64,000 nucleotides of DNA from Actinosynnema sp. ALI-1.44 (lineage in GTDB: Bacteria; Actinomycetota; Actinomycetes; Mycobacteriales; Pseudonocardiaceae), in the NCBI RefSeq assembly GCF_001984155.1, contig NZ_MTQO01000043.1, positions 124,001 to 188,000 of the forward strand, written 5' to 3'. A program made the position numbers and the translations under genes. This document shows, in pieces, positions 1 to 64,000 of the stretch; positions within the stretch are counted from its first letter, which is position 1; each line of letters begins with the position of its first letter. A model generated the notes under the pieces. It saw only the letters and a list, made by a program, of their open reading frames with translations. It was not told the DNA's origin and made no database searches.

Positions 1-174
1 CCGGCACGCGCACGCCCCGGGAAACACCGCGCGCCCAGATCAGGCTGGCTGCGTCAGCTGGTCGCGGCCGTGCGGCGTCGTGGCGAAGGCGACCGGGTCC
101 ACCCACAGCCGTCGGTGGACTGGCCGCCTGTGCGCCGCGCCAAGGGTGCGGGACCTGACGAACACGTCGCCTGA
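1..174 (+). CDS. Possible 3' end of a gene entering from the left
   Basis: Frame 1 is open from the window edge to a TGA at 172-174, giving 57 residues that are Arg-, Pro- and Gly-rich and end in KGAGPDEHVA. The stop lies directly against the stop of the convergent methyltransferase gene at 175, which is how real convergent genes often meet. No domain is recognisable and the open frame could be chance in such GC-rich DNA, so this is only a candidate. Confidence 0.3.
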   Translation, partial: PARARPGKHRAPRSGWLRQLVAAVRRRGEGDRVHPQPSVDWPPVRRAKGAGPDEHVA

Positions 175-1215
175 TTACTTGATCCCGCTGATGACGCCGT
201 GCGGGGTCCAGGTGTCGCCGGGGAGCCGCTCGACCTGGGTGAAGCCGACCTCGGTCAGCCAACGCTCGTACTGCCCCCACGGGTAGATCGTGCTGCCGTC
301 GGCCGTGATCGTGGTGAAGTACAGGTTGTCCAGCGCCGCGTACAACGGACCGTCGCCGGTGTCGTCGGACATCACGTTGAAGATCAGCACCCGGCCGCCG
401 TCGTCCAGGGCGTCGTGGGCCTTGCGCAGCAGCGACAGGTTCTCCTCCGGCGACCAGATCACCAGCTGGTTGGCGAACAGCACCGCGTCGTAGCCCTTCG
501 GGTACGTGTCGGCGAAGATGTCGCCTTCGGCCACCTCGATCCGGTCGGTCAGGCCGTTGTCGGCGATCTTCTTCTTCGCGATCGCCACCGCGCCGGGCAG
601 GTCGAGCACGGTGAAGTCCACGCCCGGGTTGACCTTCGCCAGTTCGATCGCGTTCACGCCGTCGCCGCCACCCACGTCGAGCACACGCCGGACACCAGTC
701 AGGTCGGCCTTCGCCACCAGGATCGGGTTGGACAGCCGCGACCACGACCGCATGCACTGGTAGAACAGCTGCTCCAGGTGCGGGGTGGCGGGCAGCCGGT
801 GGTAGAGGTCCGTTCCTTCGCCTTCGAAGTGGCGTAGGCCGACGTTCGTGTTGTGCCGCAAGGACTCCACCAGGTCGCCTTGGGGCGCGTAGACGAACTT
901 CGCCTCGAAGGTGATCAGGTCCGTGATGATCTCCCACTCGTCCGTGGCGAACATCGTGTCGATCAGCTCCGCGTTGCGGTAGCCGCCGTCTTCCATCGTG
1001 GTGAGCTTCAACGCGGTCGCGCCGAGCAGCAGCACGTCGACCGGGCGGCGCAGCAGCCCGAGCGCCTCGCTGATCTCGTCGGCGGTCAGCCCTGGCCGCT
1101 CGTTGAGCAGTTTGAACAGACCCAGGTCGTTGCCCGCGTTGAGCACCTGGAAGGCAGCCGCCCCGAACAGGGTGCCGACGAAGTCGTCACGGGTGAGCCG
1201 GTTGTCGTTGACCAC
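175..1215 (-). CDS. SAM-dependent O-methyltransferase (dimerising, class I)
   Basis: About 346 aa. An N-terminal helical dimerisation region (residues about 5-110) precedes a Rossmann domain with the SAM-binding motif VLDVGGGDGVNAIEL and a GGRVLIF strand, the layout of small-molecule O-methyltransferases of the hydroxyneurosporene/acetylserotonin type. The frame is open further upstream, but the GTG at 1215 is preferred because it follows a GGATGGAG ribosome site at good spacing. The gene is divergent from the WrbA-like gene across about 200 bases. It probably methylates a hydroxyl of the cluster product; the substrate is inferred only from position. Confidence 0.82.
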   Translation of the reverse strand: MVNDNRLTRDDFVGTLFGAAAFQVLNAGNDLGLFKLLNERPGLTADEISEALGLLRRPVDVLLLGATALKLTTMEDGGYRNAELIDTMFATDEWEIITDLITFEAKFVYAPQGDLVESLRHNTNVGLRHFEGEGTDLYHRLPATPHLEQLFYQCMRSWSRLSNPILVAKADLTGVRRVLDVGGGDGVNAIELAKVNPGVDFTVLDLPGAVAIAKKKIADNGLTDRIEVAEGDIFADTYPKGYDAVLFANQLVIWSPEENLSLLRKAHDALDDGGRVLIFNVMSDDTGDGPLYAALDNLYFTTITADGSTIYPWGQYERWLTEVGFTQVERLPGDTWTPHGVISGIK

Positions 1216-1414
1216 GGGGTTTCTCCATCCTTCCGGGTGGGACGTGCGGTTCGATCGTGTCCGCTCGCCGGTCGCCGCAGGTAGGCGCAGTTGACGTTGT
1301 TCGCGCACTTAACGAGATCCGACGCGTTTCTCGTTCGTACCGAGCGCCGCCCGGTGATCGCTCGCTACCGTTTCGGCATTACCTGTTGTGTCTACTGTGC
1401 TAGGGGTTTGGGTC
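1216..1414. promoter_or_regulatory. Divergent intergenic region with an inverted repeat
   Basis: This region lies between the divergent methyltransferase and WrbA-like genes and must hold both promoters. It contains the inverted repeat AACGAGA (1311-1317) and TCTCGTT (1329-1335), separated by 11 bases, a half-site spacing typical of dimeric TetR or MarR operators. No regulator gene lies directly beside it. I could not assign -35/-10 boxes with confidence. Confidence 0.4.
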
Positions 1415-2044
1415 ATGAGTTCTCGGATCGCGGTCGTGTACTACTCGGCGACGGGCAACGTGCACGCTTCCGCGGAGGCCATCGCTCAGGGGGCGAAGGA
1501 CGCCGGCGCCGAGGTGCGCCTGCGCCGGGTCGCCGAGACAGCGCCGGACTCCGCGATCGACAAAAACCAGGAGTGGCGCGCGCACCTCGACGCCACCGCC
1601 GACGTCCCGGTCGCCACGCTCGACGACCTGATCTGGGCGGACGGCTTCGCGCTCGGCTCGCCGACCCGGTTCGGCAACGTCAGCGCCCAGCTGAAGTCGT
1701 TCATCGACACCACGGGCGGACTGTGGCAGGCCGGGCACATGGCAGGCAAGCCGTTGATCGGCTTCACCAGCAGCTACGAACTGCACGGCGGCCAGGAAGC
1801 CACGCTCCTCTCGCTGTACAACGTGGCGTGCCACTGGGGCTGCATCGTCGTCCCGACCGGATACGTCGACTACGACATCACCCACACCGCCGGTGGTAAC
1901 CCGTACGGCATCGGGTACGTCTCCGGTGACGTCGCCACGGTGAAGCTGGAGGACCACCTGAGCCACGCCCGCTGGCAGGGCACCCGACTGGCACAGATCT
2001 CGGCCGCTGTCGCGCCGCTGCGGCCGGAACCGCACGACCACTGA
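1415..2044 (+). CDS. WrbA-like flavodoxin / NAD(P)H:quinone oxidoreductase
   Basis: 209 aa. The N-terminus has the FMN-phosphate loop of flavodoxins (VVYYSATGNVHASAEAI), followed by the flavin-contact segment GSPTRFGNVSAQLKSFID and the GGQEATLLSLYN segment seen in WrbA proteins. These tetrameric FMN enzymes reduce quinones by two electrons. The ATG at 1415 is taken as start because TAGGGGTTTGGGTC precedes it; an in-frame ATG lies nine codons upstream. Beside oxidative tailoring genes it could detoxify quinoid or aminophenol intermediates, which is inference. Confidence 0.85.
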   Translation: MSSRIAVVYYSATGNVHASAEAIAQGAKDAGAEVRLRRVAETAPDSAIDKNQEWRAHLDATADVPVATLDDLIWADGFALGSPTRFGNVSAQLKSFIDTTGGLWQAGHMAGKPLIGFTSSYELHGGQEATLLSLYNVACHWGCIVVPTGYVDYDITHTAGGNPYGIGYVSGDVATVKLEDHLSHARWQGTRLAQISAAVAPLRPEPHDH

Positions 2045-2055
2045 GCTGACCGGGA

Positions 2056-2091
2056 AAGAACCGTGTACGGCAGCCGCCGCACACGGTTCTT
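2056..2091. terminator. Hairpin between convergent genes
   Basis: Perfect 11-base arms (2056-2066 and 2081-2091) with a 14-base GC-rich loop sit between the stops of the convergent WrbA-like and acyltransferase genes. No U-tract follows, as is common in actinomycetes. It probably terminates both transcripts. Confidence 0.6.
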
Positions 2092-2108
2092 CGGCTGAGG
2101 GGGTCTGG

Positions 2109-3248
2109 TCAGCTCGTAGCGGCCACCTCCTTCCTCTCCTTACCCGCCTTGGTTTTCGGTCGGCTCCACCGCCGCATCGCGGGCGCCTCGACGAACCGGA
2201 ACAGCAGCCAGGCGATGAAGACCGCGATGACGAGGCTCAGCGCGACCAGGCCGAGTGCTTCGACTGCACCGTAGGACTGGGTGCCCGCCGACAGCGGCCC
2301 CTTCTGCAGCACAAGCATGTGCACCATGTAGAACGCGAACGAGATCTCACCGAGCCACACCGCGATCCGGCCGCGGAACGGCGACCGCAGGCCCTCGATG
2401 TCCGCGGTCGCGCCTGCCGCCACGATCAGCGCCAGCGGGATCGCGGTCGGCGCCACCAGCCCGAACACGTCCGGGATGACCACCATCAACGCGAAACCCG
2501 GGATCAGCGTCAGCATCGCGACGTTGAGCCGCACCGGGATCCACCGCCCGGTCATCACGATCCGCGCCATCAGGATGCCGAGCACGAACTCGGGGACCCG
2601 CGCGATGGGCAGGCAGTACACGAACCAGTACTCGTACCAGGACACACCGGGGTAGTAGGAGATCTCCGGCGCGTCGGGCATCACCTTGGCCAGCAACGGA
2701 ACCAGCGCGAGCACGGCGAACGTGACCCCGGCGGCCAGCCACAGCCGCTCGGCGCGGATCTTGTTGGCCGCCTTGAGCAACCAGGGGAACGACAGGTAGA
2801 ACACCAGCTCGGCGCACAGCGACCAGGCCGGGTCGTTCGGGCTGTAGGTGATGGTCTCCACCGGGAACCAAGCCTGGATCAGCAACGCCGACGGCCCGAT
2901 GCTCAGGAACGTCGCGGTGCCAGCCACGACCATGAAGATCGTCGCGACCGCCCACGTGGCCAGGTGGTTGGGGAAGATCTTGACCATCCTGCGGCGCCAG
3001 AACCGCCGGACCGTGTCGCCGGGCCGCGCGGTCCAGGTGAGCACGAAACCGCTGAGGATGAAGAAGAACGAGACACCCACCCAGCCCAGCCGGGACACCT
3101 TGTCGGACAGCACGTCGTTCACGCCGTCGTCGAGGAAGATCCTCGATCCGAACGCGTGGCAGACGAACACCAGGATCGCCGCGAAGAACCGCATCCCGGT
3201 CAGGGTCGGCAACCGTGTCGTCGCGGGTGCGGCGGGTAAAGAGGACAT
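2109..3248 (-). CDS. Membrane acyltransferase, acyltransferase-3 family
   Basis: 379 aa with about ten hydrophobic segments. The N-terminal TLTGMRFFAAILVFVCHAFG stretch carries the family's conserved Arg and catalytic-type His (H31) in the first membrane helix. Members (OafA/YrhL, and MdmB-like proteins in antibiotic clusters) move short acyl groups from the cytosol to sugars or hydroxyl groups. The ATG at 3248 follows a GAAGGAG site; the frame stays open upstream but that part is the antisense of other genes. It could acylate the cluster product or a cell-surface glycan. Confidence 0.8.
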   Translation of the reverse strand: MSSLPAAPATTRLPTLTGMRFFAAILVFVCHAFGSRIFLDDGVNDVLSDKVSRLGWVGVSFFFILSGFVLTWTARPGDTVRRFWRRRMVKIFPNHLATWAVATIFMVVAGTATFLSIGPSALLIQAWFPVETITYSPNDPAWSLCAELVFYLSFPWLLKAANKIRAERLWLAAGVTFAVLALVPLLAKVMPDAPEISYYPGVSWYEYWFVYCLPIARVPEFVLGILMARIVMTGRWIPVRLNVAMLTLIPGFALMVVIPDVFGLVAPTAIPLALIVAAGATADIEGLRSPFRGRIAVWLGEISFAFYMVHMLVLQKGPLSAGTQSYGAVEALGLVALSLVIAVFIAWLLFRFVEAPAMRRWSRPKTKAGKERKEVAATS

Positions 3249-3364
3249 GCTGGCTCCTTCGTCAGCCGATCGGCGACGGCATTCGGGCGGTCGCCGCCAT
3301 CTGCGAGCCACGCTATGACCGGAATCTCTCGCCCCACTCTCCCCCACCCACCCCACTTTTTTGT

Positions 3365-3417
3365 GCAACCAATGTGGCCTTCGTTGCGTTTTTCGCAACG
3401 AAGGCCACATTGGTTGC
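3365..3417. terminator. Long perfect hairpin downstream of the MFS operon
   Basis: Two perfect 24-base arms (3365-3388 and 3394-3417) with a TTTTT loop. It lies between the stop of the MFS gene and the start of the acyltransferase, both read leftwards, so it can end the AKR-SnoaL-SnoaL-MFS transcript. Its length and symmetry exceed an ordinary terminator and suggest a dispersed palindromic repeat. Confidence 0.6.
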
Positions 3418-3436
3418 CAAGCAACGGGGGTGGGGA

Positions 3437-4597
3437 TTATGCCGGGGTGGGCTGCTTTCGCCGTTCCACGGCCGCGGCGAACACCGCGACACCGAGGCCC
3501 AGCGCCGCCATCACGGCACCGAGCACAGTCGGTGCCGTGTAGCCCATGCCCGCGCTGATCGTCAGGCCGCCGGCGTAAGCGCCGATCGACGTGCCGAGGT
3601 TGGCCGCCGAACCGCCTGCCGCCGCGGCCAGCGTCGGCGCGCCGTCCGCCTTGTCGATCAGTCGTGTCATGAACGCGGGCACCAGCGCGAAACCGGCCGC
3701 GCCCATCAGCACCAGCAGGATCGTCGCGGGGATCTTGGCGTCGGCGAAGGCCGCGAACGCGGTCAACACCACGGTCAACGCCGCCAGCCCGCCGAACAGC
3801 GTCGCCAGCTGTGCCCGGTCGGCGAACCAGCCGCCAAGCAGGTTGCCCGCGACGAGCCCGACGCCGTAGAGCGCGAGCAGCAGGGTCAGCGCACCCGAGG
3901 AGTACCCCGTTACCTGGGTCAACAGCGGCGCGACGTAACTGAAAGACGCGAACAGCGCGCCCATCCCGAGCGTGGTGATCGCCAGTGTCAGCCAGACTTG
4001 TGGCAGGCCGAACACCGCGAGTTCGCCGCGCAACCCGCCGCCGGTGGGCTTGGGCTGCGCGGGCACGAGCGCCGCGACCGCGCCGGTGGTGGCCAGCGCG
4101 ATCGCGGTGATGATCCAGAAGGTGGCGCGCCAGCCGAGGTTCTGCCCGACCAGCGTGCCAAGGGGGGAGCCGAACACGTTGGCGACCGTGATCCCGGTGA
4201 AGACCATCGCGATCGCACGGGACCGCAGCCGCGGTTCGACGAGGTTGGCCGCGACGACCGAGCCGATCCCGAGGAACGCCGCCTGCCCGAACGCGGCGAG
4301 CACCCGCCCGGCCATCAGCACCGCGTAACCAGGAGCGACCGCGCAGACCAGGTTGCCGAGCACGAACAAGCCCATGGACATCAGCAGCATCGCCCGGTGC
4401 GGCAACCGGGTGCCCGCCGCGATGCACAGCGGGCCACCGATCACCACCGCCAGCGCGTAGCCGGAGATCAGCAGGCCCGCGGTGGGGATGCTGACCTCCA
4501 GCCCGACCGCGACCTCGGGCAGCAGTCCCGTGATCACGAACTCGGCGGTGCCCATGACGAACGCGCTCAACGCCATGGCCACCAGCGCCAGCGACAT
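3437..4597 (-). CDS. MFS drug/metabolite exporter (DHA1, AraJ-like)
   Basis: 386 aa with twelve predicted membrane helices. The first helix carries AFVMGTAEFVITGLLPEVA, typical of AraJ/Cml-type DHA1 exporters, and the loop between helices 2 and 3 has the AAGTRLPHRAML cluster of charged residues. Its ATG shares one base with the stop of the upstream SnoaL-like gene (TGATG), so the two are translationally coupled. Export of the cluster product or self-resistance is the likely role. The 651-residue frame around it includes antisense sequence, so the start at 4597 is the coupled ATG. Confidence 0.85.
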   Translation of the reverse strand: MSLALVAMALSAFVMGTAEFVITGLLPEVAVGLEVSIPTAGLLISGYALAVVIGGPLCIAAGTRLPHRAMLLMSMGLFVLGNLVCAVAPGYAVLMAGRVLAAFGQAAFLGIGSVVAANLVEPRLRSRAIAMVFTGITVANVFGSPLGTLVGQNLGWRATFWIITAIALATTGAVAALVPAQPKPTGGGLRGELAVFGLPQVWLTLAITTLGMGALFASFSYVAPLLTQVTGYSSGALTLLLALYGVGLVAGNLLGGWFADRAQLATLFGGLAALTVVLTAFAAFADAKIPATILLVLMGAAGFALVPAFMTRLIDKADGAPTLAAAAGGSAANLGTSIGAYAGGLTISAGMGYTAPTVLGAVMAALGLGVAVFAAAVERRKQPTPA

Positions 4598-4992
4598 CAC
4601 GCGGTCCCGTTCGGACTGTCGATCAGGTACCGCCACACACCGTCGGGTCCCCGGCGTGCGACGTCGGTGCTGGTGCCGCGCACGTTGACCGGCGTGCCGT
4701 CCGGGCCGGTGCCGTCCATCGCCCAGTCCACGATCAACAGTGCGATGTCGCCGGTGACGTAGGTGTGCCTCGGGGTGGCCCGCAGCGGCACACCCCTGGC
4801 CACCGACTCCTCGACGCTGCGGCCGAGTTCGGCGCCGGACAGCGCGAAACCCGGCTCGGCGATGAAGATCGCGTCCTGGTCGAACAGCCGCTCGACGGCC
4901 GTGCTGCTGCCGGAGTTGAAGGCGCGGGCGAAGACGCCGGGCAGTTGGCTTGCTTCCAACGCCAGGTCGACGGTTTCGATCTGCTCGGTCAT
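4597..4992 (-). CDS. SnoaL-like / NTF2-fold protein (SgcJ/EcaC type)
   Basis: 131 aa, a single NTF2-like cone-shaped domain. The early VFARAFNSGSSTAVERLFDQDAIF helix-loop and the late GPDGVWRYLIDSPN strand match the SgcJ/EcaC group of small NTF2 proteins, often found in natural-product clusters. The fold serves as a cyclase, isomerase or hydrolase pocket, and no catalytic residue can be named. It lies 9 bases downstream of a second NTF2-type gene and overlaps the MFS gene. It is distinct in sequence from its neighbour, so not a recent duplicate. Confidence 0.75.
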   Translation of the reverse strand: MTEQIETVDLALEASQLPGVFARAFNSGSSTAVERLFDQDAIFIAEPGFALSGAELGRSVEESVARGVPLRATPRHTYVTGDIALLIVDWAMDGTGPDGTPVNVRGTSTDVARRGPDGVWRYLIDSPNGTA

Positions 4993-5001
4993 GGTGGGTT
5001 C

Positions 5002-5442
5002 CTAGTCGGCCGCGGGTTCTGGCTGGGGGAGCGTGACGATGCCCATCTGCAGCAGCATCGCGAGGTTGTCCGGGATGCCCCAGTGCTCGACGATCTGGCC
5101 GTTCTCGAAGCGGGAGACGTCCATGAACCCCATCCGGACGGGGTTGCCGGTGGCGGGCAGGCCGAAGATCGGGCCGTTGTGCGTGCCGGTCGCCTCGATC
5201 CGGGACCAGATCCGGTCGCCGACGACGGCCATGTCCTCGATCTCGAAGCGCAGGTCCGGCATGGCCGTGCGCAGGAACGTGATCGCCGCCTTGAGCACGT
5301 CCGGGCCGACGCCCTCGGCCTGGACCTCGTGCTCGACGAAGTGCGGCGCGGCGATGGCGTCGACCGCGTCGAGGTCGCCCTTGTTGAAGCACTCGTCGAT
5401 CAGCCTGCGGTAGACAGCGACGTTCTTGTCCTGTTCGGACAT
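5002..5442 (-). CDS. SnoaL-like ester cyclase / polyketide-cyclase-fold protein
   Basis: 146 aa NTF2-fold protein. The N-terminal YRRLIDECFNKGDLDAVDAI, the FVEHEV segment, the PDLRFEIEDM strand and the RFENGQIVEHWGIPDN motif are the signatures of the SnoaL ester-cyclase family, whose founding members catalyse aldol cyclisation in nogalamycin and aclacinomycin pathways through a His/Asp pair. Many relatives have unknown substrates. It lies 31 bases below the aldo/keto reductase and 9 bases above the next NTF2 gene, in one apparent operon. Confidence 0.78.
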   Translation of the reverse strand: MSEQDKNVAVYRRLIDECFNKGDLDAVDAIAAPHFVEHEVQAEGVGPDVLKAAITFLRTAMPDLRFEIEDMAVVGDRIWSRIEATGTHNGPIFGLPATGNPVRMGFMDVSRFENGQIVEHWGIPDNLAMLLQMGIVTLPQPEPAAD

Positions 5443-5473
5443 GGTTCCTCCTCGTGCGCGGACTGCGTGGGGG

Positions 5474-6310
5474 TCAGGAGAGGTCGAAGAAGAGCGCGGG
5501 GTCCGGGCCGACCTTCTGCGCGGTGCCGATGTGCCCGATCACGTCCACATCGGACGGCGTCAGCTCGAAGTCGAACACCTCGATGTTGGCCCGGATCCGA
5601 TCGGCTCGGACCGACTTGGGGATGGCCACGACCCCGCGCTGGATGTGCCAGCGCAGCACGACCTGGGCGGGAGTTTTGCCGTGCGCCTCGGCGATCGCGG
5701 TGACCTTCTCGTGCTCGAGCAGGCCCTGGTTGCGGCCGATGGGGCTCCACGCCTGCGTCACGACGCCCCTGGCGATGTGGTACGCGTGCAGGTCGTGCTG
5801 GGGGTGGCCCGGGTGCAGTTCGACCTGGTTGACCGACGGGACGACAGCGCACTCGTTCGCCAGCCGGTCGATCTGCTCCGGCGCGAAGTTGGACACGCCG
5901 ATCGACCGGACCCGGCCGTCGGACTGGAGCTTCTCGAACGCCCGCCAGGTCGCGACGTACTTGTCGAGCCTCGGCCGCGGCCAGTGGATCAGGTAGAGGT
6001 CCAGGTAGTCCAGTCCGAGCTTGGCCATGCTCACGTCGAACGCCCGGAGCGTCTCGTCGTAGCCCTGGTCGTCGTTCCACACCTTGGTGGTGATGAACAG
6101 GTCTTCGCGGGGGACACCGCATTCGGCGACGGCCTGGCCGACGCCTTCCTCGTTGTCGTAGGCGGTCGCGGTGTCGATCAGCCGGTAGCCCGCGTCGATC
6201 GCGGTCCGGGTCGCCTTGACGACCTCGTCGGGCGGGATCTGGAAGACGCCGAAACCGAGCTGCGGGATCCGCACCCCGTCGTTGAGGGTCAGCGTGGTGA
6301 CCTCTGCCAT
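5474..6310 (-). CDS. Aldo/keto reductase (AKR5-like, DkgA type)
   Basis: 278 aa TIM-barrel NADPH oxidoreductase. The catalytic tetrad is visible as D46 and Y51 in LIDTATAYDNEEGVG, K76 in TTKVW and H109 in LIHWPRP. The C-terminal IPKSVRADRIRANIEVFDF segment binds the 2'-phosphate of NADPH. It resembles 2,5-diketo-D-gluconate reductases, but this group reduces many aldehydes and ketones. It heads the leftward operon AKR-SnoaL-SnoaL-MFS, divergent from the GHR-like gene, and could reduce an aryl ketone or aldehyde intermediate (inference). Confidence 0.88.
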   Translation of the reverse strand: MAEVTTLTLNDGVRIPQLGFGVFQIPPDEVVKATRTAIDAGYRLIDTATAYDNEEGVGQAVAECGVPREDLFITTKVWNDDQGYDETLRAFDVSMAKLGLDYLDLYLIHWPRPRLDKYVATWRAFEKLQSDGRVRSIGVSNFAPEQIDRLANECAVVPSVNQVELHPGHPQHDLHAYHIARGVVTQAWSPIGRNQGLLEHEKVTAIAEAHGKTPAQVVLRWHIQRGVVAIPKSVRADRIRANIEVFDFELTPSDVDVIGHIGTAQKVGPDPALFFDLS

Positions 6311-6401
6311 GGATCCGTCCTTCCTTGCCCGGGTGATGTGCCCACCCCAGGATCAACCCGGCTTGCTCCTCGCCGGGTGTTTCCCGGTGTTTTGACTGTG
6401 T

Positions 6402-6413
6402 ACTTCGGAAAGT
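6402..6413. promoter_or_regulatory. Candidate operator ACTTCGGAAAGT
   Basis: This site in the AKR/GHR divergent promoter region differs by one base from two tandem copies of ACTTCGGGAAGT at 8747-8758 and 8769-8780, upstream of the DszC-like gene. All three continue with C, giving consensus ACTTCGGRAAGTC, with ACTTC/GAAGT-like half-sites. Recurrence in two promoter regions suggests a shared cluster regulator; the regulator is not identified. Confidence 0.4.
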
Positions 6414-6453
6414 CAGGCACGTGCGGGGCGGTGCTTCACGGGATACTGGTGTT

Positions 6454-7323
6454 ATGAGCGCGTTCACGGTGGGTGGGGGAGTCGAGTGGCCGGTCGAGCC
6501 GGGCCGCTACCGGATCGTGGTCAGCCGGGCCTGTCCATGGGCCAGCCGGGTGTTGGTGGTCCTGCGGCTGCTCGGTTTGGAGGACGTCGTTTCGGTGGCC
6601 TACGCCGATCCGATCCAGGACGAGCACGGGTGGGGCTTTCCCGGTGGTGATCCCGTGCTGGGGATTCGGTACCTCAGTGAGGCCTATCTGGCGGCTGGTG
6701 CCGACCACGACGGCTACAGCGTGCCCGCTGTGGTGGATGTGCCTTCGGGCAAGCTGGTGACCAACGACCACGAGTTCATCACGGTCGATCTCGCTACCCG
6801 GTGGGGTGCCTATGCTCGTGCCGGCGCTCCTGATCTGTATCCCTTGGAGTTGCGGGACGAGATCGACGCGGTGAACCGGCGGTTGGCCCATGATGTGAAC
6901 TACGGGGTTTACACGTGCGGTTTCGCGACTTCGCAGGCCGAGTACGACAAGGCGTACGGGTTGCTGTTCGCTGCTCTCGACGAGTTGAACTCTCGGTTGG
7001 CTGGGCAGCGTTACCTCGTGGGCTCTCAGATCACCGAAGCCGATATCCGGTTGTTCACGGTGCTGGTCCGGTTCGACGTGGTGTACCACGGGCACTTCAA
7101 GTGCAACCGGTCCAAGTTGACCGAGATGCCCGTGCTGTGGGCCTACGCGCGCGATCTGTTCCAGACTCCCGGTTTCGGCGAGACAGTGGACTTCGAAGAG
7201 ATCAAGCTGCACTACCACCGCGTGCACACCGAGATCAATCCTTCTCGGATCATCCCCGGTGGCCCGGACCTGTCCGGCTGGCTGACACCCCACAACCGCC
7301 AAACCCCCAAAGTACCCTCGTGA
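6454..7323 (+). CDS. Glutathionyl-hydroquinone-reductase-like (GST superfamily) protein
   Basis: 289 aa. An N-terminal thioredoxin-like domain carries the catalytic SRACPWASR motif (C27), and an all-helical C-terminal domain follows. YADPIQDEHGWGF and the NDHEFI segment are typical of the Ecm4/YqjG (xi-class) family, which reductively removes glutathione from glutathionyl hydroquinones. Actinomycetes normally make mycothiol rather than glutathione, so the thiol partner here is uncertain. The ATG at 6454 is preferred over an upstream GTG. Codons ending in T or G are somewhat commoner than in neighbours. The stop codon is embedded in a long terminator hairpin. Confidence 0.82.
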   Translation: MSAFTVGGGVEWPVEPGRYRIVVSRACPWASRVLVVLRLLGLEDVVSVAYADPIQDEHGWGFPGGDPVLGIRYLSEAYLAAGADHDGYSVPAVVDVPSGKLVTNDHEFITVDLATRWGAYARAGAPDLYPLELRDEIDAVNRRLAHDVNYGVYTCGFATSQAEYDKAYGLLFAALDELNSRLAGQRYLVGSQITEADIRLFTVLVRFDVVYHGHFKCNRSKLTEMPVLWAYARDLFQTPGFGETVDFEEIKLHYHRVHTEINPSRIIPGGPDLSGWLTPHNRQTPKVPS

Positions 7324-7364
7324 GTGTTTGTCCGGGTTCCAACCCGGACAAACACTCACGAGGG
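7315..7364. terminator. Perfect 24-bp hairpin, member of a palindromic repeat family
   Basis: Arms 7315-7338 and 7341-7364 pair perfectly around a 2-base loop and include the stop codon of the GHR-like gene. It lies between convergent genes and should act in both directions. The outer arm TCGTGAGTG...CACTCACGA recurs at 22085-22128, showing a repeat family. Confidence 0.75.
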
Positions 7365-7372
7365 GTGGTGGG

Positions 7373-8617
7373 TCAGCTGTACCAGCCTGGTTTGGGGATC
7401 TCGTCGTGCAGGAGGAAGTTTCCGATTTCCTGCTTCTGGTAGAACACCGGGTCGTGCAGGGTGTGCGTACGCGCGTTGCGCCAGAAGCGGTCGAAGCGGA
7501 ACTTCTCCGATGTGGACCTTGCTCCGGTGATCTCGAAGATCCTTGACGTGATCTCCAGTGCTGTCGCGTCCGCGATGATCTTCACCGACGCGCTTCGGAT
7601 CTTGTACTCGCCTCGGCTGCGGGGTGTCACCGCGTCCGGGTTCCGGTGCAGTTCGAGGCCTTCCTGAGCCACCTGGTCCACCAGGGCATCCGCTGCCCAC
7701 AGCTTGGCTGTCAGGTCTCCCAGGACGTCGAGGACTCGGGGTTCGTCGACGAGGCGGTCGTAGCCACCCCAGCCCTTGCCGTGTTTGTGTGCGTAGACCG
7801 CTGTCTCGTCGAGCGCCTGGGCCGCTATGCCCAGCCAGATCGCGCCGAACACCAGCTGTCCCAGTGGGACGTTCATGGTCGCGTAGGCGCGCTCGTGGAA
7901 CTTCTTGTCCGCCGTGAAGCCGATCGCGTCCTTCCAGGGGACTCGGACGTCCTTGATCGTCGTGCTTCCGCTCTCGGTCAGGCGCTGGCCCATGTTGTCC
8001 CAGTTGTCATGGGGGATCATGCCCGGCTGGTTCGTCGGGACCGGGGCCACCACGTGGATGTCCGTTCCCTCCAGCACTCCTTCGAGGATCGTCACGTCCG
8101 AGATCTTCACGCCGGTGGCGAAGTTCTTCTTGCCGTTGAAGACCAGGTAGTCGCCCTCGTCACGGACTACCACGTCGTTGTCGCGCGCGTTGATCGCGCC
8201 TGCCATCACCCAGTTGTTGCGGGTCGCCTCCGCTTCGATCCTGGTGATCTGCTCCGGGGTTCCGGCCATGCGGGGCACGTTGAACCACATGTAGTGGTAA
8301 CCGAGCAGGTGTCCAATTGATCCGTCTCCCCTGGACACCTCCCTGATCACCTTGTACGCCAACGGCCATTCGCCCGCGCCGCCACCCAGTTCCTTCGGGC
8401 CGAAGAGCCTGTTGAGGCCGGATGCCTTCAGCAGCGCGATCTCGTCGTACGGTGTCTTGTTCGCGCGGTCTCGGGCCGCGTCGTCCAGTGCGTAGATGTC
8501 ACGCAGCTCTTTCGCCCTGGCGATCCAGCCTTCCGGTGTGGTGGGCGTGCCCTCCCGCGCCCATTTCTCCGGTGCGCCGGGCACTACCTCGGCAGGCGGC
8601 TGTTGTGTGCTGGTCAC
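7373..8617 (-). CDS. DszC-like FMN-dependent monooxygenase (acyl-CoA dehydrogenase fold)
   Basis: 414 aa, the full length of the DszC/SfnB group. The protein has the acyl-CoA dehydrogenase fold but ends in RFWRNARTHTLHDPV, the segment that in dibenzothiophene monooxygenase DszC holds the catalytic His-Asp pair (H388 and D389 here). Such enzymes use reduced flavin from a partner reductase to oxygenate or N-hydroxylate substrates. It lies 162 bases downstream of the DAHP synthase gene, preceded by two tandem operator-like repeats, so it may be separately controlled. A role as hydroxylase of an aromatic or amine intermediate is inferred. Confidence 0.85.
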   Translation of the reverse strand: MTSTQQPPAEVVPGAPEKWAREGTPTTPEGWIARAKELRDIYALDDAARDRANKTPYDEIALLKASGLNRLFGPKELGGGAGEWPLAYKVIREVSRGDGSIGHLLGYHYMWFNVPRMAGTPEQITRIEAEATRNNWVMAGAINARDNDVVVRDEGDYLVFNGKKNFATGVKISDVTILEGVLEGTDIHVVAPVPTNQPGMIPHDNWDNMGQRLTESGSTTIKDVRVPWKDAIGFTADKKFHERAYATMNVPLGQLVFGAIWLGIAAQALDETAVYAHKHGKGWGGYDRLVDEPRVLDVLGDLTAKLWAADALVDQVAQEGLELHRNPDAVTPRSRGEYKIRSASVKIIADATALEITSRIFEITGARSTSEKFRFDRFWRNARTHTLHDPVFYQKQEIGNFLLHDEIPKPGWYS

Positions 8618-8746
8618 AGGTCCTCCTCTAGCGGTGCAGCGGTCGCGGCCTCGACTGGTTTCCCTGTGCCGCCCGCTTCAGCGAGATCTAAGCAACGGTA
8701 TCGCCGGGGTGGCGGCGTTTCCCGCTGTCACGCCACCACCCCCGGC

Positions 8747-8780
8747 ACTTCGGGAAGTCGGTCGGGCTACTTCGGGAAGT
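8747..8780. promoter_or_regulatory. Tandem ACTTCGGGAAGT repeats upstream of the DszC-like gene
   Basis: Two identical 12-base elements (8747-8758 and 8769-8780) start exactly 22 bases apart, about two helical turns, which suits cooperative binding of a regulator on one DNA face. The second touches the DAHP synthase stop codon. A near-identical copy lies at 6402-6413. Confidence 0.45.
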
Positions 8781-10210
8781 CACGATCCCCTGTGCTCGCG
8801 CAGCATGTTCGCCACGCGGAAGGCCAGTTCGATGGACTGGCTCGCGTTCAGCCGTGGGTCGCAGGCCGTCTCGTACCGGGTGCACAGGTGGGTGTCGAGG
8901 ACTTCCTCCGCACCGCCGAGGCATTCCGTCACGTTGTCGCCCGTCAGTTCCAGGTGGAGGCCGCCGGGGTGCACGCCTTCCTGCTTGTGGGCTTCGAAGA
9001 ACCCGACGACCTCACGGGTGATGTCGCACAGCGACCGTGTCTTGTAGCCGCTCTTGGACACGAACGTGTTGCCGTGCATCGGGTCGCACGCCCACACGAC
9101 CGAGCGGCCGGTGGACCGGACAGCTCGGAGCAACGGCGGCAGCAGGTCCGTGACGCGGTCGGCGCCCATCCGTGAGATCAGCACGAGCCTGCCGGGCACG
9201 TGGTCCGGGTCCAGCCGCTCGACGAGATCACGCAGTCCACACGGTGTGGTGGTCGGGCCGACCTTCAGCCCGATCGGGTTGGCGATCCCGGACAGGAACT
9301 CCACGTGCGCGCCGTCCAGCTGCCGGGTGCGGTCACCGATCCACACCATGTGCGCGCTGGTGTCGAACCAGGCGCCGGTGTTCTTGTCGTACCGGGTCAG
9401 CGCCTGCTCGTAGTGCGGCAACAATGCCTCGTGCGAGGTGTAGAAATGCACCTGCCGCAAGGACTGCGTGCCATTCATACCGCACGCCTGCATGAACCGC
9501 AGCGCCCACGTGATGTTGTCGGCCACCTGCTCGTAGTGCTGGCCTGCCGGGCTGCGCCGGACGAACTCCGTGTTCCACTCGTGCACCTGCTCCAGGTCGG
9601 CGAACCCCTTCGTGGTCAGGGCACGCAGGACGTTCAGCGTCGCCGACGAGTGGTGGTACGCCCGCATCAGGCGTTCCACGTCCGGGCGGCGTGCTTCCGG
9701 TGTCGGCTCGGGGGAGTTGACGATGTCCCCGCGGTACGCGGGCAACTCGATGCCGTCGATGACCTCGGTGGGTTTGCTGCGCGGCTTGGCGAACTGGCCG
9801 CCGATCCGGCCGACCTTCACCACCGGCAGGCCGGAGCCGTACGTCAGCAGGATCGCCAGTTGCAGGATCACCCGCAGCTTGCTGCGTACGCCGTGCTCGG
9901 TGCAGGAGGAGAACCGCTCGGCGCAGTCGCCCGCTTGCAACAGGAAAGCGTTGCCTTCCGCCGCGGCGGCGAGGGACCGTTGCAGCGTGCCGATCTCGTC
10001 CGGCAGCACCAGCGGCGGCTGCAGGGCGATCTCCTCGGTGACGCGTTCCACCTGGACGGGGTCGGGCCAGTCCGGCTGCTGGGTGATCGGCCGGGACCGC
10101 CACGAGTCCGGGTGCCAGGTCGACGGCGGCAGGTGCGTCCGGGTCTGCGTGGACGGGACGGGCAGGATGGGCGTGCCCAGCCGGTGTGGCTGGATGTCGA
10201 TCATTTGCAT
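8780..10210 (-). CDS. aroG: 3-deoxy-D-arabino-heptulosonate-7-phosphate synthase, class II
   Basis: 476 aa. Joins phosphoenolpyruvate and erythrose 4-phosphate at the entry to the shikimate pathway. The plant-type class II signatures are plain: LLQAGDCAERF, KVGRIGGQFAKPRS, and late GRSVVWACDPMHGNT with metal-binding Cys and His. It is the last gene of a dedicated trp operon and overlaps the end of trpA; ATG codons at 10210 and 10204 are both possible, the latter giving an ATGA overlap. A class II DAHP synthase inside a trp operon indicates extra carbon flow to chorismate for secondary metabolism rather than housekeeping synthesis. Confidence 0.95.
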   Translation of the reverse strand: MQMIDIQPHRLGTPILPVPSTQTRTHLPPSTWHPDSWRSRPITQQPDWPDPVQVERVTEEIALQPPLVLPDEIGTLQRSLAAAAEGNAFLLQAGDCAERFSSCTEHGVRSKLRVILQLAILLTYGSGLPVVKVGRIGGQFAKPRSKPTEVIDGIELPAYRGDIVNSPEPTPEARRPDVERLMRAYHHSSATLNVLRALTTKGFADLEQVHEWNTEFVRRSPAGQHYEQVADNITWALRFMQACGMNGTQSLRQVHFYTSHEALLPHYEQALTRYDKNTGAWFDTSAHMVWIGDRTRQLDGAHVEFLSGIANPIGLKVGPTTTPCGLRDLVERLDPDHVPGRLVLISRMGADRVTDLLPPLLRAVRSTGRSVVWACDPMHGNTFVSKSGYKTRSLCDITREVVGFFEAHKQEGVHPGGLHLELTGDNVTECLGGAEEVLDTHLCTRYETACDPRLNASQSIELAFRVANMLREHRGS

Positions 10211-10953
10211 GCTGACAACAGCTCCCTCACGAGCGGGCCGGGATCCCGTCCGGCGTCGAGTTCGTTGACGATGGCGCTGCCGACGATGGCGGCGTCGGCG
10301 TGCCCCCGGAGCAGCGAGACCTGCTCGGCACTGGAGATGCCGAAGCCCGCCGCGACAGGGAGATCGGTGTGGGTGCGGACCTTGGCGAGCAGTGCGTTGA
10401 CGTCCGTGGGCAGTACGGATCGGCTGCCGGTGATCCCGGTGACCGTCACGCAGTAGACGAACCCCGTCGACGCGTCGCACGCCGCCGCGATCCGGTCGTC
10501 CGGACTGGTCGGCGCCACCAGGAACACCGTTTCCAGTCCCGCGCCGGTCATGGTCTTCGCGATCTCGGCGGACTCCTCCACCGGGACATCCGGGATGATC
10601 ACGCCCGTCACGCCTGCCTGTGCCGCGTCACGGGCGAACCGCTCTGGTCCGTAGGCGAGGACCGGGTTGACGTACGTCATCAGCAGCACGGGCGCCGCCT
10701 GTTCACCGGCGATGTCGGCGGCGGCCTCCAGGCACGCCTCGGTGGTGGCTCCGGCGGCCAGCGCCCGTTGGCCCGCGCGTTGGATGACCGGGCCGTCGGC
10801 CAGCGGATCGCTGTAGGGAATGCCGAGTTCCAGCGCGGCGATGCCGCTGTTGACCAGTTTGCGGCCGATCTCCCTGGTGGTGGCCATGTCCGGGTGACCG
10901 GCCATCAGGTAGGGGATGAGCGCGAGCTCACCTTGGTTCAGCAGCAGTGTCAC
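10201..10953 (-). CDS. trpA: Tryptophan synthase alpha chain
   Basis: 250 aa, slightly short for the family. Cleaves indole-3-glycerol phosphate to indole and glyceraldehyde 3-phosphate. The catalytic Glu lies in [20 protein letters not shown], and the catalytic Asp lies in the neighbourhood of [14 protein letters not shown]. The phosphate-binding GFGISS and late AIVGSAIV segments are present. The GTG at 10953 overlaps the trpB stop by four bases. It forms the alpha2beta2 complex with the TrpB encoded just upstream. Confidence 0.95.
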
Positions 10954-12152
10954 AGCGGACCTCCGATCACCGGCATGTCGGTCGGGGACACCGACTCGAT
11001 GGTGTGCATGTCCTTGTCGCCGCGACCGGAGAAACACAGCAGGATCCGAGCGCCCGGACCCATCTCACGGGCGAGCTCACCGACGTGGTGGATCGCGTGC
11101 GACGTCTCCAGCGCGGGCATGATGCCCTCCAGCCGGGTGCAGAGCTTGAAGGCGGCGACGGCCTCGTCGTCGTTCACGGCCACATAGGACGCTCGGCCCA
11201 GTTCGGCGAGCATGGCGTGCTCCGGGCCGACGCCGGGGTAGTCCAGACCGGCGGCGATCGAGTGCGTCGGGAGCACCTGACCCTGCCGGTCCTGCAGGAT
11301 GTAGCTGAAGCTGCCGTGCAGCACACCCGCCTGGCCACCGACGGTCGCCGCCGCGTGCTGTCCCGTCTCCACGCCGAGGCCGCCTGCCTCGACGCCGACG
11401 AGGTCGACGCTCGGGTCGTCGACGAACCCGGCGAACATTCCGATCGAGTTCGACCCGCCGCCGACACAGGCGACCACGGTGTCGGGCAACGTGTTCTCCG
11501 CGGCCAGGTACTGCTCGCGGGCCTCGTCGCCGATCACCCGCTGCAACTCGCGGACCATCTCCGGGTACGGCGCGGGGCCGACGACCGAGCCGATGATGTA
11601 ATGCGTGTCGCGGACATTGGTCACCCAGTCGCGGATCGCCTCCGACGTCGCGTCCTTCAGCGTGGCCGTGCCGGAGGTGACCGGCCGGACCTCCGCGCCG
11701 AGCATCCGCATCCTGCGGACGTTCACCTCCTGGCGCCGCATGTCCTCGGCTCCCATGTAGACAGTGCACGGCAGGCCGAACCGGGCGCACACGGTCGCTG
11801 TCGCCACGCCGTGCTGACCCGCGCCGGTCTCGGCGATGATCCGTCTCTTGCCCATCCGGCGCGCCAGGACCGCCTGTCCCAACGCGTTGTTCAGCTTGTG
11901 CGCGCCGGTGTGGCAGAGATCCTCGCGTTTGAAGTGGATGGTCGCGCCGCCGAAGTGCTCGGTCAGCCGTTCGGCGTGGTACAGCGGTGTCGGCCTGCCG
12001 ACGAACGTCGCCTGGCGCGCCCGCAGCTCGCTGAGGAAACCGTTGTCCGCACGCAACTGCAGCCATGCCGTCTGCAGCTCGTCGAGCGCGGCCATCAGCG
12101 TCTCGGGGACGTACTGCCCGCCGAACCGGCCGAACCTGGTGCGTTCGCTCAT
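10950..12152 (-). CDS. trpB: Tryptophan synthase beta chain (TrpB1 type)
   Basis: 400 aa PLP enzyme making L-tryptophan from indole and L-serine. The PLP lysine lies in [15 protein letters not shown], the catalytic Glu in [13 protein letters not shown], and the phosphate-binding loop is [10 protein letters not shown]. It is a canonical, complete TrpB1, unlike the second TrpB-like protein encoded at 24649-26013. It overlaps trpC and trpA by four bases on either side, so the whole set is translationally coupled. Confidence 0.96.
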
Positions 12153-12940
12153 GCGTTGCTCAGCTCCCTGACCTTCGCCTCCGGGTCGGCGGCCCGCATC
12201 AGGACCTCGCCGACGAGTACCGCCGCGGCCCCTGCCTCGCGCAGGGCGGCCGCGTCCTTGGCTGTGTTGATCCCGCTCTCGCCGACCAGCAGCCGACCGG
12301 ATCCGACCCGGTGGCGCAGCCGCGCGGTGAGCGTCATGTCGATCCGGAAGTCCCGCAGGTCCCGGTGGTTCACGCCGATCACGGCCGCGCCCGCCGCCAG
12401 GGCCACGTCGACCTCGGCCTCGTCGTGCACTTCGACGAGGGCCTCCATGCCGAGGCCTCTGGTGTACGCGAGCAGCTCGGCCAACCGGTCCGGTGCCAGC
12501 GACGCCACGATCAGCAGCAACGCGTCCGCGCCCAGCGCACGTGCCTCGACGATCTGGTACTCGTCGTCGATGAAGTCCTTGCGCAGGACGGGAACTTCGC
12601 CTGCCGAGCGGGCGATCGGCAGGTGGTCGGGACTGCCGCCGAAACCGTCCTCGTGGGTCAGCACCGAGATCGCGGCCGCGCCGCCGCTGTTGTACGCCCG
12701 TGCGCGTTCGGCGGGCCGGTAGTCGTCTGTCAGCGGCCCTTTCGAGGGGCTGCGTGGCTTCATCTCGGCGATCACGCTCAGTCCCGGCTCCCGCAAGGCG
12801 GCGGCGAAATCGCGGGGTGCCGGTGCGGTCGACGCCAGCGCGACCAACTCGGAGAACGGCCGGACGGAACGGCGTCGTGCGGTCTGCTCGTTCGCCGTCT
12901 GGATCAGCTTGGTGAGCATCGTGGACCTGGTCATGGTCAT
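12149..12940 (-). CDS. trpC: Indole-3-glycerol phosphate synthase
   Basis: 263 aa TIM barrel catalysing ring closure of CdRP to indole-3-glycerol phosphate. The catalytic Lys lies in [13 protein letters not shown], with [31 protein letters not shown] and VGESGI segments all present. The ATG at 12940 overlaps the trpD stop by four bases; the frame is open upstream but only into trpD. There is no fused PRAI (trpF) domain and no separate trpF in the window; in actinobacteria PriA normally supplies this step. Confidence 0.95.
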
Positions 12941-13951
12941 GAGGGCACCGCCACCCGGTCCTGCGAAACAGCGATCCACCGGTTCAGCAGAGCCGTGACC
13001 GCGCCGCTGTCGATCGCCCGCGCGGCTTGAGCCAGACCGTCCTGCCAGTCGACGGCCCGCCCGGTGATCCGGAGCGCGGCGGCCGCGTTGAGCAGCACGA
13101 TGTCCCGCTTCGGCCCGGTCTCACCGGCGAAAACGCGGCGGATGATGGCGGCGTTCTCGACCCGGTCCCCACCGGCGAGCTCGGCGACGGACGCCCGTGC
13201 CAGGCCGAGGTCGGCGGGGTCGAACCGGTACGAGTGCCGCACGCCGTCGGCCATTTCCACCACGCCTGCCGGCGCGCCGAGGCTGAGCTCGTCCATGCCG
13301 TCCTCGGAGTGGAACACCAGCGCCCTGGTCACCCCCAACCGGGACAGCACCTCGGCCATCGGCACGACGGCATCGGCATTGGGCACACCCAGCGCTTGGT
13401 AACGAGCATGGGCGGGGTTGCACAACGGCCCGAGGAGATTGAACACAGTCCGGATGCCCAGCTCCTTGCGCGGTCCGGCGGCGTGCCGGAACGCGGGGTG
13501 GAACGACGGCGCGAACAGGAACACGATGCCCGCCTCGGCCAGACACCGGCCCGCTTCCTCCGGCGTCAGCTCGATCCGCACACCCAACTCCTCCAGCACG
13601 TCCGCGCTGCCGCAGCCGGAGGACGCGCTGCGGTTGCCGTGCTTGGCCACCCGCACGCCACACGCGGCCGCGACGATCGCCGACGCCGTGGAGATGTTGA
13701 ACGTGTTCAGCCTGTCGCCGCCGGTCCCGCAGGTGTCCAGGACGTCCGAGCCGAACGGCACCGGCCGGGCCATCTCCCGTGCCGTCCTGGCCATGCCCAC
13801 GATCTCGTCGACGGTCTCGCCGCGGACGGCCATCGCCATCGCCAGCCCGGCGATCCGGGCCGGGCCCGCGGCGCCGCACATGATCGTGCGCATGGCGTGC
13901 GCCGCTTCGGCCTCGCTCAGGGTCTCCCCGCGGGACACCCGTCTGATCAGG

Positions 13952-13959
<8 letters not shown>
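12937..13959 (-). CDS. trpD: Anthranilate phosphoribosyltransferase
   Basis: 340 aa. Transfers phosphoribose from PRPP to anthranilate. The PRPP loop [17 protein letters not shown] and [21 protein letters not shown] are characteristic, as is the [10 protein letters not shown] segment and GPLCNPAH. It overlaps trpG by eight bases and trpC by four, within the trpEGDCBA-aroG unit. Confidence 0.95.
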
Positions 13960-14520
<561 letters not shown>

Positions 14521-14524
<4 letters not shown>

Positions 14525-15897
14525 TGAACTGCCTCCGCTTGTCGGACGGCGGTGAACATGGCGCGGGCTTTGTGCAGCGTTTCGCGGTACTCGGCGGTCG
14601 CGTCGGAGTCGGCGACCACGCCCGCACCGGACTGGACGTGCACCTTGCCGTCCGCCACGACGATCGTGCGCAACGCGATCGCCAGGTCCGCCGCGCCGTC
14701 GTAGCCGACGAACCCCAGTGCGCCGCCGTACACGCCCCGCCGCTCCGGCTCCAGCTCGGCGATGATCTCCATCGCCCTGATCTTCGGCGCGCCGCTGAGC
14801 GTGCCCGCGGGGAACGTCGACCGCAGCGCGTCAAGCCCGTCCGCCTCATCGGTCAGCTCACCGGCCACAGTGGACGAGATGTGCATCACGTGGGAGAAGC
14901 GCTCGATCTCCATCAGCTTCTCCACCCGCACGCTGCCCGGCACGGCGACCCGGCCCAGGTCGTGGCGGCCGAGGTCGACGAGCATGACGTGCTCCGCGCA
15001 TTCCTTCTCGTCGGCGAGGAGTTCCTGTTCCAGCGCGAGGTCCGTGTCCAGGTCCTGGCCGCGGGCCCGTGTCCCGGCCAACGGCCTGGTCTCGATCCGC
15101 CTGCCAGTCGTCTTGACCAGCAGTTCGGGCGAGCAACCGACGACGTGCCGTCCGCCGCCCAGGCTTAGGTGGTACATGTACGGTGACGGGTTGATCGCCC
15201 GTAGGTGCCGGTACAGGTCGAGGGGTGTGGCGGTCAGCGGCTTGCTGAACCGCTGGGACAGCACGATCTGGAACGCGTCGCCCGCCGCGATGTACTCGCG
15301 GGCCCGTTCGACCCGTGCCTCGAACTCGTCCTGCGTCACGTTGGACTGCCAGCCGTCCAGCAGGTCCCCGTCCGCCCGGCAGAGCGAGACCACCGGGCGG
15401 TGTTCGGCCGGGCTGCTGATCTTCTCCCGCATCACCGCGATCCGGTCCAGTGCGTCCTGATAGGACTCGACGGCCGGGCGGTGCGCGGTCACCAGGATCA
15501 GCCTGCGGGTGGCGTGGTCGAAGACGGCGAGGTCCTCGACGCTGAGGAACGCCGCCTCCGGCAGACCGGGCGCCGGGCCGTCCGCCTCGGGGAGCCGCTC
15601 GAAGTGCCGGGCGGTCTCCCAACCGAGGTACCCGACCGCGCCGCCGAGGAACGGCGGCAGACCAGGAACCGGAGCGACCTGTTGTGCGGCGAGCGATCGC
15701 AGAGTGGCGAGCGGGTCGCCCGCCGGGAGGGTGAGCGGGCGCGGGCGGTGCCCGACGTACGAGTACCTCCCGACATCTCCGGTCACCGGAACGCTTTCCA
15801 ACAGGAAGCCGGGCTCGTCCTCACGGCACAACCGCTCGAAGACGGTCACCGGAGTCAGGGCGTCGGCCAGGAACTCTTCGTGTACGGGCACAAGCAT
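14521..15897 (-). CDS. trpE: Anthranilate synthase component I
   Basis: 458 aa, converting chorismate to anthranilate. The C-terminal catalytic domain has FQIVLSQRF, SPELLV, PLAGTRARG and the FPAGTLSGAPK motif. The N-terminal tryptophan-binding motif LLES (residues 32-35, followed by GRYSYVG) is intact, so the enzyme is probably still inhibited by tryptophan, unlike some secondary-metabolism copies that have lost it. Only three bases separate it from the upstream P450 gene, tying primary precursor supply to the tailoring genes in one transcript. Confidence 0.95.
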
Positions 15898-15900
15898 GGT

Positions 15901-17232
15901 TCAGCCCCTCGGAAGAAGTGTGATGACCGCGTGATCCTCGGGGCCCATGAAAATGCCCTGCTGTTTCGCGGCGGGAAGGGGAGTTTCGCTGAGTTCCCAG
16001 TCCAGCCCGGCGATCGCCATGGCCAGTATCATCTTCATCTCAGCACGCGCGTACCCGCGGCCGACGCAAGTCCGTTGCCCGCCACCGAAAGCGCCGAACA
16101 CGTACGGGTCGACCTGGTTGCCGACGAACCGTTCCGGCAGGAATTCCTCCGGCCGCTCGTACACCTCGGCGCTGCGCTGGGACAAATAGGCGCAGTGCAC
16201 CAGGATCGAACCTGCCGGAATGACGTACTCGTCGATCCGCAACGGTTCCTTCAGCAGCCGGACGCCGTTCAGCGCGGAGACCGGGTGCAGCCGGAGCGTC
16301 TCGGAGATCGTGGCGTCCAGGTAGTCCAGGTCGCCGAACTCGTCACGCGACAGCGGACGCTCGCGGAACCGGCCGCCGACCTCGGCGCGCAGCCTGGCCA
16401 GCACCTCGGGCCTGCGGGTGATCTCGGCGAACACCCACGACAGCGTGTTGGCCGTGGTGGAGAAACCGGTGTACAGCAAGCTGAACACCTCGTCACGCAC
16501 GACCTCGTCGGTCAGCGACTCGTCTCCTTCGGCCGCGTGCCGCAGCAGGGCCGCGAACACGTCGTCCTGGCCGATCGCGTCGGACTTGGCCAGGTGACCG
16601 GGGATCCGCTGCTCGACGAACGCGCGGATCTCCTTGTCCGCCGTGGTCACCTGGTCCACTGTGTACTTGGCGTTCTCCGTGCGCGGCAGCATCTCGCAGA
16701 GCACCGCGCGGTCCTCGGCCGAGAAGTTGCCGCACACGACCTCCACGATCACCTCGGACGTGAGCTTCTGCAGCTCCTCGTACACCGGGAAAGCCCTGCC
16801 GCGCGGCCACGCCGCGAAGTGGCGGTCCACGGCCTCCTGGATGATCGCGATGTAGTCCTTGCCGCCGCTGAACGCCGGGTGCAGCTGCGCGCGGCGTCTG
16901 CGGTGTGCCTTGCCGTCGATGTAGCCCACCGACTCCTCCATGGTGCCGAAGAAGACCTGGTTGGCCTCGGCGCCGCTGGTGGTCCGCACCGCGCTGTACA
17001 TCGCGCGGATCTGGTGCGGCCGGGACACGAACACCCACTGGCCGCTGATCTCGACGTCCACGGCGTCCTCGTTGCCGAGCGAACCGAGGTCGATGGCGAA
17101 GATCGTGCCGTGCTCGGCGGACTGCTTCTCCACGTAGCCGAACGGGTCGGCGAAGAAGTTCGCGCGCTGCTGTTCGGGGGTTTCGGCCGGTGCCGGTGGC
17201 AGCCGGTCAGGTGTGGTGCTCACGGGAGACAT
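15901..17232 (-). CDS. Cytochrome P450 with atypical I-helix
   Basis: 443 aa haem-thiolate oxygenase. The haem loop FGGGQRTCVG places the axial Cys at 389, the K-helix ETLR is at 311-314, and PERF follows. In the I-helix the usual (A/G)Gx(D/E)T reads TGFSTT (255-260): Ser258 replaces the acidic residue that normally relays protons during O2 activation. This is seen in some P450s with unusual chemistry. The gene sits 12 bases below the KMO-decarboxylase fusion and three above trpE, so it probably acts on tryptophan- or kynurenine-derived material. A redox partner is not encoded nearby. Confidence 0.93.
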   Translation of the reverse strand: MSPVSTTPDRLPPAPAETPEQQRANFFADPFGYVEKQSAEHGTIFAIDLGSLGNEDAVDVEISGQWVFVSRPHQIRAMYSAVRTTSGAEANQVFFGTMEESVGYIDGKAHRRRRAQLHPAFSGGKDYIAIIQEAVDRHFAAWPRGRAFPVYEELQKLTSEVIVEVVCGNFSAEDRAVLCEMLPRTENAKYTVDQVTTADKEIRAFVEQRIPGHLAKSDAIGQDDVFAALLRHAAEGDESLTDEVVRDEVFSLLYTGFSTTANTLSWVFAEITRRPEVLARLRAEVGGRFRERPLSRDEFGDLDYLDATISETLRLHPVSALNGVRLLKEPLRIDEYVIPAGSILVHCAYLSQRSAEVYERPEEFLPERFVGNQVDPYVFGAFGGGQRTCVGRGYARAEMKMILAMAIAGLDWELSETPLPAAKQQGIFMGPEDHAVITLLPRG

Positions 17233-17244
17233 GTCGAATCCTTC

Positions 17245-20112
17245 TCAGAGCTTGCCGAGGGACCACGTGACGTCTTCGAGGAGCTGGTCGATCACGACCT
17301 TGTCGGTCTGGTGGTGCATGATGCACGACCGGACGACCAGGCCCTCCTCGGGCAACGTGGTGGTGGACAGGTAGACGCTGCCGCGCGAGTTGATCAGCTC
17401 GGCCAGCCGTTCGTTGCGGCGCGCCTGCTCGGCGCGGTCGGCCGAGCGGGCACCGAACCCGACGGTCGGCAGGTGCGGCTCGCCCCGGTCGACCACCTTG
17501 ATGCCGTCCAGCTGCGCCAGCCGGTCGGCCAGGTCCTCGGCCAGGTCGAGCTTCTCGTCCAGGCAGCGTTCGAACGCCTTGATGCCGTGCAGTTTGATCG
17601 GCAGCCACGCGGTGAGGCCGCGTGCCTCGCGGGTGAGCTCCGGGCCGTAGTTGCAGAAGTCGACGAAGTTGTCGTCATTGGACAGCTCGGGGACGTACGC
17701 GGCGCTGCCGATCTCGAACGCCGCCTTGAGCTGTGACTGGTCCTTGACCAGCAGCGCGGAGATGCCGTGCGGCAGGAACAGCGACTTGTGCGCGTCCACC
17801 GCGATCGAGTCCGCCTCTCCGCTGCCCGCCAGCAGCGCCTTGCCCCTGCCGGTGAGCCGGAAGAACCCGCCGAAGCACGCGTCGGCGTGCATCCAGATGT
17901 TGTAGCGGGCGCAGAAGTCCGCCAGCTGGGCCAGGTCGTCGACCGCGCCCGTGTTGGTGGTGCCCGCGGTGCCGACGACGCAGGCCGGGACGTACCCGCG
18001 GTCGATGTCGTGGTTGACCGCGCGCCGCAACTCGTCGACGTCGATGCTGTAGTCACGGTTGACGCCGATGCTGCGCACCCGGTCACCGGGTATCCCGACC
18101 ATCCGGGCCGCCTTGGCGACTGAGAAGTGGCCCTGGCTGGACACGTACACGGTCGCCCGTTGCTGTGCCGCTTCACCGGCCTGCGCCAGAGCACAACGCA
18201 ACGCCATGAAGTTCGCGATCGACCCGCCCGTGGTCAGGTAGCCGAACGAACCCGCGCCGTAGCCGAGCATCGAGCAGAACCACCTGATCACGTTCGTCTC
18301 GATCTGGGTGAACCCGGGAGACGCCGCCCACGCGCCGGGGAACCGGTTGAGGGTGCGGGAGATGAACTCACCGACCGCGGCCTGGAACAGCCCGCCGGAC
18401 GGGACGTGCGCCATGAACCCGGGATGCGGGTGGATCATCCCGTTGGTCATCGCCTTGTCGAAGATCTCCGAGAGCAGCACCTCGAGGCTGGTGCCGTGCT
18501 GGGGAACGTCGTCCTCACGCAACAACGCGCCGATCAGCCTGCCGTCCGCGTCGTCGGAGTTGTGCAGGTAGGACGCGGGGTACTTGCCCGTCGCCAAGTC
18601 CTCCTGGTAGCGCAACAACCGGGCCGACACCGTGTCGAGCAGGTACTTCTGCTGGTCGAGTGCCAGGTCCAAAGTAGATGTCTGACCCAGCCGCGAGCCC
18701 GCCGTGGCACACTCGGCCGGGTAGGCGTCCAGTATCTTGTGCGCCTCGGTGTGGACGTCCATCCTGCTGCACAGGTCGTCCACGATGCCCCGCTGCTGTT
18801 CGTGCTTGGAGACCACCTCGTTGTACGGGATGGTGGTGAACGCGACCATGTGGTACAGCGGGATGAAGTCGCCCGGGTGCCGCAGGTGCAGCTGCTTCTC
18901 CAGCTTGTTGCGGGCGTGGAAGCCGGTGTCGTCGGTGTGGGACTTCAGCTCGGCCCGCATCGCCAGCGACAGGTCCGCGATCGCGTCACCGGGTGCCTTG
19001 CGGGCGTCGGTGAAGTCCGCGAGTGCCGTGCGGACCGCGGTCTCGAGGTCGTGCCTGGCCAGCCGCTTGTCCAGGATCTCGAAGAACGTGCGGACGTCCT
19101 CGAAGCTGCAGTTGATGCCCTGGCCGTAGAACGGCACCATCGTGTGCGCCGAGTCGCCGATGAGCACCGCGAGCTCGTGGTGGTACGGGAAGCACTTGAT
19201 GGTCTTCAACGACGACGGCGGCGCGGCCAGCACGTCCTTGGTCAGCTGCGGCAGGAACTCGACGATGTCGGGGAAGTGCTCCGCGAACAACGCCCGCACG
19301 TCCGCCTCGGTCCTGAGCTTGGCCCACGTCGGCTGCTCGGGGTCGTCGGACGTGAGCGGCATGAACAGGCCCGTGGTGTAGCTGCGGTCCACATTGGGTT
19401 GTGACAGCAGGACGAAGTCGCCGCGTGGCCACACGTGCAGGCCGTGGATCTCGCTGTCGGGCCTGCTGGGGTCACGCAACGCCTGGAGCAGCGCGTAACC
19501 GCCATCCGCCGACGGCGGCATCTTCAGCTCGGCGAACCCGTCGGTGATGTACTCCTGCGAGATGCTCATCCGCGCGCCGCGGCGTGACATCTCCTGCCGG
19601 ACGATGCTGTTGGCGCCGTCGCAGCCGATCAGGACGTCGCCGCGGCTCTCCCGGATGCCGTTCGAGCTGGTGGCGAACGTCGCCGTCGCGGTGGCGGGAT
19701 CCGCGCGGATGCACTCGTGCTCGAAGTGGATCCGCGCGCCCGCCTTCTCGGCCTCGTCCATCAGCGTGCGGTGCAGCAGTCCACGGGGGATGGACAGCAG
19801 GTGGTGGTCGTCCGCTGTGCCGTACCGTTGGTAGGACAGCGTTCCGTCCGCGTGGTGGATGACTCGTTGCGGTAAGGGCACCCCGTTCTGGTAGAGGACC
19901 TCGATGAGGTGCGGTTCGAGCGACTTCAGGCCGCGGCGGGTCAGGGTCAGGTTGAAGGAGTGGCCCTTGCCGTGGTGCGGACCACGGAAGTCGGTTCCAC
20001 GCTCGAAGAGTTCGACCTGGAAGGCACGCCTGCGCAGTTCGATCGCGACCAAGCACGCGACCGGGCCCGCGCCGACGATGACCGCCTTCGCCTGGTGGGT
20101 GTTTCCGGACAT
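17245..20112 (-). CDS. Kynurenine 3-monooxygenase-like / PLP aromatic amino acid decarboxylase fusion
   Basis: 955 aa, two complete enzymes in one chain. Residues about 8-460 are an FAD monooxygenase: dinucleotide fold VIVGAGPVACLVAIEL (11-26), substrate-side SFNLTLTRRGLKSL (52-65), GCDGANSIVR (163-172), GDSAHTMVPFYGQG (319-332), and the KMO-type C-terminal IPLYHMVAF (417-425). Residues about 480-955 are a group II decarboxylase: His662 in SSQGHFSV, HADACFGG (742-749) and PLP Lys776 in VDAHKSLFLPHG. Expected chemistry is kynurenine to 3-hydroxykynurenine to 3-hydroxykynurenamine, but the true substrate is unproven. The ATG at 20112 follows a strong AGGAGG. Both halves look intact and the frame runs through without stop, so this is a real fusion rather than two mispredicted genes. 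Confidence 0.92.
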   Translation of the reverse strand: MSGNTHQAKAVIVGAGPVACLVAIELRRRAFQVELFERGTDFRGPHHGKGHSFNLTLTRRGLKSLEPHLIEVLYQNGVPLPQRVIHHADGTLSYQRYGTADDHHLLSIPRGLLHRTLMDEAEKAGARIHFEHECIRADPATATATFATSSNGIRESRGDVLIGCDGANSIVRQEMSRRGARMSISQEYITDGFAELKMPPSADGGYALLQALRDPSRPDSEIHGLHVWPRGDFVLLSQPNVDRSYTTGLFMPLTSDDPEQPTWAKLRTEADVRALFAEHFPDIVEFLPQLTKDVLAAPPSSLKTIKCFPYHHELAVLIGDSAHTMVPFYGQGINCSFEDVRTFFEILDKRLARHDLETAVRTALADFTDARKAPGDAIADLSLAMRAELKSHTDDTGFHARNKLEKQLHLRHPGDFIPLYHMVAFTTIPYNEVVSKHEQQRGIVDDLCSRMDVHTEAHKILDAYPAECATAGSRLGQTSTLDLALDQQKYLLDTVSARLLRYQEDLATGKYPASYLHNSDDADGRLIGALLREDDVPQHGTSLEVLLSEIFDKAMTNGMIHPHPGFMAHVPSGGLFQAAVGEFISRTLNRFPGAWAASPGFTQIETNVIRWFCSMLGYGAGSFGYLTTGGSIANFMALRCALAQAGEAAQQRATVYVSSQGHFSVAKAARMVGIPGDRVRSIGVNRDYSIDVDELRRAVNHDIDRGYVPACVVGTAGTTNTGAVDDLAQLADFCARYNIWMHADACFGGFFRLTGRGKALLAGSGEADSIAVDAHKSLFLPHGISALLVKDQSQLKAAFEIGSAAYVPELSNDDNFVDFCNYGPELTREARGLTAWLPIKLHGIKAFERCLDEKLDLAEDLADRLAQLDGIKVVDRGEPHLPTVGFGARSADRAEQARRNERLAELINSRGSVYLSTTTLPEEGLVVRSCIMHHQTDKVVIDQLLEDVTWSLGKL

Positions 20113-20243
20113 GTACGCCTCCTGGCCCAATCGCGCCGTAACCGATCGCGTGGGTCTGTGTGACAGGGACAGTGGGGGAACGCCTGAAACGAAAGCTATT
20201 CCGGCTGCCTCTTGCTCCACTCTCGGCGGGACGCGACGGGCGA
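20113..20243 (-). promoter_or_regulatory. Gap upstream of the fusion gene
   Basis: 131 bases separate the transglutaminase-like gene from the fusion gene on the same strand. The AGGAGG ribosome site ends just before 20112. The gap could hold an internal promoter, but I see no convincing boxes and no hairpin. Confidence 0.3.
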
Positions 20244-20900
20244 TCAGCTCTCGGTGGCCTGTGCGGCCAGGGCCCCGGCGTCGGGCACGACAGCGCCGTT
20301 GGGGCCGTCGGTGAACATGCCGGGGTGGCGTGACCGCATCAGACCGATCAACCGGTCGTAGTCGACATCGTCGAAGTGTCCGTGCTCGGTGAGGAACTCC
20401 ATCTGTTCCCCGCCGGTGAACGGGTGCAGGCGCGCGTCGGACTCGCCGTCGAACTCCAGCGGTGGCATCCGGTACAGCCGGCACAGCACCTTGTTGAACA
20501 CCGGGGTGACGTACAGCCACCGCCCGCCGAGCTGGATCGACGTCAGCCAGTGCACGAACGTGTCGCCGCCGACCAGCGCCTTGAGCGCCGGAGACGCCAG
20601 GTGGTTGCGGACCTCGCTGACGACGATCCTGCTGGGGATCCCGACGGCACGGACCGCCGCCGCGTACAGGATCGACTTGTGCGCGCAGAATCCCTGTCCA
20701 CGGGCGGCGATCGCACTGGCCCGCAGGCCCTCCCTGGACAGATCCTGACCGCTGACTTCGTAGTGCAGGCCGTCGCGAACCGCGTAGAACAGCCGGACGG
20801 CCCGGTCTTTGCGCGTTGTGGCGTCGCCGATGGCCTTGGCGACGAAGTCCTGGACGCGTTGGTCGCGGTAGTCCAGGAACTCGGTGGGGTGGGTCACCAC
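20244..20900 (-). CDS. Transglutaminase-fold protein, candidate amide synthase
   Basis: 218 aa. The Cys-His part of the transglutaminase triad is clear: C72 in RGQGFCAHKSILYAAAVRAVGIPSR and H117 in DTFVHW. The third residue, normally Asp in a WxxVDPT motif, reads Thr132 in WLYVTPVFN, so the triad is altered. In andrimid biosynthesis the transglutaminase homologue AdmF joins an amine to a carrier-bound acyl group. With a ligase, carrier protein and dehydrogenase in the same operon, a comparable amide-forming role is inferred. GTG codons at 20900 and 20897 are possible starts; the second overlaps the upstream stop as GTGA. Confidence 0.75.
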   Translation of the reverse strand: MVTHPTEFLDYRDQRVQDFVAKAIGDATTRKDRAVRLFYAVRDGLHYEVSGQDLSREGLRASAIAARGQGFCAHKSILYAAAVRAVGIPSRIVVSEVRNHLASPALKALVGGDTFVHWLTSIQLGGRWLYVTPVFNKVLCRLYRMPPLEFDGESDARLHPFTGGEQMEFLTEHGHFDDVDYDRLIGLMRSRHPGMFTDGPNGAVVPDAGALAAQATES

Positions 20901-22057
20901 GACGATCCTCCGTTCTCGCCCAGATCCGTGGAACCGATGCCCATGACGGCGGCGACCTTGTTGCGCTGGATCTCCGAGGTCCCGGAGTAGATGGTCCCGG
21001 CGATCGCGTCACGCAGGCCGCGCTCGATCCCGGTGGACGACAGGTATCCGGCGCCGCCGAACACCTGCACGGCGGTCCGCGCGGTGGCCACGTTGGCCTC
21101 GCTCACCACGATCTTGGTCATCGCCACGCGTGCGGTGACGTCCTCGCCCGCGACCATCCTGGCGGTGGTGTCGTGCAGCCATTTCCGGGCGGTCTCGACA
21201 CTGATCCGCATGTCGACGATCTTGTGGGCGACTGCCTGGAACGCGCCGATCGGCTGTCCGAACTGGACACGACCGCGGGCGCGGCGCGCGCACGCGGCCA
21301 ACCGGCGCCGCATCTGGCCGACCTGCCCGGCAGCGATGAACAGGATCTCGCGCGCCATCACGTGCGACAGCAGCCACGAGCCGCCACCGACCTGACCGAC
21401 GACGTGATCGGCCGGGACACGCACGTCGTTCAGCTCCGCCGTGCCCAGCGGTGAGCACCGCAGGCCCATCTTTCCCAGCGGCTCGCTCAGCGTGAACCCC
21501 TTGGTGTCACGCGGAACAGCGAACGCCGTCAGCCCGGTGAAAGTGCCAGGTTGTCCGGTCACTGTGTACACCACGACCAGGTCGGCGATGGGTCCGTTGG
21601 AGATGAACGCTTTGCGTCCGTTGAGGACGTAATGGTCGTTGTCCGCTACGGCTGTCGTGCTCATCGCGAGGGCGTCCGACCCGGCCTGCGGCTCGGTGAT
21701 CGCGTGGGCGCCGATGATCCGTCCCGTGGTGACGGCGTGTTCGTAGCGTTCCCGCAAGGCAGGGGAGCCGAACCGGGCCAGGGGAACCGCGCAACTGGCC
21801 AGCTGGGTGGCCACGCTGAACCCGAGGCTCGCGTCGTCGCTGCCGTGACCGAGGCCCTCCAGTGCCGCGGTGAGCTGGGGCAGCGTCTGGTCGCAGCGCC
21901 TCCGGTCGCTGGTGAACGGCAGTCCGAAAAGGCCGGTCGCGGCGATGAGATGCCATTTCTCGTGGGAGAACTCGGCCGACTGGTCGTCGGCCGTCACACC
22001 GGTGCCGAGCTTCTCACCGAGCTCAGCCATCCGCTCGTACCACTCCTCCGAGCGCAT
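20894..22057 (-). CDS. PltE/RedW-like acyl-ACP dehydrogenase
   Basis: 387 aa FAD acyl-CoA dehydrogenase fold. The C-terminal IYSGTSEIQRN has Ser where short-chain enzymes have their catalytic Glu; instead E237 in AREILFIAAGQ matches the position used by isovaleryl-CoA and prolyl-carrier dehydrogenases. ISNGPIADLVVVY and SEPLGKMGLRC resemble PltE/RedW, which oxidise prolyl-S-carrier to pyrrolyl-S-carrier. The ATG at 22057 follows AAGGAGG; upstream in-frame codons belong to a repeat hairpin. It is coupled to the transglutaminase-like gene and lies below the carrier and ligase genes. Pyrrole formation is therefore plausible, not shown. Confidence 0.85.
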   Translation of the reverse strand: MRSEEWYERMAELGEKLGTGVTADDQSAEFSHEKWHLIAATGLFGLPFTSDRRRCDQTLPQLTAALEGLGHGSDDASLGFSVATQLASCAVPLARFGSPALRERYEHAVTTGRIIGAHAITEPQAGSDALAMSTTAVADNDHYVLNGRKAFISNGPIADLVVVYTVTGQPGTFTGLTAFAVPRDTKGFTLSEPLGKMGLRCSPLGTAELNDVRVPADHVVGQVGGGSWLLSHVMAREILFIAAGQVGQMRRRLAACARRARGRVQFGQPIGAFQAVAHKIVDMRISVETARKWLHDTTARMVAGEDVTARVAMTKIVVSEANVATARTAVQVFGGAGYLSSTGIERGLRDAIAGTIYSGTSEIQRNKVAAVMGIGSTDLGENGGSSW

Positions 22058-22084
22058 GAAATACCTCCTTCCGCAGGTGGGACA

Positions 22085-22128
22085 TCGTGAGTGGTTACCG
22101 GGGTCCTGACCCCGACAACCACTCACGA
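22085..22128. terminator. Intra-operon hairpin of the TCGTGAGTG repeat family
   Basis: A 21-position stem with two mismatches (arms 22085-22105 and 22108-22128, 2-base loop) sits between the EctC-like gene and the dehydrogenase, which read in the same direction. Its outer arms match those of the hairpin at 7315-7364. It may partly terminate the transcript and so set different levels for the upstream and downstream genes. Confidence 0.6.
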
Positions 22129-22133
22129 GGGGT

Positions 22134-22508
22134 TCAGTAGCAGGAATAGCCGTCCTGGCAGAGGGAGTGCTTTTCCTCGCCGGACAACGGCGGGTTGAAC
22201 ACGCTGATCAGGTGCAGGTCCTCCGATGCAGCTGCGGTCAGGGTGTGTGCGTCGTGCTGGTCGAGCGCGTATAACACCCCCGGTTCGATCGGGTGCGTCA
22301 CGCCGTCGCTCGTGACCACCTCGCCTTTCCCGGAGATGCAGTAGCAGGCTTCCAGGTGCTTGCGGTACTGCAGCTTCGAGCTGGTGCCCGCGTGCACGAC
22401 GGTGTGGCAGACGGTGAATCCCATGCCGTCGTCGGCGACGAGCAGCCGGTAGCTGTCACCGTTTCCCCAGTCGACCCTCTTGACGGTTTCCCTGGTGCGA
22501 ATGAACAT
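22134..22508 (-). CDS. Orphan ectoine-synthase-like cupin cyclase
   Basis: 124 aa single-domain cupin closely resembling L-ectoine synthase EctC over its whole length: early RLLVADDGMGF, VVHAGT, YRKHLEACYCISGKGEV, PIEPGVLYALDQHDAH and late FNPPLSGEEKH. The iron-ligand positions known in EctC (Glu, Tyr, His) are kept as E53, Y80 and H88. EctC closes a ring by attack of an amine on an amide carbonyl with loss of water. No ectA, ectB or ectD is present, so it is more likely a pathway cyclase acting on an N-acyl amine than an osmolyte enzyme. It lies 74 bases below the carrier-protein gene. Confidence 0.88.
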   Translation of the reverse strand: MFIRTRETVKRVDWGNGDSYRLLVADDGMGFTVCHTVVHAGTSSKLQYRKHLEACYCISGKGEVVTSDGVTHPIEPGVLYALDQHDAHTLTAAASEDLHLISVFNPPLSGEEKHSLCQDGYSCY

Positions 22509-22582
22509 CGTTGTTCTCCGATCTGTTTTGGGCGTGCGTCACCCACTGGGAAAAGCGGGTGAGAAAAGGGAAAGGTGTAAAC

Positions 22583-22837
22583 CTAGGCCTGCGGCTGCGG
22601 CGCGGCGCCGAGGAACTCGGCGATCGAGGCGACCGACCGGAAGTAGTCCGGGCGCAGGTCGGCGGCGTCGATGTCGACACCGAACTCGGCGGACAGCCCG
22701 CTGACCAGGCGGACGAGACTGAGGCTGGTGATCAGCCCGCTGGCGATCAGGTCGTAGTCGTCCGGCAGGTCGGCCGGGGTGACGTCGGGTGCGAAGTTGC
22801 GCAGCACCCATTCCTTGATCTCTTCGGTCGGCGGCAT
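22583..22837 (-). CDS. Free-standing acyl/peptidyl carrier protein
   Basis: 84 aa four-helix carrier. The phosphopantetheine site is Ser38 in SGLITSLSLVRLV, where the common DSL reads TSL. The acidic helix-2 and helix-3 surfaces and the length fit discrete carriers such as PltL. It lies one base downstream of the adenylating ligase and is its obvious partner. It should carry the activated amino acid for the dehydrogenase and then the amide-forming enzyme. Confidence 0.9.
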   Translation of the reverse strand: MPPTEEIKEWVLRNFAPDVTPADLPDDYDLIASGLITSLSLVRLVSGLSAEFGVDIDAADLRPDYFRSVASIAEFLGAAPQPQA

Positions 22838-22838
22838 G

Positions 22839-24287
22839 TCAGATCCTTTCTGTGTAACGGGTTTTCACGGCCGTGCGGTCGACCTTGCCGGTCGACGTCT
22901 TCGGCAGCGCCTCGTCGACGATCGTGATCGTGGTGGGGATGGCTGTCCTGGCAAGGCCCTCCATGCACAGCTGGCGCAGCTTGAGGCTGTTGAGCGCGGA
23001 TCCCTCCCTGCGGCTGACGACCGCGTGCAGCACGTTGCCCGCCAGGTCGTCGGGCACGGCGACGACCGCGACCTCCGCGACGTCCGGGTGGCGCTGGATG
23101 ACGTGCTCGACCTCGGCCATGTTGGTGCGGGCGCCGCGGACCTTCACGTGGAAGTCGGCGCGGCCTTCGAGGGTGAGTACCCCGTGCTCGTCCCGGTGCA
23201 CGACGTCGCCGGTCCGGTAGAACACGGTGTCGCCGTGGGGGACGAATCGGTCCCGGGTGACGTTCGGGTCGAGGTAGCCGCTGGCCTGGAACGGCGTGGA
23301 CACCCACAGCTCACCCGAGCCGGGGCCGTCGAGCAGGTCACCGTCGCAGGTGATGACGCGCGTGTCGACGCCGGGAAGCGGGGAACCGATCGGCAGCTGC
23401 CGCTCGGCCGCGTCGGTGATCTCGTACATGGTCGAGTCGTTGGTCTCGGTACAGCCGTAGAGGTTGTAACGGCGGGCGGCGGGGAACATCCGCGCCAGCT
23501 CGGGCAGCAGCCGCGGCGGCGCGGAGTCACCGGTCACCACCACGTGCTGGACGTCGGGGAACCAGACGGGGCCGATGCTGAGGTCGGCCAGCAACCGGTA
23601 GACCATCGGCACGGCCTGCACGACGGTGATCCGGTGGCTGTCGACCAGGTGCGCGAGGTAGCTCCCGTCGGTGGCGAACTGGGGTTCGACGAGTGTCACG
23701 GTCGCGCCCCCGGCCAGCGACGCCCACACGTCCAACAGCGAGAGATCGAAGTTCAGCGGCGCGTAGGACAACACCCGTGCCCCCGGCCGGATGTCGAACG
23801 CGGTCGCTGCCCAGTCGAAGAAGTTGTCCACACCGCGTGGTGACAGCGGAACGAGCTTGGGCACACCGGTCGACCCGGACGTGGTGAGGATCAGCAGCGA
23901 GTCCCCGGCGGGCGGTGCGTGGTACACGCCTTCGGGCCGGGTGGGCTCGCTCAGCACAGGGCTCGGCGTGACCAGCCGTGACACACCCGCTGCGTTGGCG
24001 AGCATGGCCAACGCCGCGCTGCCCAGGTCGCGGGACGGCAGTACGACCGTGTGACCCGCGCGCCACAGGGCGATCAGCAGGACCACCAGCTCCGGTGACT
24101 TGTCCGCGGACACCGCGACCCGCTCACCGCGCTGGAGACCTGACGAAGCCAGCTCGGCCGTGGCGTCGTCGACCATCCGGGCGAGATCGGAATAGGTTAT
24201 GGTCACGTCCCTCCAGCGGAGCGCGGGCGCGCCCGGCCGTTCGGCGATCCGCTCCTTCAGCCGCGCGAGGAACTTCTGAGAAGGCAT
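22839..24287 (-). CDS. Amino-acid adenylating ligase (stand-alone A domain)
   Basis: 482 aa ANL-family enzyme. Core motifs are present: LTTSGSTGVPKL (134-145), YGCTETNDS (277-285), the FYRTGD motif and the C-terminal catalytic Lys468 in PKTSTGK. FDLS (180-183) puts Asp181 where A domains bind the alpha-amino group, so an amino acid rather than an aryl or fatty acid is the likely substrate. With the adjacent carrier and PltE-like dehydrogenase it forms the kind of trio (PltF-PltL-PltE) that makes pyrrole-2-carboxyl-carrier from proline. Proline specificity is inference from context. It is the first gene of the long leftward operon. Confidence 0.88.
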   Translation of the reverse strand: MPSQKFLARLKERIAERPGAPALRWRDVTITYSDLARMVDDATAELASSGLQRGERVAVSADKSPELVVLLIALWRAGHTVVLPSRDLGSAALAMLANAAGVSRLVTPSPVLSEPTRPEGVYHAPPAGDSLLILTTSGSTGVPKLVPLSPRGVDNFFDWAATAFDIRPGARVLSYAPLNFDLSLLDVWASLAGGATVTLVEPQFATDGSYLAHLVDSHRITVVQAVPMVYRLLADLSIGPVWFPDVQHVVVTGDSAPPRLLPELARMFPAARRYNLYGCTETNDSTMYEITDAAERQLPIGSPLPGVDTRVITCDGDLLDGPGSGELWVSTPFQASGYLDPNVTRDRFVPHGDTVFYRTGDVVHRDEHGVLTLEGRADFHVKVRGARTNMAEVEHVIQRHPDVAEVAVVAVPDDLAGNVLHAVVSRREGSALNSLKLRQLCMEGLARTAIPTTITIVDEALPKTSTGKVDRTAVKTRYTERI

Positions 24288-24648
24288 GGTCGGCTCCCGT
24301 GTCGTGTTCCCGCCAATTCGCTGGGAGGAAAAGGAAAACTCCCTCGGCCCGAGTCGAATGTGGCGTCGATGCGATGTACAAACCCCCGGCTCACCCCGGT
24401 ATTCTCGGTTGTGACGTGGATCATATCGAATGGTGGGCGACTTGACTGAGTGTGCTCGCCGAGGTGGTCACGGGCTTGTCGACACGTGTCCGGCCGGTGT
24501 AGACGGCGGCCGTTTGTCGTTGGGTGGCACCGAGTTGGTCAAGTGAGAGCGATGTGGGTGCACCGCATTGCCGGTCTGTCCCGTGCGTGCGTTCACTGGT
24601 ATGGCGCGCAGATCACTGACACCAAGGCCGAATGCGGGAGACGACGAC
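24288..24648. promoter_or_regulatory. Main divergent promoter region of the cluster
   Basis: 361 bases between the ligase gene and the TrpB2-like gene must hold promoters for both cluster arms. A perfect 10-base palindrome GACACGTGTC (24481-24490) is followed by a CCGGCCGG element, and the sequence around 24410-24445 is less GC-rich than the surroundings. No coding sequence is convincing here; in-frame codons upstream of 24649 lack a ribosome site. Confidence 0.5.
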
Positions 24649-26013
24649 ATGGGTGAGCAGATCAAGTTCCAGCTCCGCGAGGACGACATTCCGTGGACGT
24701 GGCAGAACGGTGCCGCGGACTTACCCGGAATGGCACCGATTCTCGACCCGGCGACCGCCGCACCGCTCAAACGGGACGATCTCGCGCGCACCATGCCGGA
24801 ACCGTTGGTCGAGCAGGAGCTGAGCACCGCGCCCGAGTTCGAGATCCCCGAAGCGGTGCGCGAGATCTACCGCCAGTGGCGCCCGACGCCGATGTTCCGG
24901 GCGCGCAGGCTCGAGAAGGCACTCGGCACGCCCGCCCGCATCTACTACAAGTACGAGGGCGTCGCGCCGACCGGCAGCTTCAAACCGAACTCGGCCGTTC
25001 CGCAGGTGTACTACAACAAGCTGGCCGGACGGCAGCGGCTGGTGGTCGAGACCGGCGCGGGCCAGTGGGGCAGCGCGATCGCGTTCGCCGCCGCGCTGTT
25101 CGACATGACCGCGAAGGTCTACATGGTGAAGGTCAGCTACCAGCAGAAGCCGTACCGGCGGTCGATCATGGAGGCGTTCGGCACCGAGTGCACGCCGAGC
25201 CCGAGCGCCGAGACCGCGGCGGGCCGGGCGATCCTGGCGGAGAACCCCGACCACCCCGGCAGCCTCGGCGTCGCGAAATCCGAGGCGCTCCAGGCGGTTT
25301 TCGCCGACGGCAGCAGCGGCTACGCCCGCGGCAGCGCCCTCAACCACGTCTGCGCGCACCAGTCGGTCATCGGCCAGGAAGCCATCAAGCAGATGGACCT
25401 CGCCGACGACTACCCCGACATCGTGATCGGCTGCGCGGGCGGCGGCAGCAACCTGGCCGGGCTGTCGCTGCCGTTCTTGCGTGAGAAGCAGCGCACAGGC
25501 AAGGATGTGCGGCTGATCGCGGCCGAGCCCGTGGCCTGCCCGACGCTCACCCAGGGCCGGATCGCCTACGACTACGCCGACACACGCCAGCTCACGCCGC
25601 TGTTCCGCACCCACACCCTCGGCCACCGGTTCATCCCGCCCGCTGTGCACGCAGGCGGGCTGCGCGCGCACAACATCGCGCCACTGGTCAGCCGGGCCGT
25701 GGAGGACGGGCTGATGGAAGCCGTCGCGCTGCGCCAGACCGAGTGTTTCCAGGCCGGGGTGATGTTCGCCCGTTCGGAGGGGATAGTGCCCGCGCCCGAG
25801 TCGACGCACGCCGTCCGGGCCGCTGTCGACGAGGCGCTGCGCTGCCGTGAGGAAGGCGTCGCCAGGACGATCCTGTTCGGGCTGTCCGGCCACGGGAACT
25901 TCGACATGGCCGCCTACGAGCAGTACTTCGCCGGGCGGCTGCGTGACGACACCCTCTCGGCAGAGGCGCTCGCCAGCGGCCTGGCCAGCATCCCGCAACT
26001 GGTGGCGGTCTGA
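24649..26013 (+). CDS. TrpB2-like PLP enzyme
   Basis: 454 aa, the length of the TrpB2 branch, with its long N-terminal extension. YYKYEGVAPTGSFKPNSAVPQ places the PLP lysine at 112, ETGAGQWGSA holds the catalytic Glu, and GCAGGGSNLAGL binds phosphate. In TrpB proteins a His normally precedes the lysine (GSHK or GAHK); here it is Phe111, as in threonine synthases. It does not pair with TrpA and may carry out a different beta-replacement, or recycle indole. GGGAG precedes the ATG at 24649. It leads the rightward arm and is followed after one base by the exporter gene. Confidence 0.85.
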   Translation: MGEQIKFQLREDDIPWTWQNGAADLPGMAPILDPATAAPLKRDDLARTMPEPLVEQELSTAPEFEIPEAVREIYRQWRPTPMFRARRLEKALGTPARIYYKYEGVAPTGSFKPNSAVPQVYYNKLAGRQRLVVETGAGQWGSAIAFAAALFDMTAKVYMVKVSYQQKPYRRSIMEAFGTECTPSPSAETAAGRAILAENPDHPGSLGVAKSEALQAVFADGSSGYARGSALNHVCAHQSVIGQEAIKQMDLADDYPDIVIGCAGGGSNLAGLSLPFLREKQRTGKDVRLIAAEPVACPTLTQGRIAYDYADTRQLTPLFRTHTLGHRFIPPAVHAGGLRAHNIAPLVSRAVEDGLMEAVALRQTECFQAGVMFARSEGIVPAPESTHAVRAAVDEALRCREEGVARTILFGLSGHGNFDMAAYEQYFAGRLRDDTLSAEALASGLASIPQLVAV

Positions 26014-26014
26014 C

Positions 26015-26914
26015 ATGGTGCTGTTCCTGGCGCTCGGCCTGATCTGGGGCGGCAGCCACACGTTCATCACCCTGTCGCTCAACGGCCTGACCCCCAGCCA
26101 GCTCGTGCTGGCACGGCTGGTGCTCGGCGCGGTCGTGCTGGTGGCGGTCGTCCGGCTGCGCGGGATCAGGCTGCCCGCGTTCGGCGTGGTCTGGGCTCAC
26201 ATCACCATGGCCGCGATACTCGGCCTCGTCGCGCCGTTCTTACTGCTCGCCTGGGGACAGCAGCACACGAGCGCGGGCATGGCGGGTGTGCTCATCGGCG
26301 CGATGCCGTTGATCACCCTGGCGTTCGCGACTATGACCCTGCCGTCCGAACGTGCGACCGTGCGCAAGACCTTCGGGTTGCTCATCGGGTTCGTCGGCGT
26401 GGTGCTGGTGGTGGCGCCGTGGGGTGCCGCGCCGGGGACACTGGGTGGACAGGTCGCCGTGCTCGGCGCGGCGGCGTGTTACGCGGCTCAGGCCGTGTAC
26501 ATCAGGAAAGTGCTGTCCGGACTGGACATCGCCCCGCTAGCGCTGGCCGCCGCGCAGGTCATGGCGGCGACTGTGTTGCAGGCGTTGGTCACGCCCCTGT
26601 TCGAATGGCACACGCCGACGTTCACGTGGCCGGTCGTAGTGAGTATCGTGCTGCTCGGCACGGTCGCGACAGGGGCGGGTTACGTGTTGTACTTCCGGCT
26701 GATCCGCGATCACGGCGCCACCACCGCGTCCGCCGTGAACTACCTGGTGCCGGTGGCCGCTGTCGTGATCGGCGTTCTGACGCTGTCGGAACCGGTCACC
26801 TGGAGCATGGCCGCCGGGGCAGTCATCGTCCTGTTGGGTCTCGCCGTCGCCGAGAACCGACTCGGTTCGGCACCCGCCCGACCCCAGCGCGCGGGGAAGG
26901 TGACGACCCGGTAG
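26015..26914 (+). CDS. EamA-family (DMT) exporter
   Basis: 299 aa with ten hydrophobic segments in two EamA repeats. LGLIWGGSHTFITLSL at the N-terminus is typical of RhaT/YdcZ-like drug/metabolite transporters that export amino acids and related small molecules. The ATG lies one base after the TrpB2-like stop, implying co-expression. Export of the final product or of a tryptophan-related intermediate is the probable role. Confidence 0.85.
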   Translation: MVLFLALGLIWGGSHTFITLSLNGLTPSQLVLARLVLGAVVLVAVVRLRGIRLPAFGVVWAHITMAAILGLVAPFLLLAWGQQHTSAGMAGVLIGAMPLITLAFATMTLPSERATVRKTFGLLIGFVGVVLVVAPWGAAPGTLGGQVAVLGAAACYAAQAVYIRKVLSGLDIAPLALAAAQVMAATVLQALVTPLFEWHTPTFTWPVVVSIVLLGTVATGAGYVLYFRLIRDHGATTASAVNYLVPVAAVVIGVLTLSEPVTWSMAAGAVIVLLGLAVAENRLGSAPARPQRAGKVTTR

Positions 26915-26927
26915 GCCGCCGGGAAAT

Positions 26928-26961
26928 CCACGGGGAACGGCCTCGCAGGCGTTCCCCGTGG
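26928..26961. terminator. Hairpin between convergent genes
   Basis: Perfect 12-base arms (26928-26939 and 26950-26961) with a 10-base loop separate the exporter gene from the convergent SnoaL-like gene. Likely a bidirectional terminator. Confidence 0.65.
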
Positions 26962-26966
26962 GGCGT

Positions 26967-27284
26967 TCACGCGGTGAACCCGGCGGTCTGCCGCCAGATC
27001 TTGCCGTCCTTGATGACGAGCGTGCCGAACGTGTCCCGGCGCTGCCCGCCGACCTCCATGGTGGCGCGGTAGAACACTGTGTCGCCGCTTTCGGCGTACT
27101 GGCTCAGTTCCACCAGTTCCGGCCTGGCCGCGAGGTAGCCGCGCATGGTCGCCCGCACCTCCTCGATCCCGCTCGCCACGTGGTCGAACCGGACCAGAGT
27201 CGCGTCGGGCGCGTAGTTGTCCAGCAGGGCGTCGAGATCGCCGCCTGCCAGGCAGTCCAACTGCTTGCGCAACACCGGGTGCAT
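26967..27284 (-). CDS. SnoaL-like NTF2-fold protein
   Basis: 105 aa, a short NTF2-like domain with LDCLAGGDLDALLDNYAPDATLVRF near the start and a final KDGKIWRQTAGFTA strand. These features match the nuclear-transport-factor-2-like group often annotated as SnoaL_2. Neither a catalytic His nor an Asp can be assigned with confidence. It is divergent from two further NTF2-fold genes and shares their 95-base promoter gap. Confidence 0.78.
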   Translation of the reverse strand: MHPVLRKQLDCLAGGDLDALLDNYAPDATLVRFDHVASGIEEVRATMRGYLAARPELVELSQYAESGDTVFYRATMEVGGQRRDTFGTLVIKDGKIWRQTAGFTA

Positions 27285-27379
27285 GGTTCCTCCTCATCGC
27301 CGTTTTGGTTCGACACTAGACAAGCGTTCGCGGTCAACGGATCCGCGACCGGACGAAGTCCCATCGGGAAGGTGGCGTG

Positions 27380-27802
27380 ATGACCGACCGGATCACCGAC
27401 GAGTCGATCAGGAAGCTGGTGGACGACTGGTACCTGGCGCTCGACCGGCACGACGAGGTCGAGACCGTCAAGGGCATGCTGGTCGACGACGGACTGGAAA
27501 TGCGGTTCCCGGAGACAACCGCACGAGGCCACGCCGGATTCGGCGAGTGGTACAAGACCGTGACGAACAAGTTCTTCGACGAACTGCACGTAGTGACCGA
27601 CGTGTCCGCCAGCATCGATGGCGATCGGGCGACTGTGCTGGTACGAGTCAACTGGCAGGCGTCGGTCTGGACCCCGCCGGAGCCGCGAAGTGCCCGGCTC
27701 GACTTCGACGCCGACCAGACGTGGGTCGTCGTGGCCGGGCGGAACGGGCCGCGGATCAAGTCATACGTGGTCAACGGCCTCGTGCCGAGGGAGCAGTCGT
27801 GA
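27380..27802 (+). CDS. SnoaL-like NTF2-fold protein
   Basis: 140 aa. WYLALDRHDEVETVKGMLVDDGLEMRFPE and the later GHAGFGEWY segment indicate an NTF2-like domain; the C-terminus is a long paired strand ending in RIKSYVVNGLVP. Substrate unknown. GTG at 27377 and ATG at 27380 are both possible starts, with AAGG spacing favouring the ATG. It overlaps the next NTF2 gene by four bases (GTGA). Confidence 0.75.
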   Translation: MTDRITDESIRKLVDDWYLALDRHDEVETVKGMLVDDGLEMRFPETTARGHAGFGEWYKTVTNKFFDELHVVTDVSASIDGDRATVLVRVNWQASVWTPPEPRSARLDFDADQTWVVVAGRNGPRIKSYVVNGLVPREQS

Positions 27803-28167
27803 ACACGAAGGACGTACTGGTGAAGTACTACGAGTACGCCAACGCGGGGGACTGGGACAGCTGGTGCGACCTGTTCGCCGAGCGCATGGTGATGGACGAG
27901 CAACTCGCCGGGCACATCGAGGGCAGGGAGACCCTGCGGACCATGATGAGCGGCTTCGGCGACAGGTACTCGTTGTTCCGCAACGCACCGCGCCGGATTC
28001 TCGTCGACGGGCAGGAAGGCGTGGTGGTTTCCCGGATCACCGCGACGACCACGAGCGGAGACGGCATCGAAGCGGACGTGATGAACTACTTCCGGGTCGA
28101 GGACGGCCGAATCGCGTACATGAGCAACGTGCACGACACGGTCCCGTTCCAGGTGCTGACGTCATGA
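27799..28167 (+). CDS. SnoaL-like NTF2-fold protein
   Basis: 122 aa. YYEYANAGDWDSWCDLFAERMVMDEQLAGHIEGRETL is a clear SnoaL-type N-terminus, and YFRVEDGRIAYMSNVHDTVPF the matching C-terminal strand. With the preceding gene it forms an adjacent pair that might act as a heterodimer, as some NTF2-fold enzymes do. It starts on the stop of that gene and overlaps the GMC oxidoreductase start by four bases, so the three are coupled. Confidence 0.78.
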   Translation: MNTKDVLVKYYEYANAGDWDSWCDLFAERMVMDEQLAGHIEGRETLRTMMSGFGDRYSLFRNAPRRILVDGQEGVVVSRITATTTSGDGIEADVMNYFRVEDGRIAYMSNVHDTVPFQVLTS

Positions 28168-29621
28168 CGGAGTTCGACTACATCATCGTCGGCGCCGGAG
28201 CGGCAGGGAGCGTGTTGGCGAACCGGTTGTCCGCCGACGGCGCCAGTGTGCTCCTGCTGGAGGCAGGCGGCGCGGACCTGCCCGCCGACGTCACGGATCC
28301 CGCCGGGTGGCTGCGGCTGCACGGCGGGGAAGCCGACTGGGGATACCGGACCGTCCCACAGTCCGGCCTACTCAGCAAGTCCACAGTGGAACCGCGTGGC
28401 CGCGGGCTCGGTGGGTCCAGCAACCTGTACGCCATGATGCACGTCCGTGGCCACCCCTCGGACTTCGACAACTGGGCGTACCAAGGCGCGGCGGGATGGT
28501 CCTACCAGGACGTCCTGCCGTACTTCGACTCGCTCGAACCGCCCGCCACCCACGCGGGCGATTCGGGCAACCCTGCCTCGCAGGCGTTCATCGAGGCGTG
28601 CCTGGAGTTGGGGTACAAGGAGATCGACGACTTCAACACCAGCGAACTGGCCGGGGTGGGCTGGCACCGCCTCGACATCAGGGACGGCAGGCGCCACGGC
28701 GCGCGAGCGGCCTACCTGGACCCAGTGCTGGACCGGCCGAATCTCACGGTACGAAGTAGTGCCCAGGCGATTCGCCTGCTGATCGATCGGCACGAATGCA
28801 CAGGCGTCGAGTACCGCTGGCGGTCGGAGACGGTACGCGCCCACGCGCGTGCCGAGGTGATCCTCGCCGCCGGAGCGATCGAGTCACCGAAGCTGCTGAT
28901 GCTGTCGGGAATCGGGCATCCGGGTGAGTTGGCGGAGTTCGACATCCCGGTCACGGCACCGTTGCCGGGCGTGGGGAAGAACTTCCACAACCATGTGCTG
29001 ACCGGCGTGATGACGGAGGCTCATGCGCAGGTGCCTGCACCTGTGCACAACTTCTCGGAGAGTGCGTTGTTCGCCGTTTCCCAGGCGGGTCTGCCTTCTC
29101 CCGACATCCAGTTGGCGTTCGTCCATGCGCCGTTCTACCCGGGGCACCCGAACTCGGTGAGCGTCCTGCCAGGTGTGGTCCGGCCCGTGTCACGGGGGTG
29201 GATACGGCTGGGAACGGCCGATCCGCTCGGGAAGCCGCTGGTGCACCCCAACTACCTGAGCGACCGCGCCGACGTCGACCGGCTGGTCTACGCGGTGCGC
29301 CTGGCGCGTGCAGTGGTCGCGACAAGGGCATTCTCCGACTGGAACAAGCTGGAAGTCGTGCCGGGCGCCAACGTCTACGGGGACCAGGCGCTGGTGGACT
29401 TCGTGCGGGAACACGCCGACAGCTACCACCACCACGCCGGGTCGTGCCGGATGGGCATCGACGATCTGTCCGTTGTGGACCCTTCCCTGCGGGTGCATGG
29501 AGTTGCCGGACTGAGGGTAGCCGACGCCAGTGTGATGCCCGCCTTGCCGTCGTGCAATCCGCACGCGACGGTGCTGATGATCGCCGCGCGGGCAGCGGAT
29601 CTGATCAAGGCGGTGGGCTGA
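28164..29621 (+). CDS. GMC-family FAD oxidoreductase
   Basis: 485 aa. The FAD-binding N-terminus DYIIVGAGAAGSVLANRLS, the GGSSNLYAMMHVRGHPSDFDNW signature, VILAAGAIESPKLLMLSGIG, and the catalytic HHHAGSCRMG His followed by CNPHATVLMIA are all present, as in choline dehydrogenase and alcohol oxidases. It probably oxidises an alcohol or amine-bearing carbon of the cluster product. It is coupled by overlap to the SnoaL gene before it and to the VOC gene after it. Confidence 0.9.
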   Translation: MTEFDYIIVGAGAAGSVLANRLSADGASVLLLEAGGADLPADVTDPAGWLRLHGGEADWGYRTVPQSGLLSKSTVEPRGRGLGGSSNLYAMMHVRGHPSDFDNWAYQGAAGWSYQDVLPYFDSLEPPATHAGDSGNPASQAFIEACLELGYKEIDDFNTSELAGVGWHRLDIRDGRRHGARAAYLDPVLDRPNLTVRSSAQAIRLLIDRHECTGVEYRWRSETVRAHARAEVILAAGAIESPKLLMLSGIGHPGELAEFDIPVTAPLPGVGKNFHNHVLTGVMTEAHAQVPAPVHNFSESALFAVSQAGLPSPDIQLAFVHAPFYPGHPNSVSVLPGVVRPVSRGWIRLGTADPLGKPLVHPNYLSDRADVDRLVYAVRLARAVVATRAFSDWNKLEVVPGANVYGDQALVDFVREHADSYHHHAGSCRMGIDDLSVVDPSLRVHGVAGLRVADASVMPALPSCNPHATVLMIAARAADLIKAVG

Positions 29622-29998
29622 TGCGGTGGTCCCATGTGGCGTTGAACTGTGTGGATGTCGGGCGCACCGAGGCGTTCTACCGGCAGTTCGGGTTCAGCCG
29701 TGTTGCCGCGTTCGGCGACATCGTGTTCATCGGCAACGGATCCGTGCACCTGGAGCTGTTCCCCGCGGTCGATGGGTTGGCGGTGTCCGGTTCGCGGGAC
29801 GGACCTGGCGCGGCGGGCGTTGTCCGTCACCTGGCTTTCCAGGTCGACGACGTCGACGCGGTGGTTGCCGGGCTGGACGCCGAGGTCACTTGGGGGCCGC
29901 TGGGGTTCGACGAGTTCGTTCCCGGGTGGCGGACGGTGTGGGTCCGGGACCCGGACGGGATCGTCGTCGAGGTCAGTCAGGGCTTTCCTGCTTCCTAG
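29621..29998 (+). CDS. VOC/glyoxalase-fold protein
   Basis: 125 aa with two beta-alpha-beta-beta-beta repeats. The four metal-ligand positions of the vicinal-oxygen-chelate family appear as H5, E45, H70 and E117, so a metal-dependent activity (lyase, isomerase or dioxygenase) is possible; bleomycin-resistance-type binding is the alternative. The start shares one base with the GMC stop (TGATG). Its last 26 bases overlap the convergent XRE gene, which marks the right edge of this arm. Confidence 0.78.
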   Translation: MRWSHVALNCVDVGRTEAFYRQFGFSRVAAFGDIVFIGNGSVHLELFPAVDGLAVSGSRDGPGAAGVVRHLAFQVDDVDAVVAGLDAEVTWGPLGFDEFVPGWRTVWVRDPDGIVVEVSQGFPAS

Positions 29999-30812
29999 AC
30001 CTGGCCGGTGGGGCCAGGACTGCTCGGATCTGCGCGAGTGACGCCTCGGGGCTCATGGCTTGCCGGGCAACGTGGTCGAGAAGGCGTTTGATTTTGCCGG
30101 TATGCCTCGGATCGTGGCTTTCCTGCAGACCGATCACTGAGTCGGTGAACACGCTGTCGGGCTCGTCGAGGTCGTCGAATGACAGCAGGCTGACCGAGCT
30201 GGTGAGTTCCGGATCCGCACATGCGGTCGGCACGATCTGGAGGCTGACATTCGGCAGCTCGGCGCACGTGACCAGCTTGGCCAGCTGGGTGCGGTCGAGC
30301 CCCTGCCGCAGTACGGATTCGTGGATCAGGGCGTGGAACTCCAGCACTGGTGGTGTGGTGAGGCGTTCTTGCTGGCGCATCAGGAAAGGCACCCGCTTGG
30401 CCACCGGGAACGGACGCTGTTCCGCGATGGTGGTGCGTGCGTAGGTCTCGGTTTGCAGGAGGGCGGGGATCCGGCTGAGTTGGTATTCGACCTTGCGGCT
30501 GGCGTAGTCCTCCAGCCGGATGTAGCGAACGTCGTCGAGGTTGAACTCGTGCCACCATGGCCGTTGCTTCGCCTGCTTCCACAGTTCGGCGTAGGGCGTG
30601 TAGTCACAGCTCGGAACGCCGTACGCGTCCAGCAGGATGATCAGCTCGTGGTAGGTGGGCAACTGGCGGCGTTCAAGCCGACTGAGCTTCTTGGGGTCCA
30701 GGAATACCCGCTCGCTCGCCTGTTCCTGGGTCAACCTATTCTGCTCACGCAGCTTCTTCAACACCCGCGCGAGCTTGCGGCCGAAGTAGTTCAACTCCAG
30801 ATTGCCGCTCAT
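29973..30812 (-). CDS. XRE-family regulator with DUF5753-type domain
   Basis: 279 aa. An N-terminal helix-turn-helix (about residues 12-65: LARVLKKLREQNRLTQEQASERVFLDPKKLSRLERRQ-like) precedes the DUF5753-type domain, recognisable from YIRLEDYASRKVEYQLSRIPALLQTETYA and LIHESVLRQ. Such proteins are very numerous in actinomycetes and often pair with a small partner gene. Here the partner is the Cys-rich protein directly upstream, whose stop overlaps this ATG by four bases. It may control the cluster arm on its left. Confidence 0.85.
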   Translation of the reverse strand: MSGNLELNYFGRKLARVLKKLREQNRLTQEQASERVFLDPKKLSRLERRQLPTYHELIILLDAYGVPSCDYTPYAELWKQAKQRPWWHEFNLDDVRYIRLEDYASRKVEYQLSRIPALLQTETYARTTIAEQRPFPVAKRVPFLMRQQERLTTPPVLEFHALIHESVLRQGLDRTQLAKLVTCAELPNVSLQIVPTACADPELTSSVSLLSFDDLDEPDSVFTDSVIGLQESHDPRHTGKIKRLLDHVARQAMSPEASLAQIRAVLAPPARSRKQESPD

Positions 30813-31150
30813 ACGGGCTCCTTCAGCGCGAGCGCTGGATACTCGGTGATGGGCATGATGTCGCGTTTCGAGTCCGTAGTGGATTGTGGCGTAGTGGGTT
30901 GCGTCCGGTCGGCGAGGTCGAGCACCGGGAGTTGCTGGTCGGCCGCGGGAAACATCCAGGCGATCGCGAGCAGGCAGCACTCGGGGCACAGGCGGTGCGA
31001 TGTGATCGGCCGTTGCTCCCACACTTGCTCGACCGGCAGCCCGCACAAGGCGGTCCACGGACACTGCCGTGACACCACATGCAGCCGTGCGGCGTAGTAC
31101 ACGCCGCGTTCCGGATTGGTCCCCCACAACACGATCCCGGTGGTTTCCAC
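30809..31150 (-). CDS. Small Cys-rich protein, partner of the XRE regulator
   Basis: 113 aa, not recognised as a named family. Cysteines occur as C-x5-C (around SRQCPWTALCGLP) and C-x2-CC (HRLCPECCLLA), a zinc-ribbon-like arrangement; the C-terminal third is Pro/Thr-rich and probably unstructured. The GTG at 31150 is chosen because GGGTG precedes it and because the same block (GTGGAAACC and its upstream sequence) is duplicated near 32590; a GTG at 31207 would lengthen the protein by 19 residues. Its stop overlaps the downstream regulator's ATG. Confidence 0.6.
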   Translation of the reverse strand: METTGIVLWGTNPERGVYYAARLHVVSRQCPWTALCGLPVEQVWEQRPITSHRLCPECCLLAIAWMFPAADQQLPVLDLADRTQPTTPQSTTDSKRDIMPITEYPALALKEPV

Positions 31151-31173
31151 GTGATCACCCGGCGGCCTCGCCG
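31142..31173. repeat. Direct repeat copy A (29 of 32 bases match copy B)
   Basis: This 32-base block covers the start and ribosome site of the Cys-rich protein gene. It recurs with three mismatches at 32581-32612 upstream of the neighbouring XRE-TPR gene. Confidence 0.7.
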
Positions 31174-31299
31174 TCGACCGCCGGTGGTCCATTGTATGAG
31201 CTGTCACGGTGCTGCGGGCATGTCTGAATGGTCACGTGTGGAACGCTAGAAAACGCCGACGGCACGATCTTGTCACTGTGACAAGGTCACCTGATCGGG

Positions 31300-32493
31300 T
31301 TACACGGGCAATCCAGCTCGATAGGCCATGCCCCGGAGTTCCCGCCCGACGGCGTCCCGTTTCGCCTTCACCAGCAGTTCGGCGAGGACCGATCGCATGA
31401 ACGGGTGCCGTTGAATCCTCGCCGGTGATATCTGTTCGGCTCGGCGAAGCATCATTACCGCCTCATCCTGGCGACGGGGCAGACGGGCCAGTGCACGCCC
31501 GTATTCTCGCCAGTAGGCCGCGCGCCGGGTGGGTGAGGGCAGCGCGGCCGGATTCACGGTGGTCGCGATCTTGGCGGCTTCGGCATGTTCGCCTGCCTCC
31601 AACGCGACCGACATCTTCCACACGCCGACGTTGCTCGGGCCGAACCCGAACCACAACGCGTTGCCTTCGCCGGTGTGCTGGGCCAGGTCCGCTGCGTGTT
31701 CGAGTGCGGCCGCGCGCTCAGCCTGATCGCCCTTGGCCGCTGCCAGCAACGATGACGTCAACGCGAGCATGCCTGACACCTGCATTGCCTCGGATGTGTC
31801 TGTGCCCGGGTTCGGCGCGGACAGTGTGCGTTCGGCAAGGTCGAACGCGCCCGCGCCCATGAGCCCGAAGGACGTGCCGAAAGCGGTCACGGCCAAGGAG
31901 AGTTGGTCGTTGTCCAGTTGTTCGGCTGCTTGCTTGGCCAATGCCGCGGCCTGCCATCCGAGGTCCAGCGACGCGCCGACATCCATCAACCAAGCTTGCG
32001 TCCCCTGCACGTGGGTGAGCGCAAGTAACTTCAGCAACTCGCCCTTGTCGCGCCCGGTGTCCATGGTCGAATGCAGGTCCCGGATCAGCCCCGGCAGGCG
32101 CTCACCCACCGCTGCGTACTGGCAGTCACGCTGCGCCTTGAGCACGTCTTCGACCCGCTGCGTCAATGCCTCAACCGGGAGGATCTGCCCTTGCGGTTCG
32201 CCGACGCTGATCGCCAACAGAGCAACGCGCACACCGTCAAGCCAGCGATCCTCGGGGAGATCACCCGGCATCGCGCTACCGGTGATCTCACTGGGCGCGA
32301 CTTCCAGCGCATCAGCGAGGCTCTTGATCAGTGATCGTCGGTCAAGCGCGCGTTGGCCGGACTCCAAACGGGAGAGATGAGACGCCGAAATCCCAGCGAG
32401 CCCGCCAATCACTTCGAGGGACTTCTTCCTGGCGAGACGAAGCTGCCGCAGTCGGCGGCCCATGTCGCTGACCGCGTCGTCTCCAGCTGTCAT
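31300..32493 (-). CDS. XRE-family regulator with C-terminal TPR-like domain
   Basis: 397 aa. An N-terminal helix-turn-helix (about residues 11-68, with LARKKSLEVIGGLAGISASHLSRLESGQRALDR-type spacing) is followed by about 300 residues of Ala/Leu-rich helices of TPR type ending in YWREYGRALARL and AELLVKAKR. This design is common in actinomycete pathway regulators that sense peptides or small ligands. It is paralogous to the gene at 32684-33886 (same layout, AYW..yGRxL block, same end). The ATG start at 32493 opens the HTH directly. Confidence 0.82.
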   Translation of the reverse strand: MTAGDDAVSDMGRRLRQLRLARKKSLEVIGGLAGISASHLSRLESGQRALDRRSLIKSLADALEVAPSEITGSAMPGDLPEDRWLDGVRVALLAISVGEPQGQILPVEALTQRVEDVLKAQRDCQYAAVGERLPGLIRDLHSTMDTGRDKGELLKLLALTHVQGTQAWLMDVGASLDLGWQAAALAKQAAEQLDNDQLSLAVTAFGTSFGLMGAGAFDLAERTLSAPNPGTDTSEAMQVSGMLALTSSLLAAAKGDQAERAAALEHAADLAQHTGEGNALWFGFGPSNVGVWKMSVALEAGEHAEAAKIATTVNPAALPSPTRRAAYWREYGRALARLPRRQDEAVMMLRRAEQISPARIQRHPFMRSVLAELLVKAKRDAVGRELRGMAYRAGLPV

Positions 32494-32683
32494 GACAGCA
32501 CCTCATTCGCGGAGATATACCCCACAGGTTACCCGTTTGGCGGCTATCTGTGATGGTGTGATCAGGACCGGTGAGTCAGCGGTTTCCACGTGGCCACCCG
32601 ACGGCCTCGCCGCCAAGCACTGCCGGAGATGACGCTACGAGTAGCCTTGCGGTCTTTTTCACGATCAATGTAATCACCGATGA
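32494..32683. other. Intergenic gap holding a duplicated leader block
   Basis: 190 bases between two same-strand regulator genes. The block at 32581-32612 copies the start region of the Cys-rich gene at 31142-31173, but no partner ORF follows it; the frame after the GTGGAAACC equivalent continues only briefly. It looks like the remains of a duplication of a partner-plus-regulator unit, or a conserved regulatory leader. Confidence 0.5.
32581..32612. repeat. Direct repeat copy B
   Basis: Matches 31142-31173 at 29 of 32 positions in the same orientation; see copy A. Confidence 0.7.
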
Positions 32684-33886
32684 TCACACGATCGGGTTAG
32701 CGCCCAGTCTTGTCAGCAGTGATCGCAATTCGCGGTTACCCGCGTTGCGTTGTGCCGTCATGAACATGTCCAGCGCCGCTTCACGCACCAGTGTGTTCGT
32801 GCGAACTTGCTGGGGAGTGAGTTTCTCTGCCTTGAGGATGGCGCGCAGACCCTCTTCCCTGCTTCGCTTCTCCTGGAGCAGGCCGCGTCCGAGATCCATC
32901 CAGTAGGCACCCTGCCGGGACGTCGGTATGGCCTGCCAGGGAACATCCTTGGCGACCTCGGCGACTTGCGCACCCCAGCCCAACTCGACACCGATGCCGA
33001 CATGCCAGATGCCCACGTTGGCGTGCCCGAAGTTCATGGTGGCCCCGCCCCATTGGCTGTTGGCGAGTCCGACCTTGTCGGCGATGTGTTTCGCTTCGCG
33101 CAGATGGGTTTTCGCAGTAGCCGCATCACCCTGCGACGCGGCGGCCAAGGCGGCGGTCAAGTGTCCCATTCCGCGAGACTCCAACCGGGCGTCAGTCATT
33201 TCCGCTGCGGCGACCGCCAGCGAATACTGGCGTTTACGCGACATCGACGAAACGAACTGCGCCCGAGTCCACGCCGAGACGCCGAGCCAGTCCGGCGCCT
33301 GCAGGGCTTCCGCTGCGGCCTGAACTCGTTCCGCCGCGACATAGCCGAGCTGCTTCGCTCCCCAACGAGAGGCCACGTTGCCTGCGGCGTGATACGCCGA
33401 GATCAGGCCAACGTAGGCATCCTTGCGGTGATCGTCGGTTGACGCGTGGATCAACAGGTCATGGATCAACGCGGGAAGGACATCCGCCTGTGCGTCGTAG
33501 TCCGATCCGGGGCGTAGCTTCTGATTCAGCAAAGTGAGATCGCGTCGGACGTTGACCCATTCACGTGCCGGGTAGTCGTCAGGTACTTCACCAGGCCACC
33601 ATTCGGTCAGGACAGCCTCGACGGACAACAGTGCGGGGTTGGCGGCAGCGCTCGTCGGTGCGACTGGGTAGTGCTCTCGCGGGTCGAGATCTTCGGGCTG
33701 GACGCGCAATGCCCGCGCGATACCTTCCAGCCTCTGGCGGTCCTTGACCGCACGTTGCCCACGCTCAACCATGCTCAACCACGAGACCGACACCCCGGAA
33801 AGTCCTGCGACCTCGGCGAGCTTCATCTGGCGCCACTTCCGGAGCACACGAATCCGGTGGCCTATCTGCTCGGCCCTCTCGTGCAT
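32684..33886 (-). CDS. XRE-family regulator with C-terminal TPR-like domain
   Basis: 400 aa, a paralogue of the gene just downstream. The HTH (about residues 10-62) contains LAEVAGLSGVSVSWLSMVERGQRAVKDR-type recognition sequence; the helical remainder includes YHAAGNVASRWGAKQLGYVAAER and YWMDLGRGL. Target genes are unknown. Upstream, at 33933-33946, a perfect TTCCAC-CT-GTGGAA palindrome could be its own operator, consistent with autoregulation. Confidence 0.82.
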   Translation of the reverse strand: MHERAEQIGHRIRVLRKWRQMKLAEVAGLSGVSVSWLSMVERGQRAVKDRQRLEGIARALRVQPEDLDPREHYPVAPTSAAANPALLSVEAVLTEWWPGEVPDDYPAREWVNVRRDLTLLNQKLRPGSDYDAQADVLPALIHDLLIHASTDDHRKDAYVGLISAYHAAGNVASRWGAKQLGYVAAERVQAAAEALQAPDWLGVSAWTRAQFVSSMSRKRQYSLAVAAAEMTDARLESRGMGHLTAALAAASQGDAATAKTHLREAKHIADKVGLANSQWGGATMNFGHANVGIWHVGIGVELGWGAQVAEVAKDVPWQAIPTSRQGAYWMDLGRGLLQEKRSREEGLRAILKAEKLTPQQVRTNTLVREAALDMFMTAQRNAGNRELRSLLTRLGANPIV

Positions 33887-34183
33887 TGGACCCGCCCATC
33901 GTCCGTGTGCCCATCAGGCGGGCAACACCAGGTTCCACCTGTGGAATCGTCAGCCACGAGTGTACCGGCGTGGCTCGTTCGCCAGCCCGCTGCTGGTCGG
34001 CCGCGGAGAAACACCCACTGATCCAGTCGGAACCCGGAACTCGATGTCGCCCTCTCGGGCTTCGAGCCTGCTGGACTCAAGTCAGCAGGAAGCCCGGCCG
34101 GTGGACCATGGGCTCATTGGTGTCGGTTTGTAGCGTAGATGTAGTGCTCAGCCGTCAGGACCTGCAGATACACGATTCAGGTT
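33887..34183. other. Intergenic region with an operator-like palindrome
   Basis: 297 bases between divergent genes. The palindrome TTCCAC-CT-GTGGAA (33933-33946) lies 47 bases upstream of the XRE-TPR start. Short open frames here show no recognisable domain, so the missing N-terminus of the regulator fragment on the right is not visible. Confidence 0.45.
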
Positions 34184-34684
34184 TTGCACGCCATGCGAGC
34201 CCGCGCGTTTGCCATCCAGGTTGATCGCACCAACTGCGTCAATGCCATGACGCTGGCAGAGAACACCCTTCATCAGGCCCGTGGCAACGGTCGTGCGGAC
34301 TGGATAGCGGTGTTTGACGAGGCGTCGTTGGCCAGCGAGGCCTCGCTATGCTTCATGCAGCTCGCCGAGTACTCGGAAGCGGAGCTTCGAGCGAGGGAAG
34401 TGGTACGGCTGAGGTCGGAAGATCGGGTACGCAGCCGCGCGTTCGGGCAACTGACCCTTGCCGGCGTTCTCCTGCGGGCCGGCCGTGTGGAGGAAGCCGC
34501 CGCACTCGGCCAGGAGATCTGCGTCATGACTCGCTCGTTGAGCTCCGCGCGAGTCACTCGACGGATCAACGACTTGGCTCTCGCGCTCCGGACCGCGTCC
34601 AACGGACCTGATGTCACCGGCTTCCTTGCGCTTGTCAATCCCGCTGTAGTCGAGGAAGAAAGTACTGTCGAGTGGCCGGTGTGA
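34184..34684 (+). pseudogene. C-terminal TPR fragment of an XRE-type regulator
   Basis: 166 aa that resemble only the last third of actinomycete XRE-TPR regulators: NAMTLAENTLHQARGNGRADWIAVFDEASLASEASLCFMQL, then RSRAFGQLTLAGVLLRAGRVEEAAALG. The DNA-binding N-terminus is absent and no upstream frame supplies it. The stop overlaps the NUDIX start as GTGA, keeping translation coupled. It is either a decayed gene still serving as a leader for the NUDIX gene or a small stand-alone TPR protein. Confidence 0.55.
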
Positions 34685-35163
34685 CTGACGATTCCGACCG
34701 TTACGCGTACCTGGCCGAGGGAAACGCCAGACAGGCGCGCAAACGCGTCGCCGCGGACGTCCTGATCCGCGATACCGTAGGCCGTGTCCTGCTGGTGAAC
34801 CCGACTTACAAGGAGCACTGGGACCTTCCTGGCGGGATGGCGGAAGCCAACGAGCCACCGCGTGAGGCGGCTGAGCGTGAGCTCATGGAGGAGCTCGGCC
34901 TGGCTGTCGATGTCGGGCGCGCGTTGGTCGTGGCATGGGTTCCACCGCATGACCCGTGGGACGATCAGCTCTTGTTCGTCTTCGATGGCGGAACTCTCAC
35001 AGATCGGCAATGCGCTGATCTCCGAGTGATCGACCCCGAAATCAGCGAGTTCGAGTTCGTCGAACCGGCCGAAGCAGCCTCCTTGCTCCGCTCCGACCTG
35101 GCCGAACGACTCCGTCAGTCGCTGGACGCGTTGTCTGCTGGCGTGACGACGTATGTCGAGTAG
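34681..35163 (+). CDS. NUDIX hydrolase
   Basis: 160 aa. A perfect Nudix box spans residues 52-74 (Gly52, Glu58, then REL-MEE-LGL with E70 and E71 as metal ligands). Such enzymes cleave nucleoside diphosphates linked to another group, such as oxidised nucleotides, NADH or ADP-ribose; the substrate cannot be named. The GTG at 34681 overlaps the stop of the regulator fragment; pairs of an XRE-TPR regulator and a NUDIX gene are common in actinomycetes. Confidence 0.88.
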   Translation: MTDDSDRYAYLAEGNARQARKRVAADVLIRDTVGRVLLVNPTYKEHWDLPGGMAEANEPPREAAERELMEELGLAVDVGRALVVAWVPPHDPWDDQLLFVFDGGTLTDRQCADLRVIDPEISEFEFVEPAEAASLLRSDLAERLRQSLDALSAGVTTYVE

Positions 35164-35203
35164 CTCAGCGGGCAGCAGGTGTTTCAGGTCGACGACGTCG
35201 AGA

Positions 35204-36031
35204 TCAGCCTGTGGTTTCCGGATTCCTGAGCCGAGTCGTGGCCACCAGGATGCGTGATCCGCCCCCGATCCGGGGCACAGCCGAGGCTTCGGCGATGAAC
35301 TGCTCGCGCAGCCGCGTGACCTGCTCGTCGTCGAGCATTGCCATGTCGTAGTAGCTCGGCACGGCGGCTTCCCACATCTGTTCGGGCGTACCGTCGAGCT
35401 CAAGTGTGATCTCCTCGAAGGACACCGTGTCGAAACCGACCGGCGTCAGCAACTCGATGAGCCCTTCTCGGCTGCGTGCGCGGCGGTCGCCCATCCGCGG
35501 GAGGCGCCGGTCAGGCGGCAACGCCGTGAAGACCGGTCGTGCGAGCGACAGGAAAAGGTCGAGCCAGCCGCCCGGCACCACACCGGCGCCCACCGCGACC
35601 GCGAACCTGCCGCCGGGCTCCAACACCCGTGCCGCCTCGGCAATGACCTGCTCGACATCGGACATCAGCATCAACGCCATGTGAGACACGACTGCGTGGA
35701 ACGAGTCGTCGGTGAACGGCAGTTGCTGTGCGCGTCCCAGGCGCAGGTCCGCGTCGAGCAGTTCGGGTCGCTCGCGCGCCAGAGCGAGTTCACTTTCCGA
35801 CAGGTCCACTCCCGCCAGCCTGGTTGCTCCGTTGCGGGCAAGCAGCGCCAGTAGTGTGCCGTCGGCACATCCCAGGTCGAGTACACGGCTGGCCCCCGCG
35901 ACATGACCGGCGAGGAATTCGTAACTCGTTCGCCCATCGGACGTGGGGTGCGCGAGAGTACCGCGTGCCATCGATCCAGGTATCCGGTCGTGGTACGTGC
36001 GCAGGAAGTCCTCGCTCGCATCCATGGTCAT
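35204..36031 (-). CDS. Class I SAM-dependent methyltransferase
   Basis: 275 aa Methyltransf_11-like protein. SAM motif I is VLDLGCADGTLLALLA, followed by GVDLSESELALARER (acidic loop) and QLPFTDDSFHAVVSHMALML, then LEPGGRFAVAV. The substrate is unknown. Its ATG overlaps the stop of the upstream SARP gene by four bases, so the methyltransferase is expressed with that regulator. Confidence 0.85.
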   Translation of the reverse strand: MTMDASEDFLRTYHDRIPGSMARGTLAHPTSDGRTSYEFLAGHVAGASRVLDLGCADGTLLALLARNGATRLAGVDLSESELALARERPELLDADLRLGRAQQLPFTDDSFHAVVSHMALMLMSDVEQVIAEAARVLEPGGRFAVAVGAGVVPGGWLDLFLSLARPVFTALPPDRRLPRMGDRRARSREGLIELLTPVGFDTVSFEEITLELDGTPEQMWEAAVPSYYDMAMLDDEQVTRLREQFIAEASAVPRIGGGSRILVATTRLRNPETTG

Positions 36032-38991
36032 GACTCGCGCAGGCGTGCGGTGATGCGGTCGACGTCTGCGCGTTCTCCGGGCGGCAGAGGAGCGCCGACG
36101 GCCGCACGTGCGGCGGCGGCCTCAGCGAGTAGAGCGGTTGCCTTGTCGTGGCTCCCGGCCAGGGAGTGCGCGCCCGCGAGGCCTTCCCTGGCCAGTGCGA
36201 TCGAGCGCGGATCACCGCTGGCTTCCGCGGTGGTCAGTGATTCCGTGTGCCAGGACAGTGCTTCGTCCGCGTTGCCCCGCAGTTCCGCGATGAATCCCAT
36301 TTCCGCCGTGGCCAACGCTACTCCCGGCGCGTACCGCACCTGTTCGTGCCAGGACAGGATCTGCCGCAGCAGCGTTTCCGCCTCTGCCAGGTCACCCGTG
36401 CGGCGCGCGCCCAGTGCGAGGCCGAGGTCGGCGTGCACGATTCCGGCGTGGTAGCCGTGTTCCGCAGCGATGCGGCGGGCTTGCCTGTGGCGGGATTCGG
36501 CCAGGGGGTGGTTGCCGGACAACAGGTCGAGCCTGGCCAGGCCGGTCAGCTGGTCGGCGACGTCCAGCCAGAGTTCGTGCTTGTGGGCTTCCGCCAGGGC
36601 CGCTTCGCGCAACGAGACCGCCTTCGGGTAGTCGCCGGTGATCTCCGCCAGCGTCGCCAGGACGTGGGTCGCCTGCGAACGGCCCCACGCGTCACCGAGT
36701 TCCTCGAACACCGCCAGGGACTCGGTTGCCTCGTCGTCGGCTTCGGCGAGTTCGCCGCGCATGATGGACTGGAACGCCGTGACCGCCAGGTTCGCCGCTC
36801 GCAGCCAGGGATCCGCTGTGTCTACTGAGGACAGCCGGGTGGCGCTGGCGGCCAGGTCGCCACCGGTGACGAACAGGCAGACGCCGAGGAACCAGGCCGC
36901 GTCGGGATCCGACGTCGACCGGTCGGTCGCCGAGATCCGGGCCCGCTCATCCGTTCCGCCCCGGCGGAGCAGCGCGAACCCGGTCAGCCAGGCGGACACC
37001 GAGTCGCGCAGCGGGTGCTCACCGGGCAGGCAGAGGGCACGGCGCAGTTGACGTTCGGCCTCGCTCAGCCTGCCGCGCAGGAACCAGTACCAGACCAGCG
37101 CCCGAACCAGCCGCAGCGCGCTGTCGACATCGGTCGTGCTCACCGCTGTGTCCAACGCCTGGCTCAGGTTCGCCGACTCGCTGTCCAGGCGGGGCAACCA
37201 CGTCTGCGCCGCCGCGTCACGCAGACGGGCCTGTTCGGCGAGAGCAAGGTAGTGGGCCAGGTGCCGGGCCTGCAGGTCCGCCACCTCATTCGCCTCGGTG
37301 AGACGGGCGCGGGCGTAGTCCCCGATGGACTCCAGCAGGCGGTAACGCGGCCCGTCGGCGATCACCACCAGGGACCGGTCGACCAGACGGGACAGCACGT
37401 CGAGCACGTCCCCGGCCGGGAGCAGCGCGTCGGCCGAGACCGCCTCCACTGCTGCCAGTGTGCTGCCCTCAGCGTGTACGGCCAAGCGGCGCAACAGGAT
37501 CCGCTCGGGCTCGGTGAGCAGCTCCCAGCTCCAGTCGATCACCGCGCGCAGCGTGCGCTGGCGCGGCGGCGCGATCCTGGCACCCGTGGTGAGCACCCGG
37601 AACCGGTCGTCCATCCGGGACAGCAGCTCAGGCGGGCCGAGCAGCCGCAGCCGGGGCGCGGCCAGTTCCAGCGCCAGCGGCAGTCCGTCCAACCGGAGGC
37701 ACAAGCTGGTCAGGACGTCTTGATCAGCCGTGCTCAGGTCGGCGCCCGCGGCCTCGGCTCGTGCGGTGAGCAGATGGACAGCGTCCGCCGGGGACAGCGG
37801 CGGCACGGCTTGGACCCGTTCCCCGGTGACTCCGAGCGGTTCCCGGCTGGTGGCGAGAACCCGCAGGTCAGGCGCTGAACGCAGCAAGTGCGCCACCAGG
37901 TCGGCGAGCGGGGTGAGCACGTGCTCGCAGTTGTCCAGCACCAGCAGCAGCCGTTGACCCCGCAACGCCGCCGCGAGGTGCCCGGCCAGCTCACCACCAG
38001 TTTCCTCACGGACATGCAGCACACGTGCCACCGACTCGGCGACATCAGCTGCCGTGGCCGCGGCGAGGTCGACCAGCCACACCCCGTCCGGGAACGGCGC
38101 CTCCTCAGCCACGGCGAGCGCCAGGCTGGTCTTGCCCACACCACCCGGCCCGGTCAACGTGACCAGCCGGTACCTCGTCAGGAGCGAGCGCGTCGCATCG
38201 ACCGCGTCCGTGCGGCCGACCAGGGGAGTGAGCGCAGCGGGCAGGTTGGTACGGGGCCGTGCCGCGGCAACTCGCAGCCCTGGATCCTGGCGCAGCATCG
38301 ACTCGTGCAGCGCTGTCAGCTCCGGGCCGGGGTCCGCGCCGAGTTCGTCCGCGAGCCGTTGCCGTAGCTCGGCATACCCGGCCAGCGCTTCCGCCTGCCG
38401 CCCGGCCAGGTACAGCGCACGCAGGTGTAGCGCACGCAACCGCTCACGCAACGGATGCCGTTCGGCCAGGTCGCTCAGCCCAGCGAGCGCCGCGTTGACC
38501 TCGCCCAGCGTCAGCCGTGTTTCCGCGAGTAGCTCCTCGGCCGCCAGCCGCTGCTCCTCCAGCCGGAGGACGGCCGGACGGGCGTAGTCCTCGTCGGCGA
38601 ACTCGGCGAACGCCTGTCCACGCCACAACCCCAACGCCGAGGTCAGCATGCCCACCCGGACTCGCGGCGGCGCCCCGGCAGCGGCAGCCAGCAGGCCGAC
38701 GAACTCAGCCGCGTCGGAACCGGCATCCAGCCGATATCCCGCTGGGCCTGATTCGACCAGGTCAGGCCCGATCGCCCGGCGCAGCCGGGACACCTTGGTC
38801 TGCAACGCGCCCAGCGGGTTCGAGGGCAGGTCGTCGCCCCAGAGATCCAGCACCAGCCGATCCGGTGACACCACGGCACCCTCGCGGGCAAGCAGCGCGG
38901 CCAGCAAAGCCCGGACCTTCGCCTCCGGCACTGGCACCTGGTCACCGGCCGTCGTCCACACGGCCAACGGACCGAGCACCCCGAATCGCAC
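36028..38991 (-). CDS. AfsR/SARP-family regulator with NB-ARC and TPR domains
   Basis: 987 aa. Residues 1-90 are an OmpR-type winged helix (MRFGVLGPLAVWT..., LVLDLWGDDLPSNPLGALQTKVSRLR), about 95-240 the BTAD domain, then an NB-ARC ATPase with P-loop LTGPGGVGKTSLALAVAEE (near 280) and LLLVLDNCEHVL, and a TPR-rich C-terminus to about 980. Large SARPs of this type activate antibiotic clusters. It is divergent from the imine-reductase-like gene across only 67 bases, so that gene and itself are the nearest candidate targets; control of the cluster at left is possible but unproven. Confidence 0.92.
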   Translation of the reverse strand: MRFGVLGPLAVWTTAGDQVPVPEAKVRALLAALLAREGAVVSPDRLVLDLWGDDLPSNPLGALQTKVSRLRRAIGPDLVESGPAGYRLDAGSDAAEFVGLLAAAAGAPPRVRVGMLTSALGLWRGQAFAEFADEDYARPAVLRLEEQRLAAEELLAETRLTLGEVNAALAGLSDLAERHPLRERLRALHLRALYLAGRQAEALAGYAELRQRLADELGADPGPELTALHESMLRQDPGLRVAAARPRTNLPAALTPLVGRTDAVDATRSLLTRYRLVTLTGPGGVGKTSLALAVAEEAPFPDGVWLVDLAAATAADVAESVARVLHVREETGGELAGHLAAALRGQRLLLVLDNCEHVLTPLADLVAHLLRSAPDLRVLATSREPLGVTGERVQAVPPLSPADAVHLLTARAEAAGADLSTADQDVLTSLCLRLDGLPLALELAAPRLRLLGPPELLSRMDDRFRVLTTGARIAPPRQRTLRAVIDWSWELLTEPERILLRRLAVHAEGSTLAAVEAVSADALLPAGDVLDVLSRLVDRSLVVIADGPRYRLLESIGDYARARLTEANEVADLQARHLAHYLALAEQARLRDAAAQTWLPRLDSESANLSQALDTAVSTTDVDSALRLVRALVWYWFLRGRLSEAERQLRRALCLPGEHPLRDSVSAWLTGFALLRRGGTDERARISATDRSTSDPDAAWFLGVCLFVTGGDLAASATRLSSVDTADPWLRAANLAVTAFQSIMRGELAEADDEATESLAVFEELGDAWGRSQATHVLATLAEITGDYPKAVSLREAALAEAHKHELWLDVADQLTGLARLDLLSGNHPLAESRHRQARRIAAEHGYHAGIVHADLGLALGARRTGDLAEAETLLRQILSWHEQVRYAPGVALATAEMGFIAELRGNADEALSWHTESLTTAEASGDPRSIALAREGLAGAHSLAGSHDKATALLAEAAAARAAVGAPLPPGERADVDRITARLRES

Positions 38992-39058
38992 GGGACAACC
39001 GTACCCGCTGTCGGCCGACCGCCAGTGAACCGAAAGCGCAGGCAGGCACCTTGATCAC

Positions 39059-39934
39059 ATGACGAACGACAAGACACCAGTCAGCGTGATCGGCGTCGGC
39101 AGGCTCGGCGCCGCACTCGCCGCGGCGTTCCTCGCGAACGGCCACCCGACCACCGTGTGGAACCGCAGCCCGGAGAAGGCCGCGCCGCTGGCGGCCAAGG
39201 GCGCGACGGTCGCCGGATCAGTGGCGGAGGCGGTGGCCGCCAGCCCCCTGGTGCTGACCGTGGTGCTCGACCATGCCGCAGCTCGCGCACTGCTTGAACC
39301 GGCGGTCGGCGATCTGCGCGGGCGGACCCTGCTCAACGTCAGCTCCAGCACCCCCGACGACATCCGGAAACTGGCCGAATGGGTGACCGGTCACGGCGCG
39401 GACTACCTGGACGCGGCGGTGATGGCCGTCCCCCAAGCCATCGGCACGCTGGACGCCCAGGTCCTCTACAGCGGCTCGGCGAAAGCCTTCGAGCGCTACG
39501 GCACCGAACTGGAAATCCTCGGCACCACCCGTTACCTCGCCGCCGACCCGGGAGTGGCGGAACTGTTCAGCATGGGCCTGCTCAGCGCGGCCTACGGCAC
39601 CCTGTTCGGTTACATGCACGGCGCGGCCCTGCTGGACTCGGCGAACGTGAAGCCGACCGAGTTCCTCGGCCTGGCGGTGCAGTGGCTCAACGGGATGCTG
39701 GCGTTCCTGCCCGCGCTGTCCAAGGAGATCGAGGCGAAGGACTACACGGGCGGCGACTCCAGCCTGGAGATCAACCTGCACGCCCTGCGGTACATCGAAA
39801 CCGCGAGCCACGACGCGGGCGTGGACCCGGGCTTCGTCCTGCCCACACTGAAGCTGGTGCGCAGGCGCCTCGAGGTCGCGAAACCGACGCACAGCGTGGC
39901 GGGCGTGTTCGAGACCATGCTGGGCAGGTCCTGA
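39059..39934 (+). CDS. Imine-reductase-like NADPH oxidoreductase
   Basis: 291 aa of the 6-phosphogluconate-dehydrogenase/IRED superfamily. The Rossmann motif VIGVGRLGAALAAAFLANGHPTTVWNRS at the N-terminus fits NADPH-binding imine reductases, and the helical C-terminal domain carries MGLLSAAYGTLFGYMHGAAL, the region that in IREDs holds the proton donor (Asp or Tyr); here Ser and Tyr are the options. It could reduce a cyclic imine or be a related dehydrogenase. It is divergent from the SARP gene and converges with the FHA-like gene across six bases. Confidence 0.78.
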   Translation: MTNDKTPVSVIGVGRLGAALAAAFLANGHPTTVWNRSPEKAAPLAAKGATVAGSVAEAVAASPLVLTVVLDHAAARALLEPAVGDLRGRTLLNVSSSTPDDIRKLAEWVTGHGADYLDAAVMAVPQAIGTLDAQVLYSGSAKAFERYGTELEILGTTRYLAADPGVAELFSMGLLSAAYGTLFGYMHGAALLDSANVKPTEFLGLAVQWLNGMLAFLPALSKEIEAKDYTGGDSSLEINLHALRYIETASHDAGVDPGFVLPTLKLVRRRLEVAKPTHSVAGVFETMLGRS

Positions 39935-39940
39935 CCGGCG

Positions 39941-40747
39941 TCACGGTCCAGGGCGGGTGGTGTGGACCTCGGCGAGGTCGTCGGCGGTGACCAGGCGGTA
40001 TTCGGCGATGCGTTTGCCGATCGCGAACCGCGGGTTCTGGATGCGGCCGTCACGCGCCTCGGAGTAGGGGTCGGCCAGTTCGCCGAACACCACACGGGAG
40101 ATGGTGCGGATCGCGTCGTCGACGCGCTGCGGGCGGTCGAGATTCCACGCGTTGCCCGCACGCCACGCGCGGATGCGTTCGTAGATCAGGCGGTTGGTCG
40201 GCGGGAACGGCGAGTCGTCGTTCCCGGCCAGCCACGGCTCGGCCAGCGCCAGCGCGACGTACCACTCCTTGGAGTACCTCGCCAGCTGTCCCTTGCGGAT
40301 GTGCGGCTTGTGCTCGGTGTCCCGGCCCGGGGTGACCGACTCGTCCGCGCTCGCTCCCCGTGCGGTGATGGCGAACGTCAGCGGCAAGTCGGCGTACAGG
40401 TCCTGGCCGACTTGCTTGCCCGCCAGCACGACGAGTTCGTTCTTGCCGAGGTCGAGCATCGCGGACATGCCACGTACGAGCGTCACCCGGCGCGCCCCGC
40501 CCGGTGCGTCCAGCAGGCTGGACAGCCGGCCTTCGCCCGCGCCCAGCCAGCGCAGCATCGCGGCTTCCCGGCCGACCACGAGCTCCGCGAGCAGACCGGA
40601 GACGTGCGGAGCACACCCCGGCAGCCGCAGCGCGACACGGCCGGGCCGCTGGGGACCGCCGTGCGGGTCGCGTCCGAACACCAGGCGTTCACCGGAATCG
40701 ACGCGTACGGGATGCAGATCGCTCCCACGCACCGTGGCTTGCAGCAT
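39941..40747 (-). CDS. FHA-like domain protein linked to the STAND kinase gene
   Basis: 268 aa. The first 100 residues look like a divergent forkhead-associated domain (LVFGRDPHG...APHVSGLLAELVV...LRWLGA spacing of GR, SH-like and final strands). The C-terminal part, TNRLIYERIRAWRAGNAWNLDRPQRVDDAIRTISR, looks like a helical or winged-helix segment. FHA domains read phosphothreonine, which fits its place 45 bases downstream of a Ser/Thr kinase gene on the same strand. Exact family unknown. Confidence 0.6.
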   Translation of the reverse strand: MLQATVRGSDLHPVRVDSGERLVFGRDPHGGPQRPGRVALRLPGCAPHVSGLLAELVVGREAAMLRWLGAGEGRLSSLLDAPGGARRVTLVRGMSAMLDLGKNELVVLAGKQVGQDLYADLPLTFAITARGASADESVTPGRDTEHKPHIRKGQLARYSKEWYVALALAEPWLAGNDDSPFPPTNRLIYERIRAWRAGNAWNLDRPQRVDDAIRTISRVVFGELADPYSEARDGRIQNPRFAIGKRIAEYRLVTADDLAEVHTTRPGP

Positions 40748-40792
40748 CCCGCCCCTCGTAGACCAAACGTCTTGCCGAGGGTCGAGGATACG

Positions 40793-43700
40793 TCAGCCGC
40801 AGCCGGTGCCGCCCAGGTCGTCCGGTGCCGCGTCGGCGAGGCTCGCGCACACCTGGCGGTTGGCTTCCGCCGGGTCCAGGCGCCACACCGCGACGTTGGT
40901 GTCCGTGCCGCCGCTGGCCAGCCGCGTTCCGTCCGGGGAGAACGCGATGTCGTTGAGCGGGCCGAGGTGGGCGTTGAGGTCCGCCACGAGACCGTGACCC
41001 GCGAGGTCCCACAGCCTGACCGTGGAGTCCTCGGCGGTCACCGACGCGAGCGTGCGGCCGTCGGGTGAGATCGCGATCCGCCGCACCATGGACGGGTGCT
41101 GGCCGAACTCCTTGCGGATCGCACCGGTGTCGGGGTCACGGATCTGGATCAGACCGCTGATACCGGCGGTGATCAGGGATTTGCCGTCCGGTGTGTAGGC
41201 GACGGTGTTGAGTGTGTCGTCACCGAGTGGCTTGCGGGTTTCGCCGGTGAAGTCGGGCGTACGCCACGTCACCATGCTCGCCGCTGTGCTGCCGTCCGGA
41301 TCGGTGCCGGTGACTCCGGCGCCCGCGGAACTGGTCAACGCGAGCAGCCGGTCACCGCCGGGCGAGAAAGTCAGGTCCAGCGGCCAATGTTTGCCCATGT
41401 CCAGTGTGGTGCGCTCGGTGAGGGTCTCGGTGTCCCAGACGGTGATCTTGTAGTCCTGCACCGCGCCAGGCGGCTGGTGTGTGGCGGCGAGCCACCGCCC
41501 GTCCGGTGACACCGTCATGGCGCCCCGGCCGACGAACACCCGGCCCGGCAGGGAAACCGTGCGCGGTTTCGTGCCGCGTTCCGGCGAGGTCACGGTGAAG
41601 GTGGCGTTGCCCGCACCGGTGATCCGCCTGCCGTCCGGCGTGTAGGCGATCGCGAGGACACCACCGCTTTGCTCCGTTGTCCCGCTGACCCGCGTACCGG
41701 AGTCAGCGTTCCACGTGTACAACCCGCTCTCGGCGTCACCAGCCGTGACCTCCTTGCCGTCCGGGCGGAACGCCAGGCTCATCACGGAGGCACGGGGATC
41801 GGTGTACCAGTTCGTGTTGGTGTGCCAGCGCTGTACGGTGCCGTCGCTGTTCGCGGCGACCCGCGTCCGGCCGTCCTTGGTGACGGCGATCGCGACGACG
41901 CTCAGGCCTGTCGTGGTGCCTGTACGCGGGCCTTGTGGCAGGTTGCGGAGGAACGTGCCGTCGGCGGGATCCCACGTCGTGATCGAGTTCAGGTCGCTGT
42001 TGGTGTACAACGTCATACCGTCCGGCGCGAACATCAACGCGCTCGGTCCCGCGGCGCCTGCCGAGCCTTCGTGGATCCGGACATCGCGGAACGTCCGGAC
42101 GGACGCGCCGGTCCGCGGATCCCACAACCGGATCGTGTTGTCCAGCACGCTGGAACTGGCCAGCAGCTCACCCGAGAACGCCACCTGGACGGGCATGAGC
42201 CCGTTGGGGCCGCGTTTGGTCGTGGCGTCGGCGTGCTCGGTGCGACGGCTGACCTGAGTCGCCGTGGCCGTGTCCCACAATTCGACGCTGCCGTCACCGC
42301 GGCCGATGGCCAGCCGGTCGCCGGTCGTGCTGTAGGAGATGCTGGACGGGTTGACGACGCCCTTGGCCAGTGGCCTGAGCAGCTTGCCTGTCCTGGGATC
42401 CCACTCGGCGACGCCCCGCGTGTCGTCCTGGTGCAGCGACAGGGCGGCGATCGCCTTCCCGTCCGGCCGCCAGGCGAGTTGCCCGATCGCGGGCAGGTCA
42501 CCGGTCAGCCGGGCCACCTGCTTGCCGGAGGCCACGTCCCAGGTTCGCACCGAACTGCTGCCGACGTCGCCGTCTCGGTCGATGTCCGAAGTGGCCAGCA
42601 GCTTCCCGTCGGGCGAGAAGCGCACCACCGAGACGAACCCCCGCACGGTGATGCCGGTGTCCACGGCCTTGCGGGCCCTGGTGTCCCACAGGACGAACTT
42701 GCCGTCGCCCGAGCCGATCGCGATCAGCCCGCCGTCCGGGCTGACGTCCACCGTGGACACGTTGGACAGTCCGGACGAGAACGCGGACGGGTACGTGATC
42801 AGCGGCGCGGACAGCAACGCACCGCGTGCCTCCGTGGTGGGATTGGCGTGCCAGCCCTCGACCGCCTTGCGCAGGGCGCCGACGGGATTGACCTCGGCCT
42901 CGGCGCGGGACTCGGCCGCCTTCTGCCGCGACAACGCGTCCTGGCGGCCCTGCTCGGCCTCGTTGCGCGCGATCAGGGCCAGCGCGCCCGCGACGAGCGC
43001 GGCGACGAGCAGGACAGCCAGCCCCGCCGACAGGCCCTGCAGCCGCCGGGTCCGGCGACGCCGTTCCCGGTCACTGGCACGCAAGAACATGCGCTCGTCA
43101 GGCGTGAGGTCGGTTCGCCCTGCCGCCCATTCCGTCGCGGCGGCGAGCCGTGCGCCGCGGTAGACGTCGGACCGGTCCCGGCCGCTGGTCTGCCAACCGG
43201 CGACAGCAACCCCGAGCTGCTGGCGCACGAGCAGGCCCTGCCTGTCCTCGGCCACCCACTCGCGTAATCGCGGCCACGCGGTCAGCAGCGCGTCGTGGGC
43301 CAGTTGGACGTGGTCACGGTCGATCGTGACGAGCCGTGCGGCGACAAGGCTCTCCACGACACGGTTGGGCACCTCCGCGCGGCGCGCCCAGCGCCGGGCG
43401 ATGCCGCCGCCGTCCAGCAGAGTGACCATCCGCAGCACCGCGGCGCGCAGTGCGTGCCGGTCGTATTCGTTGAGCCGCGCGTACATGCTGTCCGCGGTCA
43501 ACGCCACAGCGCGGTCGACGCCGCCGGTCTGCTGGTAGCCCGCGAGCGTCAACCGGTTGCCCTGCCTGTTGCGCCAGGTTTCCCGCAGTGCGTGGGCGAG
43601 CCGTGGCAACGCGCCGAGATCGTCGCCCGCGCCGACGTCGGTGATCAGCCGGTCGACGAGGCCGGGCTCCAGCTCCAGTCCCGCGGCCTCGGCGGGACCG

Positions 43701-45304
43701 GTGACCACGCGCGCCAGTTCCTTTGCGGTCATCGGCCCCAGCACGAACGGCGCGTCCAGTGACGGCTTCAGAGCCTCGAGTGAGATGAAGTGCTCCACGA
43801 AATCGGCCCGCGTCGCGACGACGACCCGTGCCGGCCACGCGTGGGCGAGGGCGGTCACGAACGCCTCCCGCTCACGGGGATCAGCGCACTGCGTGAACAA
43901 CTCCTCGGCTTGGTCGACCACGATCAGCATCGGCGCGTCCGCGTGGGCGACAGCCGCTCGGCACATCGCGCCGAACGACGCTGGCTGCTCGTAGATCTGC
44001 CAGGCCAGGCGGTTCGGGTCGGCACGCAGGAACGGCGCCAGGCGCGCGGCCAGCGTGCCGATCGGCCGTTCACCGGGAGTCATGGCGAGCTGCGGCGCCG
44101 CGTTGCCCGCGTGCGCCGCGAGCAGACCGGCCCGCAGCAGGGACGATTTGCCCGCGCCTGACGCACCGACCACCATCAGCGGCCCGGAGGCGGCCCGCTG
44201 CCGGGACAACCGGGCGAACAGGTCCCGCGTGGACTGTTCCCGGCCGAAGAACCACTGGCCGTCACCGGTGTCGAAGCTCCGCAGACCCGGGTACGGGCAG
44301 TGGTCGGTGATCACGTCGGTGGTGTCCCGGCCACCCGTGTCCACGGTGCCGACAGCGGGCGCTGGTGCGGTGCTGTCCCGCGTGTCGCCGACGGCGGCCA
44401 GCAGCCGCACGAAGTAGGCCTGGCCGTGGTCGTCGGTGCTCGGCAGGTCCGGCGGCGCGCTCGCGGGCGCCTCGGTGAGGACCGCCGCCGCCGCGGCCAT
44501 CAACTCGCCCGCGCTCGGGTAGCGGCGGCGCGGATCCTTGTCCATTCCGGTCTGGATGACCAGGTCGATCGCGGGCGGGATCCAGCGGTCGAACAGCGAC
44601 GCCGCCGGTGGCGGGTCGTTGAGCTGCGCGGTGAGCTTGCCGACCGAGTCGGCCGCCGGGAAGGGAACCCGCCCGGTCAGGCACTGGAACAGCACGCACG
44701 CCAACGAATACACGTCCGAGGCAGGCCCCGCCTCGCGCTCGGTCAGGCGTTCCGGCGCCATGTAGTCGAGCGTGCCGACGGCTTCGCCGGTCGCGGTCAG
44801 CCGGGTGACATCCGGCGTGTGCAGCCGGGCGATGCCGAAGTCGGCGAGGTAGGCGGTACCGTCGGCGTCCAGCAGGATGTTGGCGGGCTTGACATCCCTG
44901 TGCAGCACGGAGTTCGTGTGCGCGGCGTCGAGCGCGCTGCCCACCTGGGCGAGGACCTCGACGGTCCGTTCCGCGGCCAACGGGCCGTCAGCCAGCAGAC
45001 GCTTGAGGTCCGGCCCGTCGATCAGCCGCATGTCCAGGTACAGCCGCCCGTCGATCTCGCCGTGCGCGTGCACCGGCACGACGTGCGGCGCGCGCAACTG
45101 CTCGGCGATCCTGGCCTCGCGCCGGAACCGGTTCTCGAACTCCCGGCCGGCCAGCAGCGGCAGGCGTTTCAGCGCCACGTGCCGCTCGTGCACGGTGTCG
45201 AAGGCGCGGTGCACCTCGCCCATGCCGCCACGGCCCAGCAGCTCCTCGATCCGGTACGGCCCGAAGAGCTCCGGCGCCGTGTCCACCACGACCGTGTCGG
45301 TCAC
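40793..45304 (-). CDS. Ser/Thr protein kinase - STAND NTPase - WD40 repeat protein
   Basis: 1503 aa. Residues about 15-275 are a Hanks-type kinase: glycine loop LLGRGGMGEVHRAF, Lys in HVALKRL, VLHRDVKPANILLD and YLADFGIARLH. After a Pro/Ala-rich linker comes a STAND NTPase with GLRSFDTGDGQWFFGRE and P-loop VVGASGAGKSSLLRAG (about 381). A single membrane helix (about 757-777) separates it from some 650 residues of WD40 repeats (DVSPDGGLIAIGSGDGKFVLWD and many similar), enough for two propellers. The GTG at 45304 follows GAGGG. Such proteins are stress or conflict sensors; topology suggests the propellers lie outside the membrane. Confidence 0.92.
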   Translation of the reverse strand: MTDTVVVDTAPELFGPYRIEELLGRGGMGEVHRAFDTVHERHVALKRLPLLAGREFENRFRREARIAEQLRAPHVVPVHAHGEIDGRLYLDMRLIDGPDLKRLLADGPLAAERTVEVLAQVGSALDAAHTNSVLHRDVKPANILLDADGTAYLADFGIARLHTPDVTRLTATGEAVGTLDYMAPERLTEREAGPASDVYSLACVLFQCLTGRVPFPAADSVGKLTAQLNDPPPAASLFDRWIPPAIDLVIQTGMDKDPRRRYPSAGELMAAAAAVLTEAPASAPPDLPSTDDHGQAYFVRLLAAVGDTRDSTAPAPAVGTVDTGGRDTTDVITDHCPYPGLRSFDTGDGQWFFGREQSTRDLFARLSRQRAASGPLMVVGASGAGKSSLLRAGLLAAHAGNAAPQLAMTPGERPIGTLAARLAPFLRADPNRLAWQIYEQPASFGAMCRAAVAHADAPMLIVVDQAEELFTQCADPREREAFVTALAHAWPARVVVATRADFVEHFISLEALKPSLDAPFVLGPMTAKELARVVTGPAEAAGLELEPGLVDRLITDVGAGDDLGALPRLAHALRETWRNRQGNRLTLAGYQQTGGVDRAVALTADSMYARLNEYDRHALRAAVLRMVTLLDGGGIARRWARRAEVPNRVVESLVAARLVTIDRDHVQLAHDALLTAWPRLREWVAEDRQGLLVRQQLGVAVAGWQTSGRDRSDVYRGARLAAATEWAAGRTDLTPDERMFLRASDRERRRRTRRLQGLSAGLAVLLVAALVAGALALIARNEAEQGRQDALSRQKAAESRAEAEVNPVGALRKAVEGWHANPTTEARGALLSAPLITYPSAFSSGLSNVSTVDVSPDGGLIAIGSGDGKFVLWDTRARKAVDTGITVRGFVSVVRFSPDGKLLATSDIDRDGDVGSSSVRTWDVASGKQVARLTGDLPAIGQLAWRPDGKAIAALSLHQDDTRGVAEWDPRTGKLLRPLAKGVVNPSSISYSTTGDRLAIGRGDGSVELWDTATATQVSRRTEHADATTKRGPNGLMPVQVAFSGELLASSSVLDNTIRLWDPRTGASVRTFRDVRIHEGSAGAAGPSALMFAPDGMTLYTNSDLNSITTWDPADGTFLRNLPQGPRTGTTTGLSVVAIAVTKDGRTRVAANSDGTVQRWHTNTNWYTDPRASVMSLAFRPDGKEVTAGDAESGLYTWNADSGTRVSGTTEQSGGVLAIAYTPDGRRITGAGNATFTVTSPERGTKPRTVSLPGRVFVGRGAMTVSPDGRWLAATHQPPGAVQDYKITVWDTETLTERTTLDMGKHWPLDLTFSPGGDRLLALTSSAGAGVTGTDPDGSTAASMVTWRTPDFTGETRKPLGDDTLNTVAYTPDGKSLITAGISGLIQIRDPDTGAIRKEFGQHPSMVRRIAISPDGRTLASVTAEDSTVRLWDLAGHGLVADLNAHLGPLNDIAFSPDGTRLASGGTDTNVAVWRLDPAEANRQVCASLADAAPDDLGGTGCG

Positions 45305-45541
45305 TAGTGCACCCTCTTCCGTGCGGGCCCTCCGAGGGGGCTTGTCATGACAGTTCCGCCTCCCCGACATTTCGACGCTTGGTCACCTTGGGCTGGCACC
45401 GTTCAGTTCGGTGCGTACCGGTGGCTGGTTCGCGCCACGTTCCCCTGAGGTGCGGTTGGCTGCCACGTGGCCTGCGTTGGGCCTGGGGCCCTCCCAGTCG
45501 TTGCGCGGCAACCCTATTGCACGGCGACAGACGGGGAACGC
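45305..45541. other. Gap upstream of the STAND kinase gene
   Basis: 237 bases between the kinase gene and the two membrane coiled-coil genes. I see the kinase ribosome site and no hairpin or convincing coding frame; a kinase promoter probably lies here. Confidence 0.35.
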
Positions 45542-45970
45542 CTACCTGCATTTGGTGAGCAAGTCACGGGCGGCGGCGGTCCGCTGCTCGTCGGCGAGAC
45601 CGTCCCACAGGTAGTGCTGCATCGCCTTCACGCAGCTGGACATGGTCGCGTTGCTCGCCTTCAGCCTGGTGTTGCGCTCGTCGGCCTGCTTGCGCGCGGC
45701 CTCCGCCGACGCCAGCCTGCCGTCCATCTCGGTGAGTTCCTGTTGCCGGTTGTCAAGCCGCGCAACGGTATCGATGTGATCGTTCGACGCCATCAGGAAC
45801 AGTGTCACGAAAACGCCGGTCGACACCAGCAACAACGACGCCAGCACGATCAGTGTGGTCACCGCCGTACGGCTGTTGCGGACGGGCGCAGGTGGCGGCA
45901 CGAGCGGTGGCTGGAAAGCCGGGGCGGGGCCGTAGGGGTTGGAGTTCATTTCGTATCTCAACGTGTTCAC
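45542..45970 (-). CDS. Single-pass membrane protein with extracytoplasmic coiled coil
   Basis: 142 aa. A Pro-rich cytoplasmic N-terminus leads to one membrane helix (about 37-60, TTLIVLASLLLVSTGVFVTLF), a charged coiled coil (DNRQQELTEMDGRLASAEAARKQADERN) and a C-terminal helix pair bracketed by two cysteines (SSCVKAM... and TKCR at the end), probably a disulphide-closed hairpin outside the cell. The GTG start follows GGAGG. It lies four bases from its paralogue upstream. Function unknown; proximity to the kinase suggests a sensory accessory. Confidence 0.7.
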   Translation of the reverse strand: MNTLRYEMNSNPYGPAPAFQPPLVPPPAPVRNSRTAVTTLIVLASLLLVSTGVFVTLFLMASNDHIDTVARLDNRQQELTEMDGRLASAEAARKQADERNTRLKASNATMSSCVKAMQHYLWDGLADEQRTAAARDLLTKCR

Positions 45971-45974
45971 GACG

Positions 45975-46334
45975 TCACCTCCGGCAGTGGATGAAGGCCT
46001 TGGCCATCGCGGCCTCGAACGCCGTCTTGTCCGACCGTTGCGCGGCGGCGACGGAGTTCCTGGCGGCGTCGGAACACGAGCGCAGCTTGGTGTTCGTGGT
46101 GTTCAGCTGTGTCCGCTCGGTGTCCAGGTCCGCCACCGCGGACTTGGCTCTCGCCAGTCGCGTGGTCCGGTCGGCCAGCGAGACCTCGCTCGTGCCGATC
46201 TGGTCCGACACCTTGCCGATGTCCGTCTGCTTCTGCACGTAGAGCACGACGAACAACGCTGTCGCGGCTACCAGTACTCCCACTGCGACCGCGAGGAACA
46301 CGACTGTCCCGCGGCGCCCGGTTCGATGCTCCAA
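45975..46334 (-). CDS. Single-pass membrane protein with extracytoplasmic coiled coil (paralogue)
   Basis: About 119 aa from a TTG at 46334, chosen because GGGGAGGA precedes it at good distance; the frame is open further upstream but without a ribosome site. One membrane helix (TVVFLAVAVGVLVAATALFVVLY) is followed by a coiled coil and by the same end as its neighbour: RSCSDAAR, a helical stretch, and HCRR. The shared layout, including the cysteine pair, shows duplication. Function unknown. Confidence 0.65.
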   Translation of the reverse strand: MEHRTGRRGTVVFLAVAVGVLVAATALFVVLYVQKQTDIGKVSDQIGTSEVSLADRTTRLARAKSAVADLDTERTQLNTTNTKLRSCSDAARNSVAAAQRSDKTAFEAAMAKAFIHCRR

Positions 46335-46598
46335 GGCTTCCTCCCCGTCCTGTGAACTCGGACTGGGACACTGTGGCTGTCGGCGGGCGCCGCGCGTAAG
46401 AGGAATGTTCCGGTGTCCACCCTGGCGCGGATCCAGTGTGCGGTCGACCGACTGGGCGACACCGGTGACCGGGCACGAAAATTCGGCGTGTCGTCTGCTG
46501 GTGAATCCAGCACACAACACGCCGATGGGGGAACGGGCTATGCCGTTGTCGAGACAAACGTGATCGAGCGCAACGTCGCTATGGTGTTCATGGGGTGA

Positions 46599-46970
46599 TC
46601 AGAGGATGCTGATCGAATCCATCTGCACCCCTCCGGGGTGGTTCGGGAATTCGTACGTGGTCCACTTGCCCACTGCCGAACTCGGCTGCCAACGCCCATC
46701 GCCGTGCCACTGGACGGTGTTGTTCCCCGTCCAGAACCTGACGAGCCACCCTGGCCTGCCCCACTTGTCGCGCATGTTCACCGTGCCGGCGTTGGCGAAA
46801 CAATAGGTGACGTTGGGGCCGCTGGCCCAATGCACGGAAACCCAGAGAAAATCATTGTTGTTCGCGCAGTTCACCTCGTTCATCGCGAACGCTGTGCCGG
46901 CCGGGACTACGCCGACCATGGCGATACTGGCCACCAGTGCCAGTGCCACTCTCTTGACAGTGCGGACCAC
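46599..46970 (-). CDS. Secreted beta/gamma-crystallin-like protein
   Basis: 123 aa with a Sec signal peptide (Arg/Lys start, hydrophobic ALALVASIAMVGVVPAG core, AFA cleavage motif at about 29). The mature part, NCANNNDFLWVSVHWASGPNVTYCFANAGTVN, with two Cys and Greek-key-like strands, resembles actinomycete beta/gamma-crystallin proteins such as the Streptomyces killer-toxin-like and metalloproteinase-inhibitor folds. It is probably disulphide-bonded and extracellular. Activity is unknown; a toxin or inhibitor is possible. Confidence 0.72.
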   Translation of the reverse strand: MVRTVKRVALALVASIAMVGVVPAGTAFAMNEVNCANNNDFLWVSVHWASGPNVTYCFANAGTVNMRDKWGRPGWLVRFWTGNNTVQWHGDGRWQPSSAVGKWTTYEFPNHPGGVQMDSISIL

Positions 46971-47147
46971 CTAAGCCTCCATAGTTGAACCTGTGGAGCG
47001 TATCGGACTGGTTTCAGCGACGTGTCGCGAACCAGAGCCTAGTGACCGTGGCGGTGACTATCCGAAAAACTGTCCATCCGCGCAACAATGCTGCGCCCAA
47101 ACTCCTCTCCGTTCATGACCCCAGGTGAAACTTGAACACGATGAAAG

Positions 47148-48806
47148 TCAGCTCTCGGCTCGGTACTGGTGGATCAGCGCCGCGGCCATCGCCCCCTCAC
47201 CCACCCCCGACGCGATCCGTTTGATCGAGTTCGCCCTGGCGTCCCCGGCCGCGAAGACCCCGGGAATGCTCGTCTCCAGCGGGAGGGGGTGGCGTTGCAG
47301 GTCCCATCCCGCCGGGAGCACGTTGCCGGGGTACGTGTCGGGCCCGGTCAGCAGGAAGCCGTTGCTGTCACGCATCACGGCACCGTCCAGCCACTGCGTA
47401 CGCGGAGTCGCGCCGATGAAGGTGAAGAGGAACTCGGCCGGCTCGGTGGTGAACTGGTCGGTCAGCACGTTGTGCAGCGTCACGCACGCCAGCCTGTCGC
47501 CGCCTTCGGCCGCCACCAGCCGGGTGTTCAACCGCACCCTGATGTTCGGGTGCCGTTCGATCTCGTCGATCAGGTACTGCGACATGCTTCGCTGCAAACT
47601 GTCCGCGCGTACCAGCATCGTCACCCGGGACGCGTGCTGTGCGAAGTGCATCGCGGCTTGGCCCGCCGAGTTCGCGCCGCCGACGATCCACACGTGCTGG
47701 TCCACGCAGGACGTCGTTTCCGCCGCCGTCGCGCCGTAGTAGATCCCCGCGCCCTCGAACTGCTCGGCGCCGTGCGCGTCCAGTCGCCGATACGACAGAC
47801 CGGTCGACAGCAACACGCACCCGGCGCTCACCTCGCGGCCGTCCGACAGGGCAAGCACCCTGGCCCGCCCCGCGCGACGCAAGGACACCGCGGCGACCGG
47901 TGACAAGATGTCCGTGCCGAACCTGCGGGCCTGGGCCACCGCGCGCCGGGTCAGCTCGGCACCGCTGACGCCCGCGGGGAACCCGAGGTAGTTCTCGATC
48001 CGGCTCGACGTCCCGGCCTGCCCGCCGGGCACGTACGCGTCGAGCAGCAACGTCGAAAGGCCCTCCGACGAGCTGTACACCGCTGTCGCCAGCCCCGTGG
48101 GTCCGCCACCGACGATCGCCACGTCGTAGTGCGGCCGGGACGTGGACACCGTCAGCCCGAGCGCGTCCACCAGTTCCTCGTAGCTCGGCTGGGTCAGCAC
48201 GGTCCCGTCGGGCATCAGCACCACCGGCAGGTCGGCCGGGTCCACCCCGTCCAGTTCGGGCATCGCCACGCGGCTCACGTCCATGAACCGGAACGGTTGC
48301 TGCAGCCGGGTCAGGAAGTCCCGCACCCGGTGGGTCGCCGGGGCGAACCTGTGGCCCGCGATGCGGATGCCGCCGTAGGGCGGTTGGTACGAGGCCTGCC
48401 AGTCCGACAGCAGGTCGTCGACCACCGGGTACAACCGCTCCTCCGGCGGCTCCCACGGTTTGACCAGGTAGTGGTGCAGGCGGACGCGGTTGATCGCGTC
48501 GATCGCCACTGCCGTGTCGGCGTACGCGGTCAGCAGAACCCTGCGTGCCAGGGGGAAGCGGTCGAGTGAGTGGTCGAGGAACTGGATGCCGGTCATCTCC
48601 GGCATCCGCTGGTCGACCAGCAGCAGTGCCGGTTCCTCGCCGCGGTCACGCAGCTTGTCCAGTATCCGCAGCCCCTCGGCCGCCGAGGTGGACGCCAGCA
48701 CACGGTACTTGTCCTGGTAGGCCCGGCTCAGGTCGCGGCGGATCGCCCGGAGCACGTGCGGGTCGTCGTCTACCGCCAGCATGGTCGGCCGGTGGGATTC
48801 GGGCAT
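47148..48806 (-). CDS. Response regulator fused to thioredoxin-reductase-like flavoprotein
   Basis: 552 aa. Residues 1-125 form a receiver domain with acidic pocket VDDD and phosphoacceptor D65 in LLLVDQRMPEMTG. About 145-225 is a thioredoxin/glutaredoxin-like segment, and about 235-552 a thioredoxin-reductase fold with VAIVGGGPTGLATAVYSS, GGQAGTSSRIENYLGF, VWIVGGANSAGQAA and VFAAGDARANS. The redox CxxC of true reductases (CATC) is replaced by GATA, so disulphide reduction is unlikely. The fusion type is known in actinomycetes by annotation. It is divergent from the DJ-1 operon and may sense redox state for it. ATG at 48806 chosen by the CGGAG site. Confidence 0.88.
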   Translation of the reverse strand: MPESHRPTMLAVDDDPHVLRAIRRDLSRAYQDKYRVLASTSAAEGLRILDKLRDRGEEPALLLVDQRMPEMTGIQFLDHSLDRFPLARRVLLTAYADTAVAIDAINRVRLHHYLVKPWEPPEERLYPVVDDLLSDWQASYQPPYGGIRIAGHRFAPATHRVRDFLTRLQQPFRFMDVSRVAMPELDGVDPADLPVVLMPDGTVLTQPSYEELVDALGLTVSTSRPHYDVAIVGGGPTGLATAVYSSSEGLSTLLLDAYVPGGQAGTSSRIENYLGFPAGVSGAELTRRAVAQARRFGTDILSPVAAVSLRRAGRARVLALSDGREVSAGCVLLSTGLSYRRLDAHGAEQFEGAGIYYGATAAETTSCVDQHVWIVGGANSAGQAAMHFAQHASRVTMLVRADSLQRSMSQYLIDEIERHPNIRVRLNTRLVAAEGGDRLACVTLHNVLTDQFTTEPAEFLFTFIGATPRTQWLDGAVMRDSNGFLLTGPDTYPGNVLPAGWDLQRHPLPLETSIPGVFAAGDARANSIKRIASGVGEGAMAAALIHQYRAES

Positions 48807-49093
48807 GATGACTCCGATGCCTTGACGCGATTGTCCGCGGGAACGCGGCACCAGGAGATTGTGCTTCTCGTGCACGCTGTTTCGCCGGGCCACGTGACGT
48901 AGTGCCCGGGTGATCTACTGGTGTTCCGGCAGTTCGGCCCGGCCTACTTGACGGAGTATGGCATTCACGCCGGGTGTCGCCTTGGTGACTTGTCGGAGTA
49001 GGGCGAAACAGCGTCGGTTTTCTTGTTCCGCGTACCGGGCGCGGGTTCACTCGACGGTGCACGAGGGTGACGTTTCGAACCGGGGAGACGCCG
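48807..49093. promoter_or_regulatory. Divergent promoter region of the DJ-1/partner-switch operon
   Basis: 287 bases between the receiver-flavoprotein gene and the operon. A GGGGAGACG ribosome site precedes 49094. I could not identify a sigma-B-type pair of boxes or a strong palindrome. Short frames here are not convincing genes. Confidence 0.4.
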
Positions 49094-49918
49094 ATGTCGA
49101 AAAAGATACTCTTCATTCTGTCGGAATACGGGTACTGGGGCGAGGAGCTGCTCGGCCCCCTGGCGGCGTGCGACGAATGGGGATATCACTCGGTGTTCGC
49201 CACCCCGACAGGCAAACGTCCGCACGCGCTGCCGCCGAGTCTCGACCCCGGTTACGTCGACCCGCCGCTGGGACGCGCTGTGACCACGCCCGAGGTCGCC
49301 GTCGCGGCCAGGCGCCTCGACGAGTCGACCAGGCTCGACCAGCCCGTGAGCCTCGGGCGGTGGCTGCCGGAGCGGCCGTACCTCAGCGACCCCGACCACC
49401 TGCGGGAGCTGGAGCGGTACCACCGTGACCTGGCCGAAGTGGACGAGGACATCGCCGGGTACGACGCGTTGGTGATCGTCGGCGGCAGCGGGCCGATCGT
49501 GGACCTCGCCAACAACGGGCGGGTGCACGATCTGGTGCTCGCGTTCGTCCGCGCGGACAAGCCGATCGTCGCGGAGTGTTACGGCGTCGCCTGCCTGGCG
49601 TTCGCGCGCGACTGGGACGACCGGCGCAGCATCCTGCGCTCCAAGCACGTCACCGGGCACCCCAAGGAGTACGACTACAAAGACGGCACCGGATTTCTCG
49701 GCACCGATTTCGTGATCGGCCCGCCGCCGTATCCGCTGGAATACATCCTGCGGGACGCGACCGCCCCGGACGGATTCTTCCACGGCAATGTCGGCAGGGA
49801 CACCTCGGTTCTCGTCGACTACCCGTTCATCACCGCGCGGTCCACTCCGGACTCCTTTCTGGCCGGCCGGAAACTGGTCGAGGTGCTGGAATCCGGGCTC
49901 CGCCGGTTCGGGTGGTGA
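49094..49918 (+). CDS. DJ-1/PfpI-family protein (Hsp31-like)
   Basis: 274 aa type-1 glutamine-amidotransferase-like fold. The nucleophile elbow VAECYGVACL gives Cys162, and an acidic residue in the first loop (SEYGYWGEELLGP) is in the position that lowers the Cys pKa; the usual His after the Cys is Tyr. Family members act as glyoxalase III, chaperones or hydrolases on reactive carbonyls. It is the first gene of an operon that also encodes a second DJ-1 domain. The ATG at 49094 is preferred over an earlier in-frame codon at 49067. Confidence 0.82.
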   Translation: MSKKILFILSEYGYWGEELLGPLAACDEWGYHSVFATPTGKRPHALPPSLDPGYVDPPLGRAVTTPEVAVAARRLDESTRLDQPVSLGRWLPERPYLSDPDHLRELERYHRDLAEVDEDIAGYDALVIVGGSGPIVDLANNGRVHDLVLAFVRADKPIVAECYGVACLAFARDWDDRRSILRSKHVTGHPKEYDYKDGTGFLGTDFVIGPPPYPLEYILRDATAPDGFFHGNVGRDTSVLVDYPFITARSTPDSFLAGRKLVEVLESGLRRFGW

Positions 49919-49924
49919 TCGCCG

Positions 49925-51526
49925 GTGGTGAGCAGACCGGGAAAAGCCGCCATCTTCGAACAGTTCGCGGCCGACGGGATAACCAGGATGTTCGGCAATC
50001 CCGGCACGGTCGAACAGGGCGTGCTCGACGTGCTCGAGGACCTGCGGGGATTCGAGTACGTCCTGGCGCTGCACGAAAGCGCCGCCGTGGCGATGGCCGA
50101 CGGCCACGCCCGCGCGACCGCGAAGCCCGCGGCCGTGCAACTGCACTCGTCGGTCGGGCTCGGCAACGCGATCGGCATGCTGTACCAGGCGAAGCGCGGA
50201 CATTCGCCGTTGCTGGTGCTCGCGGGCGACGCCGGTGTGCGCTACGACGCCATGGACGCCCAGATGGCCGCTGACCTGGTGGCGATGGCGGCACCGGTCA
50301 CCAAACACGCCACCCGCGTCACCCACCCCGGGTCGTTGCTGCGAGTCCTGCGCCGCGCGGTCAAGGTCGCGATGACACCACCGCGTGGTCCGGTGTTCGT
50401 TGCGCTGCCCATGGACGTGCTGGACGCGATGTGCACCGAACCCGTTGTGCCGAGCACGATCCCGGTCACGGCCACCGCTCCGCCGCAGTCCGCTGTGGAC
50501 GAAGTGGTCGCCGCGGTGCGCGCCGCCCGGCGGCCGATCATCCTGATGGGCGATGGGATCGCGGTGTCCGGCGCGCAGAACGACCTGACCAGGCTCGCGG
50601 AGCAGATGAACGCCCCGGTGTGGGGCGTGGACTGCTCCGAGGTGAACATGGACGCGACGCACCCGTTGTTCCGCGGGCAACTCGGTCACATGTTCGGCCA
50701 TGTCAGCGCGAACGTCGTCGGTGACGCGGATCTGGTGCTGATCGTCGGGACGGCCATCTTCCCCGAGGTCTTCCCGTACCTGACCAATCCGTTCGCCCCC
50801 GGCGCGACCGTTGTCCAGATCGACGCGGACCCGCACGAACTCGCCAAGAACTTCCCGGTGCGCACCGCGATCGCCGCCGACCCCAAACCCACGCTCACTG
50901 CCATCGCGGAGGGGCTGGGCGAGCACACCCCGTGGGTCTGGACGTGGCAGCCGCCGCGGCCCGATCCGGACGACCTGATGGAGCTGTTCGCAGCCGAACT
51001 GGCTGACCAGGCGAGCGATCGGCTGGTGCTGTTCGACGAGGCGCTGACCTCGTCACCGGCGCTGGTGCGGCACCTGCCGCCACGGCGGCCCGGCAGCTAC
51101 TTCCAGACCAGGGGCGGGTCGCTCGGTGTCGGCATCCCCGGCGCGATCGGCATCCAGCTCGCCCGGCCGGGCGCGGACGTGGTCGCGTTCACCGGCGACG
51201 GCGGCAGCATGTACACGATCCAGGCGCTGTGGACGGCCGCGCGGTACAACGTCCCCGCGAAGTTCGTCGTCTGCGACAACCACCGTTACGAACTGCTCGA
51301 CCACAACATCGAACAGTACTGGCGGGAACGCGGTGCCGCGCCGCGCAGGCATCCCGCGGCGTACGACCTGTCCCACCCGGAGATCGGGTTCACCGAACTG
51401 GCCCGGTCGTTGGGTGTCGACGCGACCCGCGTGGAGAAACCGGCACAGGTGCGGCCCGCCGTGCGCCGGATGCTGGCCGCCTCCGGGCCGTTCCTCGTCG
51501 ACCTGATCACGGGAGGTCCGAAGTGA
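49925..51526 (+). CDS. ThDP-dependent 2-oxo-acid decarboxylase (benzoylformate decarboxylase-like)
   Basis: 533 aa in the usual three domains. E51 in ALHESAAVAMADGHARAT activates the thiazolium ring, and GDGGSMYTIQALWTAARYNV...VCDN is the ThDP/Mg2+ motif. Overall similarity is to benzoylformate decarboxylase rather than acetolactate synthase (no FAD region evident). It would turn a 2-oxo acid into an aldehyde or acyloin. It stands between two DJ-1-family genes, suggesting that aldehydes or oxo compounds are the theme. GTG at 49925 or 49928; the stop overlaps the next gene (GTGA). Confidence 0.88.
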   Translation: MVSRPGKAAIFEQFAADGITRMFGNPGTVEQGVLDVLEDLRGFEYVLALHESAAVAMADGHARATAKPAAVQLHSSVGLGNAIGMLYQAKRGHSPLLVLAGDAGVRYDAMDAQMAADLVAMAAPVTKHATRVTHPGSLLRVLRRAVKVAMTPPRGPVFVALPMDVLDAMCTEPVVPSTIPVTATAPPQSAVDEVVAAVRAARRPIILMGDGIAVSGAQNDLTRLAEQMNAPVWGVDCSEVNMDATHPLFRGQLGHMFGHVSANVVGDADLVLIVGTAIFPEVFPYLTNPFAPGATVVQIDADPHELAKNFPVRTAIAADPKPTLTAIAEGLGEHTPWVWTWQPPRPDPDDLMELFAAELADQASDRLVLFDEALTSSPALVRHLPPRRPGSYFQTRGGSLGVGIPGAIGIQLARPGADVVAFTGDGGSMYTIQALWTAARYNVPAKFVVCDNHRYELLDHNIEQYWRERGAAPRRHPAAYDLSHPEIGFTELARSLGVDATRVEKPAQVRPAVRRMLAASGPFLVDLITGGPK

Positions 51527-53955
51527 GTCTGACCGGGCGGCGGATCGCGATCCTGCTGGAAAGCGGGTACGCGGAAACCGAGATGGCCTACCTGGAACGC
51601 CGGTTCGCCGAGGAAGGCGCCCGGGTGGACTTCCTCACCCGGCTGTGGGAGCAGCGGTCGCTGACCTTCACCGGCCAGGAATCGCGCCTGCCGTTCACCG
51701 TGGACACGGACGTCGGCGACGTCGACGACGAGCGGCTGGCCGGATACGACGCGCTGATCGTCCCGTCCGGACTGGTCGCGGACCGGTTGCGGTACACCGA
51801 GGACGTCGACGATCCCGCCCCGGCGGTCAAGCTGCTGCGCCGGGCGTTCGGGATGAAGTCGGTGCTGAAAGGCATCAGCTGCCACGGCATGTGGCTCGCC
51901 TCGCCGATCCCGGAGGTGGTCCGTGGCCGCCGGGTGACGTGCCACAACAACATGGTCGGCGACGTGCGCAACATGGGCGCCCAGTACACCGACCAGGACG
52001 TGGTCGTGGACGACGACCTGGTGACCTCCCGCACCGCCGACCACTGCCACCTCTTCGCCAGGACCATCATCGACCTGATCGCCGCTCGTGCCGACGAACG
52101 CCCGTTCCGCGCCGCCAAGCCGGAAGTGGTGCAGCGCGTGTCGCCGGGCTTCACGTTCTCCGACCTGGTCGCGGGTTACGTCACCGCGCACCACCGGGAC
52201 CGGAGCCTGGTCGACCTGCGCACCAGCGGCGGCGACGCGGTCCGTGTGACTCTGACGTCCACCACGTCCGCGGAGTTCCCGCGCAACCTCGGTGACCCGC
52301 ATCTGGACGCGACCACCCACCTCGCCGAGCTGCTCGTGCCGGGCCGCCTGGTGTTCGCCTACGGGATCCACTACCCGGACGGCTCGTTCGAGGCCAAGCG
52401 GCTGGTGTTCGCCGGGCGCGCGGCGGGGGAGTACGCGCCGGAGGAGCCGGACTGGTGGGTTCGCCAGATCGGCGAGCTCGCCCGGTTCTACCGGCGTGCC
52501 CAGTTCGGCGACAGCACGCCGGTCGACTACGCCGACTACCGGACGATGCTGCGGCTCGGCGGGGACAAGAGCGACCACCACGTCCAGGAGACCGACACGA
52601 TCTCACGCCTGGTCTACGGCATGGCGTCGTCGTACCTGTTGACCGGCAACGAGGACCACCTGGACGTGGCCGAGCGCGGCACCGAGTACCTGCGTGCCCA
52701 CATGCGGTTCGTCGACCGGGACAACGACGTCGTGTACTGGTACCACGGGATCGACGTCCGCGGTTGCCAGGAGCGCAAGCTGTTCACGTCCGAGTTCGGC
52801 GACGACTACGACGCGATCCCCATCTACGAGCAGATCTTCGGGCTGGTCGGGCCGACCCAGACCTACCGGGTGACCGGCGACCCCCGGATCGGCGACGACA
52901 TCGACGCCACCCTCCGGCTGTTCGGCAAGTTCTTCCGCGACCGGGAGCACGGCGGGTTCTTCTCGCACATCGACCCGATCCTGCTCAGCCCGCACCACGA
53001 GTCGCTCGGCCCGAACCGGGCGCGCAAGAACTGGCACTCCATCGGCGAGCACGCCCCGGCGTACCTGATCAACCTGTTGCTGGCCACCGGCGAACAGCGG
53101 CACGCCGACATGCTGGCCGAGTGCTTCGACCTGGTCGCCGCGCACTTCCCCGACCCGGCGAACGTCTGGCTGCGGGAGCGTTTCCAAGCCGACTGGGCGC
53201 CCGACCACACCTGGGGCTGGCAGCAGGACAGGGCCGTGGTCGGCCACAACCTGAAGGTCGCGTGGAACCTGATGCGGGTGAACGCCGTCCACCCCAAGAA
53301 GTCCTATCGGGACCTGGCCGAACGGATCGGCCGGGCGATGCCCGCCGTCGGCGCGGACCGCCGCAGGCTCGGCTGGTACGACGTCGTCGAACGGACGCTG
53401 GCGCAGGGCCAGGAGTCGCACCGGTTCGTGTGGCACGACCGCAAAGCGTGGTGGCAGCAGGAACAAGCGATCCTCGCGTACCTGATCCTGGCCGCGAACA
53501 CCGACGACGAGGAGTTCCTGCGGCAGGCACGCGAATCAGCCGCGTTCTACAACGCGTTCTTCCTCGACCACGACGAAGGCGGCGTGTACTTCAACGTCCT
53601 CGCCGCCGGAACGCCGTACCTGCTGGGCAACGAGCGCCTCAAGGGCAGCCACTCGATGAGCATGTACCACTCGGCCGAACTGTGCTACCTCGCGACGGTC
53701 TACGGCCGCCTGCTGATCCGTGGCGAGCCGCTCAGCCTCTGGTACCGGCCACGGGCGGACGGTTTCCGCGACCGCGTGCTGCGTGTCGCGCCCGACGCGT
53801 TGCCCGCGGGCCGGGTGCGACTGGACACAGTGGAGGTCGACGGGCGCCCGCACGCCGCGTTCGACCCCGAGTCGATGACCGTGAAACTACCGGACTCCGA
53901 CGAGGACCTGACCGTCCGCGTCGAACTGGTTCCGGCGAGGAGAGGAACACGATGA
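51523..53955 (+). CDS. DJ-1/PfpI domain fused to N-acylglucosamine-2-epimerase-like domain
   Basis: 810 aa. Residues 1-190 are a DJ-1 domain with Cys120 in LKGISCHGMWLAS and the acidic first-loop residues in LLESGYAETEMAYL. A beta-rich connecting segment (about 195-310) follows. Residues about 320-770 are an alpha/alpha barrel of the AGE family, with WHSIGEHAPAYL, VVGHNLKVAWNLM, RKAWWQQEQAILAYL and the late SMSMYHSAEL matching the catalytic-His segments of sugar 2-epimerases. The fusion implies that a carbonyl-handling and a sugar-isomerising activity act on one substrate. Start GTG overlaps the previous stop; the end overlaps the STAS gene. Confidence 0.85.
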   Translation: MSLTGRRIAILLESGYAETEMAYLERRFAEEGARVDFLTRLWEQRSLTFTGQESRLPFTVDTDVGDVDDERLAGYDALIVPSGLVADRLRYTEDVDDPAPAVKLLRRAFGMKSVLKGISCHGMWLASPIPEVVRGRRVTCHNNMVGDVRNMGAQYTDQDVVVDDDLVTSRTADHCHLFARTIIDLIAARADERPFRAAKPEVVQRVSPGFTFSDLVAGYVTAHHRDRSLVDLRTSGGDAVRVTLTSTTSAEFPRNLGDPHLDATTHLAELLVPGRLVFAYGIHYPDGSFEAKRLVFAGRAAGEYAPEEPDWWVRQIGELARFYRRAQFGDSTPVDYADYRTMLRLGGDKSDHHVQETDTISRLVYGMASSYLLTGNEDHLDVAERGTEYLRAHMRFVDRDNDVVYWYHGIDVRGCQERKLFTSEFGDDYDAIPIYEQIFGLVGPTQTYRVTGDPRIGDDIDATLRLFGKFFRDREHGGFFSHIDPILLSPHHESLGPNRARKNWHSIGEHAPAYLINLLLATGEQRHADMLAECFDLVAAHFPDPANVWLRERFQADWAPDHTWGWQQDRAVVGHNLKVAWNLMRVNAVHPKKSYRDLAERIGRAMPAVGADRRRLGWYDVVERTLAQGQESHRFVWHDRKAWWQQEQAILAYLILAANTDDEEFLRQARESAAFYNAFFLDHDEGGVYFNVLAAGTPYLLGNERLKGSHSMSMYHSAELCYLATVYGRLLIRGEPLSLWYRPRADGFRDRVLRVAPDALPAGRVRLDTVEVDGRPHAAFDPESMTVKLPDSDEDLTVRVELVPARRGTR

Positions 53956-54275
53956 GCTTCCAGGCCACAGTGCAGTCCGCGCAGGGTGTTGTGACGTTCC
54001 GGCTGTCCGGCGAGCTGGATTCCCGCTCGGCGCCCCGGTTCCACGAGATGATCACCCAGGCGGTCCTGCCCGCCGCGCGCAGACTCGTGCTGCAGATGGC
54101 CGACTTGTCCTACATGTCCTCGGCCGGGTTGCGGTGCCTGGTGTACGCCCACCAGCGGGCGGGCAGCGGTGTCGCCATCGAGTTGGTCGGCACCAGGCCC
54201 GAAGTGGCCGAGACGATCAGGCTCACGGGCTTCGACCGCAGCCTGACCATGCTCGAAGCGGGAGCGCGGCCGTGA
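53952..54275 (+). CDS. STAS-domain anti-sigma-factor antagonist
   Basis: 107 aa SpoIIAA/RsbV-like protein. VVTFRLSGELDSRSAPRFHEMI opens the fold and LSYMSSAGLRCLVYAHQRA carries the phosphorylatable Ser region. It should bind the anti-sigma kinase encoded next when unphosphorylated. Its ATG overlaps the stop of the DJ-1/AGE gene and its stop the next start, so the switch is locked to the enzymes in one operon. Confidence 0.92.
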   Translation: MSFQATVQSAQGVVTFRLSGELDSRSAPRFHEMITQAVLPAARRLVLQMADLSYMSSAGLRCLVYAHQRAGSGVAIELVGTRPEVAETIRLTGFDRSLTMLEAGARP

Positions 54276-54727
54276 GGAACACCGACCGGTTCCGGCTCTT
54301 CGGCGACCACGGGATGGGCGCGGTCGTCGCCGACCTGGTCGACACCATCGCGGGGATGGGACGGCTGTCGCGGCGCCAGGCGTACCGGCTGCGGCTGGCG
54401 GCGGACGAGATCACCACGAACATCGCCGAGCACGGCTACCACGGGCGGCGCGGAGTGGTGGACATCGAAGGCGGCGTCGACGACGACTGGGCGTGGCTGC
54501 ACATCCAGGACAACGCGCCGCCGTTCGATCCCCGCGGCCACTGCCCGGGAGGTGTCCCGGAGACCATGCACGAAGGTGGATACGGGTTGTTCATCGCCTT
54601 CACCGGTATCGACCACTTCGCCTACGACTACTTCGACGGCCGCAACCGCAACACCTTGCTGGTGCGGCGACCGGCAGACGCCCCAGACGGAGGAACCGAT
54701 GACCGCCACCGCGCTGCTGGTCGCTGA
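54272..54727 (+). CDS. Anti-sigma factor, HATPase serine kinase (RsbW-like)
   Basis: 151 aa GHKL ATPase. The N-box is LAADEITTNIAEHGY (E46, N50), G1 is IQDNAPPFDPRG, and G2 is EGGYGLFIAFTG. Such kinases hold a sigma factor and phosphorylate the STAS partner. No sigma factor gene is in the window, so the target is elsewhere or is another protein. The GTG at 54272 overlaps the STAS stop; the C-terminus overlaps the phosphatase start by about 29 bases. Confidence 0.88.
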   Translation: MRNTDRFRLFGDHGMGAVVADLVDTIAGMGRLSRRQAYRLRLAADEITTNIAEHGYHGRRGVVDIEGGVDDDWAWLHIQDNAPPFDPRGHCPGGVPETMHEGGYGLFIAFTGIDHFAYDYFDGRNRNTLLVRRPADAPDGGTDDRHRAAGR

Positions 54728-55862
54728 CCCGGCCACGTGCACCGAGGAGCTGGACAGGGCGCTGCGCCACGACGGTTTCGCCGTGAGCCACGCGGACATC
54801 GACACACCGGCTGGCCGGACCGGGCCGCCGCCCGACCTGGTGCTGGTCTCGGCGTCGTTCGGGCTGCACCGGGTGGCGTTGCTCAGCCAGCGCCTCGCCG
54901 GACCCGCCGGATCGCCGACCGTCGTCGTGTTCCCCGGGGACGACCTGGACGAACTCCAGTCGTGCGTGCGCGGCGGGTTCGACTACGTGCTCCCGCCGTT
55001 CCTGCCCGACCTCCTGCGCACGCGGCTGTCGTCGTGCCGTGAGCGCGGCAGGCTCACCAGGGCGGTCGAGGAGATGGCGGCCATGGCCAGCCTGCGGGAG
55101 TACGAACGTGACCTGAGCATCGCGCGGGACATCCAGACGGGCTTCCTGCCGGACGCACTGCCCAGCCCGGCGGGCTGGGAACTGGCTGCCCGGTTCCGCC
55201 CGGCCAAACAGGTCGCCGGTGACTTCTACGACGGGTTCGAACTGCTGGACGGCGAACGCCTCGGTGTCGTCGTGGCCGACGTGTGCGACAAGGGGATCGG
55301 CGCGGCGTTGTTCATGGCGTTGATCCGGACCTTGTTGCGGCACACCGCGCAGCACACCGACACCGGCGACCCGTTGCACCGGGCGGTCACCGGAACCAAC
55401 CGCTACCTGACCAGGAACCACCTTCAGCAGGGCTATTTCGCCACGTTGTTCTTCGGTGTGCTCGACCCGGGGACCGGGATGTTGTGCTACATCAACGGCG
55501 GCCACAACCCGCCGGTGATCATCAGGGCGTCGGGTGGCCGCTGCCCGCTGGAGCCGACCGGTCCGGCCGTCGGGATGATGGCCGACAGCCGCTTCGAGGT
55601 CCGGCAGACGCGATTGCTGCCGGGTGACCGGCTTTTCGTCTACACCGACGGCGTGGTCGAGGCCCGTGACGCGGGTGGCGGCCAGTTCGGCACCGACCGG
55701 ATGCTCGACGTGGTCACCCGGCCCGCGGTGTCCGCGGACGCGCTGCTCGACCGGGTCGACGAACGACTGCGCAGGCACGTCGGGTCCGCCGAGCAGTCCG
55801 ACGACATCACCATGCTGGCGTTGCGCCGCCAGGTGACGGGTCAGGGGAGTGTCGAGCGGTGA
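54699..55862 (+). CDS. SpoIIE-type PP2C phosphatase with degenerate receiver domain
   Basis: 387 aa. Residues 1-120 form a receiver-like domain in which the phosphoacceptor position is Ser51 (PDLVLVS) rather than Asp, so it is not a normal two-component input. A linker helix precedes the PP2C domain (about 145-380) with QVAGDFYDGF, VVADVCDKGIGAALFMA, GGHNPP, FVYTDGVVEARD and SDDITML. It should dephosphorylate the STAS protein and so release the sigma factor. A GGAGGAACC site supports the ATG at 54699. Its stop overlaps the FAD monooxygenase start. Confidence 0.9.
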   Translation: MTATALLVADPATCTEELDRALRHDGFAVSHADIDTPAGRTGPPPDLVLVSASFGLHRVALLSQRLAGPAGSPTVVVFPGDDLDELQSCVRGGFDYVLPPFLPDLLRTRLSSCRERGRLTRAVEEMAAMASLREYERDLSIARDIQTGFLPDALPSPAGWELAARFRPAKQVAGDFYDGFELLDGERLGVVVADVCDKGIGAALFMALIRTLLRHTAQHTDTGDPLHRAVTGTNRYLTRNHLQQGYFATLFFGVLDPGTGMLCYINGGHNPPVIIRASGGRCPLEPTGPAVGMMADSRFEVRQTRLLPGDRLFVYTDGVVEARDAGGGQFGTDRMLDVVTRPAVSADALLDRVDERLRRHVGSAEQSDDITMLALRRQVTGQGSVER

Positions 55863-57052
55863 CGATCGTCGAAGGCAGCCGGGTCGGGATCGTCGGGGGC
55901 AGCATCGCCGGGTGCGCGGCGGCGATCGCACTGGCTCGTGCCGGGTGCGACGTCACGGTGTACGAGCGCAGTGCCAGCGAACTGCGGGACAGAGGCTTCG
56001 GTGTCGCCATCCCGGTACCACTGCGGGAAGAGCTCGTCGCGGCCGGGTACGTCGACGCGGACATGCCGGTGCACAGCTGCGTCGAACGGATTTGCTACGT
56101 CCGGGACCCGACCGAGCCCAGCGGCCAGCGCGAGATCTGCCACCATTCCTTCCAAGCGGCGCTGAACAACTGGGGCGTGCTGTGGCGCACGCTGCGTGAA
56201 CGGGTCCCAGACCGGGTTTACCGTGACTCGTCCGCGGTTGCTGACATCGTCGACGACACTGACGGGGTCACGGTGGTGAGCGACGCGGGCCGCGAGCGGT
56301 ACGACATCGTCGTCGGAGCAGACGGATACCGGGCCATGACCAGAGCCAGAGTCGACCCGTCCACGACACCCACGTTTGCGGACTACGTGTTGTGGCGCGG
56401 AACCTACCCCGAATCGTTGCTGGACGGCGGCACACCACCGGAACTGGAGCGCGGACTGGTCTGGATCGGACTGCCGCGTGGCCATGGCGTGTGCTACCTG
56501 ATCCCCGATCCGGCGCCCGGCCGCCGCAGAGTCAACTGGGGCGTGTACGGGAAAGTCCCGTGGGGCGACCGGTTCGACGCGCCCACGTCGCTGCCACCGG
56601 GCGGTGTCGGCGACGACCTGTTCGACGAGCTGGTCCGCGGCATGGACGACTTCCCGCCGTACTGGGCCGAAGTCGTCCGGCGGACACCGAGGCCTGCGGT
56701 GTCCGTGCAACCGGTGTACGACTCGACCATATCGTCGTACGTGGCGGGCAACGTGCTGGTGATCGGCGACGCGGCCACGATCACCCGGCCGCACACCGGG
56801 GCCGGGGCGACCAAGGCGCTCCAGGACGCGTTGGCGTTGGAGCACGCCTGCCGCCGAAGCGAGACATGGCAGCAGGCGCTCGCCGCGTACGACCAGGCCC
56901 GACGCCCGGTCGGCAACGATCTGGTCGCGCTCGGCCGCAGGCTGGGCCGGGCCCAGGTCGAGCGTCCGCCGACCTGGGCCCGGATGACCCCTGAGGTGTT
57001 CCGCGAATGGATGTACGCGGGAACGTTCACCATCGCGCCCTACGAGCCCTGA
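55859..57052 (+). CDS. FAD-dependent aromatic monooxygenase
   Basis: 397 aa group A flavoprotein. RVGIVGGSIAGCAAAIALARAGCDVTVYER binds ADP of FAD, VVGADGYRAMTR is the second motif and VLVIGDAATITRPHTGAGATKALQDA the third. The pattern is close to 2,6-dihydroxypyridine and 6-hydroxynicotinate hydroxylases, so an aromatic or heteroaromatic substrate is likely. The GTG overlaps the phosphatase stop, making it the last gene of the operon. Its last 13 bases overlap the end of the convergent polyketide synthase gene. Confidence 0.87.
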   Translation: MTIVEGSRVGIVGGSIAGCAAAIALARAGCDVTVYERSASELRDRGFGVAIPVPLREELVAAGYVDADMPVHSCVERICYVRDPTEPSGQREICHHSFQAALNNWGVLWRTLRERVPDRVYRDSSAVADIVDDTDGVTVVSDAGRERYDIVVGADGYRAMTRARVDPSTTPTFADYVLWRGTYPESLLDGGTPPELERGLVWIGLPRGHGVCYLIPDPAPGRRRVNWGVYGKVPWGDRFDAPTSLPPGGVGDDLFDELVRGMDDFPPYWAEVVRRTPRPAVSVQPVYDSTISSYVAGNVLVIGDAATITRPHTGAGATKALQDALALEHACRRSETWQQALAAYDQARRPVGNDLVALGRRLGRAQVERPPTWARMTPEVFREWMYAGTFTIAPYEP

Positions 57053-60030
57053 CCGGCGGCGCGGTGGGCCTGGGTGGCGAGGTCGCTCAGTGAACGGCTG
57101 GACAGGAAGTCACGCATCGGGATGTGCAGGTCGAGTTCCTGCTTCATCCGCGACCGCAGCTTCGCGGCCAACAAGGAGTCCATCCCGGAGAACGACAACG
57201 GCGCGGTCGGGTCGATCAGGTCGGGTGACATCGACAGCACCGCGGCCACCTGCAACCGCATGTCCATGGTGAGCGAATCGACCGTCCGAGCCCCGTCCCG
57301 AACGGGCGACACGGCGACCGCCGCCACCTGTTCCTGCTGCGTCGGGTCGGCCCAGTACCGGCTGCGCTGCCACGGGTACGACGGCAGCGGCACGTATCGG
57401 CCGTTCTGGTTGACCCGCCGCCAGTCCGGGTCACACCCGCGTGTGTACGCGACGCTGAGCGTGGCGTGCAGCGACGACACCTCCGCCGAGTCCCGGTGCA
57501 ACGACGGCAAGGCGACGGCGTCGGCGCCGACCGCCTCGACCATGTCCTCGATGGACGTTGTCAGCACCGGGTGCGCGCTGACCTCGATGAAGATCGTGTT
57601 GGCGTGTTCTTCCAGTGCGCCGCGGACAGCGTCGGCGAAGCGGACCGGGCTGCGCAGGTTCGTGCCCCAGTACGCCGCGCCCAGCTCAGCGCCGTCGACA
57701 CGGCGGTCCAGCGCGGTCGAGTGCATCGCGACCTGACCCGCCGTCGGCCGGATGCTCCCCAGCGCCGCCACCACCTCCGGCAGCAAGGGCTCGACGTGCG
57801 GGGAGTGCGAGGCGAACCTGGCCCTGACCTGACGGCAGAACACCCCGCGTGCCTTGAGCGGTTCGACGATCCGCAGCAGTGTCTCGGCGTCACCCGACAG
57901 CATCGTCGAATGGTCGCTGTTCACCGCGCCGACGCTGACCACGTCGGTGTGGTCGCCGATCGCCGCCTGCGCCTGCGCCTCGGTCAGCTGCACCGACCAC
58001 ATCGCGCCCTCGCCGGGGAAGCCGGCCATCAGCACGCTGCGGCGGCAGGCCACGGCGGCAGCGTCGCGCACGGACAGCGCACCGGCCGTGGTCGCGGCGC
58101 CGTACTCGCCCATGCTGTGCCCGATCACCAGGTCCGGCTCGATCCCCCACGACCGCCACACCGCCGCGACACAGACCTGCATCGCCCACAGCGACGGCTG
58201 AATGACGTCCAAAGTGGTCATCGGCTCGTCGTCGCGCAGCCGGTCGATCACCGACCAGCCGAGCTCCTCGTAGACGGCCAGGTCGCACTCGGCCATCCGC
58301 TCGGCGAACACCGGGCTGGCCGCCATGAGCTCCCGGCCCATGCCCGTCCACTGCGAACCCTGGCCGGGGAAGACGAACACGACTCGCGGCGCGCCGGTCA
58401 GCCGGGTGTCCTTGCCGACGGGGAACGTCGCCCGGCCACCGGAGCCGAAGTCCCGCAGCTGCTCGGCCAGCGCCGTCGGGTTGGCGCCGGACACCGCCAG
58501 CCGAACGTTGTGCGCGGCGCGGCGGGTTCCCGCGCTGAAGCAGACGTCCGCCGGGCTTTCGGCTTTGTCCACTGTGTCCGCGTACGCGGACGCCAGTTGC
58601 CGCAACGCGTTCGGGTCACGGGCGGACAGCGGCAATATGAGGGGCAGAATCAGCGGCTGCTCGTCGTGGTGCCCCGGAGAGGGGTTGGTGCGGTGCGGCG
58701 GCGGCGCCTCGGACAGGACGACGTGCGCGTTCATCCCGTACGTGCCGAGAGCGGTGACACCGGCCAACGCGGGACGTCCGCGCTCGGGCCACGGCCGCCT
58801 GTCGAGCGCCAGCTCGACAGGACAGTCGTCTTCACGCAGCACGCTGTGCGGCGTCCGCACGTGCAACGTGCTGGGGATGACCCGGTTGTGCAACGCCAGC
58901 GTGGTCTTGAGCAGTCCGGCCAGCCCGGCCGCGACCTCGGTGTGCCCGATGTTCGACTTGACCGACCCCACCACGCACCGTTGGTCGAGCGGCCGCCCGG
59001 CTTTCTGGAAGCTGGCGCGCAGGAACCTGCTCAGCGCACCGAGTTCGGCGGTGTCGCCTTCGGTCGTGCCGGGTCCGTGCGCCTCGACGTAGTCCAGGTC
59101 GGCGGAGTCGGCACCGGCGGCGCGGTACGCGGCCCGCAGCATGTCCTCCTGGCCGCCGGTCCCCGTGTCGGTCAGCGACTGACCCTGCCTGCCGTTGTTG
59201 GTCAGCGAACTGCCGAGGATCGTGGCGTAGATCCGGTCGCCGTCCGCGACAGCTCGGGACAACGGCTTCAGCACGACCGTGACCGCCCCCTCGGCGCGGA
59301 CGAACCCGTCGGCCGACTCGTCACCGAACCGGCAACGCCCGGTGGGGGAGAGCAGCCCGGCCTCCGCGGCACCTATGTCCAGTTCACGGCACAGCAGCAG
59401 GTTGACCCCGCCGACGATGGCCATCTCGATCTCGCCGTTCTGGATGGCCTGCGTGGCCAGGTGCACCGCGGCGAGCGAAGACGCGCAGGTGGCTTCCGTC
59501 CCCAGAGCGGGCCCGCGCAGGTCGAGCAGGTGCGCGATCCGGCCCGCGGCCACCGAGTAGCGGGAGGCGCCCAGCAGGGCGTGCATGTCGGTCATGCCCG
59601 TGGTGGTGAGCAGTTCCCAGTAGTGCGAGACGAAACAGCAGGTGTACGCGCCGGTCATGCTGCCCGCGAGCTGCTCCGGTGTGAGCCCGGCGTCCTCGAC
59701 GGCCTCCCAGACGGTCTCGAGGAGCAGTCGCTGCTGCGGGTCGAGGCGGACCGCCTCGTACGGCGACATTTCGAAGAAGTGCGCGTCGAAGGCGTCGATT
59801 CCGTCGACGAATCCGCCTTCCCGGTCATCGGGCTGCCGGTGCGCGCGGTCGGTGACGGCTTTCCGCGAATCCAGGGCACGGCGCTCGGGTGACATCACCG
59901 CGACGGTGTCCCCGCCCGCGCCGAGGATCTCCCAGAAAGCTTCGACTGTGGGAGCGCCTGGTAATCGGCAGCCTGCCCCGATAATCGCGACCGGCTCTCG
60001 CCTGCCGTCGTGCACCGACATATGTGACAT
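57040..60030 (-). CDS. Single-module type I polyketide synthase, KS-AT-ACP
   Basis: 996 aa. The KS (about 12-430) has its Cys in GTEATCASSL (variant of DTACSSS), His in VEAHGPGTTEGD and His in KSNIGHTEVAAG. The AT (about 535-850) has GHSMGEYGAA and FASHSPHVEP, nearer to methylmalonyl-type YASH than to malonyl HAFH, so substrate is uncertain. The ACP (about 905-985) has Ser in FSGMDSLLAAKL. No KR, DH, ER or TE is present. It is not flanked by other PKS genes. ATG at 60030 follows GGAAGGG; the frame upstream lies in the promoter. It may load a starter or make a short unreduced chain. Confidence 0.93.
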   Translation of the reverse strand: MSHMSVHDGRREPVAIIGAGCRLPGAPTVEAFWEILGAGGDTVAVMSPERRALDSRKAVTDRAHRQPDDREGGFVDGIDAFDAHFFEMSPYEAVRLDPQQRLLLETVWEAVEDAGLTPEQLAGSMTGAYTCCFVSHYWELLTTTGMTDMHALLGASRYSVAAGRIAHLLDLRGPALGTEATCASSLAAVHLATQAIQNGEIEMAIVGGVNLLLCRELDIGAAEAGLLSPTGRCRFGDESADGFVRAEGAVTVVLKPLSRAVADGDRIYATILGSSLTNNGRQGQSLTDTGTGGQEDMLRAAYRAAGADSADLDYVEAHGPGTTEGDTAELGALSRFLRASFQKAGRPLDQRCVVGSVKSNIGHTEVAAGLAGLLKTTLALHNRVIPSTLHVRTPHSVLREDDCPVELALDRRPWPERGRPALAGVTALGTYGMNAHVVLSEAPPPHRTNPSPGHHDEQPLILPLILPLSARDPNALRQLASAYADTVDKAESPADVCFSAGTRRAAHNVRLAVSGANPTALAEQLRDFGSGGRATFPVGKDTRLTGAPRVVFVFPGQGSQWTGMGRELMAASPVFAERMAECDLAVYEELGWSVIDRLRDDEPMTTLDVIQPSLWAMQVCVAAVWRSWGIEPDLVIGHSMGEYGAATTAGALSVRDAAAVACRRSVLMAGFPGEGAMWSVQLTEAQAQAAIGDHTDVVSVGAVNSDHSTMLSGDAETLLRIVEPLKARGVFCRQVRARFASHSPHVEPLLPEVVAALGSIRPTAGQVAMHSTALDRRVDGAELGAAYWGTNLRSPVRFADAVRGALEEHANTIFIEVSAHPVLTTSIEDMVEAVGADAVALPSLHRDSAEVSSLHATLSVAYTRGCDPDWRRVNQNGRYVPLPSYPWQRSRYWADPTQQEQVAAVAVSPVRDGARTVDSLTMDMRLQVAAVLSMSPDLIDPTAPLSFSGMDSLLAAKLRSRMKQELDLHIPMRDFLSSRSLSDLATQAHRAAGQGS

Positions 60031-60212
60031 GGCAACCCTTCCCCAAACTAGGCGCCCCCGTGGCGTTCGGCGTACCCGCGGGAGTGTGCTTTCCCCTCGT
60101 TTCGAAGACACTGCTATGCTGAGAATCCATGTTACGGAGAATGCCACCGTACTGGTGTCACTGAACCGTGTCACAAACCATTGCGTAGAACGCTAGTTCG
60201 GTCAACAAAGAA
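60031..60212 (-). promoter_or_regulatory. PKS promoter region with tandem GTGTCAC repeats
   Basis: 182 bases upstream of the PKS gene. The heptamer GTGTCAC occurs twice in tandem (60155-60161 and 60168-60174, start-to-start 13 bases), resembling an activator site or repeated -35-like elements; on the minus strand a TACGGT that could be a -10 lies closer to the gene. The region is less GC-rich than coding DNA. Confidence 0.4.
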
Positions 60213-61067
60213 CTAACGGAATCCGTCACCTGCCGGGTCACCGTGCCCGAGGTCGCCCAGTGTCGAATCGTCGGCTGGCTGCGCCGGAACGTGGAAGGCG
60301 ACCAGGCAGGGGGCGAATTCGGCGGCCTGCACCACGATCACCCGCATCGGCTGGATGCCCAGCCGGGGGTGCCGGAACCTGCGGACCTTGGTGCGCAGTT
60401 CCCGCACGTCGTGCCCGTCCCACAGGCGCTGGAAGTCCGGGTCCCGCTTGAGGTCGTCCACGAGGGCCTTCAGCCGGTTCTCGCCGCCCCACGGCGCGAT
60501 CAGCGACCGCCACCTGGCCACCACGTCGGCGACGTCGTTCTCCCAGTCCTCGATGCGCTTCTTGCCTTCCGGGCTGAACAACCAGCGCATCATGTTGCGC
60601 TCGGCGACCGGCAGGACGCCGAAATCGGTGTACCACTCGGCCGCGGCGCGGTTCCACGCGATGACATCGCAGTAGAGGTTGGCGCCGTACACCGGGTACG
60701 GGGTGTCCTGCGACGATTTCACCAGTCGCTGGACGAGGTCCTCGGCGGATATCTCGCCCTTCAGCGGTTCCGGCGGCGTGGTCCGGCCGTGGGCCAGCCG
60801 GTGCATGTACCTGCGTTCGTCCTCGCTCAGGCTCAGCACCCGCGCGAGGCTGTCGAGCACCTCGGGCGACGGGTGGATGTCGCGGCCCTGCTCGAGGTAC
60901 GTGTACCAGGTGGGGCTCAGCCCGGCGAGCACGGCGACTTCCTCGCGGCGCAGTCCCGTGGTGCGGCGCCGGGGCCCCGCGGGCAGCCCGACTTCCTTCG
61001 GTGTGATCCGTTCACGCCTGGTGCGCAGGAAGCCCGCGAGTTCGCGTCTGTTGCTGTCCGTCGTCAC
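60213..61067 (-). CDS. XRE-family regulator with MmyB-like ligand domain
   Basis: 284 aa. The N-terminal part, LAGFLRTRRERITPKEVGLP followed by RTTGLRREEVAVLAGLSPTWYTYLEQGRDIHPS, is the diagnostic HTH of the MmyB-like group. The C-terminal PAS-like domain (YPVYGANLYCDVIAWNRAAAEWYTDFGVLP) binds fatty-acid-like ligands in studied members. It lies upstream of the PKS on the same strand, 182 bases away, and is its most likely local regulator. The start is a GTG at 61067. Confidence 0.88.
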   Translation of the reverse strand: MTTDSNRRELAGFLRTRRERITPKEVGLPAGPRRRTTGLRREEVAVLAGLSPTWYTYLEQGRDIHPSPEVLDSLARVLSLSEDERRYMHRLAHGRTTPPEPLKGEISAEDLVQRLVKSSQDTPYPVYGANLYCDVIAWNRAAAEWYTDFGVLPVAERNMMRWLFSPEGKKRIEDWENDVADVVARWRSLIAPWGGENRLKALVDDLKRDPDFQRLWDGHDVRELRTKVRRFRHPRLGIQPMRVIVVQAAEFAPCLVAFHVPAQPADDSTLGDLGHGDPAGDGFR

Positions 61068-61405
61068 CGGGCCGTCCCGTTCGCTTCAACGCGCCCGACC
61101 AGGCGACGGCACGTCGTGCGGGTCGCTGGTCGGCAGCTCTCGGGACACCCGACTCATCGTAGGGGCGTAGTCGATCGTGCGGGACGGTGATCGGGATAAC
61201 CGTGTTTTCAGCGGCAGATGACACCCGAACGGACGAATCGGGCTATCGGGGCGAACCGCTCAGCCTGGTACTCGGGGTACCACCACAACCGCGCTCTATC
61301 CGCCCGTCGCGCGGGAGGCCCATGCTCATGGTCAGCATCGCGGTGATGCGGTTCAGCGGTCGGGGAGGACATGTCGATGGGTGCAGTGTCGATAGGCGCG
61401 GCGAT
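61068..61405. promoter_or_regulatory. Divergent intergenic region
   Basis: 338 bases between the MmyB-like regulator and the membrane protein. The reading frame of the latter stays open into this region but without a ribosome site. No repeat or hairpin of note was seen. Confidence 0.35.
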
Positions 61406-62416
61406 ATGAGCGTGCTTGCCGCGTTGGGCGGCGTACTCGTCCTGGTGGTGGTGTGGGCGAGCGTGCTGCGGACCGTGCTGATCCCACGACAGACGTCGTC
61501 GCGGATGGCCCGTTGGACGGCGCGGATGGCCGCGGCGGTGGGGATGGCCATCGCCCGGCGGTTGCCGCGCCGGGCGTGTGAGTCGGTGATGGACTTCTGC
61601 GCCCCGGTCAGCCTGTTGCTGATGATGATCGGCTGGTTGCTGGGGCTGGGGCTGGGCTTCGCGTTGCTGGCGCTGGCCGCGGGCGTGGCGTTCGACGCGG
61701 ACGCGATGATCCGGTTCTTCGAGTTCAAGCTGGCCGGGACGGCCGGTGTGCTCGCGGTGTTCGCGGCGGTCTCGGTCACTGTCGTGATCGCCGTGTTCCT
61801 CGCGCACGTGGTCCGGTTCGTCGACGCGTACAGCAGGCGTGAGCGGTTCGTGAACCGGTTGGCCGCGCAGGCGTCGCGGATCCCGGACGGGGACCGGGTG
61901 CTCGCGGAATACCTGCGGTCGGGGTCGCGCGACAACCTCGACAGCCACTTCGCCGAATGGGCGGACTGGCTGGCCGACGTCCACGGCAGCCACATCTGTT
62001 ACCCGGGACTGGTGTACCACCGGCCGTCCGGTGATCTGTGGTGGCCGCACGCGGCGATGATCGTGATGGACGCGGCGGCGCTGGTCGACGCGGTCGCCCC
62101 GAAATGGGCGCCGCCGCACACCCGGGCCCTGCTCGATTCCGGCACCGCGTGTCTGCAACAACTTGCAGAACGAATCGGGGTCGTCGTGCCCGAGCTGACC
62201 GTGAGCCTGCACGGCCGCGAGGAATGCTCATTCGGCGACACGGTGGAGCTGGCGACGACCGCGGGCCTCCCGGCCGAGCGGGATCCGTACCAGGCCTGGG
62301 CTGCTTTCCAGGACACGCGGGTCCGTTACGCCCCGTACGCGGTCATGATCGGAACGCGATTGATGTGGCACGGCGCACCGGAGGAGGATGAAGTCGAACA
62401 GTCTGGTCTTCGATAG
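61406..62416 (+). CDS. Membrane protein of unknown function
   Basis: About 336 aa from the ATG at 61406. Three to four membrane helices lie in the first 140 residues (SVLAALGGVLVLVVVWASVL, then two long Leu/Ala/Val segments), after which comes a charged region and a soluble domain containing WADWLADVHGSHICYPGLVYHRPSGD. The SVLRTVLIPR turn after the first helix recalls small ion-channel-like membrane families, but there is no selectivity-filter motif. I do not recognise the family. The frame continues upstream, so a longer form is possible. Confidence 0.65.
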   Translation: MSVLAALGGVLVLVVVWASVLRTVLIPRQTSSRMARWTARMAAAVGMAIARRLPRRACESVMDFCAPVSLLLMMIGWLLGLGLGFALLALAAGVAFDADAMIRFFEFKLAGTAGVLAVFAAVSVTVVIAVFLAHVVRFVDAYSRRERFVNRLAAQASRIPDGDRVLAEYLRSGSRDNLDSHFAEWADWLADVHGSHICYPGLVYHRPSGDLWWPHAAMIVMDAAALVDAVAPKWAPPHTRALLDSGTACLQQLAERIGVVVPELTVSLHGREECSFGDTVELATTAGLPAERDPYQAWAAFQDTRVRYAPYAVMIGTRLMWHGAPEEDEVEQSGLR

Positions 62417-62609
62417 TTTTTCTGGGCTTCTTTTCATTTCTTCACACGTCGATCGTGTCGGGGCTTCAGTGACGCGTGACGGTTTCGTGCGCTCATTTTC
62501 CGGATGATATGGGCGGTTTCTTCGTTAGCTCCATGTGTTCAACGGAATGAGTCATGAGTACTAGTGAATATGACCAAAATGGTGTTGACATCGATCGGCT
62601 GGGGGCGTG
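62417..62609. other. Comparatively AT-rich intergenic region
   Basis: 193 bases clearly richer in A and T than the surroundings, with the short inverted repeat ACACG-TCGAT-CGTGT (62444-62458). It probably holds the promoter for the transposase-like gene. No transposon terminal repeat or target duplication was recognised. Confidence 0.4.
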
Positions 62610-63824
62610 ATGACCACGTTTGCGGATACCGAATTTCCCGGACTGGACAAGGCGGACGAGTTGTCCGGCTTCTGCCAGGAGCTGTTCAGCTCGCTGACCC
62701 GTTCGGACCAGCGCCGGTGGGGTGAGGTGTACATGCGCGGGCTGCTGACCGTGCCCGGCCGCAAGTCGATCAGGCGCATCTCCGACCACGTGGTCGGCTG
62801 GCGCGCCGACCAGTGCCTGCAGCAGTTCGTCAACCAGAGCCCGTGGCGGTGGGAGCCGGTCCGGCGCGTGCTGGCCCACCACGTCGCCGCGGCGCTGCGG
62901 CCGAGGGCGTGGATCATCGAGGAAGCCGTCTTCCCCAAGAACGGCGGCAGCTCGGTCGGTGTCACCAAGCAGTACGCGACATCCGCGCAGCGGACGCTGA
63001 ACTGCCAGCTGGGGGTGGCGCTGTTCATGGTGGGCGAGGACGCCTCCTGCGCGGCGAACTGGCGGCTGCTGCTGCCGGAGAGCTGGGACAACGACCCGCT
63101 GCGGCGCGGCCGCGTCCGGCTGCCCGAGGACGAACGCCACCGCCCCCGTTGGCAGTACATGCTCGACGCGATCGACGAGATGGTCATGGACTGGGGCTTC
63201 ACCGCGCCGCCGATCATGGTGCACGCCCGCGACCAGCGCCTGACCCAGCCGTTGCTGCGCGGCCTCGAGGAGCGCGGACTTCCCTACGTGATCAGGGTTC
63301 CGGAGAACACGCCGGTCCTGCCCGCGATGACCCGCGTGCCGCACGGCCGGGTGTTCAGCGCGGGCGAGCTGGCGATCCGGTCGGCCAAGCAGGGCCGGAT
63401 CACACTCAACTGGCGTGACCGCACCGACGGCAGGCTGGTCAGCTCGCAGTACGCGATCTCGCCCGTGTCCACCGGATCGGTGTCCGGGCCGCTGCACCTG
63501 ATGCCGGGCCGTCCGCACGGCGGTGCCCGCCGGGTGCTGGCCGAGTGGTCGGGCGGTGGCCGCAGGCTCAACGCGGTGTGGATCACCAACCTCAACGCCA
63601 CCCGGCTGCCCGAGCTGATCAGCCTGGTCAAGCTGAGCCCGCAGGCGGGCACCGACATGGTGCGGCTGCAGGACGAGTTCGGCCTGCGGCACTTCGAGGG
63701 CCGTTCGTACGCGGGCTGGCACCACCACGTGAGCCTGGTGTCCGCCGCGCACGCCTACTGGACGCTGCGACGGCAGGAGCACCTGCAGCAGATCGACGGA
63801 ATGCGCCTCCGGCCGCACGCGTGA
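62610..63824 (+). CDS. IS701-like (DDE_5) transposase homologue, probably domesticated
   Basis: 404 aa. ELFSSLTRSDQRRWGEVYMRGLLTVPGRKSIRRI-type N-terminus, LQQFVNQSPW, the SSVGVTKQY segment and the C-terminal FEGRSYAGWHHHVSLVSAAHAY match IS701-family transposases. The first catalytic motif, usually DDTGFPKKG, reads EEAVFPKNG (Glu104, Glu105), so the catalytic Asp is changed; the ARDQRL Asp and the late Glu remain. No flanking inverted repeats are visible and the gene sits in the same direction 11 bases before the next gene. It may be a retained regulator or accessory rather than an active element. Confidence 0.8.
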   Translation: MTTFADTEFPGLDKADELSGFCQELFSSLTRSDQRRWGEVYMRGLLTVPGRKSIRRISDHVVGWRADQCLQQFVNQSPWRWEPVRRVLAHHVAAALRPRAWIIEEAVFPKNGGSSVGVTKQYATSAQRTLNCQLGVALFMVGEDASCAANWRLLLPESWDNDPLRRGRVRLPEDERHRPRWQYMLDAIDEMVMDWGFTAPPIMVHARDQRLTQPLLRGLEERGLPYVIRVPENTPVLPAMTRVPHGRVFSAGELAIRSAKQGRITLNWRDRTDGRLVSSQYAISPVSTGSVSGPLHLMPGRPHGGARRVLAEWSGGGRRLNAVWITNLNATRLPELISLVKLSPQAGTDMVRLQDEFGLRHFEGRSYAGWHHHVSLVSAAHAYWTLRRQEHLQQIDGMRLRPHA

Positions 63825-63835
63825 AGGGGACGGAC

Positions 63836-64000
63836 GTGTCCGTCGACCGGCTCAGGGACGTCGAACTGTTCGCCGAACTGGACGACGACCAGCTCGCGTG
63901 GCTGGCACGCGCGGGCACGCCGCTGCGGCTGCGCGACGGCGAGGTGCTGTTCGACGACGGCCAGGTAGCGACGCACTTCTACGTCCTGCTCGCCGGAGAA
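63836..64000 (+). CDS. Cyclic-nucleotide-binding domain protein, 5' part only
   Basis: The first 55 residues, cut by the window edge. RDVELFAELDDDQLAWLARAGTPLRLRDGEVLFDDGQVATHFYVLLAGE is a clear Crp/cNMP-binding N-terminus. The GTG follows AAGGGGACG eleven bases after the transposase-like gene, implying one transcript. In actinomycetes such starts belong either to Crp-type regulators or to cNMP-binding proteins fused to thioredoxin reductase; the rest is outside the window. Confidence 0.75.
   Translation, partial: MSVDRLRDVELFAELDDDQLAWLARAGTPLRLRDGEVLFDDGQVATHFYVLLAGE

Follow-up and report, generated by a model that had tools for sequence, protein, structure and literature searches.

A fused kynurenine 3-monooxygenase-like flavoprotein and PLP decarboxylase in actinobacterial gene clusters, and a predicted route to a methylated kynurenamine

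The kynurenine branch of the pyrrolobenzodiazepine pathways (anthramycin, sibiromycin and porothramycin) combines a kynurenine 3-monooxygenase (KMO; ORF23-type) with a C-methyltransferase of the SibL/ORF19 type. The accessible text on SibL gives 3-hydroxy-4-methylkynurenine as its product and places His335 in contact with the carboxyl group (PMC4426599). A natural KMO fusion is described for por21 of porothramycin; like the gene studied here it joins a KMO to another biosynthetic enzyme, but the partner, in the available part of that report, is an NRPS and not a decarboxylase (PMC4194701). 3-Hydroxykynurenamine, the same type of decarboxylated 3-hydroxykynurenine as considered below, is a known mammalian metabolite, which in the accessible portion of the source is formed without a dedicated fused enzyme, carries no C-methyl group and does not belong to a bacterial cluster (PMC8295276). 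Among the papers listed by our literature searches, neither an enzyme nor a gene cluster of bacteria was seen for making a methylated kynurenamine as a building block.

The locus analysed here lies in a 64,000-nucleotide stretch of the genome of Actinosynnema sp. ALI-1.44 (the window). A sequence-only reading had noticed in it one 955-residue frame holding a KMO-like flavoprotein and a group II PLP decarboxylase, and Pfam and solved-structure matches confirmed both halves. The 955-codon frame occupies 17245-20112 on the minus strand, and the plus frame over the same interval contains several stops. The KMO half covers residues 1 to about 444, followed by a linker (about 445-480) and the decarboxylase (about 481-955); on the DNA, the N-terminal half with the start of the linker corresponds to 18721..20112 and the C-terminal half to 17248..18720, both on the minus strand. 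The ATG at 20112 is preceded by AGGAGG, whereas the mechanical ORF extends upstream to 21012. Since the stop-to-stop frame of the Kibdelosporangium persicum fusion is itself 955 codons long, the start at 20112 is supported. An AlphaFold model of the fusion, computed from a two-row alignment, had a pLDDT of 34 and was set aside.

The fusion is a real gene and not the product of a frameshift or an assembly error. Intact copies were found in six of the 297 sampled Pseudonocardiaceae genomes, the window's own included, and in three of 341 genomes of a second actinobacterial family, giving nine sampled genomes in two families, which supports the natural fusion named in the sequence-only reading. 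Homologues are thus not always two genes, although KMO and decarboxylase stand as separate adjoining genes on two plasmids. Such split pairs, seen in Streptomyces sp. 3211 and Embleya, are what would speak for an artefact, which we reject in view of the nine intact fusions in two families, the linker lengths that vary among them and the coding signal that continues across the junction (coding-like GC by codon position in all 12 bins of the frame, linker included). When three Kibdelosporangium fusions were compared pairwise, all three comparisons gave dN/dS values of 0.13-0.23 for the two halves. One further genome (G224) carries a broken fusion. In the KMO tree, fused, split and pyrrolobenzodiazepine-type KMOs formed one clade (100/100), within which the seven fused rows did not group, and a single origin of the fusion was not rejected (p-AU 0.226). 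The six fused rows of the decarboxylase tree grouped together (95/93), and fused and split decarboxylases shared a clade with an Ensifer gene in this tree, which does not include 4obu. Three genomes (G798, G892 and G965) are in neither tree, and G224 is absent from the decarboxylase tree.

The N-terminal half matched FAD_binding_3 (PF01494) with 71.7 bits at residues 9-378 (cut-off 22). Among solved structures it scored 244 bits against the KMO 6lkd and 45.7 bits against the best non-KMO, so that its assignment as a KMO is supported by fold and by best match, and hydroxylation of kynurenine at C3 is predicted. In pfKMO, the residues that bind the substrate carboxylate are, as we take the numbering and roles to be, R84, Y98, N369 and Y404. 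Three of these four positions are kept in the window protein (R83, Y97 and Y420), and their equivalents are kept in all 26 aligned KMOs, the fused ones included. The fourth is Met385; across the 26 KMOs this position holds Asn in 20, Met in four and His in two, with Met in six of the nine fusions and His in both split relatives.

The C-terminal half matched Pyridoxal_deC with 182.6 bits at residues 532-887 (cut-off 27). The PLP lysine K776, the stacking histidine H662, the aspartate D744 and the loop tyrosine Y806 are kept in all nine fusions. The closest solved structure was 4obu (213 bits), which we take to be the Ruminococcus gnavus tryptophan decarboxylase. It has the same type of catalytic residues, whereas residues presumed to line its pocket differ in the alignment (for example NIH to NRF and W to C). 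Homology does not set the substrate of this half, because the nearest structure is presumably a tryptophan decarboxylase and the decarboxylase models among the 25 listed of 56 NCBIfam matches scored far below their cut-offs.

The genes around the fusion point to a conserved cluster. Five functions are common to all nine fused clusters, namely a P450, trpE, a class II DAHP synthase, a quinone-reductase homologue and a SibL-like methyltransferase. In the window, the cytochrome P450 (15901..17232, minus strand) directly follows the fusion, as it does in every fused cluster. On the same strand lie trpE, encoding anthranilate synthase I (14521..15897), trpG (13952..14524; 8/9 clusters), trpD (12937..13959; 7/9), trpC (12149..12979; 6/9), trpB (10950..12152; 7/9) and the DAHP synthase gene (8780..10480). 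The earlier description of these trp genes as private is supported, as a second trpD scored over cut-off elsewhere in all six Pseudonocardiaceae genomes with an intact fusion. Further along are genes for a DszC-like flavin monooxygenase of the acyl-CoA-dehydrogenase fold (7373..8617, minus; 8/9), a GST-fold protein (6421..7323, plus; 8/9), an aldo/keto reductase (5474..6310, minus; 8/9), an MFS transporter of uncertain start (3437..5392, minus; 6/9 by tblastn) and an NAD(P)H:quinone reductase (1388..2044, plus), which was assigned to the WrbA type in the window.

The SibL-like enzyme, a putative 3-hydroxykynurenine C-methyltransferase (175..1308, minus strand), scored 413 bits against SibL and 92 bits against the next solved structure. 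Of the six SibL residues that hydrogen-bond the substrate, five are kept in it, and Y134, Y288, D292, Y295 and H335 are kept in all eight complete copies; Tyr99 is replaced by Phe in all 12 aligned copies, two pyrrolobenzodiazepine-type copies included. The presence of this methyltransferase in all nine clusters independently supports kynurenine chemistry. Because the carboxylate-binding histidine of SibL is kept, methylation probably takes place between the two fused steps, and the predicted amine is probably 3-hydroxy-4-methylkynurenamine rather than 3-hydroxykynurenamine.

Tryptophan 2,3-dioxygenase (TDO) is present in all nine fused genomes, which is uninformative as support because 243 of the 297 Pseudonocardiaceae genomes carry it. 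Among the matches listed, TDO fell inside none of the nine fused clusters; in two pyrrolobenzodiazepine-type genomes it lies about 18-19 kb from the KMO gene, and the G224 genome gave no TDO match. Kynureninase scored over cut-off in four of seven genomes tested (G000, G027, G176 and G224), and lack of it is therefore no hallmark of genomes with the fusion; G065 was just under the cut-off, and G187 and G136 gave weak matches. No kynureninase match lies near the window's cluster, and the match in that genome is on another contig.

We judge it rather probable that the fusion is an enzyme with two activities, that it serves a natural-product pathway conserved among actinobacteria, and that methylation falls between its two reactions. 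The extra shikimate and tryptophan genes would raise the supply of tryptophan, which could be converted to kynurenine by TDO together with a presumed formamidase, both encoded outside the cluster. The KMO half, judging by family and residues, would form 3-hydroxykynurenine; the SibL-like enzyme would methylate C4 of the still intact amino acid, giving 3-hydroxy-4-methylkynurenine, the intermediate expected in the pyrrolobenzodiazepine pathways as well; and the decarboxylase half would then release CO2 to yield 3-hydroxy-4-methylkynurenamine. Decarboxylation would thereby replace the kynureninase step of those pathways. The P450, the DszC-like monooxygenase and the quinone reductase may oxidise or handle the aminophenol. 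The window cluster also differs from the pyrrolobenzodiazepine clusters in its P450 and trp genes, and no condensation or terminal-reductase domain of their A-T and C-A-T-R NRPS pair was detected by Pfam among the 42 window proteins scanned; a C-A-T-R protein is present in the relatives L059 and L062.

The original suggestion was that the fusion hydroxylates and decarboxylates in sequence to give 3-hydroxykynurenamine. Its kynurenine-line chemistry is supported, whereas the two steps are probably not directly consecutive. A direct conversion of kynurenine through 3-hydroxykynurenine to 3-hydroxykynurenamine, with the SibL-like enzyme methylating the amine later or on a side branch, would suit the coupling implied by a physical fusion and the residues of both halves; we nevertheless consider it unlikely, as the carboxylate- and amino-acyl-binding residues kept in all eight complete methyltransferases are expected if methylation precedes decarboxylation. 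The loss of the Asn position in six of nine fusions would fit a KMO half that hydroxylates kynurenamine after a first decarboxylation, an order that is highly improbable given that all 26 aligned KMOs retain the three presumed ligands of the carboxylate and that a SibL-type partner needs 3-hydroxykynurenine.

The halves might also act on another aromatic amino acid, for example as a tryptophan decarboxylase joined to a VioC-like indole-oxidising flavoenzyme. The presumed activity of 4obu and the absence of any listed TDO match from the fused clusters would agree with this, as would the 25 listed of 56 NCBIfam matches, where VioC was the best flavoprotein model and no KMO model appeared. The VioC score was, however, 122 against a cut-off of 760, KMOs led the solved structures by some 200 bits and every fused cluster has a SibL-like partner, which makes such a substrate distinctly improbable. 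As to the PLP half, its family includes aldehyde synthases acting by oxidative deamination (6eeq and 6jrl were among its matches), and the aldehyde formed could close to an 8-hydroxy-4-quinolone or quinoline. Aldehyde synthases are marked by exchange of the flexible-loop Tyr (to Phe) or of the PLP-stacking His, but Y806 and H662 are invariant in the fusions, and we give this activity very little weight.

Under the preferred order, with methylation before decarboxylation, a lineage-specific module would couple the amine to a partner. In the Kibdelosporangium clusters the partner is probably a prolyl-derived, carrier-bound acyl group. Seven window genes occur in three of the nine clusters, those of Kibdelosporangium (the adenylation domain and the TrpB-like enzyme as close matches). 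Those on the minus strand encode a transglutaminase-core protein, a candidate for amide formation (20244..20900), a prolyl-carrier-protein-dehydrogenase-like flavoprotein (20894..22126), an ectoine-synthase-like cupin, a candidate cyclase (22134..22508), a carrier protein (22583..22837) and a stand-alone amino-acid adenylation domain (22839..24287); those on the plus strand encode a TrpB-like PLP enzyme (24583..26013; TIGR01415 over cut-off) and an EamA transporter (26015..26914). The flavoprotein, beside the adenylation domain and the carrier, was nearest to the prolyl-carrier-protein dehydrogenases 4irn, 5zw0 and the PigA/RedW models, yet its scores stay below the equivalog cut-offs of NCBIfam (308 of 500; 297 of 650), and its second solved match was 6cxt, named butyryl-CoA dehydrogenase; a 44% relative occurs in the broken-fusion cluster of G224. 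The adenylation code, read by eye at the presumed code positions, gave no clear match to the proline code, so the prolyl assignment comes from the dehydrogenase by itself.

YcaO/ThcOx genes were found in the fused clusters of G187 and G176, and it seems that the amine is joined to interchangeable partner modules, of the prolyl-carrier type in Kibdelosporangium and of the YcaO/ThcOx type in these two. For lodopyridone, presumably a chloroquinoline-thiazole and considered on account of the YcaO genes, the 12 entries listed by the literature search showed no link. Only tentatively do we propose an uncharacterised actinobacterial alkaloid class, whose core would be an oxidised 3-hydroxy-4-methylkynurenamine (an aminophenol or quinone amine) made through the fusion and elaborated with carrier-bound prolyl-type acyl groups, YcaO/ThcOx azole chemistry (G187 and G176) or other modules elsewhere. 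If the proposed order is true, the 3-hydroxykynurenine route would have a branch in which decarboxylation leads to a methylated kynurenamine building block. The same fused gene in the same type of cluster in several actinobacteria speaks for a family of amine natural products not yet characterised, for which it offers a specific genome-mining probe. A phage collection returned two partial records at about 27% identity.

The single 955-residue frame of the sequence-only reading proved real: it runs on the minus strand from ATG at 20112 to TGA at 17245 (17245-20112) and joins a kynurenine 3-monooxygenase (KMO) to a group II pyridoxal phosphate decarboxylase. In Pfam, residues 9-378 matched FAD_binding_3 with 71.7 bits (cut-off 22) and residues 532-887 matched Pyridoxal_deC with 182.6 bits (cut-off 27). 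Comparison with known families bore out both halves, as the solved structures nearest to the N-terminal half were KMOs (6lkd, 244 bits, versus 45.7 for the best non-KMO) and those nearest to the C-terminal half were group II decarboxylases (4obu, 213 bits).

The intact, full-length fusion was found in 6 of the 297 sampled Pseudonocardiaceae (two best candidates scored in each genome; own genome, G000, counted), with identities to the window copy of 91% in G027, 85% in G065 (apparently Kibdelosporangium persicum, and assigned to the same genus as the window) and about 60% in G187, G176 and G136, and in 3 of 341 genomes of a second actinobacterial family (G798, G892 and G965). A class-wide sample of 394 genomes (own included; limit 1e-100) yielded no further fusions, and KMO-only matches in G537 and G367. 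Against these nine intact fusions stand two split pairs: on a Streptomyces sp. 3211 plasmid KMO and decarboxylase are two adjacent annotated genes, and on an Embleya sp. NBC_00896 plasmid the halves are adjacent but separate, the KMO frame stopping ahead of the decarboxylase. Homologues are thus not always two separate genes, and a frameshift or assembly artefact was ruled out by the recurrence of the intact fusion in two families and by the coding signal, with coding-like codon-position GC, through the domain junction. Across the three pairings of the three Kibdelosporangium clusters, the KMO half had a dN/dS of 0.21-0.23, the decarboxylase half of 0.13-0.21 and the short linker of 0.14-0.55. 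Linker length varies across the nine fusions, and that of G965 (L100:292-3435) carries about 90 additional proline-rich, repeat-like residues, as expected if the halves are two independent domains. Degraded copies also occur (loci L054 and L055): in G224, which has no TDO (tryptophan 2,3-dioxygenase) match in its genome, the frame shifts near residue 681 and methyltransferase and P450 genes adjoin the broken fusion, and G068 holds only decayed pieces of a partial copy.

The METHYLTRANSFERASE clue was the gene at 175-1308, which matched SibL, the 3-hydroxykynurenine C4-methyltransferase of the sibiromycin pathway, with 413 bits, versus 92 for the second-best solved protein. According to an excerpt of the SibL report, the enzyme methylates C4 of 3-hydroxykynurenine and does not accept 3-hydroxyanthranilate; its substrate contacts are His335 for the carboxyl, Tyr288 and Asp292 for the amino-acyl part, and Tyr134 and Tyr295 for the 3-OH (PMC4426599). 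All five residues were conserved in the alignment of 8/8 complete SibL-like copies from fused clusters, and Tyr134 is present in the K. persicum copy, of which the locus end leaves only the first half; the Tyr99 position is Phe in 12/12 aligned rows, including two from pyrrolobenzodiazepine-type clusters. The match and the kept substrate residues tie the pathway independently to 3-hydroxykynurenine, and suggest that methylation would precede decarboxylation.

In the KMO half, we take R84, Y98, N369 and Y404 to be the substrate-carboxylate ligand positions. Equivalents of R84, Y98 and Y404 were present in 26/26 aligned KMOs, and the N369 position was Asn in 20, Met in four (window, G027, K. persicum, G136) and His in both split relatives; across the nine fusions it is Met in six and Asn in three. 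In a tree of these 26 KMOs, 16 fused, split and pyrrolobenzodiazepine-type sequences formed a single clade (100/100), with a program warning that long branches meet at its split from the other ten (three adjoining a TDO, five further Pseudonocardiaceae, two proteobacterial). The pyrrolobenzodiazepine label was given because a C-A-T-reductase NRPS lies directly upstream of KMO in both loci scanned (L059 and L062), L062 also has an A-T protein and a methyltransferase, the remaining loci have two adenylation-domain matches upstream of KMO, a TDO lies about 18-19 kb from KMO in G537 and G707, and the excerpted description of a pyrrolobenzodiazepine cluster gives the order ORF21-22-23 (PMC4194701).

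Unlike G537 and G707, the nine fused clusters gave no TDO match inside the cluster among those listed (0/9), so TDO genes outside the cluster would have to supply the kynurenine, which counts against the kynurenine reading. In the decarboxylase half, K776, H662, D744 and Y806 were kept in 9/9 fusions. Fused and split decarboxylases formed a clade with one Ensifer gene (100/100), within which the six fused rows of the tree made up one group (95/93) whose sister is the split pair (92/91 for all eight). Homology alone does not give the substrate specificity. G136 has a second, stand-alone Pyridoxal_deC gene near its cluster (L071:5328-6962).

Window genes were compared by tblastn with the nine fused loci (33-64 kb each; G892 bounded by a 34 kb contig). 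P450, trpE, class II DAHP synthase, methyltransferase and a quinone-reductase homologue occurred in 9/9, trpG, a GST-fold protein, a DszC-like flavin monooxygenase and an aldo/keto reductase in 8/9, trpD and trpB in 7/9, and trpC and an MFS transporter in 6/9, Pfam showing MFS genes also in G136 and G965. Among these core genes, the G224 locus has only P450, methyltransferase and flavin monooxygenase, the Streptomyces split pair only P450, and the Embleya locus matched none. The private trp genes noticed beside the fusion are extra copies, since a second trpD over cut-off sits elsewhere in 6/6 Pseudonocardiaceae fusion genomes tested. The K. persicum cluster has three DszC-like paralogues (L073:9256-16966), versus one found in the window.

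Beyond the core, the module at 20244-26914 (transglutaminase-core, prolyl-carrier-dehydrogenase-like, ectoine-synthase-like, carrier, adenylation domain, TrpB-like and EamA) had close tblastn matches only in the three Kibdelosporangium among the nine fused loci, and G224 has distant relatives of its dehydrogenase (44%) and adenylation domain (35%). The dehydrogenase-like enzyme is nearest to 4irn (244 bits); the second, TrpB-like PLP enzyme (TIGR01415, 24583-26013), whose gene is oriented divergently to the adenylation-domain gene, is kept in all three. In G187 and G176, ThcOx-like oxidase and YcaO cyclodehydratase genes lie upstream of the fusion at a distance of about 1-3 kb (L051:13570-17416 in G187, with one regulator gene between). 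They were unmatched by tblastn in the other seven fused loci, and may represent a partner module of non-NRPS type next to a pathway for a kynurenine-derived amine. The shared core thus appears to be paired with partner modules that differ between lineages.

The best-supported order would be hydroxylation, C-methylation, decarboxylation, oxidation and coupling. The KMO half would hydroxylate kynurenine, the SibL-like enzyme would methylate the product in trans, and the C-terminal half would decarboxylate the methylated acid to 3-hydroxy-4-methylkynurenamine, to be oxidised by P450 and the DszC-like monooxygenase, with a WrbA-type reductase presumably handling quinones, and then coupled to a partner that differs by lineage. 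For Kibdelosporangium, the adenylation domain, carrier and prolyl-ACP-dehydrogenase-like enzyme probably build this partner; candidates for amide formation and cyclisation are the transglutaminase-core protein and the ectoine-synthase-like cupin, respectively. The original proposal of hydroxylation and decarboxylation in sequence is only partly upheld: the SibL-like partner favours kynurenine chemistry, whereas the kept SibL residues suggest that methylation falls between the fused steps, in which case co-expression or a three-enzyme assembly may be the role of the fusion instead of simple channelling. The unmethylated 3-hydroxykynurenamine is already known as a mammalian compound, as an excerpt of PMC8295276 states; the cluster was not described among the matches listed in openly licensed literature for bacterial KMO-decarboxylase fusions, kynurenamine clusters or kynurenine decarboxylase.

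Elsewhere in the window, three consecutive HTH_31 helix-turn-helix regulators, one carrying DUF5753, lie at 29973-33886 (minus), and the product of 40793-45370 (1525 aa) combines protein kinase, nSTAND1 and numerous WD40 repeats. A KS-AT-ACP polyketide synthase module at 57040-60174 (minus), near an FAD monooxygenase gene (55859-57052), is apparently a separate locus.
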